Assembly: GCF_026965535.1 (NCBI RefSeq) | Contig: NZ_CP114039.1 | Coordinates: 3,968,001 to 4,032,000 of the forward strand | Direction of reading: 5' to 3' | Origin: Corallococcus sp. NCRR | GTDB taxonomy: Bacteria > Myxococcota > Myxococcia > Myxococcales > Myxococcaceae | DNA length: 64,000 nucleotides | Notes under the pieces: generated by a model | Told to the model about the DNA's origin: nothing | The model's input: only the letters and a program-made list of their open reading frames with translations | Databases searched by the model: none | Position numbers and translations under genes: made by a program | Shown here: piece by piece, positions 1-64,000 of the stretch | Position numbering within the stretch: the first letter of the stretch is position 1 | Layout of the letters: the number at the start of each line of letters is the position of its first letter

Positions 1-1233
1 CGGGTGCTCCTGAGGCACGGAGGTGGAGAAGAACCACAGGACGCTGGCCCCGAGCGCCACGCCCGTGGTGCTCAATCCCAGCATCCACTTGCGCGATGTC
101 GCGGGGGCGAGCGCGGCCGGGGCGTCTTCCTCCTCCACGATTTCGACGCTGGAGGATTCGGGGAGGGGAATCCTGCCGGTATGGAGCAGCGGCCTGGGGC
201 GCGGAGTCTTCTTCGCGAGCTCTGGTTCCTGCTCGCGCCAGGACTCCAGCTCCTCCTGGAAGGAGCCTGGCACGGACAGCTCGCGGCCGTGCGAGAGCAG
301 GTCCTGACGAAACAGCATCCGCAGCAGGTGCGCGAGGCTCAGCGAGGAGACTCGCGGGTGGTTCGCGTACAGGAAGCCAGACAGGGCCTCCGCGAAGGCG
401 TGGCTGGATTCGAAGCGCTCGGACCGGTCCGGATGCAGGGCCTTGAGGACGATGCGCTGGAGCGCCGCTGGCAGGTCCGGCCGTGAGTCGCTCAGCGGCG
501 GAAGCTCGCCGTTCGCGATGCGCATCATCACGACCTGGGGCGGTCCCTCCAGGGGGAGCTTCCCGCAGAGCAACTCATAGAGCACGACGCCGGTGGCCCA
601 GATGTCCGTGCGCGCATCCACGTCCTCTCCGCGCGCCTGCTCCGGGGAGAAGAAGAGGTACTTGCCCTTCACCACGCCCGGCTCGGTCTTGAGGTCCCGG
701 ATGAGCTGGGCCTTGGCGATGCCGAAGTCGACGATCTTGACCTGGCCCTCGTAGCTGACGAGCACGTTGTCCGGGGAGATGTCGCGGTGGACGATGCCCA
801 GCGGCTGGCCACTGCTGTCCGTGCGCGTGTGGGCGTAGTGCAGCCCCCGGCACATCTCCATCGCGATGAAGACGGCGATGGGCACGGGAAGGGCGCCCAT
901 GCCGCTCTTCATCGCGCGCTTGAGGAAGCGGTGGAGCGGCTGGCCGTCCACGAACTCCATGGCGAGGAAGTACCCGCCGTCCACGCGGCCAAAGTCGAAG
1001 ACCTGCGCGACGTTGCCATGGGACAGCGTGGCGGAGATGCGCGCCTCGCTGATGAACATGGAGATGAAGGCCTCATCGTTGGCGTACTCGGGCAGGACCT
1101 TCTTGATGAGGACCGGCTTGGTGACGCCCGCGTCGCCTACGAGCTGCGCGCGCCACGTCTCCGCCATGCCGCCCTGGCCCAGCCAGGACACCAGCTCATA
1201 CCGCCCGAAGGTGTCGCCTGGTTGGAGTGCCAT
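1..1233 (-). CDS. Transmembrane Ser/Thr protein kinase 1 (C-terminus beyond window)
   Basis: First of four tandem paralogous kinases; 411 codons are visible and the C-terminus lies off the window. The protein starts MALQPGDTFGRYELVSWLG. It carries the Gly-rich loop near residues 19-24, the catalytic Lys in LIKKVLP (residue 44), HRDISPDN (149-156) and DFG (169-171), so it should be an active RD-type Hanks kinase phosphorylating Ser/Thr on unknown partners. A single hydrophobic segment near residues 385-408 (ending LWFFST) predicts an inner-membrane protein with a cytoplasmic kinase domain; the extracytoplasmic part is not seen. The start at 1233 aligns with the starts of the other three kinases. 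An IS701-type element begins only 16 bp upstream and separates this gene from its promoter element and from kinase 2, so expression is probably altered. Family assignment is firm; substrate and signal are unknown. Confidence 0.93.
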   Translation of the reverse strand, partial: MALQPGDTFGRYELVSWLGQGGMAETWRAQLVGDAGVTKPVLIKKVLPEYANDEAFISMFISEARISATLSHGNVAQVFDFGRVDGGYFLAMEFVDGQPLHRFLKRAMKSGMGALPVPIAVFIAMEMCRGLHYAHTRTDSSGQPLGIVHRDISPDNVLVSYEGQVKIVDFGIAKAQLIRDLKTEPGVVKGKYLFFSPEQARGEDVDARTDIWATGVVLYELLCGKLPLEGPPQVVMMRIANGELPPLSDSRPDLPAALQRIVLKALHPDRSERFESSHAFAEALSGFLYANHPRVSSLSLAHLLRMLFRQDLLSHGRELSVPGSFQEELESWREQEPELAKKTPRPRPLLHTGRIPLPESSSVEIVEEEDAPAALAPATSRKWMLGLSTTGVALGASVLWFFSTSVPQEHP

Positions 1234-1245
1234 GGGTCGGGCATC

Positions 1246-1249
1246 CTAA
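1246..1249. repeat. Target-site duplication, left copy (CTAA)
   Basis: The 4-bp sequence CTAA directly abuts the left inverted repeat of the IS element and recurs at 2732-2735. It fits the YTAR target preference known for IS701-family elements and indicates a simple, fairly recent transposition. Confidence 0.85.
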
Positions 1250-1268
1250 TCCTACAGCTGCAGTTTGA
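1250..1268. repeat. IS701-type terminal inverted repeat, left
   Basis: The first 11 bases (TCCTACAGCTG) are identical to the right end read inward; 16 of the first 19 positions match by eye. Confidence 0.85.
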
Positions 1269-1430
1269 ACCGAGCCCTTCGGGCCCGATAGTGGCACTGC
1301 ATGGCCACGGCTTGGTGGTGGCGTCGCCAGCGACTCCACGCGAGGACATGCGCAAGCGGAGCCGCCACACGCCGCAGAAGCGCTACCAGAAGCACTCGCA
1401 CTTCCTGGACGGAGTAGCGGACGAAGGCCG

Positions 1431-2654
1431 TTAGTGAAGGCCGCGCCGGGCGAGAAACGCGCGCATGGGGTTTCTGCGCCTCGGCAGGCCGAGTGCTTTT
1501 GGGGGCAGGCCCTCCTGGAGTTGCTGATTGGCCACGGCACGCGCGGCGGCGAGAAAGACGTGGGCCACCAGGCACAGCGTCATATGCCGGTGCCAGGCCG
1601 TCCAGGTGCGCACCTCATAGTCGGCGAGGCCCACCTCGTTCTTGGCGGATTCGAAGTCCTCCTCCACGGCCCACCGGCTGCCCGCGGCGCGCACCATCGA
1701 CTCCAGTGAGGCATTGCGCCGGGCATGGGCGACGTAGAAGGCCACCTTGCCGTCCGCGAGGCCTCTGCGAAAGAGCAGCCACCGCGACAGGCCCAGGTGC
1801 CGGTTGAGCCGCATGCGCGCCCAATCATAGAGGCGAGGGCCCTTGGTGCCCGCGCCTGCGGACAGACGTGTCCAGTCCTCCGGAGGGACCTCCTCCACCA
1901 TGTCTCCAGGCTTCACCTGGTAGAAGCCGCGCCAGACGTGCGTATTGGAGGCCACCGCCAGCACGTAGGGCTGGTGCAAGTCTTCGAGGAAGCGGCGCAG
2001 GGTGCTGTCGCGTCCATAGACTTCGTCCCCCACCACCCACGCCGGCTTCAGTCCCGCGCCCAGCGCCCGCTGCAGCATGCCTTGCGCGAGGGCCGGTTTG
2101 GATTCGAAGCCCACTTCGTCCGGAATCCCTCCCGCTTTGCGGCGGGCCGCATCCTCCGTCCAGGGCTCCGGCAGGTACAGTTCCCGGTCCACCAGCGCAT
2201 GCCCGCGAGGCGTCACGTACGAGAGGAAGACGCCCACTTGCGCGTTCTCCACCTTGCCCGCGGTGCCCGTGTACTGGCGCGCCACGCCCACGGACTTCTC
2301 TCCTTTCTTCAGGAAGCCCGTCTCGTCCATCGCCAGGATGCCGCCTTCGCCCAACGCCCTGCGCGCGTACTCCAGCACGTCGTCGCGTACTGCATCCGCG
2401 TCCCACTTCGCTCGCAGCAGCAGGTGCTGGAAGGCATAGGGCGCTTGATGCCCCGCATCCTCCGAAAGGCCCCACACATTCTTGCGCTGTGCCCGTCCCA
2501 GGAGGGCCTTCACGTACTCGACCGCAGTGGCGTGCGCCTCGCGCCTGCGGAAGTGCGGCTGCAGCCAGGCGCCTATCTCCTCCAGCTCCGTCACGAGACG
2601 GCCAACCAGCCGGACTTCCGGTGCCTGCGCTTCTGTGGCTGATGGCTGCTGCAT
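1431..2654 (-). CDS. IS701-family DDE transposase
   Basis: This 407-residue protein should cut and join the ends of the surrounding IS element. It has the order of acidic motifs expected for IS701/IS4-like DDE enzymes: MDETGF near residue 130 (first Asp), VVGDEVYG near residue 205 (second Asp), and a C-terminal block AVEEDFESAKNEVGL with the glutamate near residue 330. Length is normal for the family and no frameshift is seen. It reads the same way as the kinases. Its ATG at 2654 is preceded by two adjacent hairpins, one of which can pair the Shine-Dalgarno sequence, which probably keeps transposase levels low. Confidence 0.93.
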   Translation of the reverse strand: MQQPSATEAQAPEVRLVGRLVTELEEIGAWLQPHFRRREAHATAVEYVKALLGRAQRKNVWGLSEDAGHQAPYAFQHLLLRAKWDADAVRDDVLEYARRALGEGGILAMDETGFLKKGEKSVGVARQYTGTAGKVENAQVGVFLSYVTPRGHALVDRELYLPEPWTEDAARRKAGGIPDEVGFESKPALAQGMLQRALGAGLKPAWVVGDEVYGRDSTLRRFLEDLHQPYVLAVASNTHVWRGFYQVKPGDMVEEVPPEDWTRLSAGAGTKGPRLYDWARMRLNRHLGLSRWLLFRRGLADGKVAFYVAHARRNASLESMVRAAGSRWAVEEDFESAKNEVGLADYEVRTWTAWHRHMTLCLVAHVFLAAARAVANQQLQEGLPPKALGLPRRRNPMRAFLARRGLH

Positions 2655-2696
2655 GGGAGGTCTCGTTCCTCCCCCTCCTGTTTCTTCAACAGGAGG
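2655..2696 (-). promoter_or_regulatory. Tandem hairpins in transposase leader, SD sequestered
   Basis: On the minus strand the bases next to the ATG can form GGGAGG-(7 nt)-CCTCCC (2673-2655), which pairs the probable Shine-Dalgarno sequence with the six bases directly before the start codon. Just upstream, AACAGGAGG and CCTCCTGTT (2674-2696) form a perfect 9-bp stem with a 5-base loop. Such leaders are known to limit read-through expression of transposases. The structures are visible in the sequence; the regulatory effect is inferred. Confidence 0.55.
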
Positions 2697-2712
2697 AAGC
2701 CTGCGGAGTCTT

Positions 2713-2731
2713 CCGAACTACAGCTGTAGGA
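2713..2731. repeat. IS701-type terminal inverted repeat, right
   Basis: Read inward from 2731 this begins TCCTACAGCTG, identical to the left end for 11 bases. Confidence 0.85.
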
Positions 2732-2735
2732 CTAA
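2732..2735. repeat. Target-site duplication, right copy (CTAA)
   Basis: Second copy of the 4-bp target duplication, directly outside the right inverted repeat. Confidence 0.85.
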
Positions 2736-2745
2736 TCGCAGAATC
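2736..2745 (-). promoter_or_regulatory. Severed promoter heptamer of kinase 1
   Basis: The heptamer GATTCTG (minus strand, 2745-2739) is the one found exactly 19 nt before the start codons of kinases 2 and 4. If the IS and one target copy are removed, it also lies exactly 19 nt before the kinase 1 start. The insertion now separates it from the TAGGAT-like sequence and ATG of kinase 1 by about 1.5 kb. Confidence 0.6.
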
Positions 2746-2746
2746 G

Positions 2747-4708
2747 TTATTCGGTCATTTCGCTGACGTGCGCCCTGTCGGGATGGTCCTTGGGTGCAAG
2801 CGTCAGGAACCGCAGATAGTGTTCGCGGCTCTGCTTGCGTTTGTACATCCGGTTGTAGCTGTCGCCCAGGATGAGATGGCATTCGGCGTTCTGGGGGTCG
2901 AGCAGGACGCACATCCGCGCTGGGCCCAGCGCTTCCTCCTTGCGCTTTCGCTTGGAGAGCTCGGCGGCCTTCTTGTGGAAGAGCTTGCTCCAATCAAGGT
3001 CACTGCGCCCGGGGGCCGTGGAGGCGGGCGGGGCCGTCCCGGACGGCTCCTCGGTCACCTGCAACAGCAGGAGCGCCACGTCGAATGGATTGGGATCGAA
3101 GTCCGATGAATACAGCAGATCGATGATGCGGCTGCGATGGGGGTCGCCTTCAGGAGACAGCCGCACGAAGGCTTCGTAGTGGTCGGCGCTGGCTTGCAGA
3201 TTCCGGAACTTGGCCTCGACCACGCTCAGGAACAGATGGCATTGCGGCGCCTGCGGATACCGGGCCACGCAGTCATTGGCGACGAGCCGCGCGCTATTGA
3301 AGTCCTGCTGCCCGATGAAGCCGCGGAGCTTCAACAGGAAGTCACCGATGGTGGGGGGCTGGGTGCTCGCGGTGGTCGCCGTGGGGCTGGCCGTGGCGGG
3401 AGGAGGGCCAGGCGGCGGAGGGGTGACCGCGGGCGTGGGCGCTGGCATTTCCCGGACAGGCCGCGGAATGTTCCTGGCAGCAGGGGGGAGGGGCTGGACC
3501 TCCGGGGCATTCGCGTTCGACAGGAGCCAGAAGGACGCGCCGAGTCCCAAGAGTGTCGCCAGGGCCAGCGGATAGAGAAGCTGACGTGGCACCTGCTGGA
3601 TGGGAGCGGGTGTCTCCGAGCCAGACGGATGGGTTTCAAGGCGTGAAGCGCGCGGCTCGCCTGTCGCGGTGGTGCTCCGCGTGCGAGGAGCCTTGGTTGG
3701 CGGAGGCGCGCGCCAGGCGCTCATCTCCTCCAGGAAGGAGTGCGGTACCGCCAGCTCCCGGCCCTCCTGGGACAATTCCGCCTTGAAGAGGGAGCGCAGC
3801 AGGTGCGCGATGGTCATCGCGGAGAAGCGCGGGAAGCTCGAGTAGAGGAACCCCGCCAGCGCATCCCCGAACTCATGACTGGACTCGAAGCGCATGTCCC
3901 GGGTCGGTGCGAGTGCCCGGAGGAGGAGTCCATTCAATGCGTCCGGAAGGTCGGGCCTCAAGACGTTGGGCGCCGGGAACTCGCCGCGTCCGATCCGCAT
4001 CATCACCGCGGGGGGCGGGCCTTCCACCGGCAGCTTCCCACAGAGCAATTCATAGAGCACGACGCCCGTGGCCCAGACATCCGTGCGCGCGTCCACGTCC
4101 TCTCCGCGCGCCTGCTCCGGGGAGAAGAAAAGGTACTTGCCCTTCACCACGCCCGGCGCCGTCTTGAAGCCCCGGATGAGCTGCGCCTTGGCGATGCCGA
4201 AGTCGACGATCTTGACTTGGCCCTCGTACCCCAGCAGCACGTTGTCCGGGGAGATGTCGCGGTGGACGATGCCCAGCGGCTGGCCGCTGCTGTTCGTGCG
4301 CGTGTGCGCGTAGTGCAGGCCTCGGCACATCTCCATTGCGATGAAGACCGCGACAGGGACAGGCAGGGCACCCATGTCGCTCTTCAGGGCCCGCTTGAGG
4401 ACGCGGTGCAGCGGTTGGCCATCCACGAACTCCATGGCCAGGAAGTACTCACCGTCCACGCGGCCGAAGTCGAAGACCTGCGCGACGTTGCCATGGGACA
4501 GCGTGGCGGAGATGCGCGCCTCGCTGATGAACATGGAGATGAAGGCTTCGTCGTTGGCGTACTCGGGCAGGACCTTCTTGATGAGCACGGGCTTCGTCAC
4601 GCCCGCGTCGCCTACCAATTGGGCGCGCCACGTCTCCGCCATGCCGCCTCGGCCCAGCCAGGACACCAGCTCATACCGCCCGAAGACGTCGCCCGCTTGC
4701 AGTGCCAT
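2747..4708 (-). CDS. Transmembrane Ser/Thr protein kinase 2 with C-terminal TPR-like region
   Basis: The 653-residue protein has a kinase domain at about 12-290: glycine loop LGRGGMAETW (18-27), Lys44, Glu63, HRD 149-151, Asn156, DFG 169-171 and FFSPEQARGED (194-204). A conserved post-kinase block (HLLRSLF to EEMSAW, about 302-332) follows. Residues 377-397 form one membrane helix, then a Pro/Thr-rich linker (about 400-460). An alpha-helical TPR-like region ends in HYLRFLTLAPKDHP, a tail shared with kinases 3 and 4. The predicted topology is cytoplasmic kinase with periplasmic TPR domain, suited to sensing a protein or envelope signal. The stop is 16 bp from the IS right end. Its own promoter element lies upstream at 4709-4750. 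Confidence 0.95.
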   Translation of the reverse strand: MALQAGDVFGRYELVSWLGRGGMAETWRAQLVGDAGVTKPVLIKKVLPEYANDEAFISMFISEARISATLSHGNVAQVFDFGRVDGEYFLAMEFVDGQPLHRVLKRALKSDMGALPVPVAVFIAMEMCRGLHYAHTRTNSSGQPLGIVHRDISPDNVLLGYEGQVKIVDFGIAKAQLIRGFKTAPGVVKGKYLFFSPEQARGEDVDARTDVWATGVVLYELLCGKLPVEGPPPAVMMRIGRGEFPAPNVLRPDLPDALNGLLLRALAPTRDMRFESSHEFGDALAGFLYSSFPRFSAMTIAHLLRSLFKAELSQEGRELAVPHSFLEEMSAWRAPPPTKAPRTRSTTATGEPRASRLETHPSGSETPAPIQQVPRQLLYPLALATLLGLGASFWLLSNANAPEVQPLPPAARNIPRPVREMPAPTPAVTPPPPGPPPATASPTATTASTQPPTIGDFLLKLRGFIGQQDFNSARLVANDCVARYPQAPQCHLFLSVVEAKFRNLQASADHYEAFVRLSPEGDPHRSRIIDLLYSSDFDPNPFDVALLLLQVTEEPSGTAPPASTAPGRSDLDWSKLFHKKAAELSKRKRKEEALGPARMCVLLDPQNAECHLILGDSYNRMYKRKQSREHYLRFLTLAPKDHPDRAHVSEMTE

Positions 4709-4750
4709 GTGGCAGACACTCTAAACCCAGATTCCAGGGATGGCAGAATC
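4709..4750 (-). promoter_or_regulatory. Conserved kinase promoter element (kinase 2)
   Basis: Minus strand: heptamers GATTCTG (4750-4744) and GAATCTG (4734-4728), 16 bp apart start to start, then TAGAGT nine bases before the ATG. The second heptamer ends exactly 19 nt before the start codon, as for kinases 3 and 4. No Shine-Dalgarno sequence is visible, so the transcript may be nearly leaderless. Function is inferred from conservation among the paralogues. Confidence 0.6.
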
Positions 4751-4809
4751 GGGGCTGTCTTTCTCCTGCCTGTCTGCCCGGGGTGTCAGCGAGTGGAAAG
4801 GCGAACCTC

Positions 4810-6702
4810 TCAACCCGCGTTGCCGGCCTTTCCCAACAGCTCGACGACCTTCGCCCGGCGCGGGTGGTCCGCGGGCGCGAGCTTCAGGAAGGTCTCGTAG
4901 TGCTGCGTGCTCTCCCGTGGATGGTTGAGCTTCGCGTGCACGGCCCCGAGCATGAGATGGCACTCCGGCATGTCGGGGTTTTTTGCCGCGCAGTCGTTGG
5001 CCGCTTCCAATGCCGCGTCGTAGTCCTTGCTCTGGAGCAGGCCGGAGACCTTCTGCTGGACCTCCTGCTGCTTCGTCTTCACGAGCGAGGAGACCTTCTG
5101 CTGCACCTCCTGCCGCTTGGAGTCGAGCAGTCCGAAGACGCCCTTCTTTGGCGCGGGCTCGCTCTCTGGAACCGCGGGCGGCGGCTCCTGGACGGCGCTG
5201 GCCGCGACGATCGTGGGCTGCTCGACGACCGGCACGGGCTCTGGCTCCTCGGCCTGGACGCGTTGGGTCGCGCGGACGGGCCTGGACGCCTTCCGGGAGG
5301 AGGGCATGGGGCGCGCGGGTTCTGGCTCGGCGGGACTCGCGGAAGGGACCTCCGCCACGACCTCTGGCTCCTGCGCTGGAGTCGGGGCGGGCGGCTCGGG
5401 TTCGACCTTCGGTGCGGGGGCTTCGACCGCGACCGTCTGGGGCACGGGGATGGGCGTGAGCCGCGTGACGGGCTCCGGCGAACGGGAGCCCATGAAGAAC
5501 CAGAGGCAGGCCCCGGCCACGGCCAGGCCTCCCGCCGCGCCCGCGCCGTAGAGCACCTTGCGCGAGGGCCCCGACGGAACCGTGGGCGCATCTGGCTGCG
5601 TCGTCTCCGTGGGGGGCGGAGGCTTCGCGACGGCGCGCGCCATCCGCCGGGTCTGGACCTGCTCTGGCGGTGGGGCATCCAGGAGCTTCGCCAGCGCGGG
5701 CGCGCCCCACTTCCTCGCCTCGTCTCGGAAGGACGCGGGCACGGACAGCTCGCGGCCCTCGTGCGTCAGGTCCGCGCGGAACAGCACCCGCAGCAGGTTC
5801 GCGAGGCTCAGCGAGGAGAAGCGCGGGGAGTGGGCATGGAGGAAATCCGCCAGCGCATCCCCGAAGGCATGGCTGGATTCGAAGCGCCGCTCCCGGTCCG
5901 GAGCCAGCGCCTTCATCACCAGCGCGTTCAGCTCCTCGGGCAGGTCCTGGCGGAGCGTCGTCGGCGCGGGGATCTGCCCATGGGCGATCTTCATCATCAC
6001 CGTCTGCGGCGGCCCCTCCAGGGGGAGCTTCCCGCAGAGCAGTTCGTACAACACGACGCCGGTGGCCCAGACGTCCGTGCGCGCATCCACTTCCTCTCCG
6101 CGCGCCTGCTCCGGAGAGAAGAAGAGGTACTTGCCCTTCACCACGCCGGGCTCCGTCTTGAAGCCGCGCAGCAACTGCGCCTTGGCGATGCCGAAGTCGA
6201 CGATCTTGACCTGGCCCTCGTAGCTGACGAGCACGTTGTCCGGAGAGATGTCGCGGTGGACGATGCCCAGCGGCTTGCCGCTGCCGTCCGTGCGCGTGTG
6301 CGCGTAGTGCAGCCCCCGGCACATCTCCATCGCGATGAAGACCGCCACCGGGATGGGCAGCGTCCCCAGGCCTGCCTTCATCGCGCGCTTGAGCACCTTG
6401 TCGAGCGGCTTGCCGTCGACGAACTCCATGGCGAGGAAGTACTCGTCCTCCACCTGCCCGAAGTCGAAGACCTGCGCGACGTTGCCATGGGACAGCGTGG
6501 CGGAGATGCGCGCCTCGCTGATGAACATGGAGATGAAGGCCTCATCATCCGCGTACTCCGGGAGGACCTTCTTGATGAGCACGGACTTCGTGACACCGGC
6601 GGCGCCGACCAACTGGGCGCGCCACGTCTCCGCCATGCCGCCCCGGCCCAGCCAGGACACCAACTCATACCGTCCGAAGGTATCTCCGGCTTGCAGTTCC
6701 AT
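4810..6702 (-). CDS. Transmembrane Ser/Thr protein kinase 3 with C-terminal TPR-like region
   Basis: The 630-residue paralogue of kinases 1, 2 and 4 has all catalytic motifs at the same positions (glycine loop 18-27, KKVLPEY, HRDISPDN, DFG). A membrane helix (LYGAGAAGGLAVAGACLWFF) lies near residues 385-405. Beyond it is a long Pro/Glu-rich segment, then a small internal duplication of the motif KxQEVQQKVS, then one TPR-like unit ending HYETFLKLAPADHP. The duplicated QEVQQKVS helix is amphipathic and could be a short coiled coil. The upstream gap to kinase 4 is 86 bp and carries the shared promoter heptamers, so each kinase is probably transcribed from its own promoter. Confidence 0.95.
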   Translation of the reverse strand: MELQAGDTFGRYELVSWLGRGGMAETWRAQLVGAAGVTKSVLIKKVLPEYADDEAFISMFISEARISATLSHGNVAQVFDFGQVEDEYFLAMEFVDGKPLDKVLKRAMKAGLGTLPIPVAVFIAMEMCRGLHYAHTRTDGSGKPLGIVHRDISPDNVLVSYEGQVKIVDFGIAKAQLLRGFKTEPGVVKGKYLFFSPEQARGEEVDARTDVWATGVVLYELLCGKLPLEGPPQTVMMKIAHGQIPAPTTLRQDLPEELNALVMKALAPDRERRFESSHAFGDALADFLHAHSPRFSSLSLANLLRVLFRADLTHEGRELSVPASFRDEARKWGAPALAKLLDAPPPEQVQTRRMARAVAKPPPPTETTQPDAPTVPSGPSRKVLYGAGAAGGLAVAGACLWFFMGSRSPEPVTRLTPIPVPQTVAVEAPAPKVEPEPPAPTPAQEPEVVAEVPSASPAEPEPARPMPSSRKASRPVRATQRVQAEEPEPVPVVEQPTIVAASAVQEPPPAVPESEPAPKKGVFGLLDSKRQEVQQKVSSLVKTKQQEVQQKVSGLLQSKDYDAALEAANDCAAKNPDMPECHLMLGAVHAKLNHPRESTQHYETFLKLAPADHPRRAKVVELLGKAGNAG

Positions 6703-6744
6703 ATGGGGCGCGCATCCTATACGGAACCCTGAAAAGCCCGAACG
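6703..6744 (-). promoter_or_regulatory. Conserved kinase promoter element (kinase 3)
   Basis: Minus strand: CGTTCGG (6744-6738) and GGTTCCG (6728-6722), 16 bp apart; the second ends exactly 19 nt before the ATG. A TAGGAT hexamer lies 11 nt before the ATG. Spacing is the same as for kinases 2 and 4, although the heptamers are less well conserved. Confidence 0.5.
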
Positions 6745-6788
6745 CAGGCTTCCCGCCTGCCCTGCTCACGAGCGTGCGGTGTGGCTTC

Positions 6789-8747
6789 TCAGGGGGCGGT
6801 CGCCCTCAACTCCACGAGCTTCCGCAATACGGAGGGGCGCCGGGGATGATCCGCGGGCGCGAACGTCAGGAAACGCTCGTAGCTGCGCGTGCTCTCCGGG
6901 ACCTGGTTCATCTTCGCCAGGACGTCCCCCTGTAGCAGGTGACACTCGGGCTCGCGGGGCAGCCGTGACACGCATTGGCTCGCGGCGTCGAGCGCCTCCT
7001 TCAACTGACCTCGCGTCAGGTGCATCAGGACGGCGCTTCGGGCGGACTCCAGGTCCGCTTCGTTGGCGGGCGTGGACTCCAGCGGCTTGCGCAAGGGCAG
7101 GGCCGCCAGGCGCTCCGAGACCGCGCCTCGCCGGAGGTCCGTGGTGGGCGTGTTCTGCAAGAAGGCCCGGTAGTGGAGCGCGCTCTTGTCGAAGGCACGG
7201 AGCCGTTCGTAGGTGAGCCCCGCCGCCAGCCGGCAGTCCGCGTTGTCCGGTACGGCGTCCACGCAGGTCTGGACCAGCTTCGCCGCCCGGGCCAGCTCCT
7301 TGTTGCTCTTGTTCAGGCGGTACACGTCATCGAGCAGGGAGCGCACCCGGGTCTCACTCCACGCAAGGGCTGCCGGGGGCGAGGGCGGAGGCTCCGGAGT
7401 CACTCCCGCATCCACCTCCACGGGCTCCTCCGGTGCTGGGGCTGGCTCCGATACCGTCGTCGCCAGGGGCGGCACGAGGGCGCTCTCCGCTCGCGGGGCT
7501 TCCGGTGCGTGGCGGAACCGGGTCCACCAGACGCCTCCGCCCAGCGCGAGCAGCGCCGCGCTCCCCACCGCGAGCCACACCCAGGGCCGGCGGGAGCGGC
7601 GGACCGGCGCGATCTCCGCCGTGGGCACATCCGGCGCTTCCTCCTCCTGGGACTCGCGCGTGACGACGACCGGCGCGGGGGACGGCCGGGGCGTCTGGAT
7701 GGCCCGGAGGTGGGGGACGGTGGGGAGCTGATCCCGCGTCACGGGGTTCCGCCAGGCCTTGAGCTCCGCCAGGAAGTCGTCCGGGACCGCCAGCTCCCGG
7801 CCTTCGTTCAGCAGGTCTCCCCGGAACAGCACCCGCAGCAGGTGCGCCAGGCTCAACGACGAGAAGCGCGGATGATTCGCATACAGGAACCCCGCCAGCG
7901 CGTCCCCGAAAGCGTGACTGGTGGCGAAGCGCCGCGCCGGATCCGGATTCAGCGCCTGGAGGACGATGTGGTTGAGCGCCTCCGGCAGGTCCGGCCGCAG
8001 CTGGCTCAACGGTGGAATCTCGCCGTGAGCAATCTTCATCATCACGACATGCGGCGGGCCATCCACGGGCAGCCGGCCGCACAGCAACTCATACAGCACG
8101 ACGCCCGTGGCCCAGACGTCCGTGCGCGCATCCACGTCCTCTCCGCGCGCCTGCTCCGGGGAGAAGAAGAGGTACTTGCCCTTCACGACTCCCGGCGCGG
8201 TCTTGAAGCCGCGCTGTAGCTGCGCCTTGGCGATGCCGAAGTCGACGATCTTGACCTGGCCCTCGTAGCTGACGAGCACGTTGTCCGGAGAGATGTCGCG
8301 GTGGACGATGCCCAGCGGCTTGCCGCTGCTGTCCGTGCGCGAATGCGCGTAGTGCAGGCCCCGGCACATCTCCATCGCGATGAAGACCGCGACCGGGATG
8401 GGCAGTGCGGGCAGCCCGCTCTTCATCGCGCGCTTGAGCACCTTGTCGAGCGGCTTGCCGTCGACGAACTCCATGGCGAGGAAGTACTCGCCCTCCACCT
8501 GCCCGAAGTCGAAGACCTGCGCGACGTTGCCATGCGACAGCGTGGCGGAGATGCGCGCCTCGCTGATGAACATGGAGATGAAGGCCTCATCATCCGCGTA
8601 CTCCGGGAGGACCTTCTTGATGAGCACCGGCTTGGTGACTCCCGCCGCGCCTACCAACTGGGCATGCCACGTCTCCGCCATGCCGCCCCGGCCCAGCCAG
8701 GACACCAGCTCATACCTTCCGAAGGTGTCCCCCGCGTCGAGCGCCAT
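6789..8747 (-). CDS. Transmembrane Ser/Thr protein kinase 4 with C-terminal TPR-like region
   Basis: 652 residues with the same architecture as kinases 2 and 3: kinase domain with glycine loop, Lys44, HRDISPDN and DFG in register; post-kinase block ending DDFLAELKAWRNP; membrane helix WVWLAVGSAALLALGGGVWW near 390-410; acidic/proline linker; and a longer helical C-terminal region (about 450-652) with at least two TPR-like units (CVDAVPDNADCRLAAG, CVSRLPREPECHLLQG). It ends in SYERFLTFAPADHP like its paralogues. As the most upstream kinase of the array, it faces a 93-bp gap to the GH128-like gene. The shared promoter element lies at 8748-8789. Confidence 0.95.
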   Translation of the reverse strand: MALDAGDTFGRYELVSWLGRGGMAETWHAQLVGAAGVTKPVLIKKVLPEYADDEAFISMFISEARISATLSHGNVAQVFDFGQVEGEYFLAMEFVDGKPLDKVLKRAMKSGLPALPIPVAVFIAMEMCRGLHYAHSRTDSSGKPLGIVHRDISPDNVLVSYEGQVKIVDFGIAKAQLQRGFKTAPGVVKGKYLFFSPEQARGEDVDARTDVWATGVVLYELLCGRLPVDGPPHVVMMKIAHGEIPPLSQLRPDLPEALNHIVLQALNPDPARRFATSHAFGDALAGFLYANHPRFSSLSLAHLLRVLFRGDLLNEGRELAVPDDFLAELKAWRNPVTRDQLPTVPHLRAIQTPRPSPAPVVVTRESQEEEAPDVPTAEIAPVRRSRRPWVWLAVGSAALLALGGGVWWTRFRHAPEAPRAESALVPPLATTVSEPAPAPEEPVEVDAGVTPEPPPSPPAALAWSETRVRSLLDDVYRLNKSNKELARAAKLVQTCVDAVPDNADCRLAAGLTYERLRAFDKSALHYRAFLQNTPTTDLRRGAVSERLAALPLRKPLESTPANEADLESARSAVLMHLTRGQLKEALDAASQCVSRLPREPECHLLQGDVLAKMNQVPESTRSYERFLTFAPADHPRRPSVLRKLVELRATAP

Positions 8748-8789
8748 GAGACGTCTACCTTAGCCCCAGAATCCTGGGACCACCGAATA
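8748..8789 (-). promoter_or_regulatory. Conserved kinase promoter element (kinase 4)
   Basis: Minus strand: TATTCGG (8789-8783) and GATTCTG (8773-8767), 16 bp apart; the second lies exactly 19 nt before the ATG, and TAAGGT (possible -10) nine nt before it. Same arrangement as kinases 2 and 3. Confidence 0.6.
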
Positions 8790-8840
8790 GACGTCTCCGC
8801 GTCTGTCCAACCCCGTGTGTAGGTTGGAACCTCACCCCGG

Positions 8841-9743
8841 TCAGGGTGACGTCTTCTCGGTCCCGGCGGCGAGCGTGACGTACAGGCGGCCCAGCTCGGT
8901 CAGCTCTCCAGACGCGCCCAGCAGGTTGATGGCGGGGATTTCATTGTTGCGCCCGGAGAACCACGCGTAGCGCTCGATGGCGGGCTCCGACTCCAGGTAG
9001 CCAATGGCATCCACCATGTACTTCTTCTGCACGTCCACGGTGATTTCGTTGTGCGGCCGGTCGCCGCAGGCGAACTCCGTCAGCCAGAGGGGCTTGTTGT
9101 ACTTCTTGAACTGCCCCACGTACCACTTGAGCGCGCTCAGGTCGCACGCGTACCAGTGGATGGCAATGGCATCCACCTGACAGTCGGCGCAGGCCTTGAA
9201 GAAGGCATCCAGGTACACCACCGGGTCGCCGAAGGTGACGCCGTCCTCGGACACGCAGTCGCCGCAGTAGTTCACCGCGGGGGACACCAGCTTGAGCCCC
9301 TTGCGGCGGGCCACCTCCTCCAGCACGGGCCAGAGCGCCGCGGCCTGGCGGGGCGTCTTGTTCGCCTGTGATTTGAAGTTGGGCTCGTTGAACCCCAGCA
9401 GGTATTGCGCGCCCGCGGGAATCTCCGACTCGAGCTGGGCCACCGTGGGCGTGCCGCCCCAGGCCATGGGCACGAAGGAGACCTTCTGCGAAACGTAGAC
9501 GCTGGCCGCGCCGCTCTCCGGCTTGGGCGACCAGTTGTACCACCAGCTCATCCCCGGGGAGAGCGCCTTCAGGTCCTCCGCCGAGTGATAGCCATACCCG
9601 AGGCCCCGCTTCGCGCTCTTCGCCACGCCGGGGGCCGGATCATCCGGTTTGGAGGGCCCTCCGGCCGCGGGGTCGCACCCCACGAGCGGCGACAGAAGGA
9701 CGGCCAGGGACAGCGCGACGGGGAGCCGGAGGAGGTGGCGCAT
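8841..9743 (-). CDS. GH128-like (Asl1-type) glycoside hydrolase lipoprotein
   Basis: 300 residues. The N-terminus (RLPVALSLAVLLSPLVGC) is a lipoprotein signal with the lipidated Cys near residue 23, so the enzyme should sit on the outside of the cell. The body matches the Asl1/GH128 TIM-barrel family, whose characterised members cleave beta-1,3-glucans: WWYNWSPKP, LGFNEPNF (Glu as likely acid/base), AIHWYACD, and PLWLTEFACG (Glu as likely nucleophile). Length fits one catalytic domain. It stands alone between the kinase array and the MBL gene, both on the same strand. A role in degrading fungal or other glucans fits a predatory or saprophytic myxobacterium but is inference. Confidence 0.88.
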   Translation of the reverse strand: MRHLLRLPVALSLAVLLSPLVGCDPAAGGPSKPDDPAPGVAKSAKRGLGYGYHSAEDLKALSPGMSWWYNWSPKPESGAASVYVSQKVSFVPMAWGGTPTVAQLESEIPAGAQYLLGFNEPNFKSQANKTPRQAAALWPVLEEVARRKGLKLVSPAVNYCGDCVSEDGVTFGDPVVYLDAFFKACADCQVDAIAIHWYACDLSALKWYVGQFKKYNKPLWLTEFACGDRPHNEITVDVQKKYMVDAIGYLESEPAIERYAWFSGRNNEIPAINLLGASGELTELGRLYVTLAAGTEKTSP

Positions 9744-9772
9744 GGCCCATCACTCTACGCCCTGGCGTCAAA

Positions 9773-10843
9773 TCACGGTGCCAGCCGGGGCACGAGGCGC
9801 GGCTCGCCCACTTCGCGCCACCACGGCGTCACACCCTCCACGCGCGAGGGCTCCAGGCTCCGGCCCAGGCCCGGCGTGAAGAGGCGCACCTGCTGCTCCG
9901 TGGCCAGCTTCACCAGCGTCTCCACGGGCTCGTCCCACGCGTGCAGCGCCAGGTTGAAGGTGCCCCAGTGCACCGGCATCAGCGTGCCGCCGCCCAGCAT
10001 CGCGTGCGCCTTGAGCGCGTTCTCCGGGCCCAGGTGGATGGCGCCCCAGCTCGGATGGAAGGCGCCCACCTCCAGCATCACCAGGTCGAAGGGGCCGCAC
10101 CTACGGCCAATCTCCTCGAACTCCGTCGTGAGGCCGGTGTCGCCGCTGAAGAACAGCCGGTGCTTGTCCGTGGTGAGCACCCAGGAGGCCCACAGCGTCT
10201 TGTTGCGGTCGCCCAGGCCCCGGCCGGAGAAGTGCTGCGAGGGCGTGGCGCGAAACGCCACCGGGCCCACGCGGTGCTCTTCCCACCAGTCCAGCTCGGT
10301 GATGAGCTCCGGGGCCACGCCGAAGGCCTCCAGGTGGCGGCCCACGCCCAGCGCGGTGACGAAGGGCACGCGCCGCTTCGCCAGGGACTGGATGGTGCCG
10401 CGGCACAGGTGGTCGAAGTGGTCGTGTGACACCAGCACCGCGTCCAGGTCCGGCAGCGCCTCCAGCGGCACGGGCGTGGCGTGGAAGCGCTTGGGGCCCG
10501 CGAAGGACACGGGCGAGGCCCGGTCGCCGAAGACGGGGTCGGTCAGCACGCGCGCCCCGTCCACCTCCAGCAGCATCGTGCTGTGGCCCAGCCAGGTGAC
10601 GCGCAGGCCGGTGTCCGGCGCGCGCGCCCAGGCGCCGCGCGGATCCTCCACCGGCAGCGGCGCGGGCGGCGTGCGCTGCGTGCCGCCGAAGAAGTACTCG
10701 CCCAAGAGGGGCAGCGCGTTCCCCTGGAGGCCAGGCCCCACGGGGGCGGTGTTGCGGAAGCCGTGACCCTCGAACTGACGGGAGGCCCGGCTGCGTTCGA
10801 GGCGGAGTCCCGCGCTGCGCGCGCTGTCGCTGACGGTGGGCAT
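9773..10843 (-). CDS. MBL-fold metallo-hydrolase, NAPE-PLD/UlaG-like
   Basis: This protein of about 356 residues carries the metallo-beta-lactamase fold signature: TWLGHSTMLLEVDGARVLTDPVF, then VSHDHFDHL (the HxHxDH zinc ligands), then downstream HFSGRG, FSGDTGL and MPVHWGTF blocks. The overall pattern resembles the N-acyl-phosphatidylethanolamine phospholipase D-like/UlaG-like branch, which usually hydrolyses a phosphodiester or lactone; the substrate here cannot be told. The ATG at 10843 is preferred. A GTG 14 codons upstream (10885) is possible but adds a Gly-rich stretch without motif value. It lies 29 bp upstream of the GH128-like gene on the same strand. Confidence 0.87.
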   Translation of the reverse strand: MPTVSDSARSAGLRLERSRASRQFEGHGFRNTAPVGPGLQGNALPLLGEYFFGGTQRTPPAPLPVEDPRGAWARAPDTGLRVTWLGHSTMLLEVDGARVLTDPVFGDRASPVSFAGPKRFHATPVPLEALPDLDAVLVSHDHFDHLCRGTIQSLAKRRVPFVTALGVGRHLEAFGVAPELITELDWWEEHRVGPVAFRATPSQHFSGRGLGDRNKTLWASWVLTTDKHRLFFSGDTGLTTEFEEIGRRCGPFDLVMLEVGAFHPSWGAIHLGPENALKAHAMLGGGTLMPVHWGTFNLALHAWDEPVETLVKLATEQQVRLFTPGLGRSLEPSRVEGVTPWWREVGEPRLVPRLAP

Positions 10844-10920
10844 GAGGCGCTTACTAACACCCACGCCTCCGCCCGGCACGGTCACCCGCCTGGAGCCCAG
10901 GCGGGGAAGCCTCCCCGCGC

Positions 10921-12465
10921 CTACTGTGCGTCTTCCGGCGCCACGCAGGTGTTGCTGAGCGCGCTGGACCAGAGCTGCGCGTTCAGCGTGTCGTCATAGG
11001 CGCTGAAGTAGACGCGGCCGCCCAGGCGGAAGAACTCGCGCGGGTAGGAGGAGCCTCCCTGCGCGGGCGCGGCGATGTCCTTGAGGCGGCGCGTCCCGGC
11101 CGCCGAGCCGTTGCTCACCCAGGGCTCGATTCCCGCCGGGGTCTCATAGGCGCTGAAGAAGACCAGGTTGTCCGCCGCCGCGTACACCGGCGAGCTGTAC
11201 TCGTCCGACAGGCTGAGCGGCCGGCGCAGCAGCGTGGTTCCCCCGGCGGTGCCGTTCGTCACCCACAGCTGCGTGTCGCGCGGCGCGGGGCCGTCACTGC
11301 CGATGGCCACCGAGAAGTACAGCTTCGTGCCGCCCGGTGCCTGACTCACGGCGTCGATGGAGGGGAACGCCGGGCCCTGCGATGCGTAGTCATTGGGCAG
11401 GGTGACCACGGGCTCCGGGTTTCCGCCGGTGAGCGGCACGCGGTAGACGACCATGTACTGGGTGCTGAAGGACGTGGTCGTGACGTAGGCGTACGGGCCC
11501 AGCGCGCCCAGCACGCGCATGGAGCGCGTGGGGCCGAAGGACGCCAGCCGCAGCGTGCCGCCCGCCGTTCCATCCGTCTTCCACAGCTCCTGCAAGCCGC
11601 TGCCCTCCTCCAGCTTGAAGAGGGTGAGCGCGCCAACGGTGCGCACGTCGTTGAGGTAGGTGTCGGGGCCCGCGTCCAGCCGCTTCAGTGGGAAGGTGCC
11701 CCCGGCGGTGCCGTCCGTGCGCCACAAGGAGGTGGCGCCCTGCGGCTCGCGCACGAAGAACAGCAGCGCGTTGCCCTGCTTCGCGTCCAGGTAGCTCACC
11801 TCCACGCTCGTGCCGAAGTCGCGCACGCGCACCGTGCCCGCGGCGGTGCCGTCCGAGCGCCACAGCTCATGGCGCGTGGTGGACGCCGTGGCGTCGTACG
11901 TCTCCTTGAAGAAGACCAGCGTGGCGCCGGACGCCGCCAGGTGCGTCAGGTACGAGTTCTCCACGCCCGGCGTCAGGTCCTTCACCATCCGGGTGCCGGC
12001 CGTCGTCCCGTCGCTCACCCACAGCTCGAGCCCGTGCGCCGCGTCCGGTGCCTGGAAGAAGAGCCGCTCCGGCGTGGCGGTGAGCCCCGACAGGAACGGC
12101 GTCTCAGGGCCCTGCGTCGGCGGGAAGAACCGCACCTCCGTGGTGCCCGCGTCCGTGCCGGTGCTCCGCCACAGGCCGCGGCGGCCATCCTCGCCGTTCA
12201 CCGCGAAGTGCAGCGCCCCCTTGAAGTCCACGAAGCTGCCCGGCCCCATCGCGAAGCGCGGGATGCCCAGCTCCGAAGGCGGAAGAATCGTCTTCACCCG
12301 CTGGGTGCCCGCGGCGGTGGGGAGGCAGAGGCCCTCCGCTGTCACTTCTGGCGCCAAGGTGGGTTCCTGTGCGAGCCCCGCCTCCGTCTGCTCTTCGGGA
12401 AGCGCCCCGCCGCAGCCCACCCCCACCACCAGCAAGGACAACACCCACCCGCCGCGCCAACCCAT
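10921..12465 (-). CDS. ELWxxDGTxxGT repeat lipoprotein
   Basis: 514 residues with a lipoprotein-type signal (WVLSLLVVGVGCGG). It has seven copies of the motif LWxxDGTxxGT or a close variant (LWRSTGTDAGT, ELWVSDGTTAGT, ELWRSDGTAAGT, SLWRTDGTAGGT, ELWKTDGTAGGT, QLWVTNGTAGGT, EPWVSNGSAAGT), spaced about 50-65 residues. Such repeats, common in myxobacterial genomes, form beta-propeller blades, so this is a surface-anchored propeller with no evident catalytic residues. The frame is open far upstream, but only the ATG at 12465 begins a signal peptide. It is divergent from the TAXI gene across 150 bp. Binding role unknown. Confidence 0.9.
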   Translation of the reverse strand: MGWRGGWVLSLLVVGVGCGGALPEEQTEAGLAQEPTLAPEVTAEGLCLPTAAGTQRVKTILPPSELGIPRFAMGPGSFVDFKGALHFAVNGEDGRRGLWRSTGTDAGTTEVRFFPPTQGPETPFLSGLTATPERLFFQAPDAAHGLELWVSDGTTAGTRMVKDLTPGVENSYLTHLAASGATLVFFKETYDATASTTRHELWRSDGTAAGTVRVRDFGTSVEVSYLDAKQGNALLFFVREPQGATSLWRTDGTAGGTFPLKRLDAGPDTYLNDVRTVGALTLFKLEEGSGLQELWKTDGTAGGTLRLASFGPTRSMRVLGALGPYAYVTTTSFSTQYMVVYRVPLTGGNPEPVVTLPNDYASQGPAFPSIDAVSQAPGGTKLYFSVAIGSDGPAPRDTQLWVTNGTAGGTTLLRRPLSLSDEYSSPVYAAADNLVFFSAYETPAGIEPWVSNGSAAGTRRLKDIAAPAQGGSSYPREFFRLGGRVYFSAYDDTLNAQLWSSALSNTCVAPEDAQ

Positions 12466-12615
12466 GCCACACCCCTTCAAAAAGGCCTGGGAGGGAGGGT
12501 GTGTCGCGCAAGGGGTTGCGCCAAGTGGCCCCGGGTCGTGACGTGCTCGCCTGCCTGGACCGACGCGGTGTACGGCGGGGCCGCGCGCGGCGTGACCGGT
12601 ATACTGCGCGGCCTC

Positions 12616-13986
12616 ATGAAGACGGACTCGTTGAAGGCGCAGCTCAAGCGCACGTTGCGGCGCGACCTGTGGATCGCCGTCGCTCCGGCGACGCTGCTCA
12701 TCGCGGTGGCGTTCGCGGTGACGTTCTATTTCGTCAAGCCCGCGCCGCCCAAGACGCTGGTGATGGCGCTGGCGCCGGAAGAGGGCGGCTTCAACTACAT
12801 GGCGAAGCGCTACCAGAAGTTCCTCGCGCAGCACGGGGTGACGCTGGAGCTGCGCAACACGAAGGGCTCCGTGGGCAGCGTGGCGCTGCTGAACGCGGAG
12901 GACAGCGGGGTGGACATCGCCTTCGCGCAGAGCGGCACCACCGGCGGCAAGGGGCAGGAGGTGCCGGAGCGCGTGCTGTCGCTGGGGAGCCTCTCCTACG
13001 TGCCGCTGTGGGTCTTCTACCGGGGCGAACCCGTGGACGACGTGCGCGGCCTGCGGGGCAAGCGCATCGCGGTGGGGCCCGAGGAGAGCGGCACGCGCGC
13101 GCTGGCGATGACGCTGCTCCAGGCGAACAAGGCGGACGCGGCGCCCACGGAGTTGCTGCCGCTGGACCGGGACGCCGCCATCGACGCGCTGACGCAGGGC
13201 AAGGTGGACGCGGTGTTCCTGGTGTCGCCCGCGGAGTCGCCGCGCATCCAGAAGCTGGCGGCGGTGAAGGACGTGCGGCTCCTGAGCTTCAAGCGCGCGG
13301 AGGCCTACACGCGCCGCTACCCGTACCTGTCGCGCCACGTGCTGCCGCAGGGCGTGTTCGACTTCGCGAAGAACGTGCCGGACGAGGACGTGGTGCTGCT
13401 CGCGCCCAACGCGCTCCTGCTGGCGAAGGACTCGCTGCACCCGGCGCTCGCGTATCTGCTGATGCGCGCGGCCAGCGACATCCACGGCACGGCGGGCATC
13501 CTGGACAAGACGGGCGAGTTCCCCGCGCCGCTCGCGGCGGGCTTCGCCCTGAGCAGCGAGGCGAAGCGCTACTACGCGACGGGCGTTCCGCTCCTGCAGC
13601 GCTACCTGCCGTTCTGGGCGGCGAACCTGGTGGACCGGCTGTGGGTGATGCTGGTGCCCATCATCGCGGTGGTGGTGCCGCTGGGGCGCGCGGTGCCCGC
13701 GGTGTTCCTGTGGCGGGTGCGCTCGCGCATCCACCGGTGGTACGCGCGGCTGAAGGAGATTGAAATCCAGCTGGAGGAGGACCCGGACCAGGAGCTGCTC
13801 CAGGACATGCTCAAGCGGCTGGAGGAGGCCGAGCGCGAGGTGAACCGCATCGCCGTGCCGCTCGCCTACGCGGAGAACCTGTACTTCTTCCGCGAGCACG
13901 TGGACGTCGTGCGCCGCCGGCTCACCCGCAGGCTGGCGGGCGCGCCCGAGCACAAGGAAGGACACCCGCTGCACGTCACCGCGTGA
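12616..13986 (+). CDS. TAXI-family TRAP solute-binding protein, membrane-anchored
   Basis: 456 residues. A membrane helix at about 20-42 (WIAVAPATLLIAVAFAVTFYF) is followed by a TAXI-type periplasmic binding domain (about 45-330, with LAPEEGGFNYMAKRY, GSVALLNAEDSGVDIAFAQ, LRGKRIAVGPEESGTR and KVDAVFLVSPAES). A second helix (LWVMLVPIIAVVVPLGRAV) follows near 345-370, then a charged cytoplasmic tail with coiled-coil character (LEEDPDQELLQDMLKRLEEAEREV). Typical TAXI proteins are free periplasmic binders feeding a TRAP permease; no permease is nearby and this one is anchored twice. TATACT lies 10 nt before the ATG and no Shine-Dalgarno is seen, so the mRNA may be leaderless. Confidence 0.88.
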   Translation: MKTDSLKAQLKRTLRRDLWIAVAPATLLIAVAFAVTFYFVKPAPPKTLVMALAPEEGGFNYMAKRYQKFLAQHGVTLELRNTKGSVGSVALLNAEDSGVDIAFAQSGTTGGKGQEVPERVLSLGSLSYVPLWVFYRGEPVDDVRGLRGKRIAVGPEESGTRALAMTLLQANKADAAPTELLPLDRDAAIDALTQGKVDAVFLVSPAESPRIQKLAAVKDVRLLSFKRAEAYTRRYPYLSRHVLPQGVFDFAKNVPDEDVVLLAPNALLLAKDSLHPALAYLLMRAASDIHGTAGILDKTGEFPAPLAAGFALSSEAKRYYATGVPLLQRYLPFWAANLVDRLWVMLVPIIAVVVPLGRAVPAVFLWRVRSRIHRWYARLKEIEIQLEEDPDQELLQDMLKRLEEAEREVNRIAVPLAYAENLYFFREHVDVVRRRLTRRLAGAPEHKEGHPLHVTA

Positions 13987-14037
13987 TTCAGGAGGCGGTC
14001 TCGCGGCGGCCCGGGCCTCGGGCCGCCAGCGGAGCCT

Positions 14038-14376
14038 TCAGGGGGCCAGGCCGAGCAGCTCGCGGATCTGCCGGGCCATGGCGATCTCCGACTCGTGCAC
14101 GTGGCCGTCACCGGCGATGAGCGCGTGGACCGCGTCGAGGACGGCCTTGGGGTCCTCGCGCAGCAGGCCCAGGTTCGGCGGCGGGAGCGGATGGCCCTCC
14201 TGGAGGCAGCGGGTGAGGACGCTGAGCTCCGTCAGGGGCACGCTGAAGCCGCGCGCGGTGTCGATGATGGAGTCAATCTCCTCGCGGGTGACGCGGTCGT
14301 CGCTGGTGGCCACCTGGAGCAGGAGCTTGATGACCTCGATGTGGAACTGGGCTTCAGGGGGCAGCGGGGCGGCCAT
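14038..14376 (-). CDS. TerB-like small protein, paralogue 1
   Basis: 112 residues, helical, resembling the TerB/DjlA-like metal-binding fold: FHIEVIKLLLQVATSDDRVTREE, then SIIDTARGFSVP, then LIAGDGHVHESEIAMARQI. It shares the string GHPLPPPNLGLLR with the gene at 16824-17399 (GWPLPPPNLGMLR), so the two are paralogues. ATG 14376 is chosen because GGAGG stands 11 nt upstream; ATG 14394 directly touches that sequence. It is divergent from the first LuxR gene. TerB proteins are linked to tellurite and stress responses, but a specific function here is not shown; the pairing suggests a partner of the regulators. Confidence 0.75.
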   Translation of the reverse strand: MAAPLPPEAQFHIEVIKLLLQVATSDDRVTREEIDSIIDTARGFSVPLTELSVLTRCLQEGHPLPPPNLGLLREDPKAVLDAVHALIAGDGHVHESEIAMARQIRELLGLAP

Positions 14377-14494
14377 GTGGGTTGCATCCTCCAAGGATGT
14401 CCAGGCTGACCTGCCAGGGGGGGAGCCGTCCAGCCCGACGTCACCGCCTCGTCGGAGAGCGGAAAGGCGGGTGGGTGGGGGAGGGGCCTCCAGC

Positions 14495-14520
14495 CCCGGG
14501 TCTCCTCCGTGTCATGCTTG
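14495..14520 (+). promoter_or_regulatory. Shared LuxR-gene promoter motif, copy 1
   Basis: CCCGGGTC, 7 nt, then TGTCATGCTTG, ending 34 nt before the LuxR1 ATG. The same two blocks with the same 7-nt gap recur before LuxR3 at 17646-17671. Either a promoter or an operator for the module. Confidence 0.5.
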
Positions 14521-14553
14521 GGATGGATGGCATTGCCGGGGGAGGCATTCCGC

Positions 14554-15648
14554 ATGGGTAGGGCCTTGCGATTCACGTCACGTGAGGAGTCGATCCAGCG
14601 CGAGCTGCTGACGGACCTGATCGACGTGGGCAGTTACAAGGACATCCACGACGTCCTGGAGACGCGCGTCCTCCAGCTGTGCAGGGCGGACCACTTCGCG
14701 CTGGGCTGCGCCAACCTGGATGGCTCCGTGGGGCTCCAGTGGACGAGCCGCACGACGATGCCCCTGCTCAAGCATTACTCCGAATGGGTGACGCAGGACT
14801 TCGTCTTCCAGGCCACCCTCGCGCGGCCCAACCTCGTGTTGAACACGGCGCAGATGCTCCAGGGGCAGAAGCTGGACGCCATGGAGACCCGGCAGCGCAG
14901 CGTGGAGGCGGGGCTGGACCTGCGGCACGTCATGGCGACGCTGCTCATTGAAGAGCAGCAGGGGCTCAAGGGCGGGCTCGCGGTGTACAGCGAGGCCTCG
15001 CGGCCCTTCCCGGCGCGCAGCCAGCAGCTGTTGCAGCAACTGGTGCCCGCCATCCACCGCGCGGTCGGCCGGGTGCAGCGGCTCCATGCCCAGGGATTGG
15101 AGCTGGACCTGCTCAAGGCCGGCGCCGTCGAGTCCGGGGCCCTGCTGGTGCTGACGCCCTGGGGCCGGGAGATGGTCCGGACGAACGCGGCCACGCGGCT
15201 GTTGGAGAAGTGGTTCACGCGCTCGGAGTTGACGCCGCGGGGGATTCCCATGGCGTGGGTGAAGCGCGTGGAGGCGTTGTCGCGCGTGAGGGGGATGTTC
15301 CCTCCGGACCTGCTCAAGGATGAGATGGAGAAGGACGGCGAGCAATTGCAGATGACGTTCTCGCTCTCCACCATCCTCTGGGCGGGCAATCCCCTGTGGC
15401 AGGTCCGCATCGTCGAGCGTCCGCACTGGCTGCGCGAGGACTGGCTGCGATTGCTGTCGCCCGAGGAGCGCAAGGTGGCGGATGGCCTCTACCTGGGCCT
15501 GTCGAACCAGGACATCGCGCGCCAGATGAAGAAGTCGGTGCAGACGGTGAAGGACCAGGTGAAGGCCATCTACCGGAAGACCGGGACGCAGAGCCGGGGC
15601 CGGGACCGGGCCCGCATGAAGTTCCTCACCGAGGGCCGTCGCGCGTAG
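14554..15648 (+). CDS. LuxR-family regulator with GAF-like N-terminus, paralogue 1
   Basis: 364 residues. The C-terminus is a GerE/LuxR HTH: LSPEERKVADGLYLGLSNQDIARQ, then VQTVKDQVKAIYRKTG. Residues 1-200 look like a GAF-type sensory domain (RADHFALGCANLDGSVGLQW, EWVTQDFVFQATLARPN). No phosphoacceptor receiver domain is seen, so it is probably a one-component regulator responding to a ligand. ATG 14554 aligns with MGKARKFLSRE and MGTVLMFTSRE of its two paralogues and has GGGGGAGG in front. It is divergent from TerB-like paralogue 1 and followed by LuxR2. Confidence 0.9.
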   Translation: MGRALRFTSREESIQRELLTDLIDVGSYKDIHDVLETRVLQLCRADHFALGCANLDGSVGLQWTSRTTMPLLKHYSEWVTQDFVFQATLARPNLVLNTAQMLQGQKLDAMETRQRSVEAGLDLRHVMATLLIEEQQGLKGGLAVYSEASRPFPARSQQLLQQLVPAIHRAVGRVQRLHAQGLELDLLKAGAVESGALLVLTPWGREMVRTNAATRLLEKWFTRSELTPRGIPMAWVKRVEALSRVRGMFPPDLLKDEMEKDGEQLQMTFSLSTILWAGNPLWQVRIVERPHWLREDWLRLLSPEERKVADGLYLGLSNQDIARQMKKSVQTVKDQVKAIYRKTGTQSRGRDRARMKFLTEGRRA

Positions 15649-15743
15649 CCGCCGGCCACGCCCCCGACATCCCTCTTTGGGGGGATGGGCCCTGTTTCCC
15701 CCCTCGTAATACTTGATGGGTATTGCAAACGGGGGTCGTACCC

Positions 15744-16814
15744 ATGGGCAAGGCACGGAAGTTCCTGTCGCGTGAGCAGGCGTTGGTCGCGGAGTTGAAG
15801 GAGGCGCTGGGCAACGCCCGGACGCTCGAGGATGTCTACGAGGCCCTGTCCCGGGCGCTGCTCTCGCTCTGCGAGGCGGACCACCTGGCGGTGGGCTGCG
15901 CGAATCCGGATGGGACGGCGGGGTTGCAGTGGAGGACGGACACCGTCCACCCCCTCCTCAAGGATTACGCGGAGTGGGTGCAGGAGGATTTCGTCTTCCG
16001 CGCCACGGTGGTGCAGCCCAACCGGGTGCTCAGCGATGTCCAGATGCTGCGGGGGCAGTCGCTGGTGGAGACGGAGACCTTCCGGCGCAGCCAGGGCGCG
16101 GGGCTGAAGCTCAAGCGCGTGCTGGCGTCGCTCCTCTTCACGGAGCAGGACCTGAAGGGCGGCATCGCGATGTACCGCGAGTCCTCCCGGCCCTTCACGC
16201 TCCGGGCGCAGTGGTTCCTGCAGCAGATCATCCCGTACATCTCCCGCGCGGTGGCGCGACTCCAGGAACTCTACGCCATCCGCTTCGAAAGGGATTTGCT
16301 CAAGGCCATCGCGATGGGCGCGAGCCCGGTGCTGGTGCTCAACAGCCTGGGGCGGAAGGTGGTGGACACGGGGCCGGCCATCCCGCTGCTGGAGCGGTGG
16401 TTTCCGTCCCACGACTTGAGCGACGGGGTGCCCCGCGCCTGGGCGGAGCGGGTGAGGGCGCTGGCCCGCTTCGATGGCGCGGCGGATCCTCGGCTGGAGT
16501 CCCTCACGCTGGAGCGCGGCGCGGACCGGCTGGACGTGACGTTCGGCCCCTCCGCCGTCAACTGGGGAGGCCGCGCACTGTGGCAGGTGCGGATGCACGA
16601 GCGGGTCCACTGGCTGCGCCCGGACTGGAAGGAGAAGCTCACCGCGCAGGAGTCACGCGTGGCGGACTGTCTTCACGAGGGCCTGGCGAACAAGGAGATC
16701 TCCTCCCGGCTCGGGTGCTCCGTGGAGACGGTGAAGGTCCACATCAAGTCGCTGTTCGAGAAGACCGGCATCCACAGCCGCGGGGAGTTCGTCGCCAAGG
16801 GCCGCCGTGCGTAG
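15744..16814 (+). CDS. LuxR-family regulator with GAF-like N-terminus, paralogue 2
   Basis: 356 residues, collinear with its neighbours: EADHLAVGCANPDGTAGLQW and EWVQEDFVFRATVVQPNRV in the sensory half, and LTAQESRVADCLHEGLANKEISSR...VETVKVHIKSLFEKTG as the LuxR HTH. The start is fixed by homology at MGKARKFLSREQ. It lies 95 bp after LuxR1, with a CATCCC/GGGATG-type hairpin in the gap but no T-run. Its stop is 9 bp from the stop of TerB-like paralogue 2 (convergent). It lacks a clear copy of the CCCGGGTC/TGTCATGCTTG element, although GTAATACTTG stands 29 nt before the ATG. Confidence 0.9.
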   Translation: MGKARKFLSREQALVAELKEALGNARTLEDVYEALSRALLSLCEADHLAVGCANPDGTAGLQWRTDTVHPLLKDYAEWVQEDFVFRATVVQPNRVLSDVQMLRGQSLVETETFRRSQGAGLKLKRVLASLLFTEQDLKGGIAMYRESSRPFTLRAQWFLQQIIPYISRAVARLQELYAIRFERDLLKAIAMGASPVLVLNSLGRKVVDTGPAIPLLERWFPSHDLSDGVPRAWAERVRALARFDGAADPRLESLTLERGADRLDVTFGPSAVNWGGRALWQVRMHERVHWLRPDWKEKLTAQESRVADCLHEGLANKEISSRLGCSVETVKVHIKSLFEKTGIHSRGEFVAKGRRA

Positions 16815-16823
16815 CGGTCGGCC

Positions 16824-17399
16824 TCAGGCGGAGCGCCGTCCGGGCTGCTTCCGGGGGAAGGCCATCATCATCCGGCGCTGGGGGGACCGCAGGAGGCGCA
16901 GCGGCGTTGCGCGCGTCGTCGGCGGCGGCCGGGAGGGAAGCGGCATCGGCCTGGCGGACGGGGCAGGAGCGTGCGCGCCTGTGAGCAGCTCACGCAGCTG
17001 ACGCTGCATCTCCAGTCCCGACGCGTTCGTCCGGCCGCTACGGAAGAGCAGCATCTGGATGGCCTGGAGGACGACGGTGGGCGACGTGCGCAGCATGCCC
17101 AGGTTGGGCGGGGGCAGGGGCCAGCCCTCGCGGACGCACCGGCAGAGGATGGTGATGTCCAGCTCGGCCACGCCCAGCGTCCGCGCCGTGGCGACCGCGT
17201 GGGCGAACTCCACCGGGTCCACGTCGTTGTCGCGGGTGATGAACTGGAACAGCGTCTTGACGACCTCGACGTTCAGCTTCGCTTCCGAAGGCGCCGCGGG
17301 GGGCCTCCGGGGCTCCGCGCCGAGGGGCAGGAGCGGCGCCTCGTCGTGCGCCGCCTGCTGCTCCAGGACTTCGTCCACCATGCTCATCAAGTCGACCAT
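16824..17399 (-). CDS. TerB-like small protein, paralogue 2, with basic tail
   Basis: 191 residues. The core (LNVEVVKTLFQFITRDNDVDPVEF, then WPLPPPNLGMLRTSPTVVLQ, then EMQRQLRELLTG) is homologous to the TerB-like gene at 14038-14376. It has lost most of the second acidic motif (GDGHVHESE becomes RSGRTNASG). It has gained an N-terminal acidic/Pro stretch and an Arg/Pro-rich C-terminal tail of about 55 residues. The start is uncertain: ATG 17399 is preferred, 17381 and 17456 are open. It is divergent from LuxR3 across a 307-bp spacer that carries a 41-bp tandem repeat. Confidence 0.75.
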   Translation of the reverse strand: MVDLMSMVDEVLEQQAAHDEAPLLPLGAEPRRPPAAPSEAKLNVEVVKTLFQFITRDNDVDPVEFAHAVATARTLGVAELDITILCRCVREGWPLPPPNLGMLRTSPTVVLQAIQMLLFRSGRTNASGLEMQRQLRELLTGAHAPAPSARPMPLPSRPPPTTRATPLRLLRSPQRRMMMAFPRKQPGRRSA

Positions 17400-17521
17400 C
17401 TGAGTAACCCCCCGCTTCCTTGCGGCCCGCACACGGCAATACGTCGCGGGTCTCAAAGAGGATTTGTTGAGAGGAATTCAAGGTGGATCGCCCCCAGGGC
17501 GATTGCGGGTGGCGAGCTCCC

Positions 17522-17603
17522 GCTTTCCAGAAACCGGAGCATGTCTGTTCAATCCCTGGATGGCTTTCCAGAAACCGGAGCATGTCTGTCCAATCCCTGG
17601 ATG
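17522..17603. repeat. 41-bp tandem direct repeat (2 copies)
   Basis: Two adjacent 41-bp units (17522-17562 and 17563-17603) differ by a single T/C. Each contains CCAGAAACCGGAGCATG and AATCCCTGGATGG. They sit in the 307-bp gap (17400-17706) between TerB-like paralogue 2 and LuxR3, which otherwise holds no gene. Four-turn spacing (41 bp) places the copies on the same DNA face, suggesting paired regulator sites. Confidence 0.7.
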
Positions 17604-17645
17604 GGCCCCGGTGTTACCTGGCAACCCCCCGTTCGAGGGGGTGGG

Positions 17646-17671
17646 CCCGGGTCCCGGTCATGTCATGCTTG
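17646..17671 (+). promoter_or_regulatory. Shared LuxR-gene promoter motif, copy 2
   Basis: CCCGGGTC, 7 nt, TGTCATGCTTG, ending 36 nt before the LuxR3 ATG; identical in both blocks and in spacing to the element before LuxR1. Confidence 0.5.
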
Positions 17672-17706
17672 AGGAGTAGGAAAACGCAGGGAGGGAGGTA
17701 CCCACC

Positions 17707-18786
17707 ATGGGCACGGTCTTGATGTTCACGTCGCGCGAGCTGCGGCTGATCCGGGAAATGGAGAAACGCCTGCGCAATGTCCGGACCTTCGAGGACATCT
17801 ACGCGGCCATCCAGCAGGTGATGGAGTGCATCTGTCGGGCGGACCACCTCGCGGTGGGGTTCACCCACGCGGATGGCTCTCGGGGCTTGGAGTGGGTCGC
17901 GCCGACCGTTCAGCCCCTGCTCGCGGGGTACTCGCCGTGGGCACCCCGGTGCTTCGTGTACCAGTACGCGCTGGACCGGCCCAACAAGGCCGCAAGGGAG
18001 CCCCAGATGCTCGCGGGGCGCCCCCTGGAAAGCACCGAGACCTACGAGCGCAGCCGGGCGGCCGGTTTGAAGCTGCGGCACGTGCTGGCCACCCTGCTCT
18101 TCGAGACCCGGCGGAAGTTCAAGGGCGGCCTTGCGATGTATAGGGACACCGCCCGGGCCTTCACGGATCGGGACGAGGCACTGCTCCAAGCGTTCATTCC
18201 TCTCATCAACGACGCGGTGTCCACCGTCCAATACATCGAGGCCAAGGGATTCAAGGCGGACCTCCTGGCGGCGCTGTCCATGGAGTCGTGGCCCGGAATG
18301 GTCCTGAACGCCGTGGGACGCCGTATCGAGGAGACGGGCACCTCCCGGGCCGTGGTGAACCAGTGGTTCAGACCCAACGAGCTCAGCCATGACGTCCCGA
18401 AGGAGTGGGTTCAGTACGTGAAGTGGCTTTCGAGCCTGGACGGTCTCCTGCTTCCTACCGAGAAGCCTTTCGCGGACAGGAAGCGGGGCCTCAACACCTT
18501 AAAGGTGAGCTTCAGGGCCTCCACCGTTCTGCGCCCGGGATGCACGCTGTGGGAGGTGCGCATCCGCGAAGAACTGCACTGGATGCGGGAGGATTGGTCC
18601 CGGAAGTTGTCTCCCCGGCAGATCCAGGTGGCGGACCTGATGAAGAAGGGGGCGCGTGACGAGGACATCGCCCAGGACCTCAATCTCAAGCTCAATACGG
18701 CGAAGGAACACGCGAAAGCGGTCTATCGGAAGACCGGCGCAGAGGGACGGCTGGACCTTGTCACCCGAGGCCAGCGCTCAGAGTGA
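17707..18786 (+). CDS. LuxR-family regulator with GAF-like N-terminus, paralogue 3
   Basis: 359 residues, third member of the array: CRADHLAVGFTHADGSRGLEW and ALDRPNKAAREPQMLAG in the sensory half, and LSPRQIQVADLMKKGARDEDIAQ...NTAKEHAKAVYRKTG as the C-terminal HTH. The HTH is the most divergent of the three at the recognition helix (LNLKLNTAKEH), so its DNA target may differ. GGGAGGGAGG precedes the ATG. The last 9 bp overlap the convergent alpha/beta hydrolase gene. Confidence 0.9.
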   Translation: MGTVLMFTSRELRLIREMEKRLRNVRTFEDIYAAIQQVMECICRADHLAVGFTHADGSRGLEWVAPTVQPLLAGYSPWAPRCFVYQYALDRPNKAAREPQMLAGRPLESTETYERSRAAGLKLRHVLATLLFETRRKFKGGLAMYRDTARAFTDRDEALLQAFIPLINDAVSTVQYIEAKGFKADLLAALSMESWPGMVLNAVGRRIEETGTSRAVVNQWFRPNELSHDVPKEWVQYVKWLSSLDGLLLPTEKPFADRKRGLNTLKVSFRASTVLRPGCTLWEVRIREELHWMREDWSRKLSPRQIQVADLMKKGARDEDIAQDLNLKLNTAKEHAKAVYRKTGAEGRLDLVTRGQRSE

Positions 18787-19659
18787 GCGGGCGAAGAAGT
18801 CGCGCAGGTGGCGGGCGTAGCCTTCGGGGTCCTTCTGGGCGTACTCGCCGTGCCCCGCTTGGGGCACCAGCCACAGTTCGCGGGGCTCGCAGGCGGCGCG
18901 GTAGAGGCGGCCGTCCAGCTTCTGGGGGCCGTCCGGGTCGCTGCCGCCGTTGATGAGCAGCAGCGGCCGGCCCTCCAGGCGGCACATGCCGTCCACGGGG
19001 CGCACCGCGTCCACGTCGATGCCGGACCGGCGCAGCCCCCACAACACCGCCCAGGTGCTCAGGCCGTAGTGGGAGCCCATGTCCTTCGCCAGGTCCGGGA
19101 ACGCACCGGCCGCCGCCACCGCCTTCACCCGCGCGTCCTCCTGCGCCACCAGCAGCGCCGTCGTCCCGCCCATGGAGAACCCGAACAGGCCCACGCGTCC
19201 CGGGGTGACGTCCGGCCTTGCCCGCACGAAGGCCAGGGCCGCGCGCACGTCCTCGCGCTCGCTGTCGCCCCAGCCCACCGCGTCGCCTTCGCTCTCGCCC
19301 TGGCCATGCAAGTCGAAGAGCAGCACGCCGTGCCCCGCCTCCGACAGCACCTTCGCTTCGAAGAGCAGGCGCGTGCGGTTGTCCGCGAAGCCGTGCACCA
19401 GCACCACCGCCGTCCCGTCGCGCGACGGGACGTACCACCCCTGGAGCTTGCGCCCCGCGGCCTCGAAGGACACGTCCTCCATGCCCGGCAGCGCGTCCGG
19501 GCCGGAGGGCCGCGTCACCGGGATGCGCGCCGGGTGCACCAGCGCCTGGGCCGTGCGCGGGCCTCGCGCCGCCGTGAACCCGCCCGTGCCCAGCGCGCCC
19601 AGGGCGAGCCCCAGCGCGGTGATGCGGCCCCAGCGGACGCGGTACTTCTTCGTGGACAC
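18778..19659 (-). CDS. Membrane-anchored alpha/beta hydrolase
   Basis: 293 residues starting at a GTG two bases after the stop of the upstream epimerase gene, so the pair is an operon. An N-terminal hydrophobic stretch (ITALGLALGALGTGGF) anchors or exports the protein. The hydrolase core shows VVLVHGFADNRTR (oxyanion loop), the nucleophile elbow FGFSMGG, the acid near LLLINGGSDPDG and His in PQAGHGEY. It belongs to the serine aminopeptidase/esterase-like group; substrate unknown. The 9-bp tail overlap with LuxR3 is convergent. Confidence 0.85.
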   Translation of the reverse strand: MSTKKYRVRWGRITALGLALGALGTGGFTAARGPRTAQALVHPARIPVTRPSGPDALPGMEDVSFEAAGRKLQGWYVPSRDGTAVVLVHGFADNRTRLLFEAKVLSEAGHGVLLFDLHGQGESEGDAVGWGDSEREDVRAALAFVRARPDVTPGRVGLFGFSMGGTTALLVAQEDARVKAVAAAGAFPDLAKDMGSHYGLSTWAVLWGLRRSGIDVDAVRPVDGMCRLEGRPLLLINGGSDPDGPQKLDGRLYRAACEPRELWLVPQAGHGEYAQKDPEGYARHLRDFFARSL

Positions 19660-19661
19660 GG

Positions 19662-20624
19662 TCAGCTCCGGACGGGGCCGCTCCCCGCGCGCCAGCGCTC
19701 GACGAGGTTCGTCACGGCGGCCCCCCAGTCGGGGTACTCGAAGGTGAAGCCCGCGTCCAGCAGCCGCCCGGGCACCACGCGGCGGCTCTTGAGCAAGAGC
19801 TCCGTGTCCGTGCGCATGAAGAACGCGCCCACCTCCAGCATCCACTTCGCCGCCGGCAGCCCCACGCTCACGTGCGCCGCCTCGCGCAGCTTCGCCATCA
19901 GCTCGCGCTGGGGCAGCGGGTTCGGCGCGGCCAGGTTCACCGGCCCGTCCAGGTCGTCGCGCTCCAGCAGCAACTGCACCGCGCGCACGAAGTCCCGGTG
20001 GTGGATCCACGACACGTACTGCCGCCCGCTCCCCGCGGGGCCGCCCAGCCCCCGGCGCGTTAGGCCCAGGAGCACGTCGAAGATGCCCTCCCGGTCCGGG
20101 CTCATCACCATGGCCGTGCGCAGCGCGACCTTTCGCGTGTAGGGCGTGTCTGCCTCCGCCAGCGTGCGCTCCCACGCCTGCGCGATGTCGATGCTGCGCT
20201 TCCAGTACGCGGGCACCCCCGGCTCGCTCCCGCCAATGATGCCGGTGGCCTCGTCGTTGGGCGCGTCCAGCCGGTGCGCGTACAGCGTCGCGGTGCTCAT
20301 CTGCAGCCACACGCGCGGCGGCTTCGCGGCCTGCTGGATGGCCTGGCCCACCACCCGCGTGGAGTCCACCCGCGAGTCCATCATCTGGCGCAGGTTCTCC
20401 TCCGTGTAGCGGCAGTTCACGCTGCGCCCCGCCAGGTTGATGACCGCGTCGGCGCCGTCCACCTCCTTCGCCCAGTCACCCAGGGTGCGCCCGTCCCAGG
20501 ACACCGTGCGCGCCTCGCCACGGCCTCCCCGGCTGATGAGGACGACGTCATCCCCCCTCGCGGTGAACGCCCGCGCCAGCAGGGCGCCCACCTGCCCCGT
20601 GCCACCCGGAATCACGACCTTCAT
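19662..20624 (-). CDS. TIGR01777/YfcH-type NAD(P)-dependent epimerase
   Basis: 320 residues. VVIPGGTGQVGALLARAF is the Rossmann dinucleotide motif (3-20). INLAGRSVNCRYTEENLRQ, then SRVDSTRVV, and LRTAMVMSPD are diagnostic of the TIGR01777 SDR branch. The C-terminus carries the DUF1731-like end (SRRVVPGRLLDAGFTFEYPDW). The physiological substrate of this family is not established. ATG 20624 follows GAGGGGG. It is transcribed ahead of the alpha/beta hydrolase with a 2-bp gap. Confidence 0.9.
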   Translation of the reverse strand: MKVVIPGGTGQVGALLARAFTARGDDVVLISRGGRGEARTVSWDGRTLGDWAKEVDGADAVINLAGRSVNCRYTEENLRQMMDSRVDSTRVVGQAIQQAAKPPRVWLQMSTATLYAHRLDAPNDEATGIIGGSEPGVPAYWKRSIDIAQAWERTLAEADTPYTRKVALRTAMVMSPDREGIFDVLLGLTRRGLGGPAGSGRQYVSWIHHRDFVRAVQLLLERDDLDGPVNLAAPNPLPQRELMAKLREAAHVSVGLPAAKWMLEVGAFFMRTDTELLLKSRRVVPGRLLDAGFTFEYPDWGAAVTNLVERWRAGSGPVRS

Positions 20625-20904
20625 GGACGAAACCCCCTCACGTGATGCAACGCCCGGAGGCATAGCGCGCGCCCCATCCAGGCCGCCCGGCTCCCGGAAA
20701 GGGGCCCCCGGGCCGTCCTGGTGCCGCCGATGAGCCCCGCTTTTCCCCGGCTCCGGAGCCCGGCGGCGGGGCATTTCCTGGGATGTCCCGGGTCGGGTGG
20801 AAGAAACCCACCGGCGCGGAGGGAAAATGCGGCGCGTCACGCAACCGGGCCCGGGTCCGGACGACAATGCGTCATCCCCCCACCTCGAAGCCCGAGGGCC
20901 CGTC

Positions 20905-21735
20905 ATGATCATCCCGTCCCGCCCGCTCTCCGCGACCCGCCCCTCGACGAACTCCGCGTCGGCTCCGGCCAACACGGCGCGTATCACCCCGAAGGCGTTC
21001 TCGTCGGTCTCCACGTTCGAGGCCGGCCCGACGGCGAAGAAGCCCCAGACGACGCCGACGCCTACGCCGCCGCCCGAGCCGCAGGTGCCGGTGGAGGACG
21101 TGCCGCCCAAGTCGGATCCTCGTTACGACGGCCTGAAGGACCAAGCGCTGATCAACGCGCTGCATGACGCGGTCAGCAAGCACAAGGACCTGGGCTACAA
21201 CCAGGCGCGGAAGATCATCTTCACCACGCTCGACAACCACGACGGCAAGGTGAAGTGCGTCTACACGGGCAAGGAAGTGCAGACGAACAAGATTCCCAAC
21301 AGCAACGTGATGAACACCGAGCACACGTGGCCCCAGTCCAAGGGCGCCACGGGCGCGGCGAAGGCGGACCTGCACCACCTGTTCCCCACGGACAGCAAGG
21401 CCAACTCCATCCGCGGCAACTGGCCCTTCGGCACGGTGAAGAACGTGAAGTGGGAGGAGAACGGCGCCAAGTTCGGCACCGACGAGAAGGGCCGCACCGT
21501 CTTCGAGCCGCCCGACGAGCACAAGGGCAACGTGGCGCGCGCGCTGTTCTACTTCTCCACCGTCTACAACAAGCACATCCCCGCGGACGACGAGTCCGTG
21601 CTCAAGCAGTGGAACCAGCTGGACAAGGTGGACGCGGCGGAGATCGCTCGCAACGACGCCATCGAGACCTACCAGCAGAACCGCAACCCCTTCGTGGACG
21701 ACGCGTCGCTGGCAGACCGCATCGCGGACTTCTAG
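20905..21735 (+). CDS. Endonuclease I family protein
   Basis: 276 residues. The catalytic core contains NTEHTWPQSKG, ADLHHLFPTDSKANSIRGN and, near the end, NDAIETYQQNRNPFVDD, the His/Asn-metal (beta-beta-alpha) signature of bacterial endonuclease I nucleases. The first 70 residues are Pro/Thr/Ser-rich and lack a signal peptide at either possible start (20905, or 20797 in the same frame), unlike secreted relatives. Export, if any, must use another route. Likely non-specific DNA/RNA cleavage for nutrient gain; role inferred. Confidence 0.87.
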   Translation: MIIPSRPLSATRPSTNSASAPANTARITPKAFSSVSTFEAGPTAKKPQTTPTPTPPPEPQVPVEDVPPKSDPRYDGLKDQALINALHDAVSKHKDLGYNQARKIIFTTLDNHDGKVKCVYTGKEVQTNKIPNSNVMNTEHTWPQSKGATGAAKADLHHLFPTDSKANSIRGNWPFGTVKNVKWEENGAKFGTDEKGRTVFEPPDEHKGNVARALFYFSTVYNKHIPADDESVLKQWNQLDKVDAAEIARNDAIETYQQNRNPFVDDASLADRIADF

Positions 21736-21744
21736 AGTCCGGGC

Positions 21745-22395
21745 ATGTCCCGTCCGCTCGCGCCCTTGTGGGCGCTCGTCCCTGGCCGCACCGGTGTCCC
21801 CCTGATGAAGGTGGGGGGCACGCCCGAGGCGCCGGGGCCCCTGGAGTGGCCCGCCTGCGCGATGTGCGGCGGGCCCCAGCGCTTCCTCTTCCAGCTGCCG
21901 CACGTCGAAGGACGGCTGGACCTGGCGCCGCACGCGTCGGTCCACGTCTTCCAGTGCGAGAACCCCGACACTGCCTGCTTCCGGTGGGACCCGGAGGAGG
22001 GCGCCAACGCGGCGGTGCCGGTGAAGGCCGGCGCGCCGTCCGTGGGCGCGCCGCCGGGGCCGGTGGAGCCGTACGCGGAATGGACGCTCGGCTTCGAGCC
22101 CGCCACCGAGGACACCGAGGCCCTGTTGGTGGACGTCAACGAGGCCACCGAGGAGCAGCTCCAGGCGCTGGACCGCGCGCAGGCGGAGGCGCCCGAGAGC
22201 AAGGTGGGCGGCGTGCCCGGGTGGCTCAACGGCGAGGCCACGCCGGAGTGCTGTGACGCGCCCATGCGCTTCGTCGCGCAGCTGGCCGCGATGCCCTTCG
22301 GCCTGGACTTCGGAGACAACGGCCGGGGCTACCTCTTCCGCTGCACCCGGGAAGACTGCGTGCGCCCCTTCCGCTTCCTCACCCAGGGCGCCTGA
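21745..22395 (+). CDS. DUF1963-like (YwqG-type) protein
   Basis: 216 residues. The features are cysteine pairs and the KVGGVPGWLNGEATPECCDAPM motif, then MRFVAQLAAMPFGLDFGDNGRGYLFRC, which match the DUF1963/YwqG family; eukaryotic PDCD2 has a similar pattern. CxxC near residue 38 (CAMCGG) and C...C near the end could bind zinc. No enzymatic activity is established for the family. It is 9 bp after endonuclease I on the same strand and convergent with the following unknown gene. Confidence 0.75.
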   Translation: MSRPLAPLWALVPGRTGVPLMKVGGTPEAPGPLEWPACAMCGGPQRFLFQLPHVEGRLDLAPHASVHVFQCENPDTACFRWDPEEGANAAVPVKAGAPSVGAPPGPVEPYAEWTLGFEPATEDTEALLVDVNEATEEQLQALDRAQAEAPESKVGGVPGWLNGEATPECCDAPMRFVAQLAAMPFGLDFGDNGRGYLFRCTREDCVRPFRFLTQGA

Positions 22396-22399
22396 AGCT

Positions 22400-23005
22400 T
22401 CAGGGCGAGGTCAGGTCCTTCAGGCGCTTCGCCATCAGCGTCGTGGAGTCCTCCAGCCACTGGATGCAGCGCTCCGGGTTCACGAAGATGCCCTGGGCCA
22501 CTGCGTCGAGGAACACCGGCGGCACCCAGGCGATGAGGTAGTCCGCCGACTGGGTGGGGGATTCCGGGTCCTCGCGGAACATGCCGACCCAGGTGTCCCA
22601 CGGGGGAAGGTTGTCCACGTCGAAGTAGCCCCGGGTCGCCAGCTCCGCTCCGCCGTCGCAGGTGTTGTCCTCAGGGAAGTAGACGATCAGCCGGCCCCCT
22701 TGAAGACGTCCGCCCTCGCGCGGTGGCAGGGCCCGCGGCGGCCTGCCCCGCAGGGCGTGGCGCCGCTCGCTGATGACCCGCTCCATCATCTGGAAGCGGT
22801 CGCCATCCACCATCAACCGGGGCTGGAAGCCGGGCGTGCGCAAGCAGAGGGCCGGCGTGTCCGGATCCGCTCGGGGGGCGCACCAATGCAGGGTCTCCTC
22901 AAGCACATCGAGGAGGGCCTCCCGCCCCCAGGAGCCATCCGGCACGTCGTACAGCAGGCGCGAGGGCCCGGCCTCGCGCCCAGGGGGGCGAGGGATGATC
23001 CTCAC
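22400..23005 (-). CDS. Conserved-looking protein of unknown function, coupled to DUF4097 gene
   Basis: 201 residues starting at a GTG that overlaps the stop of the DUF4097 gene (GTGA), so it is translationally coupled. I recognise no family. It has Trp/Tyr-rich blocks (LIVYFPEDNTCDGGAELATRG, NLPPWDTWVGMFRED, DYLIAWVPPVFLDAV), no signal peptide and no membrane helix, and looks like a folded soluble protein. The operon position suggests a partner of the DUF2089/DUF4097 proteins. Confidence 0.7.
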   Translation of the reverse strand: MRIIPRPPGREAGPSRLLYDVPDGSWGREALLDVLEETLHWCAPRADPDTPALCLRTPGFQPRLMVDGDRFQMMERVISERRHALRGRPPRALPPREGGRLQGGRLIVYFPEDNTCDGGAELATRGYFDVDNLPPWDTWVGMFREDPESPTQSADYLIAWVPPVFLDAVAQGIFVNPERCIQWLEDSTTLMAKRLKDLTSP

Positions 23006-24030
23006 CGCTGCATCGCCTTGAGCAGCTTGTGGGCGTCCTCGGCGCTGAGCTTGCCGGCCTCCACCAGGTCCAGCACGCGGCGCATCTCCTCGTCGGGGAT
23101 GCCCCGGGCCTGCTGCGGGGGCGGCTGGGGCGGCTGCGGCCGGTGGTGGTGCCGGGCGCCCGGGCCCGCCCAGGGCGGCGCGCCCCAGGAGTTGGCCCAG
23201 GCGTGGGCCCACTGGTTCGCGTGACGCTCCGCGCGCCGCTGCCAGCGCTCCGCCTGACGCTGCCAGCGCAGCGCGTCCTCCTCCCAGGCCTCCGCGTCCT
23301 CGCCGCGTGAACGGCCCGACTCGCGGATGCGCACCGAGCCCAGCTCCGTCTCCAGCAGAATGGTGGTCGCCGCCTGGGGGTTGGACGGGTAGCGCGTCTG
23401 CGCGGAGCCCAGCGACGTATGGGCGGAGATGTTCACGTCCAGCCCGGGCACCAGGCGCAGCTCCACCGCGCCCACCTGCGTCCCGATGCGGTGCTCGCCC
23501 ACGTCCAGCGCGTCCACGTCCAGCTTCACCGCGCCCGCGGCGGCGTGGACGTGGAGGGTGCCACCCACGCGCTCGCCGATGATGCGGCCCGCGCCCGTGC
23601 GCAGCGTCAGCTTGCCGTGCACGTCGCGCAGGCTCGCCGTGCCCGCGTCGGTGTTCAGCTCCAGCTCGCAGTCCTTCAGGCCGGAGATGCGCACCGCGCC
23701 CGCGTCCAGCAGGAGCTTCGCGCGCACGTCCGGCGGCACGAACAGCTCCGCCTGTCCGCCGTGGCGCCAGAACAGGGACAGGAAGCCCGCTTCGCGCGGC
23801 ACCAGCTCCACCTTCGTCACCCGGCCGTGCTCCTGGATGCGCGCCTCCACCCGGCCGTGCGTCACCAGGTAGGGCTTCTCTCCCTCCGGCAGCGGCGACA
23901 CCACGAGCGTGGCGGCGGGCGCGTGCAGCACCAGCTCCGCGTGCTGTCCCCACGGAATCGCGTGGCGCTGGGTGCCGTCGCGAGAAGAAGACGAGGCGTC
24001 GGAGGACGGCGTGGCTTCAGGGTCCATCAT
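23002..24030 (-). CDS. DUF4097-type beta-strand repeat protein with SHOCT-like C-terminus
   Basis: 342 residues. Residues about 25-230 are a run of short beta-strand repeats of the DUF4097/adhesin-like type (LLLDAGAVRISGLKD, LNTDAGTASLRDVHG, LRTGAGRIIGERVGG). Then comes a Trp/Arg-rich helix (WQRQAERWQRRAERHANQWAHAW), a His/Pro/Gln-rich linker, and a C-terminal helical pair (IPDEEMRRVLDLVEAGKLSAEDAHKLLKAM) of SHOCT type. There is no signal peptide, so it is probably cytoplasmic. It lies 6 bp after DUF2089 and overlaps the next gene by 4 bp. The C-terminal motif resembles the end of the DUF2089 protein. Confidence 0.82.
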   Translation of the reverse strand: MMDPEATPSSDASSSSRDGTQRHAIPWGQHAELVLHAPAATLVVSPLPEGEKPYLVTHGRVEARIQEHGRVTKVELVPREAGFLSLFWRHGGQAELFVPPDVRAKLLLDAGAVRISGLKDCELELNTDAGTASLRDVHGKLTLRTGAGRIIGERVGGTLHVHAAAGAVKLDVDALDVGEHRIGTQVGAVELRLVPGLDVNISAHTSLGSAQTRYPSNPQAATTILLETELGSVRIRESGRSRGEDAEAWEEDALRWQRQAERWQRRAERHANQWAHAWANSWGAPPWAGPGARHHHRPQPPQPPPQQARGIPDEEMRRVLDLVEAGKLSAEDAHKLLKAMQR

Positions 24031-24036
24031 GGGTGG

Positions 24037-24468
24037 TTACTCCCGTGCCTTCTTGAGACGTTGAGCGGCCTCGTCCGCGTCGATGAGCCCGGCCGCGAGG
24101 TCATCGAGAATCTGCGCCCGGCGCGGAGCGCCACGCTCCCGGGGCGGAGGTGGCGGCGCGGGAGGCGTGGGCGCCGGCGCGACTCCGGGCGCCTGGCCCA
24201 GGGCCTCCACCACATCGTCCAGCCTCGCCACCACCGTCGGATAGGAGAGGCCCAGCGCCTGCTCCACGTCCTTGATCTTCCCCCGGCACGCCATGAACAC
24301 GCGCACGAACGCGAGCTGCTCCGGCGACAGCTGCTGCACCCAGCCCGTCGTGAAGCGCCCCTCCACCGCGGATGCGCACCCGTCGCAGCGCACCCGTTCG
24401 ATGACGGTGCCGCCTCCACAGACGGGGCAGCGGGTGGGCACGGGCCAGGTGGACTTGGAATTCGTCAT
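24037..24468 (-). CDS. DUF2089 protein: zinc ribbon plus HTH
   Basis: 143 residues. An N-terminal zinc ribbon (CPVCGG at residue 14, CDGC at residue 28) is followed by a helix-turn-helix-like segment (LSPEQLAFVRVFMACRGKIKDVEQALGLSYPTVVARLDDVVEAL) typical of DUF2089. A Pro-rich linker and a SHOCT-like tail (ILDDLAAGLIDADEAAQRLKKA) complete it. Probably a transcription regulator of its own operon (DUF2089-DUF4097-unknown). An AT-rich near-perfect inverted repeat stands directly upstream at 24481-24516. Confidence 0.85.
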   Translation of the reverse strand: MTNSKSTWPVPTRCPVCGGGTVIERVRCDGCASAVEGRFTTGWVQQLSPEQLAFVRVFMACRGKIKDVEQALGLSYPTVVARLDDVVEALGQAPGVAPAPTPPAPPPPPRERGAPRRAQILDDLAAGLIDADEAAQRLKKARE

Positions 24469-24480
24469 GGGTGGTTATTC

Positions 24481-24516
24481 AGAAAATCAATTTCGGGTTT
24501 GAGAATATTGATTTCT
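24481..24516 (-). promoter_or_regulatory. AT-rich palindrome upstream of DUF2089 operon
   Basis: Arms AGAAAATCAAT (24481-24491) and ATTGATTTCT (24507-24516) are inverted copies with one extra A, separated by 15 bp. The segment is strikingly AT-rich for this genome and lies 12 bp before the DUF2089 start, overlapping the end of the DUF2071 gene. A likely operator for the adjacent HTH protein or an AT-rich promoter. Confidence 0.55.
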
Positions 24517-25255
24517 ACGGGCTTGGCAAGGGCGGGAGTTCATTTCCAGGAAGGACGGACACTTCCGAGCCGGTGGCCACGAAGGCGGAGTGGGGCGTGC
24601 CCCGGAGGCACTCGGAGAAGGCGGGGCCGTAGAAGCGGGCCACGTCGCAGTCGAAGGCGGTCTCCCGGGCGCGCCAGACGGTCCAGCGGGGGTGCTCCAC
24701 GCGGTACTCGGCGCAGCCGCCGTCGCGCTGGGCGGTGTAGCCCCAGTAGTGCTCGGTGATGAACTCCTCCTGGGAGCCGGGGGCGCTCTCTGCCGGCGTG
24801 CCGAGCGTCCGGGCCGACAACCGGTGCCAGCGGCCGTGGGACTTCCAGGCGTACTCGACGTGGCCGGGCGCGCCGGTGTCCGCGCCGTCCATGTTCACGG
24901 CGTGGCGCATGGGGTGCGCGACGTAGGGCTCGTTGTAGAGGACGCGCGCCACGGTGGCGATGGCGAGCCGGGGCACGATTTCGCGCACGAACACCACGCC
25001 GCGCCGCCAGCCCTCGGGGCCCAGGCGGCGCACGTAGAAGCGCAGGTTCACCTCATCGAAGTCCCGGTGGAACGGCACCGCGAGTCCCCGCACGCGCGTG
25101 TCGAGGAAGCGGAAGCCGACCATGCTCGCGAACGTGCGGCCCTGCCACGCGTCGAGCTCCGTGCCACGGGGGACGAGGGGCCGCAGCACCGCCGGATCCA
25201 CCTCGTAGTTGAGCATCAGCAGGTACTTCCACGTCGCCGTCAGGAAGGGGCGCAT
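24515..25255 (-). CDS. DUF2071 (YqjF-type) protein
   Basis: 246 residues. WKYLLMLNYEVDPAVLRPLVPRGTELD, then SMVGFRFLDTRV, NLRFYVR and EHYWGYT are characteristic of the DUF2071/YqjF family (acetoacetate-decarboxylase-like fold). No activity is established. It is located downstream of the acyltransferase and upstream of the DUF2089 operon on the same strand, 88 bp and 46 bp away. Confidence 0.85.
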   Translation of the reverse strand: MRPFLTATWKYLLMLNYEVDPAVLRPLVPRGTELDAWQGRTFASMVGFRFLDTRVRGLAVPFHRDFDEVNLRFYVRRLGPEGWRRGVVFVREIVPRLAIATVARVLYNEPYVAHPMRHAVNMDGADTGAPGHVEYAWKSHGRWHRLSARTLGTPAESAPGSQEEFITEHYWGYTAQRDGGCAEYRVEHPRWTVWRARETAFDCDVARFYGPAFSECLRGTPHSAFVATGSEVSVLPGNELPPLPSP

Positions 25256-25343
25256 GCGCGAGGTCTAGCGCGCACGCGACGCCCGGGCCCAGGGCCACCC
25301 CCTCGCGCGGCTTCTGTCGCGCAGAAGCGCGGGCCACCACGGT

Positions 25344-26492
25344 TCAGGGAACGGTGGGCTGCACCTGGGGCTTCCTGGCGGCGAGCCCCCGCTCCAGCCG
25401 CTCCCGCCACTTCAGCGCGGGCCGCTCCACGCCATGGTGCAGCGCGAGCGAGGCGAGCAGCACCGCCACGGCGCCGGCCAGCACCGTGACGACTTGGAAC
25501 GCGTCCATGCCATGGGGCGCCAGCGCGTCCCTCACGCCGTGCTGCACGGCCTTGTGCGTGAGGTAGACGGTGAAGCTCAGGACCGCGAAGGTCTTCACGC
25601 CCGGGATGCGCGCACAGACGCGCGAGGCCGAGGGGCCCGCCAGCGCCATCAGCAGCGCCGCGAAGCCCAGCGCGGCCAGGGGGAACGCCAGCAGGACATA
25701 GGGGAGGTAACGGAAGTGTTCCTCGTTGATGTAGAGCACGCCGCCCAGGCACGCGAGCCCCACGACGGCCATCCCCCACGCGCGGGCCCCCCGGGTCCAG
25801 CGCTCCCAGGCCCGGGGCCGGAAGACGCGCAGGGCCGCGAGCAGCACGCCGCACGTCAGCCCGTCGAGCCGCGCGTAGGTCGGGTAGTAGAGCAGCATGT
25901 CGAAGTCGCGCCACCCCTGCTCGCCCGGTCCGAGCGCGGAGAAGTGGTGCTGCCACAGCGCACCGCGCAGGAGCATCCCTCCGCCCATCACGGCCGCGGC
26001 GATCGCGATGAGGGACGGCGCGCGAAGGCGTCCCCGCAGCGCGAGCACGGTGAGCGGCAGCACCAGGTAGAAGTGCTCCTCCACGCATAGCGACCACGCG
26101 TGGGAGAAGCCGTTGATGCGCAGGCCGAAGTTCTGCGTGAAGGTGAGGAAGCGCCACGCGGGCGTCTCCAGGGGCCGCTCGGTCCAGGCCGGCACGAAGA
26201 GGTAGAGGCCCAGCACGACGAGGAAGGACGGGAGGATGCGCAGCGAGCGCCGCAGATAGAAGCGCCGTAGGGACGGCGTCTCCCCGCGAGACACCGGCTC
26301 CAGGAGCTGCGAGCCGATGAGGAAGCCGCTGAGCACGAAGAACAGCTCCACGCCCGTCCAGCCGAAGTTGGCGAACGTCTGGTAGGCCTCGTGCCCCTGG
26401 GGGCGGGGATAGTGGAAGACGACGACGACGAGGATGGCCAGGCACCGGAGCAGGTCCAGGCCGGCCAGATGGCGCGGTTCGGTGGCGTTCAG
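25344..26492 (-). CDS. Acyltransferase 3 (OafA/YrhL-like) membrane protein, non-standard start
   Basis: 382 residues if begun at CTG 26492. The family N-terminus is present in frame (HLAGLDLLRCLAILVVVVFHY, with the conserved His), followed by GVELFFVLSGFLIG, RRSLRILPSF and the block AWSLCVEEHFYLVLP. About ten membrane helices follow. Between the upstream in-frame TGA (26505) and GTG 26351 there is no ATG, GTG or TTG, and the GTG would remove the first helix and the His. Either a CTG is used or the start codon has been lost. These enzymes O-acylate surface sugars or lipids; the target is unknown. Confidence 0.8.
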   Translation of the reverse strand: MNATEPRHLAGLDLLRCLAILVVVVFHYPRPQGHEAYQTFANFGWTGVELFFVLSGFLIGSQLLEPVSRGETPSLRRFYLRRSLRILPSFLVVLGLYLFVPAWTERPLETPAWRFLTFTQNFGLRINGFSHAWSLCVEEHFYLVLPLTVLALRGRLRAPSLIAIAAAVMGGGMLLRGALWQHHFSALGPGEQGWRDFDMLLYYPTYARLDGLTCGVLLAALRVFRPRAWERWTRGARAWGMAVVGLACLGGVLYINEEHFRYLPYVLLAFPLAALGFAALLMALAGPSASRVCARIPGVKTFAVLSFTVYLTHKAVQHGVRDALAPHGMDAFQVVTVLAGAVAVLLASLALHHGVERPALKWRERLERGLAARKPQVQPTVP

Positions 26493-26823
26493 CGGAGTCG
26501 GCTTTCAGCGGGGGGGATGCCTCCGATGCTAGCAAGGTGCATCCGGGCTGCCAGAGACACGCCGCACAACCCGCGCCGGCCACGCGTTCACGCAGGCCTC
26601 CCGCCCGAACACGCCTCAACGAAATGAGAAGGTGAGAACCGGTTGGAGCGCCCCGTTCCGCCCGGGCCGCGAAAACCTGTAGGACAGTCGGACAGGTTTT
26701 GCAGAACCGCCTCCGGGGAGGCCTCTTGGGCGCCCTCGGCTTCATGCTTCGGACGGCGCATGGGGCGCGTCTGGCATGCTCGGTGCCCCCTTTGGCTTCT
26801 CCCTAGAATCCGGCCCTTGGGGG
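26493..26823. other. Intergenic spacer with one extragenic palindrome
   Basis: About 330 bp without a supported gene, between the FAAL stop and the acyltransferase. Both flanking genes read leftward. The only clear structure is the AACCTGT-type palindrome at 26672-26700. Confidence 0.6.
26672..26700. repeat. REP-like palindrome, copy A
   Basis: AAAACCTGTAGGAC-A-GTCGGACAGGTTTT: 14-bp arms with two mismatches. The same palindrome occurs at 50450-50478 and 50497-50521. Confidence 0.75.
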
Positions 26824-28644
26824 TCAGGGCGTCTGGGCATCCAGGTCCTCCACCCTTGCTCCCAAGCGCGTCGGCACGCGTGCCAGGATTCGGAACTCCC
26901 TGGCTGAACGCTCGGTGTGGATGTCCGCGCCGTTCATCGCGGTCGTGCACCAGGTGTGCAGTTCGCGCAGCGCTCCGGCGAGGAAGGCCTCCCGCGTGGC
27001 CCTGCGCTGCACCTTGCCGCTCGACGTCTTGGGCAGGCTCCCGGGCTCGATGAGCACCACCGCTCGGGGCCTCACCTCGTGCACCGTGGCCAGACGTCCG
27101 CGGATGGCGCCCAGCACCGGCGCCACCTCGCCGTCCCACTTGCGTGCATCCACCTCCTGCACCACGACGAGGTGCTCCTCGCCGTCCACCTCCACGCCGA
27201 AGGCCACGCCGCAGCCGGGCCTGAGCGCGGGGTGGCTCTCCTCCACCACCGACTCCAGGTCCTGCGGGTACAGGTTGCGGCCTCGCACGATGATCAGGTC
27301 CTTCTGCCGCCCCGTGACGTACAGCTCGCCGTCGTCCAGGAAGCCCAGGTCCCCGGTCCGCAGGTAGGGCCCGTCCCCTTGCGCGGTCCTTGCCTGGAAG
27401 ACCCTCGCGGACTCCTCCTCGCGCCTCCAGTAGCCCTTGGCCACGCTGGGCCCCTTCACCCAGACCTCGCCCACTTCTCCTGGCGGGAGCACCTGGCCAG
27501 TTTCTGGCTCCACGATGCGCAGGGATTGATCCGGCAGCGTCGCTCCGCTGCCCACCAGCGTCCGGGCCGCTCCAATGGGGGCCCTCGCGCTGCCTGCCTC
27601 CAGCGCGGCGGCGTCCACGTCCCGCAGGATGGGCGCGGCCTCCTTCGCTCCACCGGAGACGATGAGCGTCCCTTCCGCCAGGCCGTAGCAGGGGTAGAAC
27701 GCCTCGCGCCGGAAGCCATGCGGTCCGAAGGCCTCCGTGAAGCGGGTCAGCGTGTCCGGACGGATGGGCTCCGCGCCGCAGAACGCCACCTCCCAGCGGC
27801 TCAGGTCCAGGCCCTCCCGTTCCGCGGGCGGGATGCGCCGCACGCACAGGTCGAACGCGAAGTTGGGCCCGCCGCTGCTGGTGCCTCCGAAGCGGGTGAG
27901 CGCCTCCAGCCACGCGCGAGGCCGCTTGAGGAACCTCAGCGGCGACATCAGCACCGTGTGGAAGCCCTGCGCCAGCGGCACCAGCACGCCGCCAATGAGC
28001 CCCATGTCGTGGTACGGCGGCAGCCAGATGACGCCCACGGTGTCGTCGTGCGTCTGGAAGGCGCGGCGGATGGCCCCCAGGTTGTGCAGCAGGTTGCCGT
28101 GGCTGAGCATCACGCCCCGGGGCGTCCCCGTGCTGCCGGACGTGTACTGGAGGAAGGCCAGCGTGTCCGCCGTCACGTCCGGCCGCTTCCATGCCGCCGC
28201 GTCGCCTTCCTCCAGCGCGTCCGTTGCCACCCACTTGAGCGCGCGCAGCTCCGGCGCGTCCGTGAAGAGCAGCTCCGCCATGGACAGGATGAAGGACGTG
28301 GTGAGCACCACCGTGGCCCCGGAGTCCGCGATGAGTGCGCGCAGCCGGGGCAGGGTGCGCTCCAGCCGCGAGGGGTCCGGAGGATAGGCCGGCACCGCCA
28401 CCAGCCCCGAACACACGCAGCCGAAGAAGCCGCGGAGGTAGTCCGCGCCGGGGGGATAGAGCAGGACCGCCCGCTCCCCTTTGGCCGCGAGCGACTGGAG
28501 CGCGGCGGCGATGCGGTGCGCGCTGGATGCCAGCGCGCACCGGGTGAGCGTCACCTCCGCGTCGTCCTCCAGGAAGGTGTAGAGGCGGGGATCCGCGGGA
28601 CGGCGGCTTCGCTCGTCGAGGAGGTCGATCAGCGTGATGGACAT
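26824..28644 (-). CDS. Stand-alone fatty acyl-AMP ligase (FAAL-like)
   Basis: 606 residues. Adenylate-forming core motifs are complete: YTSGSTGTPRGVMLSH (167-182), WLPPYHDMGLIGG, PCYGLAEGTLIVSGG, YLRTGDLGFLDDGELYVTGRQKD and the A10 lysine in SLPKTSSGK (Lys544). The pattern, with PAYPPDPSRLERTLPRLRALIADSGA, is that of FAALs rather than acyl-CoA ligases. FAALs activate fatty acids as acyl-AMP for transfer to an acyl carrier protein of a PKS/NRPS; no carrier protein or synthase is adjacent here. Met 28644 is chosen over 28668 for homology (MSITLIDLLDERS). It lies 7 bp after the outer-membrane protein gene. Confidence 0.9.
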   Translation of the reverse strand: MSITLIDLLDERSRRPADPRLYTFLEDDAEVTLTRCALASSAHRIAAALQSLAAKGERAVLLYPPGADYLRGFFGCVCSGLVAVPAYPPDPSRLERTLPRLRALIADSGATVVLTTSFILSMAELLFTDAPELRALKWVATDALEEGDAAAWKRPDVTADTLAFLQYTSGSTGTPRGVMLSHGNLLHNLGAIRRAFQTHDDTVGVIWLPPYHDMGLIGGVLVPLAQGFHTVLMSPLRFLKRPRAWLEALTRFGGTSSGGPNFAFDLCVRRIPPAEREGLDLSRWEVAFCGAEPIRPDTLTRFTEAFGPHGFRREAFYPCYGLAEGTLIVSGGAKEAAPILRDVDAAALEAGSARAPIGAARTLVGSGATLPDQSLRIVEPETGQVLPPGEVGEVWVKGPSVAKGYWRREEESARVFQARTAQGDGPYLRTGDLGFLDDGELYVTGRQKDLIIVRGRNLYPQDLESVVEESHPALRPGCGVAFGVEVDGEEHLVVVQEVDARKWDGEVAPVLGAIRGRLATVHEVRPRAVVLIEPGSLPKTSSGKVQRRATREAFLAGALRELHTWCTTAMNGADIHTERSAREFRILARVPTRLGARVEDLDAQTP

Positions 28645-28651
28645 GCGCACC

Positions 28652-29269
28652 TCAATAGCTGCCGCCAATCATCAGCATGCCCGCGTAGCGGCCATCCCCC
28701 GCGCCAAGGTCCTGCGTGGGCGAGAAGTCCTGCCCGAAGAGGAAGCTGTAGGTGCCGCGCACCTCGGCCGTGAGCTGGGGATTGAACTTGTAGCGCACCC
28801 CCGCTCCCACGGGCGCGTAGCCCCCCGTGTCGTCGAAGAACCGGAAGAAGTTGCCCTCGCGCACCGAGTAGCGCTCGACGCCGATGCCCCCCAGTACATA
28901 GGGCTGCGCCCGGGTGTGGGTGAAGCCGACCGTGAGCGCCGCCTGCGCTCCGTTCCGCACGATGTCCGGCGTGCCGAAGAACGAGCCGTTCGCGACGGAC
29001 AGGTTGCTCACGCCGCCGCTGTAGCCCAGCTCCACGCCCAGGTAGTCATTGGCGCGGTAGCCCACGAGGACGCCATACGACGGCCCCGGATCCAGGTTGG
29101 GCGCGAGCTTACCCGTGTAGCCCTCCACGCCCACTCCGAGGAGGAAGTAGGGGCCCTGCCAATCCACCCGGTCCACCCGCATGGGCGCGTCCGACGGCGG
29201 GTCCTGGGCCCTGGCGGCGCCACCCGTCAGTCCTGCCAGGCAGAGCCCCAACGCGATGTTTCGCCTCAT
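28652..29269 (-). CDS. Outer-membrane beta-barrel protein
   Basis: 205 residues: a signal peptide (IALGLCLAGLTGGAARAQ), then alternating aromatic/hydrophobic strands (YFLLGVGVEGYTG, YGVLVGYRANDYLGVELGYSG, AYTVGFTH-like segments, VGAGVRYKFNPQLTAEVRGTYSF) that fit an eight-stranded OmpA/OmpW-sized barrel. It ends in GMLMIGGSY with a terminal aromatic, a usual barrel signature. GGAGGGAG precedes ATG 29269. It is followed after 7 bp by the FAAL gene, so both are probably co-transcribed; a link to an acylated product at the outer membrane is speculative. Confidence 0.85.
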   Translation of the reverse strand: MRRNIALGLCLAGLTGGAARAQDPPSDAPMRVDRVDWQGPYFLLGVGVEGYTGKLAPNLDPGPSYGVLVGYRANDYLGVELGYSGGVSNLSVANGSFFGTPDIVRNGAQAALTVGFTHTRAQPYVLGGIGVERYSVREGNFFRFFDDTGGYAPVGAGVRYKFNPQLTAEVRGTYSFLFGQDFSPTQDLGAGDGRYAGMLMIGGSY

Positions 29270-29520
29270 GACCGCTCCCTCCATGTGTCTCCTGCGCAGC
29301 CAGAAGGTGACCTCCGGGGGAGGGGCGGACAACGAACGGACAGGCGGTACCCCGGAGGCCCACGGCACCCCGGAGGGCGGGGGTGGCGGCGCACGAGGCC
29401 GGGCCCCTGGCCGTCTCCCTGCCTGGCCCCTGTGACCCGCAGCGCGCGGCTTCCACCTTGAGCCGTACCCGGATGCCCGTGGCACCTCCTCCTTCGCGTC
29501 CGGGCCGGGAGCACTCCGCC

Positions 29521-30855
29521 ATGAACGACGCCGCCCACCCCCCGTCCGTCGCGGGCCCTTCCACGACTTCAGGCCTCCGTGCCCGTGCCCAACGCGTCCT
29601 CGCGCAGCTGGGCGCGGTGCTGCCAGACGTGGACGTCCTCTACCGCGACCTGCACGAGCACCCGGAGCTGTCCGGCCAGGAAGCGCGCACGGCCGCCCAG
29701 GTGGCGCGCCGGCTGGAGGCGGAGGGTTACGAGGTGAGCCGGGACGTGGGCGGCCACGGCGTGGTGGGCCTCTTGCGCAACGGCGACGGGCCCAGGGTGC
29801 TCCTGCGCGGGGACATGGACGCGCTGCCCGTGGAGGAGAAGACGGGGCTGCCCTACGCGAGCCGCGTGCGGACACCGGAGGGCGAGCCGGTGATGCACGC
29901 GTGCGGGCATGACGTCCACACCGCGTGCCTGGTGGGCACGGCGGCGGTGCTGGCGCGCTCGCGCGACGCGTGGCGCGGCACGGTGATGGTGGTGGGGCAG
30001 CCGGCGGAGGAGACCCTTCAGGGCGCGAAGGCGATGCTGGACGCCGGGCTCTACTCGCGCTTCGGCACGCCGGACGCGGTGCTGGGGCAGCACACGGCGC
30101 CGCTGCCGGTGGGCACCTTCATGCACCGCGAGGGCGTGACGATGATGGGCTCCGCGCACGTGCGCCTGCGCCTCTTCGGCCGGGGCGCGCATGGAGCGCA
30201 GCCGGAGCTGTCCGTGGACCCCGTGGTGCTGGGAGCCAGCGTGGTGATGCGTCTGCAGACCATCGTGTCGCGCGCGCTGTCACCGCTGGAGCCCGCGGTG
30301 GTGACGGTGGGGTCCTTCCATGCGGGGACTCGCGCCAACGTGATTCCGGACGAAGCCGTGCTGGAGCTGACGGTGCGCACGGAGGACGACGCGGTGCAGG
30401 CGCGGGTGCTCGCCGCCATCGAGCGCATCGCGAAGGGAGAGGCCGCGGCGTCGGGCGCGCCGAGGCCTCCCCAGATGGAGGTGCTCAACCGCGGGCCGGT
30501 GAACCGCAACGACCCGGAGCTGCTTCGCCGCGTTCGGGACGCGCACGCGGAGTGGTTCGGGCGCGACGCGCTGGTGCCGGGGGTGCTCGCCAGCGCGAGC
30601 GAGGACTTCCCCTTCTTCGCCCAGGGGCCGGAGCACCCGGTGCCCATCGCGTACTGGTTCATGGGCATCACGCCGCGAAGAGCCTGGGAGGAGGCGCCGG
30701 GCGCGACGCCGCCGCAGAAGGCAGTGCACCTGCCGGGGCCGCACTCCAGCCACTACGCGCCGGACCGCGAGGGCTCGCTGCGCACGGGCTGCGAGTCACT
30801 CACCGTGGCGGCCCTGGCCTGCCTGCATGGGGGCGCCGCGTCCGTGGACCACTGA
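29521..30855 (+). CDS. M20-family amidohydrolase/aminoacylase
   Basis: 444 residues. Metal-ligand motifs of M20D amidohydrolases are present: LLRGDMDALPVEE (Asp near 98-100), MHACGHDVH (Cys128, His130), GQPAEET (Glu163-164), GRGAHGAQPE in the dimerisation domain and GPHSSHYAPD near the C-terminus. This family hydrolyses N-acyl amino acids, hippurate or indole-acyl conjugates; the substrate is not evident. There is no signal peptide, so it is cytoplasmic. ATG 29521 has GGGAG about 10 nt upstream. It is divergent from the OMP gene across 251 bp. Confidence 0.92.
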   Translation: MNDAAHPPSVAGPSTTSGLRARAQRVLAQLGAVLPDVDVLYRDLHEHPELSGQEARTAAQVARRLEAEGYEVSRDVGGHGVVGLLRNGDGPRVLLRGDMDALPVEEKTGLPYASRVRTPEGEPVMHACGHDVHTACLVGTAAVLARSRDAWRGTVMVVGQPAEETLQGAKAMLDAGLYSRFGTPDAVLGQHTAPLPVGTFMHREGVTMMGSAHVRLRLFGRGAHGAQPELSVDPVVLGASVVMRLQTIVSRALSPLEPAVVTVGSFHAGTRANVIPDEAVLELTVRTEDDAVQARVLAAIERIAKGEAAASGAPRPPQMEVLNRGPVNRNDPELLRRVRDAHAEWFGRDALVPGVLASASEDFPFFAQGPEHPVPIAYWFMGITPRRAWEEAPGATPPQKAVHLPGPHSSHYAPDREGSLRTGCESLTVAALACLHGGAASVDH

Positions 30856-30966
30856 GAGGGCCCCCGGCCTGGAACGGGGCCGCTGGCCCGGCTGGCTCCC
30901 CGTCGCTTGCCCCCGCCGCGAGTGCCTCCAACTTGAAGGCGGACGACACTTCTGGAGGACATCCCG

Positions 30967-31452
30967 ATGAAGCTTCCGCTCATGGCCTCGATGACCGCGC
31001 TCCTCTTGGGCGGCTGTGCCACGCAGACCGCGTCCGTTCCACAGGAGTCCCCGTCCGAGGCATTCGCCAGCGACGAGATGTCCTGGGACGCGGAGGAGTC
31101 TCCTCGCACGCAGGAGATGCAGCGCACCCATGACCTGAACTTCTACGGCACCGTGGGCGCCGAGGCCCAGGCCAACGCCGAAGCCACCGGAGGCACGGGC
31201 ATCCAGAAGTCCTCGAAGCCAGAGGACTTCAAATGCGTGGACATCAACGAGGTGGGCACGGGCGGCTCGGGCAGCATCGACATGCGCGACGTGGACAACC
31301 TGGCCCCGGAGGCCGTGCCGTCGCAGAACCCCGGAGCGCGGTTGGACATCACTCCGGAGGCCTGGAACCGCAACAAGGGCATTGGCACGAGCCCCGTGGC
31401 GCCGTCCACCGGTACGCCTCCCGCCGAGGGCAGCGGCGGCGCCGGCCATTAG
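30967..31452 (+). CDS. Small lipoprotein of unknown function
   Basis: 161 residues with a clear lipobox (ALLLGGC, Cys17). The mature part is Gly/Glu/Pro-rich and probably disordered, with no recognisable domain. GGAGG stands 7 nt before the ATG. It sits between the M20 gene and the convergent YaiI gene. Confidence 0.75.
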   Translation: MKLPLMASMTALLLGGCATQTASVPQESPSEAFASDEMSWDAEESPRTQEMQRTHDLNFYGTVGAEAQANAEATGGTGIQKSSKPEDFKCVDINEVGTGGSGSIDMRDVDNLAPEAVPSQNPGARLDITPEAWNRNKGIGTSPVAPSTGTPPAEGSGGAGH

Positions 31453-31463
31453 GCGCGGACGCC

Positions 31464-31922
31464 TCAGCCCTGCTGCTTCACCAGCCGGGTCAGCTCGCGG
31501 TCCAGCGTGGCCGCGAACTGCTGACGGTCCTGCGGTGAGAAGCCGCCGGGGCCGCCCGTGTTCACGCCGCTGTCGCGCAGCTCCTGCATGAAGTTGCGCA
31601 TCGACAGCCGCTCGTCGATGGTCTCCGGCGTGAAGAGTTCCCCGCGCGGGTCCATCACCACGACGCCCTTGGGGACGAGCAGCGCGGCCAGCGGGATGTC
31701 CTGCGTGACGGCCAGGTCCCCGGCCTCCGCGGACGTGGCGATGTGCCGGTCCGCCACGTCCAGCCCTGCGCCCACCTGCACGGTAGACACATACGCCAGG
31801 CGCGGCAGCGCCAGCGGCTTGTTCGCCACGAAGACGATGGGCACCTTCACGCGCTGCACGGCGCGCAGCAGGATGTCCCGCACGGGCCCCGGACATGCAT
31901 CGGCATCGACCCAGATTTTCAT
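31464..31922 (-). CDS. YaiI/YqxD family (DUF188) protein
   Basis: 152 residues. MKIWVDADACPGPVRDILLRA, then FVANKPLALP, then VQVGAGLDVADRHI, and VTQDIPLAALLVPKG match the DUF188 PIN-like fold with its conserved Asp residues, suggesting a nuclease-like active site; activity is unproven in the family. Met 31922 is preferred over 31931 because it begins at the conserved MKIWVDADACP. It is divergent from the LodA-like operon; the gap holds a palindrome array. Confidence 0.9.
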   Translation of the reverse strand: MKIWVDADACPGPVRDILLRAVQRVKVPIVFVANKPLALPRLAYVSTVQVGAGLDVADRHIATSAEAGDLAVTQDIPLAALLVPKGVVVMDPRGELFTPETIDERLSMRNFMQELRDSGVNTGGPGGFSPQDRQQFAATLDRELTRLVKQQG

Positions 31923-31941
31923 GCGCTCCATCCTCGCTGAT

Positions 31942-32015
31942 TGACCCGCCCGGGTCAGGCGCGTTGACGCGTCATCTCCCGCGCTGACACGTCATGGACA
32001 GCCCCTGACGCGTCC
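31942..32015. promoter_or_regulatory. Array of four TGAC palindromes before the LodA-like operon
   Basis: Four sites: TGACCCG-CC-CGGGTCA (31942-31957), TGACGCGTCA (31965-31974), TGACACGTCA (31985-31994) and TGACGCGTCC (32006-32015). Their centres are 20, 20 and 21 bp apart, two helical turns, so they face the same side of the DNA. They lie in the 194-bp gap between divergent yaiI-like and lodA-like genes. They look like a cooperative operator for an unknown dimeric regulator. Confidence 0.6.
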
Positions 32016-32116
32016 GGCGGCCAGGGGGCCTCCGCGACCGTCCTTCGCAACCCCCAGGAATCATTTACGGCTTGTACTGGTATTTCCTGGTGTGCGGCTT
32101 GCAGTGGGGGCGGGGC

Positions 32117-34048
32117 ATGCCCATGAGCCCGACCTACCGAATCCACCCTGCCATTGGCATCGCACGCGTTGGCAACAGCGAGGACTACTACCTGGGGCCG
32201 GTGACGGCCGGAGGACTGCCGCTGGAGAAGGATGGCCAGACGGAGGTGAAGGCCTTCCGCGACGCTCAAGGTGGCATCCGGAGGCAGGCGGCGCGCTTCC
32301 AGGTGTTTGTCTATGACGACCAGAGCCCGCAGGGCCGCCCGGTGGCGCTGGGGCAGGACGTCCAGGACGTCCAGTGGACCGTGCACGTGGCCAACAAGAA
32401 GGCGGCCTGGTACGAGTTCCAGCAGCTCTCCGGCGTGGACGGCAATCACGGGGGCCAGCCGCTGCGCAATCCCAGGATTGCGAGGGGGTTTCGCAATGCG
32501 CTGATCATCGACCCGGGGCCGCGCACCGTCGCGGCCCGGGGCTCCGCGGGGCTGCCGTCCTCCTCCGCCTTCGACGCGCCGAGCGCACCCCGCGGCTATC
32601 CGGTGAACTTCCCGGAGGCGGGCCTGGTCCCGGAGAACAGCGACATCACCACGCTGGGGCAGCTCTCCGTGGACGCCCAGGGCCGCATGGACTTCCGGGG
32701 CGGCTATGGGCGCTCCGGGTGCTCCACGCGGTGGATGGTCACCACGGCGCTGCTCAACACCGTCAACACCACCGATAGCAGCAAGTCCGACTACCTGCCG
32801 CCCGGCGCCGTCGGGTTGCTGCGGCAGATCGCCGACATCGGGTACGCCACGGAGGAGGCGTTCCGGGCGGCCATCATCGGCGTCCTCGGCCAGAACTTCG
32901 GCACGGCCCTGGCCCCGACCGTGGAAGCGATTGCGTACGAGCAGCCGCGCATCGACAACTACGCCAACAACAACTACTGGTGGGACGACACGTCGGACGG
33001 TCCCGTCAGCGCCCGCGTCGTCCTCCCGAACGGCACGCCCGTGGAGGCCACGCCCGCCTGGGTGATGGTGGCGCCGCCGGCCTACGCGCCGCAGATCCTC
33101 AACATGGTGACGCTCTACGACACCATCTACGACGCGCTCGTGCGCTCGCGGAACCTGGCGCCGGACCTCTACGGTCCCAACGGCTTCAATCCCAACTACG
33201 TGCCCAACTATCAGGCGGAGATCCGCCCCATCCTGGCGCGGCCGTCCATCTATCAATGGGTCGCCAACATCAACTCGCAGGGCACGGCGGGACATGACGG
33301 GGTGGTGCGGCAGGACGGGTCGCCGTCCAACTTCTTCGGCTACCTGCGCCAGCCGGGCCATGAGAACGACCCGACGCCGGGCCTGATGCCCAAGCTGGCC
33401 GGGGATGATCCGCTGCAGGGCGAGCCCAACGTCATCCCCAGCCCCCCGAGCAAGTACCTCACGCTGACGCGCACGCAGTACTTCCTGCTCCAGCAGTTCA
33501 GCCAGCAGGTGTACTCCAAGCAACCGCCGCCCGCGTCCACGCTGGGGCCCGGCGAGCAGTGGGACCGCGGGGTGCTGGAGAACTGCGTGGGCGGGCCGTT
33601 CTGCCCGGGCATCGAGATGACCTGGCTGTGCCGCGACCCGGCCATCTACGAGGAGCCCTTCCGCATCAAGCCCATGCCGTCCACCGGCAACTCGGGCCTC
33701 CAGTGGGACACCGAGCCCACCGCGGGCCACGGCCTCCAGCCGGGAGACGCCACCAAGTACATGGCGCTGCCGTGGCAGGCGGACTTCAACGAGTGCTCCA
33801 ACCAGACCACCGACTACACCAACCTCTGGTGGTGGCCCGCGCAGCGCCCGTACTTCGTCTCGTACATGGAGGGCGGCCAGGTGAAGCAGGACTACTGGAC
33901 GCGTCCGGCCGGCGCCAACTTCGTCGTCGACGAGACCATGGTCTTCAACTGGAAGGACCTGGGCTTCATCCTCAAGCAGTCCGGCACGGGCCCGCTGTTC
34001 CTGGAGGTCGAGCGCCGGCCGCTGGAGCACAAGGACGGGACGGCCTGA
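32117..34048 (+). CDS. LodA/GoxA-like quinoprotein oxidase (cysteine tryptophylquinone family)
   Basis: 643 residues. The N-terminus (YRIHPAIGIARVGNSEDYYLGP) and the C-terminal half are typical of LodA/GoxA enzymes, which oxidise free amino acids with a self-derived cysteine tryptophylquinone. The likely cofactor Cys is Cys490 in ENCVGGPFCPGIE; the partner Trp is probably Trp553 in LPWQADF (63 residues away; LodA uses Cys516 and Trp581). A WWWPAQRP block follows. LodA needs an Asp four residues before the Cys; here that position is Val, with Asp seven before and Glu two before. No signal peptide is seen. ATG 32117 is chosen (32123 possible). It is first gene of a three-gene operon with its LodB-like partner 3 bp downstream. 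Confidence 0.9.
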   Translation: MPMSPTYRIHPAIGIARVGNSEDYYLGPVTAGGLPLEKDGQTEVKAFRDAQGGIRRQAARFQVFVYDDQSPQGRPVALGQDVQDVQWTVHVANKKAAWYEFQQLSGVDGNHGGQPLRNPRIARGFRNALIIDPGPRTVAARGSAGLPSSSAFDAPSAPRGYPVNFPEAGLVPENSDITTLGQLSVDAQGRMDFRGGYGRSGCSTRWMVTTALLNTVNTTDSSKSDYLPPGAVGLLRQIADIGYATEEAFRAAIIGVLGQNFGTALAPTVEAIAYEQPRIDNYANNNYWWDDTSDGPVSARVVLPNGTPVEATPAWVMVAPPAYAPQILNMVTLYDTIYDALVRSRNLAPDLYGPNGFNPNYVPNYQAEIRPILARPSIYQWVANINSQGTAGHDGVVRQDGSPSNFFGYLRQPGHENDPTPGLMPKLAGDDPLQGEPNVIPSPPSKYLTLTRTQYFLLQQFSQQVYSKQPPPASTLGPGEQWDRGVLENCVGGPFCPGIEMTWLCRDPAIYEEPFRIKPMPSTGNSGLQWDTEPTAGHGLQPGDATKYMALPWQADFNECSNQTTDYTNLWWWPAQRPYFVSYMEGGQVKQDYWTRPAGANFVVDETMVFNWKDLGFILKQSGTGPLFLEVERRPLEHKDGTA

Positions 34049-34051
34049 GCC

Positions 34052-35218
34052 GTGGGCGACCTCCGGTTTGACGTCGCCGTGCTGGGCGGCGGTCCCGCGG
34101 GCGCGGCGCTGGCGCTGGCGTTGCGCAGGCACTCGGGCCTGCGCGTCGTCTTGTTCGAGCGCTCCACCTACGCGCAGCCCCACCTGGGCGAGACGCTGCC
34201 TCCGGACAGCCGGCGGCTCCTGGCGCGGCTGGGCGTCTGGGAGGCCTTCGCGCGCCAGGGCCACCTGCGCTCCATGGGCTCGTGCTCGCGCTGGGGGGAC
34301 TCCGCGCTGGGCTACAACGACCACCTGCGCTCGCCGTGGGGCACGGGCTGGCACCTGGACCGGGCCCGCTTCGACCGGATGCTCGCGGACGAGGCCTCGC
34401 GCCTCGGCGTGGACGTTCGCACCGGCGCGGCGGTGACGGACTGGACGCCCCTGGCGCACGGCGGCCACCGCCTCTTCCTGCCCCTGCAAGGGGACGCGCC
34501 CCGCGCCTTCGTGGACGCGCGCTTCGTGGTGGACGCCACGGGCCGCGGCGCCGTCTTCGCCACGTCGCGGGGGGCCCGGCGCCACACGGTGGACCGCACC
34601 TTCGGCCTGTGCGGCACGTTCGCGCTCCAGCCCGGCCGCGCCGTGGACGCGCTCACGCTGGTGGAGGCGTGCGAGGACGGCTGGTGGTACTCCGCGCGGA
34701 TGCCCGGCGACCAGGTCGTCTTCGGGCTGATGGGCGACCGGGATTCGCTCCAGGGCGTGTCGCCGAAGGACGCCGGGGCCTGGCGCGCGCGGATGGAGCG
34801 CGCGCCGGAGACGCTCCGCCGCCTGGAGGCCTGTGACTTCACCGGCGGGCCCCTGCGCGCGGTGTCCGCGAACGTCGCCTGCCTGGACCGGCTGCACGGC
34901 GAGGACTGGCTCGCGGTGGGGGATGCCGCGTGCACGTTGGATCCGCTGTCCTCGCAGGGTACGTCCCAGGCCCTGCGCTCCGCGCATCAGGCCGCCGAAG
35001 CCGTGGGCCGGCACCTGCGCGGTGACTTCACCGCGTTGCGCCTCCACGAGGCGAGCACGCGGCACGCGTTCCAGGAGCACCTGCGCATCCGCGAGGGCTA
35101 CTACCGCCTGGAGCGCCGCTGGCCCCACGCGCCGTACTGGCGCAACCGCCAGCAATACCACGCACCCCTTCCATTCGTCGCAGCCCTGAACCCCCTCTCC
35201 GTTGGGAAGAACGCATGA
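34052..35218 (+). CDS. LodB-like FAD-dependent modifying enzyme
   Basis: 388 residues starting at GTG three bases after the LodA-like stop. VAVLGGGPAGAALALAL (9-25) is the FAD-binding Rossmann motif, WLAVGDAACTLDPLSSQG the second FAD motif (about residues 289-306), and YYRLERRWPHAPYW a C-terminal block seen in tryptophan-halogenase-like flavoproteins. LodB proteins are required for making the tryptophylquinone of LodA, so this one most likely matures the upstream gene product. Its stop overlaps the start of the cytochrome gene (ATGA), giving tight coupling. Confidence 0.9.
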   Translation: MGDLRFDVAVLGGGPAGAALALALRRHSGLRVVLFERSTYAQPHLGETLPPDSRRLLARLGVWEAFARQGHLRSMGSCSRWGDSALGYNDHLRSPWGTGWHLDRARFDRMLADEASRLGVDVRTGAAVTDWTPLAHGGHRLFLPLQGDAPRAFVDARFVVDATGRGAVFATSRGARRHTVDRTFGLCGTFALQPGRAVDALTLVEACEDGWWYSARMPGDQVVFGLMGDRDSLQGVSPKDAGAWRARMERAPETLRRLEACDFTGGPLRAVSANVACLDRLHGEDWLAVGDAACTLDPLSSQGTSQALRSAHQAAEAVGRHLRGDFTALRLHEASTRHAFQEHLRIREGYYRLERRWPHAPYWRNRQQYHAPLPFVAALNPLSVGKNA

Positions 35219-38200
35219 CAACCGGACGTCTTCGACCGTCGCGTCACCTGCTCGCCGCCGCGGGTGTCCTCGCGCTGGGCGCGTGCACCTCATGGGAGCG
35301 CGCCGCCGACGTGCCTCCGACCCAGGCCGTGGCCGCGGTGGACGGCTACCTGTCGCCGCCCTTCCCGGTGTTCCCGCACGGGAACACGCTCACGTCATCG
35401 CTGGCGGACAACCACCCGGCGGTGCAGCAGTTCCTGACGTACTACAGCCAGCGGGCCGGCGTGCCGGTGCCCAACCTGACGCGCGCCTCGCTGTTCGCGC
35501 TGCCCAAGCGGTCGCTGGACATCGCGCACAACGGGTTGGACCTGGCGTCAGGCAACTTCAACTCGTCGCTGGTGTGCCAGTCCTGCCATGACAGCGATTG
35601 GAAGGCGTCCGGCACGGACCTGCCGCAGATGTCCTTCTGGGCGCAGCCCGGCGTGGCGCAGGTGGACCCCTCCGGCAAGAGGGACCTCGCGTCCAACTGG
35701 TCCCTCTTCGGGGACTGGAGCGGCTCCATCAAGGCGCTGGCGGCGCGCGACCCCGTCTTCCTGGCGCAGGTGGAGAACACGCGCTCCCTTTCGCCGAACC
35801 AGCCGGAGCAGGTGGACAACCTCTGTCTGCGCTGCCACTCGCCGCTGGGGCAGCGGCAGGCGAACCAGCAGGGGAAGCCCTTCAGCCACTTCATGCTGTA
35901 CGCGACGCCCGAGGGCTCCGGCTACACGAGCCCCGTCCACGACCCGAACGCGAGCCCCGCCAACGCCACGCTGGGCGCGCTGGGCCGGGACGGCGTGTCG
36001 TGCGCCGCGTGCCACGACGTGGCGCCCAAGCAGGGACTGCCCTGGGACGGCAAGGACTTCACGACGTTCTACGGCAGCGAGGCCAACAGCGTCTTCGGTG
36101 GGAACCTGTCCAACCGCCTCAAGGACACGGGTGACTCCCACCAGCCTCCGGCGTTCCCGTTCACCTCGCACATGAACACCCGGCCGGGCTCCGTGGTGGG
36201 GCCGGACACGGGGCTCAACATCGCGCCCATGGCCGCGGCGGGCCTGGGGCTGGAGACGGCCACCAACGCGGCGGGAGGCCAGCCGTACCTGCGTGACGCG
36301 ACGGTGTGCGGCTCCTGCCACGTGGTGGTGCTGCCCAAGGTCCCGGACCGGTACAGCAACGCGCTGACCCTCCAGGAGGCGCAGTCGCGCGGCGGCTACG
36401 TGAAGCCAGCGAGCTGCCCCACCGGGCAGAAGAACTTCACCGGCGACTTCCTCACGGACCCCTGCGTGGGCCTGGCCTACGAGCAGACGACGTACTTCGA
36501 GTGGCTCAACAGCGGCTACGCCACCCAGACGGCGTCCTGCATCACGTGCCACATGCAGCTGGCCAGCGTGTCCACCAACGACGGCTTCGAGCCGGTGGCG
36601 CAGGTGAACGCGGACCTGGCGAAGTTCTACCAGGGCAACACGGCCACGACGCCGCGCCAGTACAACCGGCACTCGCTGCTGGGCGTGAACCTCTTCGTCC
36701 ACGAGATGTTCCAGCAGTTCCCGGACGTGCTGGGCATCGAGTACTACCCGTCGGAGAACTCGGTGGTGCCGCCGTTCCTCCAGTCGACGCCCATCCGCAC
36801 GCGCACGGGCAACCTCATCCAGAACCCGGGCGCGGAGAACGGCGACGCGCGGGGCTGGACGGTGAGAGCGGGCACCCGGATGCAGGCCGTCAAGAGCGAG
36901 GGGAACGTCAAGCCCGCCCACGGTCAGTACTTCTTCACCGTGCGCAGCGACGCCCTCGGGAGCGAAGGGGCGACGCTGACGCTCGACGTGTCCCAGTACG
37001 CCCAGTACATCGACCGGAATGGCGGCGAGGTGGAGCTGAACTGGGGCGCGAGCGTGTTCTACCAGAACGCCTTCGAGGCCAACTTCCCCATCAAGCTCAC
37101 GTTCGGGGGCTCGAACCACATCCCGGACATGCCCGAGTTCAGGAACCCGACCTACGGTACGTGGCTGAGCTTCAACCGGAACGTCCATCTCAGCCCGGGG
37201 ACCCGCTCGGTCACCGTGGTGGTACCGACCAACCTCGGGGTGGATGACCTGTTCCTGTCCCTGACGCTGCCGGAGGCCGCCGCGCCCCAGCTGACGGACG
37301 CGAGCCGGAGCTACGCGGTGGCGAAGAACCTGCTCAACGCGGAGCAGTCCATCCTGGACCTGGCTGTGAACACGTCGCAGGGCGTCTTCAACCCGCTGAA
37401 GCCGGCGGTCCAGGTGTCCGTCGCGCCGCCCACCAACGCAGGCGCCACACAGGACTTCGCCGTCACCGTCACCAACAACGTGGGGCACAAGTTCCCCAGC
37501 GGCGCGGGCTTCCGCCGGGCCTTCGTGCAGTTCGAGCTGCTGGGCGACGGCGGCCGGGTCATCTGGGCGTCCGGCCAGCCGAACGCCTGGGGTGCCATCT
37601 GCCAGGGCGCGTGCAACGTGGCTGGCAGCAACACGCTGCCCTCCGAGTTCGCCACCACCGCCGGTCAGCTCCAGCCCCACCGCCAGGTCATCACCGACGA
37701 GTCGCAGGCGCAGATCTACGAGCTGCGCGTGGTGGACGACTACAAGCAGCTCACCTCCACGGAGCTGCAGCAGTTCCAGGGCGTGAAGGACAACCGCATC
37801 CTGCCGCTGGGCTGGGTGCCGCCCGCGGCGCGCAATCCCTCGGATGCGTTGCTGGGGCTCAACCTCCAGCAGCTCGCCACGCTGACGGAGCCCATGAGCA
37901 CGGTGCTGGGGACCGGCGACACGAGCGTCACCAGCGACCCGGACTACAGCGCGAAGTCCGCGCCGGGCATGGACCACATCACGTACCGCATCCCGACGAA
38001 CCGCACGGCGGGCTGGAAGTCCGCGCGGGTGCGGGTGAACTACCAGACCATCCCGCCCTTCTACCTGGCGGCGCGCTTCAAGGAGGGGCTGACGAACATC
38101 CAGGGCCAGCCGAAGACGCCGGGCCCCGCCATGTCGCGGCTCATCTACATGACCAGCCGGCTCAACAACCAGTCCGGTCTGTCGTACGCGCCGGACCCCA

Positions 38201-38280
38201 GCCAGCCGTCGAAGAAGGTCGACTTCCTCAGCAACTGGACGATGGTCATGGGCGAGTGGACGCAGGTGTCCACGCCGTAG
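35215..38280 (+). CDS. Five-heme c-type cytochrome lipoprotein of the LodA-like operon
   Basis: 1021 residues. A lipoprotein signal ends LGAC (Cys24). Five CXXCH heme sites are visible: CQSCH 121, CLRCH 204, CAACH 263, CGSCH 365 and CITCH 442. Residues about 530-690 look like a beta-sandwich insert (NPGAENGDARGWTV). The C-terminal part contains NNVGHKFPSGAGFRRAF, a motif met in multiheme cytochromes. It should sit on the periplasmic or outer face and carry electrons. Its start overlaps the LodB-like stop, so it is made with the oxidase. A direct role as electron acceptor for the quinoprotein is inferred; cytosolic LodA-like and exported cytochrome would need a shuttle or co-export. Confidence 0.88.
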   Translation: MTTGRLRPSRHLLAAAGVLALGACTSWERAADVPPTQAVAAVDGYLSPPFPVFPHGNTLTSSLADNHPAVQQFLTYYSQRAGVPVPNLTRASLFALPKRSLDIAHNGLDLASGNFNSSLVCQSCHDSDWKASGTDLPQMSFWAQPGVAQVDPSGKRDLASNWSLFGDWSGSIKALAARDPVFLAQVENTRSLSPNQPEQVDNLCLRCHSPLGQRQANQQGKPFSHFMLYATPEGSGYTSPVHDPNASPANATLGALGRDGVSCAACHDVAPKQGLPWDGKDFTTFYGSEANSVFGGNLSNRLKDTGDSHQPPAFPFTSHMNTRPGSVVGPDTGLNIAPMAAAGLGLETATNAAGGQPYLRDATVCGSCHVVVLPKVPDRYSNALTLQEAQSRGGYVKPASCPTGQKNFTGDFLTDPCVGLAYEQTTYFEWLNSGYATQTASCITCHMQLASVSTNDGFEPVAQVNADLAKFYQGNTATTPRQYNRHSLLGVNLFVHEMFQQFPDVLGIEYYPSENSVVPPFLQSTPIRTRTGNLIQNPGAENGDARGWTVRAGTRMQAVKSEGNVKPAHGQYFFTVRSDALGSEGATLTLDVSQYAQYIDRNGGEVELNWGASVFYQNAFEANFPIKLTFGGSNHIPDMPEFRNPTYGTWLSFNRNVHLSPGTRSVTVVVPTNLGVDDLFLSLTLPEAAAPQLTDASRSYAVAKNLLNAEQSILDLAVNTSQGVFNPLKPAVQVSVAPPTNAGATQDFAVTVTNNVGHKFPSGAGFRRAFVQFELLGDGGRVIWASGQPNAWGAICQGACNVAGSNTLPSEFATTAGQLQPHRQVITDESQAQIYELRVVDDYKQLTSTELQQFQGVKDNRILPLGWVPPAARNPSDALLGLNLQQLATLTEPMSTVLGTGDTSVTSDPDYSAKSAPGMDHITYRIPTNRTAGWKSARVRVNYQTIPPFYLAARFKEGLTNIQGQPKTPGPAMSRLIYMTSRLNNQSGLSYAPDPSQPSKKVDFLSNWTMVMGEWTQVSTP

Positions 38281-38328
38281 GTGACATCAAGGCGCGCAGG
38301 GTGGACGGGGATTCGCTAGAAGCGGCGC

Positions 38329-39708
38329 ATGCTTCCGGCGTCCTCCCCGTCCCTTCGCGGCTTCGCGGCTTCGTCCCTCTCGGTCTGGCTGCTGTGTCTG
38401 GGGTTGTTCGGGGTCTACACCACGAGCCAGGTACAGATGCAGACGGACTCGCTGTGGTCCATCCCCTCCGCGGCCAGCATCCTCCACGAGGGCAACGCCG
38501 ACCTGGATGAGTACGCGCCGTCGTTCACCCCGGCGACCGCGTACGCCCGGGGCGTCTACGGCGGCCACACCTATTACGAGTACCCGCCCGGGGTGATGGT
38601 CGCCGCGCTCCCGTTCCTCGCGGCGGCGGAGGGGCTGTTCTCCCTGGGCCGGCCGCTGCTCACGCACCTGGGCGCTCCGGGCGCGAACGCGTTGGCGTGG
38701 CTGGAGTTGTTCCGGAGCACCGGCCAGGTGGACCTGGGCTCCTTCCACCGCACCGAGAACCTCATCGCTTCGTTCTACGTCTGCGCCGCCGCGGGCGTGC
38801 TGCTCGTCGCGCTGCGAAGGCGCGTGTCCGCCCGCGCCGCGCTCGTCACCGTCCTGCTCTTCGGACTGGGGACGACGGCGTACTCCACCGCCAGCCGCGT
38901 CCTCTGGCAGCACGGTCCCGGGCTGCTCGCCATCGCCTACGTCGTGCTGCTGCTGTCGAGGCCCGCGCAGACGCAGCGCACCGCGTTCCTCGCCGGGCTC
39001 GCGGTGGCGCTCGCGTATGTGTGCCGGCCCACGCACTCCCTCTCCGTGGTCGTCATCACCGCGTACTTCGTCCTGCGCTTCCGCCGGCTGCTGCCCGCGT
39101 ACTTCGCGGGCGCGGCGCTCGTGGCGCTGCCGTTCTGCGGGTACAACCTCCGCCTCTACGGTTCGCTCCTGTCGCCGTATTACACGCACCCGCTGGAGGT
39201 CATGGGCTCGCGCTTCCTCATGGCGCTGGCCACGAACCTGGTGAGCCCGTCGCGCGGGCTGCTGCTCTATTCGCCGTTCCTGGTGCTCGCCGGGGTGGGG
39301 TTCGTCCAGCGCTGGCGGAGCCGGGAGCTGGAGCCTTCCGAGAAGGCCTTCGCCGTCATCGTGCTCCTGCACTGGATCGCCATCTCCGCGTTCCCCGTCT
39401 GGTGGGCGGGGCACTCCGTGGGGCCGCGCTTCTTCACGGATGTGCTGCCCTATCTCGCCGTCTTCCTTGCGTATCCCGTGCGGCTCGCGGTGGATGCGCC
39501 CCGCCAGCATCGCGCCCTGGTGGGCGTGCTCGCCGTGACGGCCGCGTTCAGCTTCGTCTTCCACTGGCGCGCCTCCACCTCCTACGACGTGCACGCGTGG
39601 AACTCCGTGCCGGTGGACGTGGACAGCGCGCCGGAGCGCGTCTGGGACTGGAAGGACCCGCAGCTCGTGCGCGCCGTTCCGGCCCGCTTCCGCGGCAACG
39701 CCCCGTAG
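38329..39708 (+). CDS. GT-C-like multi-pass membrane protein
   Basis: 459 residues with about ten membrane helices. An early loop contains TYYEYPPGVMVAALPF and later LYGSLLSPYYTHPLE and WWAGHSVGPRFFTDVLPYLAVF, a layout similar to polyprenyl-phosphate-dependent (GT-C, PMT/ArnT-like) glycosyltransferases. A DxD/ED motif in the first loop is only weakly seen (ADLDEYAP), so catalysis is not certain. It starts 48 bp after the cytochrome stop; whether it belongs to that operon is unclear. Confidence 0.7.
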   Translation: MLPASSPSLRGFAASSLSVWLLCLGLFGVYTTSQVQMQTDSLWSIPSAASILHEGNADLDEYAPSFTPATAYARGVYGGHTYYEYPPGVMVAALPFLAAAEGLFSLGRPLLTHLGAPGANALAWLELFRSTGQVDLGSFHRTENLIASFYVCAAAGVLLVALRRRVSARAALVTVLLFGLGTTAYSTASRVLWQHGPGLLAIAYVVLLLSRPAQTQRTAFLAGLAVALAYVCRPTHSLSVVVITAYFVLRFRRLLPAYFAGAALVALPFCGYNLRLYGSLLSPYYTHPLEVMGSRFLMALATNLVSPSRGLLLYSPFLVLAGVGFVQRWRSRELEPSEKAFAVIVLLHWIAISAFPVWWAGHSVGPRFFTDVLPYLAVFLAYPVRLAVDAPRQHRALVGVLAVTAAFSFVFHWRASTSYDVHAWNSVPVDVDSAPERVWDWKDPQLVRAVPARFRGNAP

Positions 39709-39830
39709 GGCAGGGGCTCCGTCGCCTGCCTGCCTTTCTGCATGCATCCGCGTCTGGGCAGCCAGGGGTCTTGGCGTGTGCCGGGGACGCCTCCAGCTTT
39801 GCACCGGACCTTTCTGTTGGAGGCGGTGTC

Positions 39831-40181
39831 ATGGCGAAGGCGATGAGCAAGCTGCCGCGCGCGCTGGGCTGGTTCAGCGTGGGCCTGGGCGTCACGGAGT
39901 TGTTGGGTGCGTGGAACCTGCTCCGGTTCTTCGGCATCTCGCGCGGGGACAGGTGGGTGCGGGCCTACGGTGCCCGGGAGCTCGCGGCCGGTGTGGCGCT
40001 GCTGAGCCCCGCGAAGAAGCGCCCGTGGCTGTGGGCGCGAGTGGCCGGTGACGCGCTCGACCTGGCCACCATGGGCAAGGGCCTGCGTGAGCCGGGTGTG
40101 CGCAAGGGCCGCCTGCTCGCCGCCACCGGCGCTGTCGCGGGCATCACGCTGCTGGACATCTACGCCGCCGCGAACGCGTAG
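39831..40181 (+). CDS. Small membrane protein of unknown function
   Basis: 116 residues with GGAGG upstream of ATG 39831. It has three or four short hydrophobic segments (LGWFSVGLGVTELLGAWNLL, YGARELAAGVALLS, RLLAATGAVAGITLLDIYA), as in DUF4267-like or cyclase/dehydrase-associated membrane proteins. No catalytic motif. It stands alone between the GT-C-like gene and the metallophosphatase. Confidence 0.75.
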   Translation: MAKAMSKLPRALGWFSVGLGVTELLGAWNLLRFFGISRGDRWVRAYGARELAAGVALLSPAKKRPWLWARVAGDALDLATMGKGLREPGVRKGRLLAATGAVAGITLLDIYAAANA

Positions 40182-40233
40182 CCCCGAGCGGGACGTGCGC
40201 TAGGCTTGCTCCTTCTTCGAAGGAAGGAAGCCC

Positions 40234-41208
40234 GTGCGTCCCGTTCTCCTGTCCCTGCTGCTCCTGCCCGCGCTCGCGGGCGCCGCCGCCCCGAAGGCGC
40301 AGGACCCGTTCGTCTTCACGGGCGTGGAGCGCATCGTCGCCGTGGCGGACGTGCACGGTGACGTGGACGCGCTGAAGGAAGTCTTGCGGCTCGCGGGCCT
40401 CATCGACGCGAAGGACCGCTGGATTGGAGGCAAGGCGCACCTGGTGCAGACCGGGGACCTGCCGGACCGGGGCGACCACACCCGCGACGCCTTCGAATTG
40501 CTGATGCGCCTGGAGACCGAGGCGCGCAAGGCCGGCGGCCGAGTGCACCCGCTGCTGGGCAACCACGAGCTGATGAACATGCGCGGCGACCTGCGCTACG
40601 TCACGCCCGGTGAGTTCGCCTCCTTCGCGGATCAGTCCTCCGTCGCTGACGGCCCGGGCGAGCCCAAGGGGCTCCGTGGCCACGCCGCCGCCTACGCCGC
40701 GGACGGACGCTACGGGAAGTGGCTGCGCTCGCACCCCGCGGTCATCCGCATCAACGACACGATTTTCCTCCACGGCGGCCTGGCGCCCACCGTCCCCGGC
40801 ACCTCGTTGGAGGAGGTGAACCGTTGGGTGTGGCAGGACCTGACGCCGGGGCAGGCTCCGGGCGGCGGCGTGGATCCGCAGGGCCCGGTGTGGTTCCGCG
40901 GCTACGCCATCGATGACGAAGCGAAGTGGGACGCGGGCCTCACGCAGGTGCTGGAGCGCTTCGGCGCCCGCCGCATGGTGATGGGCCACACGCCGTCCAA
41001 GGATGGCCGGCTCTCCATCCGCTTCGGAGGCCGCGTCATCGTCATCGACACCGGCCTCAGCACCCACTACGGCCGCCACCTGGCCGCGCTGGAGCTTCGC
41101 GGCGACCGCCTCACCGCGCTCTACCCGGAGGGCCGGGTGCCCCTGCTCACCACCCCCAAGGCCGCCACGCCCACCCCGCGCCCCGAGGCGAAGACGGGCA
41201 CGAAGTAG
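40234..41208 (+). CDS. Secreted calcineurin-like metallophosphoesterase
   Basis: 324 residues beginning at GTG after AAGGAAGG. A signal peptide (LLSLLLLPALAGAAA) is followed by the PPP-type metal motifs ADVHGD (GDxHG-like, near residue 37), QTGDLPDRGD (near 70), LLGNHELMN (near 110), FLHGGL and VMGHTPS. This order is that of Shewanella-type and cyanobacterial protein phosphatases, so it may remove phosphate from Ser/Thr/Tyr or from small phosphoesters outside the cytoplasm. A functional link to the kinase array is possible but not shown. Confidence 0.9.
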   Translation: MRPVLLSLLLLPALAGAAAPKAQDPFVFTGVERIVAVADVHGDVDALKEVLRLAGLIDAKDRWIGGKAHLVQTGDLPDRGDHTRDAFELLMRLETEARKAGGRVHPLLGNHELMNMRGDLRYVTPGEFASFADQSSVADGPGEPKGLRGHAAAYAADGRYGKWLRSHPAVIRINDTIFLHGGLAPTVPGTSLEEVNRWVWQDLTPGQAPGGGVDPQGPVWFRGYAIDDEAKWDAGLTQVLERFGARRMVMGHTPSKDGRLSIRFGGRVIVIDTGLSTHYGRHLAALELRGDRLTALYPEGRVPLLTTPKAATPTPRPEAKTGTK

Positions 41209-41261
41209 CCGGTCCTCCTCCGGACGCCCACTTGGAGGGTTCACTGGAAGTCTTTTGACTT

Positions 41262-41276
41262 TGATAGTCAGTATCA
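41262..41276. promoter_or_regulatory. Fur box upstream of the hemin operon
   Basis: TGATAGTCAGTATCA fits the 7-1-7 Fur consensus TGATAAT-N-ATTATCA with two symmetrical mismatches and extends as TTGATA...TATCAA. It stands 36 bp before the Com-like gene that heads the hemin genes. Iron-dependent repression is inferred. Confidence 0.75.
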
Positions 41277-41311
41277 ATATCGTCCAGCCCCATCGAACGC
41301 AGGGAGCCGCG

Positions 41312-41506
41312 ATGCACGAGGGATGCGGGCCACAGGGAAGTGCCGGAGAGCTGCGCTGCATGTGCGGCAGCCTGCTGGCGCGACTGGTTCCGGGCGGCGT
41401 GGAGCTGAAGTGCCGCCGGTGCCACCGGACGCAGGTGGTGCCGCTGGAGGCCGGTCCTTCGGCGGAGCGACGGGGCGGTGGTGCTCCCCGGGGTGAGCGC
41501 GGCTGA
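41312..41506 (+). CDS. Com-like zinc-ribbon small protein heading the hemin operon
   Basis: 64 residues: ELRCMCGSLLARL, then GVELKCRRCHRTQVV gives two cysteine pairs in the pattern of phage Mu Com, a zinc-finger translational activator. AGGGAG precedes ATG 41312. It lies between the Fur box and the TonB receptor, the place taken by small HemP proteins in other hemin operons. It could regulate translation of the receptor mRNA; this is inference from the family. Confidence 0.72.
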   Translation: MHEGCGPQGSAGELRCMCGSLLARLVPGGVELKCRRCHRTQVVPLEAGPSAERRGGGAPRGERG

Positions 41507-41641
41507 GACGGTTTGAAGGAACGGGCCCGCGGTCAGGGGCTCGCGGCAGTGTATCTCCTGCGGCCCGAGGCCCCTGAGCCCAGCGCCCGACAGGCTTCCC
41601 GTGAGCGGAGGCCCCCGGCTTTCGTGCCGGGAGGACGTCGG

Positions 41642-43624
41642 ATGTCCGGGCGTTGGTGGCTGTGCGCGCTGCTGTGGAGTGCCCTGTCCGGCCTGGCCCG
41701 GGCACAGGACGTGACGTCCGTGGACGCGGGCGTGGCGCAGGCCGCGTCGCCGTCGGTGCCGGACGCGCCGCCCGCGCTTCCGGTGGAGGAGCCTCCCGCG
41801 CTCCAGACGGTGGTGACGGGGTCCCGGACTCAGGAGCGTCTTCGCGAGACGCCGGTGGCCACCGAGGTCATCACCCGTTCGGAGCTCGTCGCCAGCGGCG
41901 CGCGAGACGCGTCGGAGTTGTTGAACGCGCGCCCGGGCTTCGTGGTGCAGCAAGGCTTCTCGGGCTCCGGGCTGTCCATGCAGGGGCTGGCGCCGGAGTA
42001 CGTGCTGGTGCTGGTGGATGGCGAGCGCGTCACCGGCAAGGTGGACGGCGACATCGACCTGTCGCGCCTGTCGCTGGAGGACATCGAGCAGGTCGAAATC
42101 GTGAAGGGCCCTGGCTCCGTGCTCTACGGCAGCGACGCGGTGGCGGGCGTGGTGAACTTCATCACCCGCCGCGCGCAGCGCACCTTGGGCGCGGACCTGC
42201 GCGCCGCGTACGGCACGCTGGGCCGGCTGGACCTCGACGCCACCGGTGAGACGCGCGGCGACGCGTGGGGCCTGCGCATGAGCGCCGGGCTCCAGCGGCG
42301 CGACGCCTACGACCTGGACACCTCGGACATTGGCACCACGGGCAGCACGCTGAGCGGCTACGACCTGTCCGCGCGCGGTGACTGGCGTGGCTCGGAGACG
42401 CTGTCGTTGGAGGGCACCGCTTCCTATTCGCACCGCATCCAGCGCGGCGTGGACCTGGGCGCCGCGGGCGCGGTGTTCGACCGGGCCGCCCGTGACAACA
42501 CCTTCACCTCGCGCCTGTCACCGACGTGGCGGCTGGGGGAGGGGATGTCGCTGCGCACGGACGTGTCCTACAGCCACTACGCGCGGCGCTATCTGCGCGA
42601 CCAGCGCAACGCCTCCGCGCTGGACAGCGTGGAGGACACGCGCGACCAGCAGGCCCGCGTGGGCGCGCAGTTGGACGCGCGTCCCGGCGGCGGCCACGCG
42701 CTGGTGGTGGGCACCGAGTACCTGGGCGAATGGTTGCAGTCCGACCGGCTGGATGGCGGACGCGGACGGCGCGGGCGCGGCTCGCTGTACGCGCAGGACA
42801 ACTGGACGCTCTGGGAGCGGCTGGGGCTGGTGGCGGTGCCCGGCGGACGGGTGGACGTGGATTCGCGGTTCGGGCTCGCGCTCACGCCGCGCATCGCGCT
42901 GAAGGTGGAGCCGCTGTCGTGGCTCACCGTGCGCGGTAGCTACGGCTGGGGCTACCGCGCGCCGAGCTTCCAGGACCTGCTCATCGACTTCGAGAACCCG
43001 TCCGTGGGCTACACCGTGCGCGGCAACCCGGACCTGAAGCCGGAGCGCTCGCGCAGCTTCAGCTTCAACGTGGAGACGCGCCCCACGCGAGACTCCGTGG
43101 TGTGGGCGGGCGTGTTCCAGCACTCGCTGCGCGACATGATCACCGCGTCGCTCCAGTCCGAGGGCGACTTCCTGCGCTACTCGTACATCAACATCGCCCG
43201 GGCCCGCGTGCGCGGCGGCGAGCTGGGCCTGCGCCAGACGCTGCCCGGCCGCATCCAGGTGGAGCTGGGCTACACGCTCACCGACGGCACCGACCAGGAC
43301 CTGGACCGCGCGCTGGAGGGCCAGGCGCGGCACCGGCTCACCGCGCAGGCCACGTGGCGCCATCGCCGGTGGGGCCTGGAGGCCCACGTGCGCGGCGCGC
43401 TCACCGGCGAGCGTCCCTTCCATCCCGATACCAACGGAGACGGTGTGGCGGATTCCTACCGTGCCAGCCCCACCGTCTCCCTGGATGCCCGGGTCGCCTG
43501 GCTCCTGCCAGCGGGCGGGCTCCAGCTTTTCGCAGTGGGCAGCAACCTCACCGGTGCGGGCAATCCGACGGACCTGCCCATCCCGCCCCGCACCCTCCAG
43601 GCCGGTGTCTCCACCCGGTTCTGA
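41642..43624 (+). CDS. hmuR: TonB-dependent hemin receptor
   Basis: 660 residues from ATG 41642 (GGGAGG upstream; the frame is open from 41513). A signal peptide (WWLCALLWSALSGLARAQ) is followed by a plug domain (VVTGSRTQERLRETPVATEVITRSEL, LSMQGLAPEYVLVLVDGERV, VKGPGSVLYGSDAVAGVVNFITR) and a 22-strand barrel ending LQAGVSTRF. YRAPSFQDLL and NPDLKPE are the FRAP/NPDL-type motifs of heme receptors. It imports hemin across the outer membrane, energised by TonB. Context (HmuY, S, T, U, V) supports hemin over siderophore. Confidence 0.88.
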   Translation: MSGRWWLCALLWSALSGLARAQDVTSVDAGVAQAASPSVPDAPPALPVEEPPALQTVVTGSRTQERLRETPVATEVITRSELVASGARDASELLNARPGFVVQQGFSGSGLSMQGLAPEYVLVLVDGERVTGKVDGDIDLSRLSLEDIEQVEIVKGPGSVLYGSDAVAGVVNFITRRAQRTLGADLRAAYGTLGRLDLDATGETRGDAWGLRMSAGLQRRDAYDLDTSDIGTTGSTLSGYDLSARGDWRGSETLSLEGTASYSHRIQRGVDLGAAGAVFDRAARDNTFTSRLSPTWRLGEGMSLRTDVSYSHYARRYLRDQRNASALDSVEDTRDQQARVGAQLDARPGGGHALVVGTEYLGEWLQSDRLDGGRGRRGRGSLYAQDNWTLWERLGLVAVPGGRVDVDSRFGLALTPRIALKVEPLSWLTVRGSYGWGYRAPSFQDLLIDFENPSVGYTVRGNPDLKPERSRSFSFNVETRPTRDSVVWAGVFQHSLRDMITASLQSEGDFLRYSYINIARARVRGGELGLRQTLPGRIQVELGYTLTDGTDQDLDRALEGQARHRLTAQATWRHRRWGLEAHVRGALTGERPFHPDTNGDGVADSYRASPTVSLDARVAWLLPAGGLQLFAVGSNLTGAGNPTDLPIPPRTLQAGVSTRF

Positions 43625-43655
43625 TTCTTCACCCAGCACCCATCAAGGAGTCCGC

Positions 43656-44312
43656 ATGTTCCCCATTCCCTTCCGTTCCGGCCTCTTGGGCCGCGCCTGC
43701 GCGGCGCTGCTCATCGCGGGCCTGGGCACCGCGTGCGGTGACGACCTCCAGCCCACGCCCGGGCCCGAGGACGAGGACCCCATCGTCACGCCGCAGGACG
43801 GCGCGAACCTGAAGCACCACGACAACGGCGATGGCTCGTTCACCTCCGTCGTCGACGCGACCAACGCGGACGCGTGGATTGGCCTGGACCTGGATACGGG
43901 CAAGCAGGTGAGCGCGACGGAGGACGCGGTCTGGGACCTGGCCTTCCAGCGCTACACGGTGAAGGCGCGCGGGGGTGTCAGCGGCACGGGCAACGTGCAG
44001 GTGGCCATCGTGCCGGACACGGCGTTCGCGGCGCTCACCCAGGCGCCCGCGTCCGGCTACCTGACGGACGCGGCGGACGGCCCGGACACCGGTGACAGCC
44101 CGGACACCGTCTTCAACCTGGGGGACGGCTGGTACGTCTACGACCTGCCGACCCACACGCTCACGCCTCGCGACCAGCTCTACGTCGTGCGCTCGGATTC
44201 CGGCGCGTACTTCAAGCTGCGGGTGCAGGGCTATTACGACGCCGCCGGCACGCCCGCGATGATGAAGCTGCTCTGGGCGCCGGTGGCCGCGCCGGCCGGG
44301 GTGGGGCCGTGA
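43656..44312 (+). CDS. hmuY: HmuY-family heme-binding lipoprotein
   Basis: 218 residues with lipoprotein signal (CAALLIAGLGTAC, lipidated Cys near 27). The mature part has the HmuY signature: WIGLDLDTGKQVSATEDAVWDLAFQRYTVK, then GNVQVAIVPD and YFKLRVQGYYD near the end. HmuY proteins capture heme from host or prey proteins and hand it to the TonB receptor. AAGGAG precedes ATG 43656. Its stop overlaps the next start. Confidence 0.88.
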   Translation: MFPIPFRSGLLGRACAALLIAGLGTACGDDLQPTPGPEDEDPIVTPQDGANLKHHDNGDGSFTSVVDATNADAWIGLDLDTGKQVSATEDAVWDLAFQRYTVKARGGVSGTGNVQVAIVPDTAFAALTQAPASGYLTDAADGPDTGDSPDTVFNLGDGWYVYDLPTHTLTPRDQLYVVRSDSGAYFKLRVQGYYDAAGTPAMMKLLWAPVAAPAGVGP

Positions 44313-45394
44313 TGGGCCGCACGGAGGAGGTGGCAGGCCCGCTCGCGGCGCTGCGGGAGCGCTGGCGGGCGCTGCGTGAAGCGGAGCCGCGCCTGCGCAT
44401 CCGCGACGCGGCGGACACGCTGGGCGTGAGCGAGGCGGAGCTGCTCGCCACCGGCTTGAGCGGTGAGTTGGTGCGGCTGGAGCCGCGCCTGGACGTGCTG
44501 TTGCCCCGGCTGGAGTCGCTGGGCCGGGTGATGGCGCTCACGCGCAACGCGTCCGCGGTGCATGAGAAGAAGGGCGTCTACCGCAAGGTGGAACTGCACG
44601 GCGCCCGGGCGCTGGTGCTGGACGAGGACATCGACCTGCGGCTGTTCCTGTCGCGCTGGTGCTTCGTCTTCGCGCTGCGCGAGGACCTCTCCGGCCAGGT
44701 GCGCCGCAGCTTCCAGGTGTTCGACGCCGCAGGCACGGCGGTGCACAAAATCTATCTCCAGGACGACGCGAACGTCGCCGCCTTCGAGGGGCTGGTGCGC
44801 GAGCTCCAGCACGAGGACCAGGGCCACGTGCTGGACGTGGTGCCGGCGTCTCCGCCCTCGGAGCCCCGGCCGGACTCGGAGATCGACACGCCGGGCCTCA
44901 AGGCCGGCTGGCGGGCCCTCCAGGACACGCACGAGTTCTTCGCGCTGCTCGGCAGGTTCAAGGTGGCGCGCACGCAGGCGCTGCGGCTGGCGGGGACGGA
45001 GTTCGCGAAGCCGGTGACGCCGGACTCGCTGGGCTGGACGCTGGAGCGCGCCGCGGCGAGCGAGCTGCCCATCATGGTGTTCGTGGGCAACCCGGGCGCC
45101 ATTCAAATCCACACCGGTCCGGTGCGCACGGTGCGGCCCATGGGCCCGTGGATGAACGTGATGGATCCGGGCTTCAACCTGCACGTGCGCGCGGACCACG
45201 TCCACACCGCCTGGGTGGTGCGCAAGCCCACGCGCGACGGCGACGTCACCTCGCTGGAGCTGTTCGACAAGGCGGGGGAGAACATCGCGCTGCTCTTCGG
45301 CAAGCGGAAGCCGGGCGAGTTGGAGTCCCCCACGTGGCGGGCGCTGATGGAGGACCTGGTCCGGACGCTGCCCGCGGTGGAGGTGGCGTCATGA
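44312..45394 (+). CDS. hmuS: Hemin-degrading/chaperone protein HmuS (HemS/ChuS-like)
   Basis: 360 residues with two related halves, as in HemS/ChuS/HmuS: RLRIRDAADTLGVSEAELLATG and RNASAVHEKKGVY in the first half, and MVFVGNPGAIQIHTGPVR, MGPWMNVMDPGFNLHVRADHV in the second. It binds heme in the cytoplasm and releases iron or delivers heme. ATG 44312 shares a base pair block with the HmuY stop (TGATG); GTG 44309 is also possible. Confidence 0.9.
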   Translation: MGRTEEVAGPLAALRERWRALREAEPRLRIRDAADTLGVSEAELLATGLSGELVRLEPRLDVLLPRLESLGRVMALTRNASAVHEKKGVYRKVELHGARALVLDEDIDLRLFLSRWCFVFALREDLSGQVRRSFQVFDAAGTAVHKIYLQDDANVAAFEGLVRELQHEDQGHVLDVVPASPPSEPRPDSEIDTPGLKAGWRALQDTHEFFALLGRFKVARTQALRLAGTEFAKPVTPDSLGWTLERAAASELPIMVFVGNPGAIQIHTGPVRTVRPMGPWMNVMDPGFNLHVRADHVHTAWVVRKPTRDGDVTSLELFDKAGENIALLFGKRKPGELESPTWRALMEDLVRTLPAVEVAS

Positions 45395-46272
45395 GGCGCA
45401 CGGCCTCGAAGTGGGGGCTCGCCGCGGCCCTGTTCGCGCTGGCGGCGCACGCGGCGCCTCCGGTGGCGAAGCCCGCGCCGAAGCTCATCACCATTGGACC
45501 GGCCATCACGCAGACGGTGTTCGCGCTGGGCGCGGGCGACCGGGTGGTGGGCGTGGACGACTCCAGCGCGGCGTTGCCGGAGGCGTCGAAGGTGCGCACG
45601 GTGGGCTACCAGCGCGCGCTGTCCGCGGAAGGGGTGCTGTCGCTGGGCGCCGGCCTGCTCCTGGGCTCCGCGGAGGCGGGGCCCCCGCCGGTGCTGGAGC
45701 AGCTCAAGCAGGCGGGCATGAAGGTGGAGACGTTCGCCAACGAGCCCACGGTGGAGGGTGCGCGCGCTCGCATCCAGGGCATCGCGGAGCGTCTGGGCAT
45801 GCCGGAGCAGGGCAGGGCGCTGGTGGCGAAGCTGGACGCGGACCTGAAGAAGGCGGAGGACCGCGCGGCGCGGGTGAAGGGCTCGAAGCCGCCGCGCATC
45901 CTCGCCATCTACGCGCGCGGTGCGGGCACGATGATGGTGGCGGGCTCGGGCACCGTGGCGGACACGCTCATCCGCCTGACGGGCGCGGTGAACGCGGCGG
46001 ACTCGCTGCCGGGCTACAAGCCGCTGGGCGCGGAGGCCGTGGTGGCGGCGGCGCCGGAGTTCGTGCTCCTGCCCGCGAGCTCGGTGTCGTCGGTGGGCGG
46101 CGCGGAGGGACTGGCGAAGCTGCCCGGGCTGTCGCAGGTGAAGGGCTGGAAGCTCGTCACCGTGGAGGACGTGGACTTCATGGGGCTGGGGCCCAACCTG
46201 GGCCAGGCGGTGGCGCGCGTGCAGGACGCGGTGGCTCCGGCTCCAGCTCCGGCGACGGGCGGCGGCAGATGA
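45391..46272 (+). CDS. hmuT: Periplasmic hemin-binding protein HmuT
   Basis: 293 residues. A signal peptide (LAAALFALAAHAAPP) is followed by a class III binding-protein fold: LITIGPAITQTVFALGAGDRVVGVD, VGYQRALSAEGVLSLGAGLLLGS, MMVAGSGTVADTLIRLTGAVN and VEDVDFMGLGPNLGQ. It should hold hemin for the HmuUV importer. ATGA overlap with hmuS. Confidence 0.92.
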   Translation: MRRTASKWGLAAALFALAAHAAPPVAKPAPKLITIGPAITQTVFALGAGDRVVGVDDSSAALPEASKVRTVGYQRALSAEGVLSLGAGLLLGSAEAGPPPVLEQLKQAGMKVETFANEPTVEGARARIQGIAERLGMPEQGRALVAKLDADLKKAEDRAARVKGSKPPRILAIYARGAGTMMVAGSGTVADTLIRLTGAVNAADSLPGYKPLGAEAVVAAAPEFVLLPASSVSSVGGAEGLAKLPGLSQVKGWKLVTVEDVDFMGLGPNLGQAVARVQDAVAPAPAPATGGGR

Positions 46273-47354
46273 GCGCGTCGGAGGCCATGCCCGTGCCCGC
46301 GTCGCGTCCGGTATCTTCGCGGGTGCCGGGCGCGGGGCCCTGGGTGACGCTGGGGCTGCTGCTGGCGTTGATGGTCCTGGTGTCGCTGGCGGTGGGCTCC
46401 ATGACGGTGCCGCCGTCCGCCATCCTCGGAAGTCTCTGGGAGGCGCTGGGCCTGGGCGAGGCCTCCCACCCGATGGACGCAAGGCAGCGCGCGGTGCTGT
46501 TCACCTTGCGCCTGCCGCGCGTGTTGATGGCCGTGATGGTGGGCGGGGTGCTGGCGACGACGGGCGCCGCGCTCCAGGCCCTCTTCCGCAATCCGTTGGT
46601 GGAGCCCGGCCTGCTGGGCACGTCCAGTGGGGCGGCGCTGGGCGCGGTGCTGGCCATCGTGCTGGACGTGACGCTGGCCGCGCACATGGGGGCCTTCCGG
46701 ATGCTGGTGGTGCCGAGCGCGGCCTTCCTGGGCGCGCTGGCGGCGACGGTGCTCGCCCTGCGGTTGGGCACGGGAGGAGGGCGCACGGACACGCCGCGCG
46801 TGCTGCTGGCGGGCGTGGCGGTGAGCGCGGGCGCGTTCGCGGGCATGGGGCTGCTCACGCACAGCGCGTCGGACGCGCAGTTGCGCACCATCACCTTCTG
46901 GAGCCTGGGCAGCCTGGGTGGCGCGTCGTGGGAGACCGTGGGCGCCGCGGCGCTCCCGCTGGCCGTGACGCTGGGTTTGCTCCTGAGTGAGGCACGCGCG
47001 CTCAACCTGATGCTCCTGGGGGAGCGTGAAGCGTGGCACCTGGGCGTGGACGTGGAGCGGCTCAAGCGCAAGCTCATCCTCGCCGCCGCGCTGGGCGTGG
47101 GAGCCGCGGTGTCGTTCTGCGGGATGATTGGCTTCGTGGGCCTGCTGGTGCCGGCGCTGCTGCGCATCGCGCTCGGTCCGGACCACCGCAGGTTGCTGGC
47201 CGCGTCCGCGCTGTCGGGAGCATCGCTGCTGCTCGCATCGGACCTGCTCGCGCGCACGCTGGCGTCTCCTTCCGAGCTGCCGGTAGGCGCGCTCACGTCC
47301 GTGCTGGGCGTGCCCGCTTTCATCGCGCTGCTCGCGCGCAAGGGGGCGGCATGA
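46269..47354 (+). CDS. hmuU: Hemin ABC transporter permease HmuU (FecCD family)
   Basis: 361 residues with about ten membrane helices and the FecCD motifs LPRVLMAVMVGGVLATTGAAL, LFRNPLVEPGLLGTSSGAALG, MIGFVGLLVPALLR and LPVGALTSVLGVPAFI. ATGA overlap with hmuT. Its 3' end (47321-47357) is duplicated 83 bp downstream around a micro-ORF. Confidence 0.93.
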   Translation: MSASEAMPVPASRPVSSRVPGAGPWVTLGLLLALMVLVSLAVGSMTVPPSAILGSLWEALGLGEASHPMDARQRAVLFTLRLPRVLMAVMVGGVLATTGAALQALFRNPLVEPGLLGTSSGAALGAVLAIVLDVTLAAHMGAFRMLVVPSAAFLGALAATVLALRLGTGGGRTDTPRVLLAGVAVSAGAFAGMGLLTHSASDAQLRTITFWSLGSLGGASWETVGAAALPLAVTLGLLLSEARALNLMLLGEREAWHLGVDVERLKRKLILAAALGVGAAVSFCGMIGFVGLLVPALLRIALGPDHRRLLAASALSGASLLLASDLLARTLASPSELPVGALTSVLGVPAFIALLARKGAA

Positions 47355-47440
47355 GCCACGAGACACATGAAGCGGGGCGCGCCGCCGTGCCGGGGGATGA
47401 CGCCATCGCGTTGTCTGCTCGCGAGGGGGCGGCATGAGCC
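47321..47440. repeat. Duplicated hmuU end around the hmuU-hmuV junction
   Basis: CATCGCG, 14 nt, GGGGGCGGCATGAGCC occurs at 47321-47357 and again at 47404-47440, 83 bp apart. The encoded tails match: IALLARKGAA at the end of HmuU and IALSAREGAA at the end of the micro-ORF. Confidence 0.7.
47351..47437 (+). CDS. 28-residue micro-ORF between hmuU and hmuV
   Basis: Reads MSHETHEAGR...LSAREGAA with ATGA overlaps at both ends, so a ribosome could pass from HmuU through it to HmuV. The last ten residues echo the HmuU C-terminus, which suggests a partial duplication that kept the coupling signals. It contains His/Glu near its N-terminus (HETHE) but is too short for a family. Translation is plausible, function unknown. 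Confidence 0.4.
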   Translation: MSHETHEAGRAAVPGDDAIALSAREGAA

Positions 47441-48237
47441 TGGAGGCGCGCGGCATCGAGGTGTGGCGCGGGCGGGGCAGGGTGGCCGGACCGCTGTCGC
47501 TGGAGGTCCGGCCCGGCGAGGTGTTGGCCGTGGTGGGGCCCAACGGCGCGGGCAAGTCGTCCCTCCTCGCGGCGCTGTCGGGCGAGCTGCGCTGCAAGAT
47601 GGGCGACGTGTACCTGGAGGGCCGCGCGCTGCACCTGTGGCCCTCGGTAGAGCGCGCGCAGCGGCTGGGTGTGCTGCCCCAGGAGTCCTCGCTGGGCTTC
47701 GGCTTCACCGCGCTGGAAGTGGCGGTCCTGGGCCGCAGCCCGCATGTCCGCCGGGGCGGTGACGCGTCCGACCTGGACATCGCCCGCGCGGCGCTGGATG
47801 CCACCGACACGCAGCACCTGGCCTCACGCGCGTACACCACGCTCTCCGGTGGCGAGCGGCAACGCGTGCAACTGGCCCGCGTGCTGGCCCAGCTGTGGAC
47901 GCCGCCCGTGCATGGCCACCGCTACCTGCTCTTGGACGAGCCGACGGCGAGCCTGGACCTGTCCCACCAGCACCTGGTGCTGGAGCGCGCCCGCGCCTTC
48001 GCGCAGGGCGGCGGCGCGGTGCTCGCGGTGTTGCATGACCTGAACCTGGCCGCGAGGTACGCGGACCGCATCGCGGTGTTGGACCAGGGCCGGTGCGTGG
48101 AGACGGGCACGCCTTCGGGAGTGCTGACGCCCGGCCTCATCGCGGGCACCTTCGGGTTGCAGGTGGAGGTGGTGTCGCGGCCGGACCTGCCCGGGCCACT
48201 GGTGATTCCCCTGGGCCGCGCACCCGCGCCGCCCTGA
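47434..48237 (+). CDS. hmuV: Hemin ABC transporter ATPase HmuV
   Basis: 267 residues: Walker A VGPNGAGKSS (residues 33-42), Q-loop LPQESSLGF, signature LSGGERQRV, Walker B YLLLDEPTASLD, switch His in VLHDLNLAA. It energises hemin import with HmuU. Last gene of the operon, followed by an inverted repeat that may terminate transcription. Confidence 0.95.
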   Translation: MSLEARGIEVWRGRGRVAGPLSLEVRPGEVLAVVGPNGAGKSSLLAALSGELRCKMGDVYLEGRALHLWPSVERAQRLGVLPQESSLGFGFTALEVAVLGRSPHVRRGGDASDLDIARAALDATDTQHLASRAYTTLSGGERQRVQLARVLAQLWTPPVHGHRYLLLDEPTASLDLSHQHLVLERARAFAQGGGAVLAVLHDLNLAARYADRIAVLDQGRCVETGTPSGVLTPGLIAGTFGLQVEVVSRPDLPGPLVIPLGRAPAPP

Positions 48238-48252
48238 CGCACCGTCTTCCTC

Positions 48253-48317
48253 CCGCGAGGAGGGTGTCCACGCGCGCGAACGCCCCTCCAAGGCCACGCG
48301 TCGGACCCTCCTCGCGG
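48253..48317. terminator. Inverted repeat between convergent hmuV and tetR, possible bidirectional terminator
   Basis: Arms CCGCGAGGAGGGT (48253-48265) and ACCCTCCTCGCGG (48305-48317) form a perfect 13-bp stem across a 39-base loop. It sits in the 96-bp gap between convergent genes. There is no T-run, so intrinsic termination is uncertain. Confidence 0.45.
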
Positions 48318-48333
48318 AAGGACGTTGTGCCCT

Positions 48334-49005
48334 TCACAGGCGGGCCACGCGCTCCCGCGTCGCGCGCCGGGGACGCGCCAGGGCCGGCTCCGGCCGCAGG
48401 TACCCGACCGCGAGCGCGGCGATCTCATCCACGAACGCGTCGTCCTCTACATAGTCCGGCCGGTCCGTCAGCGCCGTGTGGCACAGCGCCTCCACGGTGT
48501 TCACCAGGATGAAGACCGCCATGTCCAGGTTCCGGGGGCGCAGGTCCTCGATGCGGGGCGCGAGGAACGCCCGCACCAGCCGGTGCAGCCGCTGCGAGTA
48601 CACATCCGACAGGCCCCACTGCCGCATCCGAGGCATCAGCTCGTGCAGCGCCTGCTGCAATCGAGGGTTCTCCCGCTTCACAGCGAGCACCTGCCGGATG
48701 ATGGCGCGCATCGCCACCGGGAGCGGCTGCCCGGCGAGCGGCACCAGCCCGGCCTCGAAGTCCGCCAGCGACCGCGCGCGGTGCTGCTCCATCAGCGCCG
48801 TCACCAGTCCCTCCTTGCTGGGAAAGTACTGGTAGAGCGAGCCCACGCTCACCCCTGCCTCCTGGGCGATGCGGTTGGTGCTCGCGGCCTCATAGCCATC
48901 CCTGAGCAGAACGCGAGCAGTCGCGGTGAGGATGGCCTCCACCGTGGCCTGCGCACGCTCCTGGCGGGGCGCCCTGCGACGGGAGGGAGGGGGACGGCGG
49001 GGCAT
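48334..49005 (-). CDS. TetR/AcrR-family repressor
   Basis: 223 residues. The N-terminal HTH reads VEAILTATARVLLRDGYEAASTNRIAQEAGVSVGSLYQYFPSKEGL, typical of TetR. The C-terminal ligand domain is unassigned. GAGGAGG precedes ATG 49005. It is divergent from an SDR gene with a perfect 7-bp-arm palindrome between them, so it most likely represses the SDR gene and itself. Confidence 0.92.
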   Translation of the reverse strand: MPRRPPPSRRRAPRQERAQATVEAILTATARVLLRDGYEAASTNRIAQEAGVSVGSLYQYFPSKEGLVTALMEQHRARSLADFEAGLVPLAGQPLPVAMRAIIRQVLAVKRENPRLQQALHELMPRMRQWGLSDVYSQRLHRLVRAFLAPRIEDLRPRNLDMAVFILVNTVEALCHTALTDRPDYVEDDAFVDEIAALAVGYLRPEPALARPRRATRERVARL

Positions 49006-49045
49006 GAGGCCTCCTCAAGGAAACGTGAGCACCACGCGAGTTGAG

Positions 49046-49067
49046 AACGTGAGCGACCGCTCACATT
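49046..49067. promoter_or_regulatory. TetR-type operator between tetR and SDR genes
   Basis: AACGTGAGCG-AC-CGCTCACATT: 10-bp arms with one mismatch (GTGAGCG/CGCTCAC perfect). A half-site AACGTGAGC recurs at 49022-49030. The palindrome ends 8 bp before the SDR ATG and overlaps its probable -10 region. Confidence 0.75.
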
Positions 49068-49075
49068 CTAGCCCC

Positions 49076-49960
49076 ATGCAAACGACCTCGTCCCAGTCCC
49101 CAGTTCGTTCGTCTGTCGCCCCCGCCGCCCCGCGGAGCAAGGCCTTCCCCTACGCGGGCCACCGCGCGCTCGTGACGGGCGCGTCCTCCGGCCTGGGCGA
49201 GGTGTTCGCCCGTGAGCTGGCGGCGCGAGGCATGGACCTCATTCTGGTGGCCCGCTCCGAGGACCGGATGCGCGCGCTGGCGGCGGAGCTGAAGGAGGCC
49301 CACCACGTCCAGGCGGAGGTCATCGCGTTGGACCTGGGCCGCGAGGGCGCGGGCCGCGAGCTGTACGCGCGCTGCCAGGAGAAGGGCCTGCGGGTGGACC
49401 TGCTGGTGAACAACGCGGGCTTCGGCACGCACGGGGCCTTCGACGCGGCGCCGTTCGCGCGGCAGCACGAGCAGGTGATGCTCAACGTCACGTCGCTGGC
49501 GGACACCTGCCACCTGTTCCTGCCGGACATGCTCGCGCGCGGCGTGGGCGGCATCCTCAACGTGGCGTCCATCGCGGGCTTCCAGCCGGTGCCGTACATG
49601 GCCATCTACGGAGCCACCAAGGCGTTCGTGCTGTCCTTCACGGAGGCGCTGTCGGAGGAGACGCGCGAGCGCGGCGTGCGGGTGACGGCCCTGTGCCCGG
49701 GGCCCGTGAAGACGGCGTTCTTCGACGTGGTGGGCACCCAGCAGGCCGCGGTCGGCCCCATGGCGACGGCGGAGGAGGTGGTGCTGCACGCGCTCAAGGC
49801 CCTGGACCAGGGCCGGGCGTCGGTGGTGCCGGGGTGGCGCAACTGGCTGCAGGCCAACCTGACGCGCTTCACGCCGCGCTGGCTGGGCCTGCGCGTGGCG
49901 GCCGGGATGATGCGGCCTCCGGAGGCGGTGGGGACGGAGGCCGCGCGGCTCACGCCGTAG
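49076..49960 (+). CDS. Short-chain dehydrogenase/reductase
   Basis: 294 residues. ALVTGASSGLGEVFAREL is the NAD(P) motif, DLLVNNAGFGTHG the NNAG motif, and NVASIAGF...YMAIYGATKAF gives the Ser-Tyr-x3-Lys triad. It is of the DltE/YqjQ-like SDR type; substrate unknown. The TetR operator lies directly upstream. No Shine-Dalgarno is visible before ATG 49076, so the mRNA may be leaderless. Confidence 0.9.
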   Translation: MQTTSSQSPVRSSVAPAAPRSKAFPYAGHRALVTGASSGLGEVFARELAARGMDLILVARSEDRMRALAAELKEAHHVQAEVIALDLGREGAGRELYARCQEKGLRVDLLVNNAGFGTHGAFDAAPFARQHEQVMLNVTSLADTCHLFLPDMLARGVGGILNVASIAGFQPVPYMAIYGATKAFVLSFTEALSEETRERGVRVTALCPGPVKTAFFDVVGTQQAAVGPMATAEEVVLHALKALDQGRASVVPGWRNWLQANLTRFTPRWLGLRVAAGMMRPPEAVGTEAARLTP

Positions 49961-50430
49961 AGGCATGCCCCTGGCACAGGACGCCAGACGCCGCTTCAGC
50001 ACTGACGGCAGGGGCGAGTCCAGGGCCGCGGCGATTGGCCAGCTCCAAACGGCTGATGCCACGGAAGGCCACCACGACCGGGTCGAGCCACTGCTCCGTG
50101 TCGAGGTGCCCTCCTCCGTCGCGAGCTCCAACCCCGTCCATCCGGCGCCTGGCCGTGCAGCGACTTGCACCGGTTGTGGCTCACGGGGGGCGCCACCCGA
50201 GAACCGTGGGCGCGAAGTCGGTCGCGCAGCGCCAGCAGCTCCGGTTCGGACGGGACGCTCAGGGCCAGGTGCTGCATGGCGCCCGGTGCCACGGAGCCCG
50301 CACTGAAGCCTGGAAGAGCGAGTCTTCCAGCAGGGAGCCAGACGACAGCGCCCTCCGGCGAACAGGTGACCAGGACTGGGTTGGTCAATCTCGTGGCCAG
50401 AAGTTCTCGGTGAGGAGCCTGGCGCCGCCC
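49950..50430 (-). pseudogene. Decayed VOC/glyoxalase-like gene with two frameshifts
   Basis: Minus-strand pieces of one VOC-type protein occur in three frames: LVTCSPEGAVVWLPAGRLAL to MQHLALSVPSEPELLALRDRLRAHGSRVAPPVSHNRCKSL in the first; GLELATEEG (C-terminal VOC metal-Glu region) in the second; HLDTEQWLDPVVVAFRGISRLELAN in the third. The N-terminal third is not found. Two frameshifts would be needed to join them, so the gene is broken. It overlaps the SDR stop by about 10 bp. Confidence 0.6.
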
Positions 50431-50449
50431 GCCCGGGCCCGGTTGCCTC

Positions 50450-50478
50450 AAAACCTGTCCGACAGTCGGACAGGTTTT
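50450..50478. repeat. REP-like palindrome, copy B (perfect)
   Basis: AAAACCTGTCCGAC-A-GTCGGACAGGTTTT, 14-bp perfect arms. Related copies lie at 26672-26700, 50497-50521 and, degenerate, inside the GntR gene at 51631-51653. Confidence 0.8.
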
Positions 50479-50496
50479 CGCCGCATGGAGCCCGCG

Positions 50497-50521
50497 AACT
50501 TGTCCGACTGTCGGACAGGTT
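50497..50521. repeat. REP-like palindrome, copy C
   Basis: AACTTGTCCGAC-T-GTCGGACAGGTT: 12-bp arms with one mismatch, 47 bp from copy B. Confidence 0.75.
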
Positions 50522-50624
50522 TTCGCCCCATGCCGCCCGGGGGCGCGCTGGCTCGGCAGGCGCGCACGTCCATGTCAGACCCCTGTGGTTGGATGGCCAT
50601 GCTGGAACGAGGAAGGGGATGGGG

Positions 50625-51770
50625 ATGGAACGGCGAGGGCTCGTGGCCTATGTGGAGGCGCAAATCGAGCGCGATATCGCGCTGGGGCGGCTGCACCCGA
50701 GCGGGCAGTTCGGCTCCGAAGCGAAACTGGCGCGGCGCTATGAGGTATGCCGGGGCACCATCCGCGAGGCGCTGCGACGGCTGGCGGCGCGGGGCCTGGT
50801 GGTGCAGCGCCCCGGACGCAAGACGCGCGCGGTGCCGCTGGATGAATCGCTGACATTGGAGAACCTGGGCCTGGCGCTGCATGACGCGAGCAACCCGGAT
50901 GCCCGGTGGCTTCTGGAGGGCTACTTCAGCCTCAAGCGGCAGGTGCTGGTGGAGCTGCTGGTCGACTGCTGCGAGAAAGCTTCGGACCTCGACCTGGACC
51001 GGCTGGGGAGCGCGTGCTTCCGGCTTCAGGACGCGGCGCGCTGGGAGTCGGGGGAAGCCTGCGCGCAGGCGGAATTCGAGTTGCTGCGGCAGGCAGCGCG
51101 AGTGGCGGCACGTCCCGGGCACGTGCTCCTCGTTCAGTCCCTGCAGCGGGCCTTCCTGGGAGGAGCCGCCCAACTGCTGCCTCATCTGGGCGGAGAGGCG
51201 CTGCGCGAGTGGGCCTTCCGCCTGATGGCGATCCTGCACGAGCGCGATGTGCAGGCACTTCAGCATGAGCTGCCGGCACTGATGAAGGCTCGCGATGAGC
51301 GCGTGCTCGATGCCTTCGCTCCCGTCCCCGTCAAGCCTGCGTCCTCCGAGGCCCCATGCTCCCAGGAGGGTCTCGCCGGTGCTCACGTGGCAGCCACTGG
51401 GATGGCGGACGCGCCGGAGGTAGTCCCTTCTGTCGAGGAGCGGAGCCCCGGTTGCCGCGTACCCGCCCCAGAGGATGCCGAGGCGCTCGGGGGTGCCCCC
51501 TGTCTTCAGGAGCAGGGTTTCCTCGTGGAGCAAACCCTCGGGACGCCGCTGGCTCCATCCGCTATCGGGCTCGTTCCTGGCGAGCCAGATGGGGTGTGCG
51601 CTGGGGATTCGATGAGCGCGGCCTTGGGTCATGTGTCCGGCTGTCGGACAGGTCCTGGCGCCTTGGGCTCAGATGGCGGTCCGGTTCACGATAGCCGGGG
51701 GACCCTGGGCCGGTGGGCTGCTCGCCTGTGGCGATTCATTTCCATGACCCTGGGACTGTCTGCTTCGTGA
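50625..51770 (+). CDS. GntR/FadR-like regulator with unusual C-terminal extension
   Basis: 381 residues. GntR winged HTH: GQFGSEAKLARRYEVCRGTIREALRRLAARGLVVQRPGRKTRAV (about residues 26-70). A helical ligand domain of FadR/FCD type follows to about 230. The last 140 residues are low-complexity Gly/Ala/Pro and end in a Trp-rich hydrophobic stretch (WAARLWRFISMTLGL). A degenerate AACCTGT palindrome lies inside the extension (51631-51653), so the tail may derive from intergenic sequence by read-through. ATG 50625 has AGGAAGGGG upstream; 50619 is also possible. Confidence 0.78.
   Translation: MERRGLVAYVEAQIERDIALGRLHPSGQFGSEAKLARRYEVCRGTIREALRRLAARGLVVQRPGRKTRAVPLDESLTLENLGLALHDASNPDARWLLEGYFSLKRQVLVELLVDCCEKASDLDLDRLGSACFRLQDAARWESGEACAQAEFELLRQAARVAARPGHVLLVQSLQRAFLGGAAQLLPHLGGEALREWAFRLMAILHERDVQALQHELPALMKARDERVLDAFAPVPVKPASSEAPCSQEGLAGAHVAATGMADAPEVVPSVEERSPGCRVPAPEDAEALGGAPCLQEQGFLVEQTLGTPLAPSAIGLVPGEPDGVCAGDSMSAALGHVSGCRTGPGALGSDGGPVHDSRGTLGRWAARLWRFISMTLGLSAS
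51631..51653. repeat. Degenerate REP-like palindrome inside GntR gene
   Basis: ATGTGTCCGGCTGTCGGACAGGT fits the right arm of the palindrome family well (CTGTCGGACAGGT) and the left arm poorly. Confidence 0.5.
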
Positions 51771-51829
51771 GTGATGACAGCGCCTGCGTCCCCTATTGCT
51801 CCAGGGGCGGCTTGCGCCTGACTAACTGA

Positions 51830-52660
51830 TCAAGGGACGGCCTTCGTGGTGGTGGCGGGGGCGAAGGCCTCTCGCAGCACCTTCGCCTCCATCGAACGGT
51901 AGATGTTGGCGTGGCGCAGGTCGGGCCGGGGTTCGTACTTCCACTTCAGACCCGTGGGCGCGTTCGCGCGGAGCGCTTCGGCCAGGCGTCCGGCTTCCGA
52001 CGCGACGTCGTCACCGGCGGACGCCATGTAGAGCGTGGCCTTCAGGCCCGGCTTCGCCTTGAGGGTGTCTCCGGCCTTGCGTACCCACTCTTCGTTGTTC
52101 CACCAGAGGCTGGGGCTCAGCGCGATGGAGGTGCCGAACATCCCGGGCTGGAGGAAGAGCGTCTCCATGATGAACAGCCCCGCGAGCGACTCGCCGATGA
52201 TGGCCGTCTCGTCGGTGACGCGGTACTTGCGGCGGACGTGGGGCATCAGTTCGTCGCGCAGGAAGGCTCGGAACGCCGCGGAGCCTCCGACGCGCGGGGC
52301 GATCTTCTTGTCCTCCTCGACCTGCGTGGGCCCGGTCATGTCCCGGCGCCGTTCGGTGTTCTCGATGCCGACCAGGATGACGGGCCGCATCTCCCCGGCG
52401 CGGATGGCGGTGTCCACCGTGGTGGCGACGTGCGGGAAGTCCTCCTGCTCGCCGCCGTCGGGCATGTAGAGGACGGGGTAGCGCACGCCCTTCGCCGCGT
52501 CGTAGCCGGGCGGCGTGTAGACGTTGATGCGCCGCGTTTCCCGGAGCTTCTTCGACGGCAGCGTGAACGTCGTGTGCGGAGGCGTGGGCTCCGTTTCAGC
52601 GGCATGACCCACGCCGCTGACGAGGATGACGGCGAGCAGGAACAGTTGGACGCACCGCAT
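51830..52660 (-). CDS. Secreted esterase-D/Fes-like alpha/beta hydrolase
   Basis: 276 residues: signal peptide LFLLAVILVSGVGHAA, then INVYTPPGYD, YPVLYMPDGGEQEDF, nucleophile elbow IIGESLAGLF (Ser near 155) and terminal His region PDLRHANIY. It resembles the esterase D/IroE-like group (PF00756), members of which cut siderophore or acyl esters. Substrate unknown. Confidence 0.85.
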   Translation of the reverse strand: MRCVQLFLLAVILVSGVGHAAETEPTPPHTTFTLPSKKLRETRRINVYTPPGYDAAKGVRYPVLYMPDGGEQEDFPHVATTVDTAIRAGEMRPVILVGIENTERRRDMTGPTQVEEDKKIAPRVGGSAAFRAFLRDELMPHVRRKYRVTDETAIIGESLAGLFIMETLFLQPGMFGTSIALSPSLWWNNEEWVRKAGDTLKAKPGLKATLYMASAGDDVASEAGRLAEALRANAPTGLKWKYEPRPDLRHANIYRSMEAKVLREAFAPATTTKAVP

Positions 52661-52699
52661 GGGCTGCCACCTCCGGAACGGGAAGAATGCTCGTGTGCT

Positions 52700-53416
52700 T
52701 CAGCGCTTTCGAGACGGCTGCCGGGACGACGACGGCGACTTCGCCTTGGGCACGCGCCGGGCGACAAAGAGGGTGTGCTTCGGCCCCTTGGTGCCGTGCG
52801 CCGGGGGGTGGAGGAGGTTGACGGAGAAGCCCACCTCCTCCAGCAGCTTCGCGTACGCGACCGAGGGCCCGGCGCTCCACACCACCAGCGTTCCGTTGGA
52901 GCGCAAGGAGTTGTAGGCGTGCGACACGCCGGTGAGGTCGTAGAGGCTGTCGTTGTCCGGGTGGGTCATGGCCTTCGGGCCGTTGTCCACGTCGAGCAGG
53001 ATGGCGTCGAAGGCGCCCTGCTGCCTGCGCATCACCTTGCCCACGTCACCCTCCACCACGGTGACGCGCGGGTCCTCCAGCGGCGCCTTCGCCAGCGGCG
53101 CGAGCACGCCCCGGTTCCACTCCACGACCGGGGATATCAGCTCCGCGACGACGACGCGGCCGCCGGGGCCCAGGCGGTCGAGCACCGCGCGGACCGTGAA
53201 GCCGAAGCCCAGCCCACCCACGAGCACCCGGGCGGGCGCGTCCGCCGCGAGGTTCGCGCAGCCGGCCTCGGCCATGGCCATCTCCGAGCCATGCTGGCGG
53301 CTGGACATCAACGTCTGGCCTCGTACGCGCAGCACGTACTCTTCGTCCCGCCGGGCGAGCACGACCTCGCCCACGTCCGGCACCTGCGCTCGCTCCACTG
53401 TTTCCCAGGGCTTCAT
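52700..53416 (-). CDS. Spermidine-synthase-like SAM-binding protein
   Basis: 238 residues. VLVGGLGFGFTVRAVLDRLGPGG is a SAM/decarboxy-SAM loop, RVVVAELISPVVEWNRGVL the acidic strand, and FDAILLDVDNGP the catalytic Asp block, as in spermidine synthase-like proteins. It lacks a clear polyamine pocket, so methyltransfer or another transfer is possible. ATG 53416 (MKPWETVERAQ) is preferred to the upstream Met 53518. Confidence 0.8.
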   Translation of the reverse strand: MKPWETVERAQVPDVGEVVLARRDEEYVLRVRGQTLMSSRQHGSEMAMAEAGCANLAADAPARVLVGGLGFGFTVRAVLDRLGPGGRVVVAELISPVVEWNRGVLAPLAKAPLEDPRVTVVEGDVGKVMRRQQGAFDAILLDVDNGPKAMTHPDNDSLYDLTGVSHAYNSLRSNGTLVVWSAGPSVAYAKLLEEVGFSVNLLHPPAHGTKGPKHTLFVARRVPKAKSPSSSRQPSRKR

Positions 53417-53507
53417 GCCAGCGCTCTTCGCGCGACCGGGCTTCCGGGTCAAGTCGCTGCCTTGACACCCCGGGACGTGCCTGCGAAATGCCGGACGACC
53501 GCCCCCC

Positions 53508-54221
53508 ATGGAACGCAACGGACGACAGGCGTGGCCCCCGGAGCTCTCCGAGCCCCTGCACGAGGTGGACCGCCTGCGCCGGGGAGGCCGCTACACGTCG
53601 GCGCTCGCGCTGGCGCGGACGCTGGCGGAGGCACATCCGACACAGGTGCGGGTGCTGGTGGAGGTGGGGCTGACGCTGGGCGTGTGGGGCGGCCAACCGG
53701 TGGAGGCGCTGCCCTGGTACGACCGCGTGCTGGAACTGGCGCCCGGCCACGTGGCCACGCGCTACCACCGGGCCCTCACGCTCGCCCGGCTGGGCAGGCA
53801 CGCGGAGGCGGTGGAGGAGTTCGCGCAGGTGGAGGCGGCGGGGTTCCGCAAGGCGCTGGTGCTGCACATGAAGCGCGCGGAGTCACTGGAAGCGCTGGGC
53901 CGGCTGACGGAGGCGGAGGCGGACTGGACGGCGGCCCTCGCCGAGGACCGGGGCAATCCGTGGCTGCTCCAGCAACGGGCCCGGTGCCGCGCCCGCGCGG
54001 GACGGACGGATGCCGCGGAGGCGGATCTCACCGAAGCGCTCGCGTCCCAGCAGGGCGAAGCCGTGGATCCGGAGCTGCTTCACGAGCGGGGTGTGCTCAG
54101 GCTTCAGCGCGGTGACGTCGCGGGCGCGCGCGCCGACTTCGACGCGGGGCTCCAGGCCTTCCGCGTGGGCGACCCGCCGTCACTGTTGGACGCGCTCCGG
54201 CGCGGGCTCCAGGACGTGTAG
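53508..54221 (+). CDS. TPR-repeat protein
   Basis: 237 residues made of about five TPR units (ALALARTLAEAHPTQVRVL, EALPWYDRVLELAPGHVATR, EAVEEFAQVEAAGFRKALV, EAEADWTAALAEDRGNPWL, ARADFDAGLQAF). No signal peptide or catalytic domain; probably a cytoplasmic scaffold. A broken TPR fragment follows directly downstream. Confidence 0.85.
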   Translation: MERNGRQAWPPELSEPLHEVDRLRRGGRYTSALALARTLAEAHPTQVRVLVEVGLTLGVWGGQPVEALPWYDRVLELAPGHVATRYHRALTLARLGRHAEAVEEFAQVEAAGFRKALVLHMKRAESLEALGRLTEAEADWTAALAEDRGNPWLLQQRARCRARAGRTDAAEADLTEALASQQGEAVDPELLHERGVLRLQRGDVAGARADFDAGLQAFRVGDPPSLLDALRRGLQDV

Positions 54222-54620
54222 GCTTCGGGGCATGGCGCAAGGGGAGCATTCCCTTCGGGCCGCGACCCAGGCGCCCTGGCAGGGAGGATGGCTGAAGCCA
54301 TCGATTGCCTCGAAGTGGCTCTTTCTCTCTCTTGAGCAGACAAGGAAAGGCCCGCTGATACATCCCTTCTCGCGAGAAGCTACTGCGATGCCGCCGGGAG
54401 ACTTGATCAGGCCTCGCGCTATTACGAAGAAGCTATTGCGACGGATGCGTCTGACCCCATCGTCTTGATTGCATTGACGGACGTCCTCTGGTGGTCAGGC
54501 CAGCGGACAGCGCGCGCGTCTCTGGCAGGCGCTGAATCCCTGGCCCGGTCCCTCGAGGATGAGGGGCTGTTGACGATGGTCGCCAACCTCCGCGCGGAGT
54601 GGGCAGGGGACCCCCGTTGA
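54222..54620 (+). pseudogene. Broken TPR-protein fragment
   Basis: One frame reads GRMAEAIDCLEVALSLS, an in-frame TGA (54333), then ADKERPADTSLLARSYCDAAG, then LDQASRYYEEAIATDASDP and a TPR-like end at 54620. The pattern is two TPR units split by one stop, which a single C-to-T change (CGA to TGA) would explain. No start that covers the second part is seen apart from ATG 54288 with GGGAGG upstream. Confidence 0.55.
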
Positions 54621-54635
54621 GCCGCTCTCGCGTGG

Positions 54636-55820
54636 CTACGCGTGCTCGGCCTGGACTGGCGCGGGACGGCCGCCCCCACGGTTCGCGACCGCGAAGAGCG
54701 CTGCCCCGACCAGCGTGAGCGCGACGGCGGCCCAGGCCGGCGCGAGGTAGCCATATCCAGCCGCGATGACCAGTCCTCCCAGCCATGCTCCCGCCGCGTT
54801 GGCGATGTTCAGGGCGGAGTGCGACATCGACGCGGCCAGCGAGGGCGCACCGGGTGAGGCCTCCATCAGCCGCACCTGCACCGCGGGCGCGAGGAACTGC
54901 GCCGCGATGCCGATGAGGAACACCAGCGGGACCGCCGCCCAGGGCGATTGGGCCGTGAGCGCGAACAGACCCATCACCACCGTCGTCGCGGCGAATCCGA
55001 CCCACATCGCGAGCGACACCGAGTGGTCCGTGAGGCGGCCTCCCAGAAACGCCCCCACCGTCATGCCCACGCCGAAGAGGGCGAGCACCCACGGCAGCCC
55101 CGACTCGGGCAGGCCCGACACCAGCGTCAGCGTCGGCGCGATGTAGCTGTAGACCGCGAACAGCCCCCCGAAGCCCACCGCGCCCACCAGCGACGTCCAC
55201 CACACCTGCGGCTGCTTCAGCGCGGACAGCTCCTGACGGATGCTGCTTCCTCCCAGGGACGCCACGTGCGGCACCCACAGCCAGAGCGCCGCGAGCGTCA
55301 CCAGCCCGATGGCGCCCACCAGCAGGAACGTGCTCCGCCAGCCCAGCTGCTGCCCCAGGAACGTCGCCACCGGGACGCCGACGATGTTGGCGACCGTGAG
55401 CCCGGCCATGATCAGCGCCACCGCGCGGCCCTTGCGCCCGGCTCCCAACAGCTCCGCTCCCACGACGGAGGCCACTCCGAAGTAGGCGCCGTGCGGCAGG
55501 CCTGCCATGAACCGGGCCACGACGAGCGTGTCCAGGGTCGGCGCCAGCGCCGACGCCGTGTTGCCCAGGGTGAACGCCACCATCAACAAGAGCAGCAGCG
55601 CCCGGCGCGACATCCGCGCCGTCACGATGGCGACCAGCGGCGCTCCCACGACCACGCCCAGCGCATAGGCGGCGATGACATGCCCGCTCCGCGGAATCGT
55701 CGTCCCGAGCCCGCTCGCGATTTGCGGGAGGATGCCCATGGTGGCGAACTCGGTCGTCCCGATGCCGAAGCCACCCAGGGACAACGCCAGCAGGGCCCTG
55801 CCTACGTCATGTGTCTTCAC
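54636..55820 (-). CDS. Major facilitator superfamily drug/arabinose-type exporter
   Basis: 394 residues, twelve membrane helices. GTTEFATMGILPQIASGL and MSRRALLLLLMVAFTLGN (motif A-like loop) are typical of the DHA1/AraJ-type MFS exporters. Start is GTG 55820 (MKTHDVGRALLALSLGGFGIG); frame is open further upstream but without homologous sequence. Substrate not evident. Confidence 0.9.
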   Translation of the reverse strand: MKTHDVGRALLALSLGGFGIGTTEFATMGILPQIASGLGTTIPRSGHVIAAYALGVVVGAPLVAIVTARMSRRALLLLLMVAFTLGNTASALAPTLDTLVVARFMAGLPHGAYFGVASVVGAELLGAGRKGRAVALIMAGLTVANIVGVPVATFLGQQLGWRSTFLLVGAIGLVTLAALWLWVPHVASLGGSSIRQELSALKQPQVWWTSLVGAVGFGGLFAVYSYIAPTLTLVSGLPESGLPWVLALFGVGMTVGAFLGGRLTDHSVSLAMWVGFAATTVVMGLFALTAQSPWAAVPLVFLIGIAAQFLAPAVQVRLMEASPGAPSLAASMSHSALNIANAAGAWLGGLVIAAGYGYLAPAWAAVALTLVGAALFAVANRGGGRPAPVQAEHA

Positions 55821-55864
55821 GCGCGTCCCCGTATCAGGTCGGCGGACGCCTGTCGCTTCGGGCC

Positions 55865-56326
55865 TCAGCCCCCGCGGGGGATGGGCTCGAACTCGATCGT
55901 CTTGCCGTGGGGGCGCACGTAATAGAGGTGGATGCGCAGGTGCGGGTACGCCGTCTGGAGCTCCTTCGCGCCGAAGTGCAGGTCCTTCAGCTGCTGCTCC
56001 ACGGCGATGTCCGGCCCCAGCGCGCTGTGCTTCGCGTGGTAGTAGCCGCACCCCTCGTGCGCCAGCAGCAGCACGTCCTCGATGTGGTGGCCTTCGATGA
56101 GGAAGCGCGCGGCCTTCGTGAAGCCCTCGCTCTCCAGGTAGTCCGACGCCCAGCGGTTGAGGAGCGCGGGGCCGCCAGGGATGGTGAGCGTGTCGATGCG
56201 GGGGTGGCCCAGGTGGCGGGCCAGGTCCTCCACGGCCTCGGTGAAGCGCCCGTCCGAGCAGTACACGGCCAGGGTCTTCGGGTGGACGGACTCGAAGGGG
56301 ACGCGGGAGACGTAGGGAGCGCTCAT
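55865..56326 (-). CDS. Beta-carbonic-anhydrase-like zinc protein
   Basis: 153 residues. LAVYCSDGRF supplies the Cys-x-Asp-x-Arg motif and LLLAHEGCGYY the His-x-x-Cys motif of beta-carbonic anhydrases, the expected zinc ligands. It is shorter and more divergent than typical enzymes (about 200-220 residues), so activity on CO2 is not assured. Confidence 0.75.
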   Translation of the reverse strand: MSAPYVSRVPFESVHPKTLAVYCSDGRFTEAVEDLARHLGHPRIDTLTIPGGPALLNRWASDYLESEGFTKAARFLIEGHHIEDVLLLAHEGCGYYHAKHSALGPDIAVEQQLKDLHFGAKELQTAYPHLRIHLYYVRPHGKTIEFEPIPRGG

Positions 56327-56404
56327 GCGCCCCAGGTTAACGGCTTCCGGCTCCCACGAAAGCGGCTTCGGGCCGTTCCGTGGGAACCGGTGAGGTGCCC
56401 GGCG

Positions 56405-56578
56405 TCAGTTGTGTTCCGGGAACGCCGCGGGCTGCCCCGTGCCGCCGTTTCCCTCGGGCTTCGGGCCCGCGTGCCGGTCCGCCTCGGACTCGCGCCCACC
56501 GCCCTTGTGCCGCAGGTCCTCGTCCTCGCTCAGGCCCTGGCGCTGGACCTGCTTCTCGTCTGGCTTCTTCGTCTCCAT
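56405..56578 (-). CDS. Small hydrophilic protein
   Basis: 57 residues, rich in Glu, Asp, Lys and Gly (METKKPDEKQVQRQGLSEDE), predicted disordered. ATG 56578 has AGGGGG upstream; a longer frame begins at 56650. No family recognised. Confidence 0.6.
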   Translation of the reverse strand: METKKPDEKQVQRQGLSEDEDLRHKGGGRESEADRHAGPKPEGNGGTGQPAAFPEHN

Positions 56579-56675
56579 GTCGAGCCCCCTGTCGTTGAAG
56601 GAAGTCCTTCCAAGTCGCTCAAAGATGGGGGTGCCCGCGAAGATTGCCACGTCCAGCGCCTGCCCGGCCGGCTGC

Positions 56676-57251
56676 TCAGCGTGAGGCGCCGAAGCACTCC
56701 TGGAGCGCGGCCAGCACGGCGGGCTCCTGGGGATTGTTGAAGTGGCGTCCGCCGGGGACGAGCCGCACCTCGGCGCCCAGGCGCTCCTCGAAGAGGCGCG
56801 TGTTGCGGCGGAAGTCGGACGTGAAGGGGTCGGAGTCCGACAGCAGCACCACGCAGCGGCGGAGCGCGGCGCGGATCCGCTCGAAGTCCATGGGCGTGTC
56901 CAGCCAGGGCCGCAGCGTGTCCCAGGGCGTGTCGACCTCGAACCAGCCCGCGACGAACACGGCGCCCTCCACGGTGTGGCCCGGAGGCAGCGCGGACAGG
57001 TAGCGCATCACGGCCTGACAGCCGACGCTGTGGCCCAGGAGCACGGTGGAGGACGCGGGCACCGGGCCCACCTCCGCGCCGAGCGTGGACACCCAGCCGT
57101 CGATGGTGGGCGCGCCCGGCGTGGGCATGGCCAGCGTGCGGACGTCGTCGAAGAGGGGCGGCGGCGTGCGCAGCTTCGCGGTGAGCCACGGATAGAAGTC
57201 CGTGTCGGGGCTGCCGGCCCAACGGGGGACCATGACGAGCGAGCGGTTCAT
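56676..57251 (-). CDS. RBBP9/YdeN-family serine hydrolase
   Basis: 191 residues. MVPRWAGSPDTDFYPWL, then VLLGHSVGCQAVMRYL (Ser of the GHSxG elbow near 85), FVAGWFEVD and LVPGGRHFN (His) match the RBBP9/YdeN fold. Met 57251 begins just before MVPRW. Substrate unknown. Confidence 0.87.
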   Translation of the reverse strand: MNRSLVMVPRWAGSPDTDFYPWLTAKLRTPPPLFDDVRTLAMPTPGAPTIDGWVSTLGAEVGPVPASSTVLLGHSVGCQAVMRYLSALPPGHTVEGAVFVAGWFEVDTPWDTLRPWLDTPMDFERIRAALRRCVVLLSDSDPFTSDFRRNTRLFEERLGAEVRLVPGGRHFNNPQEPAVLAALQECFGASR

Positions 57252-57273
57252 GGCCGCCGAGTGTGCCACGGGC

Positions 57274-58098
57274 TCAGCCTTCGCGAATGGCCCGGGCCTC
57301 CATCGCGGCGCGGGCCCGCTCCGCGAGCCGCAGGCTGTCAGGGAGCTCCCGGCCCAGCAGCCTGGGGACGCCCACGGCCAGCGCCACCGCGTTGCTGTAG
57401 AAGCACGCCTGCGCCCGGGCCAGGTCCGTGAGCGGCAGCACGCGCTCCACCACCGGCAGGCCGTCCAGGGCCGCCATGGCCAACAGCACCGCTCGCGCGA
57501 TGCCCGGCAGGCACGGCGCGGACAGCGGCGGGGTGACGAGCGCGCCGTCCACCTGCACGAAGAGGTTGGCGGTGGGCAGCTCGCAGACCTCCTCCGCCTC
57601 GTTGGTGAGCACGGGCATCCACGGCATCAGCGCGTGCTGGCGGAAGTACGCCAGGCCCTTGTGGTTCACCGTGCGCTCCGCGCGCCGGTAGGTTCCGGCC
57701 TCCACGCCCTCCAGCTCGCGGCCCTGCCGGTGCAGGGCTTCGAGCTCCGGAGGGAGGGGACGGAAGGTGCACAGCACATGTCCGTCGCTGACCGCGAGCT
57801 TGCCCACGCCGGTGAAGCGGAGACCCATCGCCGCATCCGCGGTGAGACAGCGGCGCAGGGCTTCCCGCACGGCGTCCTCGCGAAGCAGCGAGGGAACCGG
57901 AGCGCGCACGGCGGTGGGGAACGCATCCAGGCTTCCGCGCAGGCGGGACAGGTGCCGCGCGAGGAACCGGGGCTGCCCGGCGTCGATGCGGAACGTGGTG
58001 AAGAAGCCCGCGCCGAAGAAGAAGCCCTGGGAGAAGTCGTGCAGGCGCAGGTCCTCCCAGCGCTGGACGACGCCATCGACGGAGACGGTGGAGAACAT
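57274..58098 (-). CDS. Class IV PLP enzyme (PabC/ADC-lyase-like)
   Basis: 274 residues. FFFGAGFFTTFRIDAGQPRFLARHLSRL is the start of the class IV aminotransferase fold. NHKGLAYF holds the likely PLP Lys near residue 146, and VCELPTANLFVQVDG the phosphate-binding region, as in 4-amino-4-deoxychorismate lyase. It may make p-aminobenzoate for folate; no pabA/pabB is adjacent. Confidence 0.85.
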   Translation of the reverse strand: MFSTVSVDGVVQRWEDLRLHDFSQGFFFGAGFFTTFRIDAGQPRFLARHLSRLRGSLDAFPTAVRAPVPSLLREDAVREALRRCLTADAAMGLRFTGVGKLAVSDGHVLCTFRPLPPELEALHRQGRELEGVEAGTYRRAERTVNHKGLAYFRQHALMPWMPVLTNEAEEVCELPTANLFVQVDGALVTPPLSAPCLPGIARAVLLAMAALDGLPVVERVLPLTDLARAQACFYSNAVALAVGVPRLLGRELPDSLRLAERARAAMEARAIREG

Positions 58099-58167
58099 GT
58101 TCAGGCCTGGCGGGAAGCGGGCGGCATGGGCCCATTCTAGACCCGCGCCAGCGCTCCGCGGGTGACG

Positions 58168-60570
58168 TCACGGGCTGGCTGCGTCGCCCCGGGTCTGGTC
58201 CGCGGAGGCCGCCGGGAGGCCGGGCAGCGTGAAGAAGAACGCGGCGCCGTGGCCTGGCGGGCTCTCCACCCAGATGCGGCCACCGTGGGCCTCCACCAGC
58301 CCCTTGACGATGGCGAGCCCCAATCCGGCGCCCGCCTTGCGCGTGTGGATGGCCTGCCAGAAGCGGTCGAACACGTGGGGCAGCGCCTGCGCGTCGACGC
58401 CCGGCCCCGAGTCCACCACGCGGAAGCACACCTGTTCACCCCGGCGCTCGGCCTTCAGGAGGATGCGGCCTCCGGGCGGGGTGAAGCGGATGGCGTTGCC
58501 CACCAGGTTCTGGAAGACGCGCATCAGGCGCGCCCGGTCCGCGCGCACCTGGGGGAGGCCCGGCTCGGCCTCCACTTCGAGCCGCAGCGCCTTGTCCGCC
58601 GCCAACAGCTCGTTCAAGGCCTGCACCTGGTGGAGCAGCCGGGGCACGTCCAGCGGCTCCACGTCCAGCATCGTGTGCCCCGACTCCACGCGCGCCACCT
58701 CCAGCAGGTCGTCGATGAGCCCCTCCATGTTGCCCACCACCAGGCGCACCTTGCGCAAGGCCTCCGCTGCGTTCGCCTCCTCGTGCGTCCGGACCAGGCT
58801 GCGCTCCGCGGAGCGGGACAGGAGGGAGATGGTGTTCAGCGGCGCGCGCAGGTCATGGGAGACGATGCCCAGCGTCTCGTCGCGCGCGGCGACGGCCTGC
58901 TTCGCGGTGCGGTACAGCCGCGCGTTCTCCAGCGCCAGCGCGGTCCGCCGCGCCAGCTCCTCCACGAGGGGAATGCTCTCCGCTCCGTAGCGCAGGCCCG
59001 AGTGCGTGGACACCAGCAGCAGCACCCCCAGGGAGTGGTCCTGGAGGGCCAGCGGCACGGCCACCGCGGATTCCACTCGGGGGGTGTCCGCCGAGGGCCC
59101 CGGCATACGCGCCCCCGACTGCGTGCGCAGCGCCTGCTCCACGGTCCGCCCCAACGGGGTCTCGGCCCGGGGGGTGCACGCCGCTCGCAGCGCGTCCGCC
59201 AGCCCGGGCGTCACGGCGGAGACCTCGGTGGAGGGCCCCTCGTCAAGGCAGCCGCCCCGCGTGGCGATGGCGCAGCCGTCCGCGAGCGTGGGCACCGCGA
59301 GCGTCACCACGGTGCGGACCACCTCCGCGCAGTCCAGCGTCCGCGTGCTGGCGGCGCCCATGTCGGAGAGGAAGCGGCCCCACAATTCGACGCGCCGCTT
59401 CTCGGTGATGTCGCGGAAGTAGACGGAGAGCCCCTCCGGGGACGGGTACGCCACGACGCGCAGCCAGCGGTTGTCCACGATGGAGGGTTGTTCCTCCTCC
59501 ACGGGGCGCTGCGCCTCCGCCGCGCGGCGCACCAGGGTCGCCATGGCCGGGCCGTGGTCGCCGGAGAAGACCTCCTCCAGCCTGCGGCCCAGCAGCACCT
59601 CGCGCTTGAGGCCGAAGTGGGTCTCCGCGGTCCGGTTCACATAGGTGAAGCGGCCGTCCCGGTCGAACGCGGCGAAGCCGTCGGTGATGCGCTCGAGCAC
59701 CGCGTTCAGCCGCTCGCGCGCGGCCTCCGCCTCCTCGCGGGCGGCCTCTTCCCGGATGAGCCGGTTGCGCGCCTCGTCGGCTTCGTGGCGGGCGGTGATG
59801 TCCTCGTGGGCCATCACCACGCGCAGCGGGCCCGACCCGACGAAGCGCGTGGCGCGCAGCAGGAACCAGCGCCGCTGGCCCCCGGCGGGCGCGTGGCACG
59901 GATAGTCCAGGAGGAAGGACTCGCTGCGGCCGGCGAGGATGTCGCGGATGCCTTGCGCCACGGCGGCGGCCTCCTCGGCGTTCTCGCCCTGCGCGGCCTC
60001 CGTCACCTCCAGGTAGTTCGCGCCCACGCCGCAGCGCACGTCCCCGTCCGCGCAGCCGTTGTCGCTCGCGAAGCGCTTCCATGCGGCGTTGACGGCGAGG
60101 ATGGCGCCCCGGCCATCCAGGATGGCGATGTGCGTGGACAGCGAGTCGAGCGTGGAGCGCAGGAACTTCTCCGACTCATGCAGCGCGTGTTCAAAGCGTT
60201 TGCGGGGGCTGACGTCCCGGAAGCAGACCGTGAGGCCTTCCGAGGAGGGGTACGCCCGCACGTCCAGCCAGGCATCGAGGGGCTCGTAGTAGGCCTCGAA
60301 CGCGACATGGACCTGCTCCCGGAGCGCCCGCTGGTACTCCTGCTCGAAGATGGAGCCGCGCGCCTCGGGGAACTCGTCCCACACATCGCGCCCGAGGAGC
60401 TCCTGGCGCGGGCGGCGCAGCAGCCACTCGCTGCTCGTGTTGAGGTAGGTGAAGCGCCATGAGCGGTCGAGCGCGAAGACCGCGTCCGAGATCCGCTCCA
60501 GGGCATCGAGGGCCTGGATGGACGAGGGGCCCTCGGGCGCGGTCCGTTCCTGGCCCTGTGGCACGGCCAT
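58168..60570 (-). CDS. Soluble multi-PAS/GAF hybrid-less sensor histidine kinase
   Basis: 800 residues from ATG 60570. Three PAS domains (about 18-130, 135-260, 290-405: ALDRSWRFTYLNTSSEWLL, LDGRGAILAVNAAW, FDRDGRFTYVNRTAETHF). A GAF-like domain (about 415-560, VESAVAVPLALQDHSLGVL). HisKA with GIVSHDLRAPLNTI (His572). HATPase with NLVGNAIRFTPPGG, DSGPGVD and GAGLGLAIVKGL. No membrane helix and no receiver domain, so it is a cytoplasmic orphan sensor phosphorylating a response regulator encoded elsewhere. Confidence 0.93.
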   Translation of the reverse strand: MAVPQGQERTAPEGPSSIQALDALERISDAVFALDRSWRFTYLNTSSEWLLRRPRQELLGRDVWDEFPEARGSIFEQEYQRALREQVHVAFEAYYEPLDAWLDVRAYPSSEGLTVCFRDVSPRKRFEHALHESEKFLRSTLDSLSTHIAILDGRGAILAVNAAWKRFASDNGCADGDVRCGVGANYLEVTEAAQGENAEEAAAVAQGIRDILAGRSESFLLDYPCHAPAGGQRRWFLLRATRFVGSGPLRVVMAHEDITARHEADEARNRLIREEAAREEAEAARERLNAVLERITDGFAAFDRDGRFTYVNRTAETHFGLKREVLLGRRLEEVFSGDHGPAMATLVRRAAEAQRPVEEEQPSIVDNRWLRVVAYPSPEGLSVYFRDITEKRRVELWGRFLSDMGAASTRTLDCAEVVRTVVTLAVPTLADGCAIATRGGCLDEGPSTEVSAVTPGLADALRAACTPRAETPLGRTVEQALRTQSGARMPGPSADTPRVESAVAVPLALQDHSLGVLLLVSTHSGLRYGAESIPLVEELARRTALALENARLYRTAKQAVAARDETLGIVSHDLRAPLNTISLLSRSAERSLVRTHEEANAAEALRKVRLVVGNMEGLIDDLLEVARVESGHTMLDVEPLDVPRLLHQVQALNELLAADKALRLEVEAEPGLPQVRADRARLMRVFQNLVGNAIRFTPPGGRILLKAERRGEQVCFRVVDSGPGVDAQALPHVFDRFWQAIHTRKAGAGLGLAIVKGLVEAHGGRIWVESPPGHGAAFFFTLPGLPAASADQTRGDAASP

Positions 60571-60717
60571 TCCTCCCATCCCTCCATGAAAGACACTTGA
60601 AGGAAGTATGGGAGTTGCTGCCGCGGGAAGCCGCGCGAGGCCGGTTTCCTGCTCGTGGGCCGGTCGCACCCGCGGGAGGGGAGCGTCCCCCTGCCCGCGG
60701 GCTTTGGTGTCGGAGGG

Positions 60718-61008
60718 TTACTGGGCCGCCGGCGCGAACCCGGGGCATTCCTCACTGAAGCCCGTGAGCGCGTACGGGGAAAACTGGCCCGTGCGCAAGG
60801 GAGTCCTGCCGCAGAAGCACCGATCCGAGCCGACCTCCGTCGTGTACGTGGCGTCGCTGTAATAGATGGTCAAGGAGTCGGTCGTGCAGCGGTAGAGCGC
60901 GTCCACGCGCCGCTCCGGCTCGGAGGCCGCGCGCTGCTCGGCTTCGTCCATTCCACAGCCAAACTGAAGTCCGACGACGGCAAGGCCCAGCATCAATGAA
61001 CGGCGCAT
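60718..61008 (-). CDS. Small Cys-containing lipoprotein
   Basis: 96 residues with lipobox GLQFGC. The mature part has four cysteines (YRCTTD, DRCFCGR, SEECPG) that may form disulfides. No family recognised. Met 61008 follows GGAG; a longer frame starts at 61053. Confidence 0.72.
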   Translation of the reverse strand: MRRSLMLGLAVVGLQFGCGMDEAEQRAASEPERRVDALYRCTTDSLTIYYSDATYTTEVGSDRCFCGRTPLRTGQFSPYALTGFSEECPGFAPAAQ

Positions 61009-61134
61009 GGTGACTCCAAGGAGAGAGGGGGCGCTGCCTGGACATGATGCCATGACGGCGCGAGCGAAGGTCCGTGGCGGGGCGCAATGGCTCTCAAATG
61101 CCTGGGCTGTGTTGGATGAACGACCCGAATGGAC

Positions 61135-64000
61135 TCACTCCGTGTCGTCGCTGTCGTGAGGGCGGGTGCGGTGCGCGAGCTGGAGGATTTCGTCCTCGGA
61201 GAGCTGGTCGGCCTTGACGATGTTGCGGTCCGCCTTGAGCTGTTCCACCTGGCCATCCCGCAGGACGTGGAACTGCCCTGTCTTCTGCGCGGGGAGGCGC
61301 GTGGCCGGGTCCACGCGCGCATCCGAGAACATGGGCCGCAGCTTGCCGAGCGCGCGATCCTCCCGCACACGGCCAATGAACCAGCTGCGCACGTTCTCCC
61401 GGCACTTGTAGTCCAGGTCGCCCGGGCTCTGGGTCGCGAGCATCACCCCGATGCCCGCCGAGCGTGCGCGCTTGAGCAGGTTCTCCATGGGCTGCTTGGT
61501 CGCGGGGATGCCCACGGCCGGCAGGTACATGTCCGCCTCGTCGAACATGAGGATGGCCTGGAGCTTGGAGGAGGGGTGCTGGCTCGCCCAGCGGTTGGCC
61601 TCCACGAGCAGCTGGGACACCCAGAAGAGCGCGCCCTGCGTTCCCCCGAGGAACTTGGTGCTGATGATGGAGAGCCGCGTCTTGCCCGGCACCTTCGCGC
61701 TCCCCAGCCCGAGCAGCTCCTCCATGTTCAGCTTCTCGCCCTGGGAGGCCAGGAGGTTTCGCGCGTTGAGCCGCAGCGTCGCCAGGTCCTGGGCGAGTTT
61801 CGGGAACACCTTGAGGTCGATGCCGCTCGTCTCCTGGACCAGGGTGACGTCCTCGGACGCGATGAACTTCTGGAGCAGGTCCAGGGTCAGCTCCTGGCCG
61901 ATGGGGCGCTCCACCAGGAGCCGCAGGGCCTGGGCGAGCAGCGCCTTCGCGGCCCTGTCCCTGGCGCTGTTGCGGTACTCGAGCATGCTCGCGATGGCGT
62001 CCGCGGCCTGCTGCACGCTCTGCTCGCGCTCCTCCGGTGGCAGTGACTCCAGCCCCCGGGGGACCACGGGGATCGCGAGCGCGCGTCCGTCCGTGCGGCC
62101 CGGTGTGTAGAGGGCCACGTCCACGCGCTCCTTCAGCAGGCGCCGGCGCTCCTCCATCGCGGGGTCGTTCAGCTCCTCCTCCCACGCCTCGTCGCGCGCG
62201 AACGCGGCGAGGTCCCCCTTGCGGTCCACCAGCAACGCGGGGATGCCTTGCAGGAGCAACTGCTCGATGAGGTTCAGGGCGAGCGTCGTCTTGCCGCTGC
62301 CGGAGCCACCGAGGAACGCGCTGTGCTTCGTCAGTTCCTCCGTCTGCACGAAGACGGGACGGGTGAAGATCCCCTCGGACTCACCGAGCCGCAGCGCGCC
62401 GGGCTTCGTGTCTCCCGGGGCCTTCGCGGTCGTTTTGACCTGAGGCACTTCCGTGGGCGTCTGGGTTCTCTTCGGGCTCTTGCCCACGAGCGGCGGACTG
62501 ACGGCCTGGAAGCGCTGCCCGTCCAGTTCGACCTCTTCCCGCGGGGGGCTTGCGCTCGGGGAGCCCTTCTCGATGGGCGCGTCCGCGCGTCGCGCACTCG
62601 CGGGCTGCGCGGTGCGGCGCTCCCCCTGGGCCGGTTGCTGGAGCGCCGGTGGGGCTTCACGCGCAGGCGGGGGAGGGGGCGGGAGCTTCTCGAGCGCGAG
62701 CACGTCCGAGATCACCTTCAACCGGGTGAGGGGCTTCGCTGACCGGCTCCATTCGCGGAACGCGGACTCCGGATGCTCCTTCCGGAAGGACTGCAGGGCC
62801 ACCACTTCGCGCAGGTCGCTGTTGCTCACCACCGCGCGCCGGCCCCCCCTCTTCAGGAGCACGCCGACCTGCTCCGCGACCAGCCCATTGGGATTGCCGG
62901 GGAACTCCGCGGTGCGGAGGATGACGGGCAGCTTGCGAGCGGCGGACCGGAGCGCCTCGGCCATCTGCCGGCCGAGACCGCCACCTCGGGGTGAGCGGTT
63001 GCAGAGGGCCACGAACAGCCCCTGGGCGCTGGAGGGGAGGCTGATGTCCAGGGACGCCTCCGTGCGCGCCTTGACCTTGTATTGCTCCGCCGCCCCCAGC
63101 TCGTCTCCTCCCGCTTCAATGGCCCAGGCCAGAAGGGAGACGATCTCCGCGTCCTCCTCCGGGACGGTGCCGTTGAACTTCGCCCGGAAGTCGGTCCACC
63201 TCTGGTCCATGGTGGCGTGCTGGACCTTCTGAAACTCCTCGCCGGCCTTCTGCTTGTCCTCTCCGGGAAGCGGGAGCGTCCGAGGCAGCTTTCCGTCCTG
63301 GCAGGCCTGTTCCTGGAAGCGGCGGCAGGCATTGAGCGCGTCGCGGACGCGCAGGCCGCTGAACCGCTCGAGCTCCGCGCGGGGAATGGGGTACGTCGGA
63401 TCCTCGGGGTCCACTTCGAGCCCGTGATGGCTCAAGAGCACGCGCATCCGCTGGGCGACCATGTCCTGCGCGGTCTGCTCCGTGAGCAGATGATCCAGGG
63501 TGACGGGCGCGGGGTCGTTCTCGATGCGGTCCAGCATGGCCCGCGTGAGCTGCTTGCGCATCTCCGTCCAGAAGTCGGTCAGGCAGCAGACGACGATGAC
63601 CGCCGTGGGGACGTTGCCCGCGAACGCGGCCAGGCTGTTGATGGCGCGCCGGAACGACGGCTCCATGCCGGGGTTCTTCTCGAAGTCGCTGATGTCCTCG
63701 ACCTGATCCACGCAGAGGACCAGCGCCTGCTCCATCGCGCCCATGAGCCTGCCCAGATGGGTGAGCATGCGCATGGGGTCGTTGTCCGCCGTGCGGGGCA
63801 CGATGTCCCCGAGCACCTGCCGGTCCGCGGGGACCATGTCCTCGCAGCGCAGCCACTGCAGGACGCGGTGGTGGTACTTGGCCTCCCGGCGTTGCAGGTA
63901 GATGAGGGCGCGCAGGAGCTGGACGTCCACGTGGCGGAAGAGCGGGTTCTCGTGAAGCTCGTCCGCCAGTGCGCGGATCATGTCGTGGAGTTCGTGCTCC
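61135..64000 (-). CDS. Two-module ATPase: AAA-like plus HerA/DUF87-type (N-terminus beyond window)
   Basis: 955 codons are visible and the N-terminus lies off the window. The first visible third has an AAA/STAND-like Walker B (ALVLCVDQVEDI) and a helical DNA-binding-like region. A Pro-rich linker (about 62,450-62,700) leads to a HerA/VirB4/FtsK-type ATPase: Walker A LGGSGSGKTT (near 62,290), Walker B AILMFDEADMY, and ATQSPGDLD with an arginine-finger-like ENVRSWFIGRVRED. Such fusions of an N-terminal ATPase with a HerA translocase occur in phage-defence loci, but the neighbours that would tell lie off the window. Confidence 0.85.
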   Translation of the reverse strand, partial: EHELHDMIRALADELHENPLFRHVDVQLLRALIYLQRREAKYHHRVLQWLRCEDMVPADRQVLGDIVPRTADNDPMRMLTHLGRLMGAMEQALVLCVDQVEDISDFEKNPGMEPSFRRAINSLAAFAGNVPTAVIVVCCLTDFWTEMRKQLTRAMLDRIENDPAPVTLDHLLTEQTAQDMVAQRMRVLLSHHGLEVDPEDPTYPIPRAELERFSGLRVRDALNACRRFQEQACQDGKLPRTLPLPGEDKQKAGEEFQKVQHATMDQRWTDFRAKFNGTVPEEDAEIVSLLAWAIEAGGDELGAAEQYKVKARTEASLDISLPSSAQGLFVALCNRSPRGGGLGRQMAEALRSAARKLPVILRTAEFPGNPNGLVAEQVGVLLKRGGRRAVVSNSDLREVVALQSFRKEHPESAFREWSRSAKPLTRLKVISDVLALEKLPPPPPPAREAPPALQQPAQGERRTAQPASARRADAPIEKGSPSASPPREEVELDGQRFQAVSPPLVGKSPKRTQTPTEVPQVKTTAKAPGDTKPGALRLGESEGIFTRPVFVQTEELTKHSAFLGGSGSGKTTLALNLIEQLLLQGIPALLVDRKGDLAAFARDEAWEEELNDPAMEERRRLLKERVDVALYTPGRTDGRALAIPVVPRGLESLPPEEREQSVQQAADAIASMLEYRNSARDRAAKALLAQALRLLVERPIGQELTLDLLQKFIASEDVTLVQETSGIDLKVFPKLAQDLATLRLNARNLLASQGEKLNMEELLGLGSAKVPGKTRLSIISTKFLGGTQGALFWVSQLLVEANRWASQHPSSKLQAILMFDEADMYLPAVGIPATKQPMENLLKRARSAGIGVMLATQSPGDLDYKCRENVRSWFIGRVREDRALGKLRPMFSDARVDPATRLPAQKTGQFHVLRDGQVEQLKADRNIVKADQLSEDEILQLAHRTRPHDSDDTE

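Follow-up and report, generated by a model that had tools for sequence, protein, structure and literature searches.

A conserved myxobacterial operon encoding a LodA-like quinoprotein, a LodB-like maturase and a five-heme c-type cytochrome

Introduction

Enzymes of the LodA type are known to act as oxidases that produce peroxide, with antimicrobial and biofilm roles. The LodA/LodB pair of Marinomonas mediterranea consists of a CTQ-containing lysine 6-oxidase and its maturase, encoded in the order lodA-lodB. LodA is reported to be secreted and LodB to be intracellular (PMC2855505); GoxA, by contrast, carries a twin-arginine signal (PMC3948610). The CTQ residues of LodA were named as Trp581 and Cys516 in a 2015 survey of LodA-like genes, which also described operons with a small extra gene, tyrosinase and multicopper oxidase (PMC4417212). 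A preliminary description of the DNA studied here, in which reported pairs were taken to be two-gene units, was therefore incomplete on this point. Cytochromes go unmentioned in the survey, and the LodA gene of Corallococcus coralloides appears there as the sole group I member outside the subgroups (PMC4417212). Our search of the literature available without subscription found no report joining LodA with a multiheme cytochrome.

Here, we describe a three-gene operon from a window of 64 kb in Corallococcus sp. NCRR (positions 3968001-4032000 of contig C1, the single contig of a 9.79 Mb genome). The operon resembles the Marinomonas LodA/LodB pair in protein family, CTQ residues and lodA-lodB order, and differs from it in a third gene, which encodes a five-heme cytochrome, in a 75-residue insertion by the active site of the LodA-like protein, and in a score of 366.8 bits against the 600 needed for lysine 6-oxidase LodA proper (NF038172). 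The group ID LodA operons likewise encode LodA, LodB and an additional redox protein together (PMC4417212), although their redox proteins are copper oxidases (tyrosinase and multicopper oxidase) rather than a c-type cytochrome, and they belong to another LodA group and other hosts.

Quinohemoprotein amine dehydrogenase (QHNDH) combines CTQ and c-type hemes, the latter in a diheme subunit, in one complex (PMC7876137). The window system is like QHNDH in predicted cofactors, in a flavoprotein maturase related to QhpG of the qhp operon and, putatively, in the acceptor role of the hemes. QHNDH is, however, a heterotrimer of a different kind, with a tiny CTQ subunit bearing thioether cross-links and a diheme subunit, and neither the window LodA nor the cytochrome has a Pfam or NCBIfam match to its subunits; the window system is thus analogous to QHNDH and not a member. 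Cytochrome-linked FAD dehydrogenases also have a dedicated multiheme cytochrome gene beside the dehydrogenase gene, but their catalytic protein is a flavoprotein and not a CTQ quinoprotein.

Organisation of the operon

The three genes lie on the forward strand of the window, at 32117-34048 (lodA-like, a predicted CTQ quinoprotein of 643 aa), 34052-35218 (lodB-like, a predicted FAD maturase of 388 aa with a GTG start) and 35215-38280 (a five-heme c-type cytochrome of 1021 aa). A gap of 3 bp separates the first two, and an ATGA overlap joins the second to the third. Both the reading frames and the junctions agree with the preliminary description, except that the word "fused" in its title applies only to gene adjacency, protein fusion being absent.

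Elsewhere in the window, four similar protein-kinase-like genes stand nearly in tandem on the minus strand (1-8747). Downstream of the trio is a heme-uptake cluster (41642-48237), comprising a TonB receptor, HmuY and HemS/ChuX, and continuing with a binding protein, permease and ATPase that were assigned by layout; it is conserved alongside the trio only in the two nearest relatives.

The LodA-like protein and its maturase

The product of the first gene belongs to the LodA-like CTQ proteins, as judged from both family domains (LodA_N, 201.8 bits, cut-off 26.3; LodA_C, 133.4 bits, cut-off 25), from its predicted cofactor residues and from the adjacent LodB-type flavoprotein. Its best PDB matches are the Marinomonas LodA structures 3weu and 2ymw. 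Asp556 and Cys560 (33782..33796, forward strand) and Trp573 (33833..33835, forward strand) align with the catalytic Asp512, the CTQ Cys516 and the CTQ Trp581 of Marinomonas LodA, and all three are invariant in 17 LodA sequences of the clade described below; orthologues of the window protein are 53-91% identical. Cys496 was also considered as the CTQ cysteine and was rejected, as it aligns with LodA Cys448. A short distance from the CTQ Cys to the CTQ Trp was likewise discarded as a clade-specific feature, since the 13-residue spacing recurs in Azospirillum LodA. The protein also scores far below the level for GoxA glycine oxidase (NF038173, 156.6 bits against 750 needed).

Motif spacing and a split LodA_N match reveal an insertion of about 75 residues (aa 205-278; 32729..32950, forward strand), directly preceding Tyr282, which aligns with LodA Tyr211. 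The distance between the GGxG and WxDD motifs is 86-105 in 17/17 sequences of the cytochrome-linked clade and 20-28 in all others but one, a plasmid protein with an intermediate value. This clade-specific insertion, placed at the mouth of the active site, is a candidate docking element. The AlphaFold model of LodA, built with ten sequences, has a mean pLDDT of 41, which is too poor to judge an interface. In one locus of the clade (L078; G039:C4:414480-416370), lodA contains an in-frame stop and is a pseudogene, unless the stop is a sequencing error.

The second gene encodes a flavoprotein of the LodB/GoxB/QhpG type. Its best NCBIfam match is maturase_LodB, and the scores (NF038171, 227.6 bits; QhpG, 199.8; GoxB, 199.4) are each under the respective cut-off.

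The window LodA has no signal peptide, and the cytochrome has one. The preliminary description saw a topology problem in the missing signal peptide of LodA. The start of Marinomonas LodA is equivalent, however, its residue 4 aligning with residue 8 of the window protein, and that enzyme is reported to be secreted although it likewise has no N-terminal extension; the problem is therefore not peculiar to this operon and adds no difficulty of its own.

The five-heme cytochrome and its relatives

Five CXXCH motifs are present in the cytochrome, at residues 121 (CQSCH, 35575..35589), 204 (CLRCH, 35824..35838), 263 (CAACH, 36001..36015), 365 (CGSCH, 36307..36321) and 442 (CITCH, 36538..36552), all on the forward strand. 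Shuffled versions of the sequence contain 0.004 such motifs on average and one at most. Each motif occupies a shared column and is invariant in 18 orthologues, at an identity of about 50%. Only four further histidines (225, 486, 496 and 758) are invariant in the clade, so that one of the five hemes may be without a sixth His ligand.

The protein begins with a signal sequence and lipobox (LGA/C24, with Cys24 as the lipobox cysteine; 35215..35286, forward strand). A lipobox is found in 5/18 orthologues (the window and loci L061, L062, L063 and L078), of which L063 and L078 lie outside the window's own clade, and the others have a plain hydrophobic N-terminal segment instead. Of the earlier label "five-heme cytochrome lipoprotein", the five CXXCH motifs are thus borne out, whereas the lipoprotein character is not a conserved feature.

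A predicted jelly-roll (aa 531-686; 36805..37272, forward strand) resembles carbohydrate-binding modules in structure comparison of the model, with Z scores of about 10-12 to CBM16, CBM22, CBM4 and sugar-binding F-box domains. It is the least conserved part of the cytochrome; conservation is highest in the heme and C-terminal regions. The beta domains of the model are usable, and its heme part is too poor to judge an interface. A Foldseek match to the penta-heme c552 5ze8 (E 2.8e-4, TM 0.22 by target) was discarded as probably arising from a low-confidence region. The MtrC/MtrF domain PF22113 falls short in the cytochrome (21.2 bits, cut-off 30), and PHROGs gave no match. The host genome contains CcmE, for the assembly of c-type cytochromes, and no match to ResB was found in it; a P460 search of the host was also negative, which is uninformative because the control genomes gave none either.

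Six-heme relatives of the cytochrome occur in L079, L080, L081 and L131-L133, apart from the cytochrome-linked LodA clade. They share all five heme columns and the C-terminal FPSG domain with the window protein, and have an extra N-terminal heme, which in several lies within a P460-like region (sub-threshold or borderline in Pfam). This sixth heme part is absent from the window cytochrome and from all LodA-linked orthologues; conversely, zero to six residues of the jelly-roll region are aligned in the six-heme relatives. Domain changes therefore accompany the partnership: the cytochrome is without the P460-like head and has a jelly-roll, and its LodA has an insertion. The distant relative in L131 (hhalign against the window cytochrome, E 1.9e-88), from a deltaproteobacterial MAG, lies in a gene run (9230-15096) with a small subunit of the FAD-SLDH type and a GMC oxidoreductase. 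A GMC oxidoreductase, an FAD-SLDH small subunit and a multiheme cytochrome together form the layout of cytochrome-linked flavin dehydrogenases.

Conservation of the trio in Myxococcaceae

The distribution of the trio was surveyed in 96 Myxococcaceae genomes, with presence taken as a score above 390 bits for LodA and above 1000 bits for the cytochrome. LodA of the clade is present in 18/96 genomes and the cytochrome in exactly the same 18; the next-best scores fall to 140 bits for LodA and 124 bits for the cytochrome. Co-occurrence of the cytochrome gene with lodA/lodB in relatives, which the preliminary description had named as one of two observations on which its proposal would stand or fall, thus holds in 18/18 genomes and within one clade. 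The three genes are adjacent, in the same order and on the same strand, in 17/18, and in the remaining genome (G074) the break between two contigs falls exactly between lodB and the cytochrome gene. The junctions vary across the loci, with 4-bp overlaps at one extreme and spacings of some tens of bases at the other.

Named carriers include Corallococcus carmarthensis, C. praedator, C. interemptor, C. terminator, Archangium violaceum, Myxococcus vastator and Hyalangium versicolor; by operon, the nearest named relatives of the window are C. carmarthensis and Corallococcus sp. AS-1-6. Upstream neighbourhoods fall into about ten unrelated sets, and the trio has therefore been kept while its surroundings changed. 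Pairwise distances of the cytochrome correlate with those of LodA (r = 0.982, reached by 0/2000 permutations, with host relatedness contributing to r) and of LodB (r = 0.956). In the tree, the cytochrome-linked LodAs form a single clade with support 97.

In 12 other loci (L064, L065, L067, L069-L076 and L078; for example L065:12795-13790), the cytochrome gene is followed by a convergent gene with a product of about 331-370 aa, which is absent from the clade of the window. One record, L129 (BNCN01000002.1, 'Comamonas sp. KCTC 72670'), belongs to the Myxococcaceae by content and taxonomy group and is probably mislabelled.

A second pairing of LodA with a cytochrome

In a separate Myxococcaceae LodA clade, a two-CXXCH gene is located directly upstream of lodA-lodB in 17/17 loci (L082, L086, L088, L089, L090, L092, L093, L095, L098, L100, L102, L103, L104, L106, L115, L117 and L079). 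The gene is complete in 16 of these; in L079 the contig begins inside it, and the remnant is 66.7% identical to its counterpart in L086. Its distance to lodA is 12-53 bp, with one pair overlapping by 4 bp. Most of the encoded proteins have a signal peptide, and some have a fascin-like beta-trefoil part. This LodA clade is not sister to the five-heme-linked clade, and the diheme and five-heme proteins are unrelated (hhalign probability 1.5%); hence LodA enzymes acquired c-type cytochrome partners on at least two occasions. A Pfam match of the CCP/MauG type is absent from the five-heme protein and from the diheme partners alike.

About 20 further Myxococcaceae LodA paralogues have no multi-CXXCH gene nearby. 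The same is true of 15/16 LodA loci outside the family, where the survey beyond Myxococcota covered plasmid records only; the exception is Azospirillum brasilense, in which a divergent di-heme oxidoreductase gene is found 1.7 kb upstream of the LodA gene, outside the operon. The cytochrome link is therefore a property of two clades and not of the LodA background. A ferritin-like gene, possibly encoding a redox or metal partner, precedes the LodA gene in A. brasilense (L168:4617-7842) and Hymenobacter (L175:3501-6491).

Proposed function and alternatives

We consider it probable that the operon encodes a CTQ amine or amino-acid dehydrogenase that hands electrons to its own exported cytochrome. 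LodB would help quinone formation in LodA inside the cell, and LodA would be exported by the same route as its Marinomonas counterpart. Outside the inner membrane, it would oxidise a putative amine substrate, and the reduced quinone would pass electrons to the five-heme cytochrome, which may hand them on to the respiratory chain or to another acceptor. Electron transfer, LodA export, complex formation and the nature of the substrate are what we infer from comparative evidence, in which strict co-occurrence, matched divergence, invariant CTQ and heme residues, a single LodA clade with a unique insertion and some ten genomic contexts all point in this direction. The second independent pairing, the GMC gene run beside the L131 relative, CcmE in the host and the precedent of QHNDH also favour it. 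Against this reading, the LodA enzymes that have been characterised need no cytochrome to reduce oxygen to peroxide. LodA also has no signal peptide where the cytochrome has one, and many paralogues of the family have no adjacent heme gene. Since the five-heme gene is a conserved neighbour, the enzyme is suggested to feed electrons into a respiratory chain rather than only to make hydrogen peroxide.

The broader proposal, to which we give even chances, is that in myxobacteria LodA-type enzymes were turned at least twice and independently, with unrelated partners (the five-heme and the diheme proteins), into cytochrome-linked amine or amino-acid dehydrogenases, possibly serving extracellular or respiratory electron flow, with partner and enzyme having changed together. 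If true, part of the LodA family would be recast as dehydrogenases, functionally joined to quinohemoprotein amine dehydrogenase. This could explain why the C. coralloides LodA stood as an orphan in the survey of 2015, and the gene sets defined here would allow the switch of a quinone cofactor's acceptor from oxygen to heme to be tested.

Among the alternatives, a role of the cytochrome in making the cofactor is unlikely. It would oxidise the exported CTQ precursor, in a role like that of MauG for TTQ or the one proposed for the hemes in the final oxidation of QHNDH (PMC7876137), and a LodB-type maturase is indeed part of the operon. Known LodA and GoxA mature with LodB or GoxB alone, however, neither type of cytochrome resembles MauG or CCP in Pfam, and five hemes with large beta domains exceed the need of such a step.

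Slightly less likely still is a multiheme peroxidase that removes or uses the hydrogen peroxide of LodA and so protects the cell, as would suit a heme that may lack a sixth His ligand. Known peroxidase families are unmatched by the cytochrome in Pfam and NCBIfam, its distant relative adjoins a GMC dehydrogenase, and the unrelated diheme partner shows no CCP/MauG match either. Both electron transfer to the cytochrome and peroxide detoxification had been put forward in the preliminary description; the former is favoured, because a diheme partner of unrelated origin was recruited in the other clade and a dehydrogenase is encoded beside the relative.

We see just as little prospect for LodA as a peroxide weapon or biofilm enzyme, with the jelly-roll cytochrome acting mainly as a surface anchor or as a separate shuttle to outside acceptors. 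LodA-type proteins do act in biofilms and competition (PMC4417212), and a carbohydrate-binding-like domain was gained in the LodA-linked subfamily, but a jelly-roll fold by itself is no proof of sugar binding, and this domain is the least conserved while the heme and C-terminal parts are the most conserved. Finally, mere co-inheritance without direct functional contact, for instance as a mobile block, would fit the several genomic settings of the trio, but is very improbable given the overlapping reading frames, the matched divergence and the second, independent pairing of LodA with a cytochrome.
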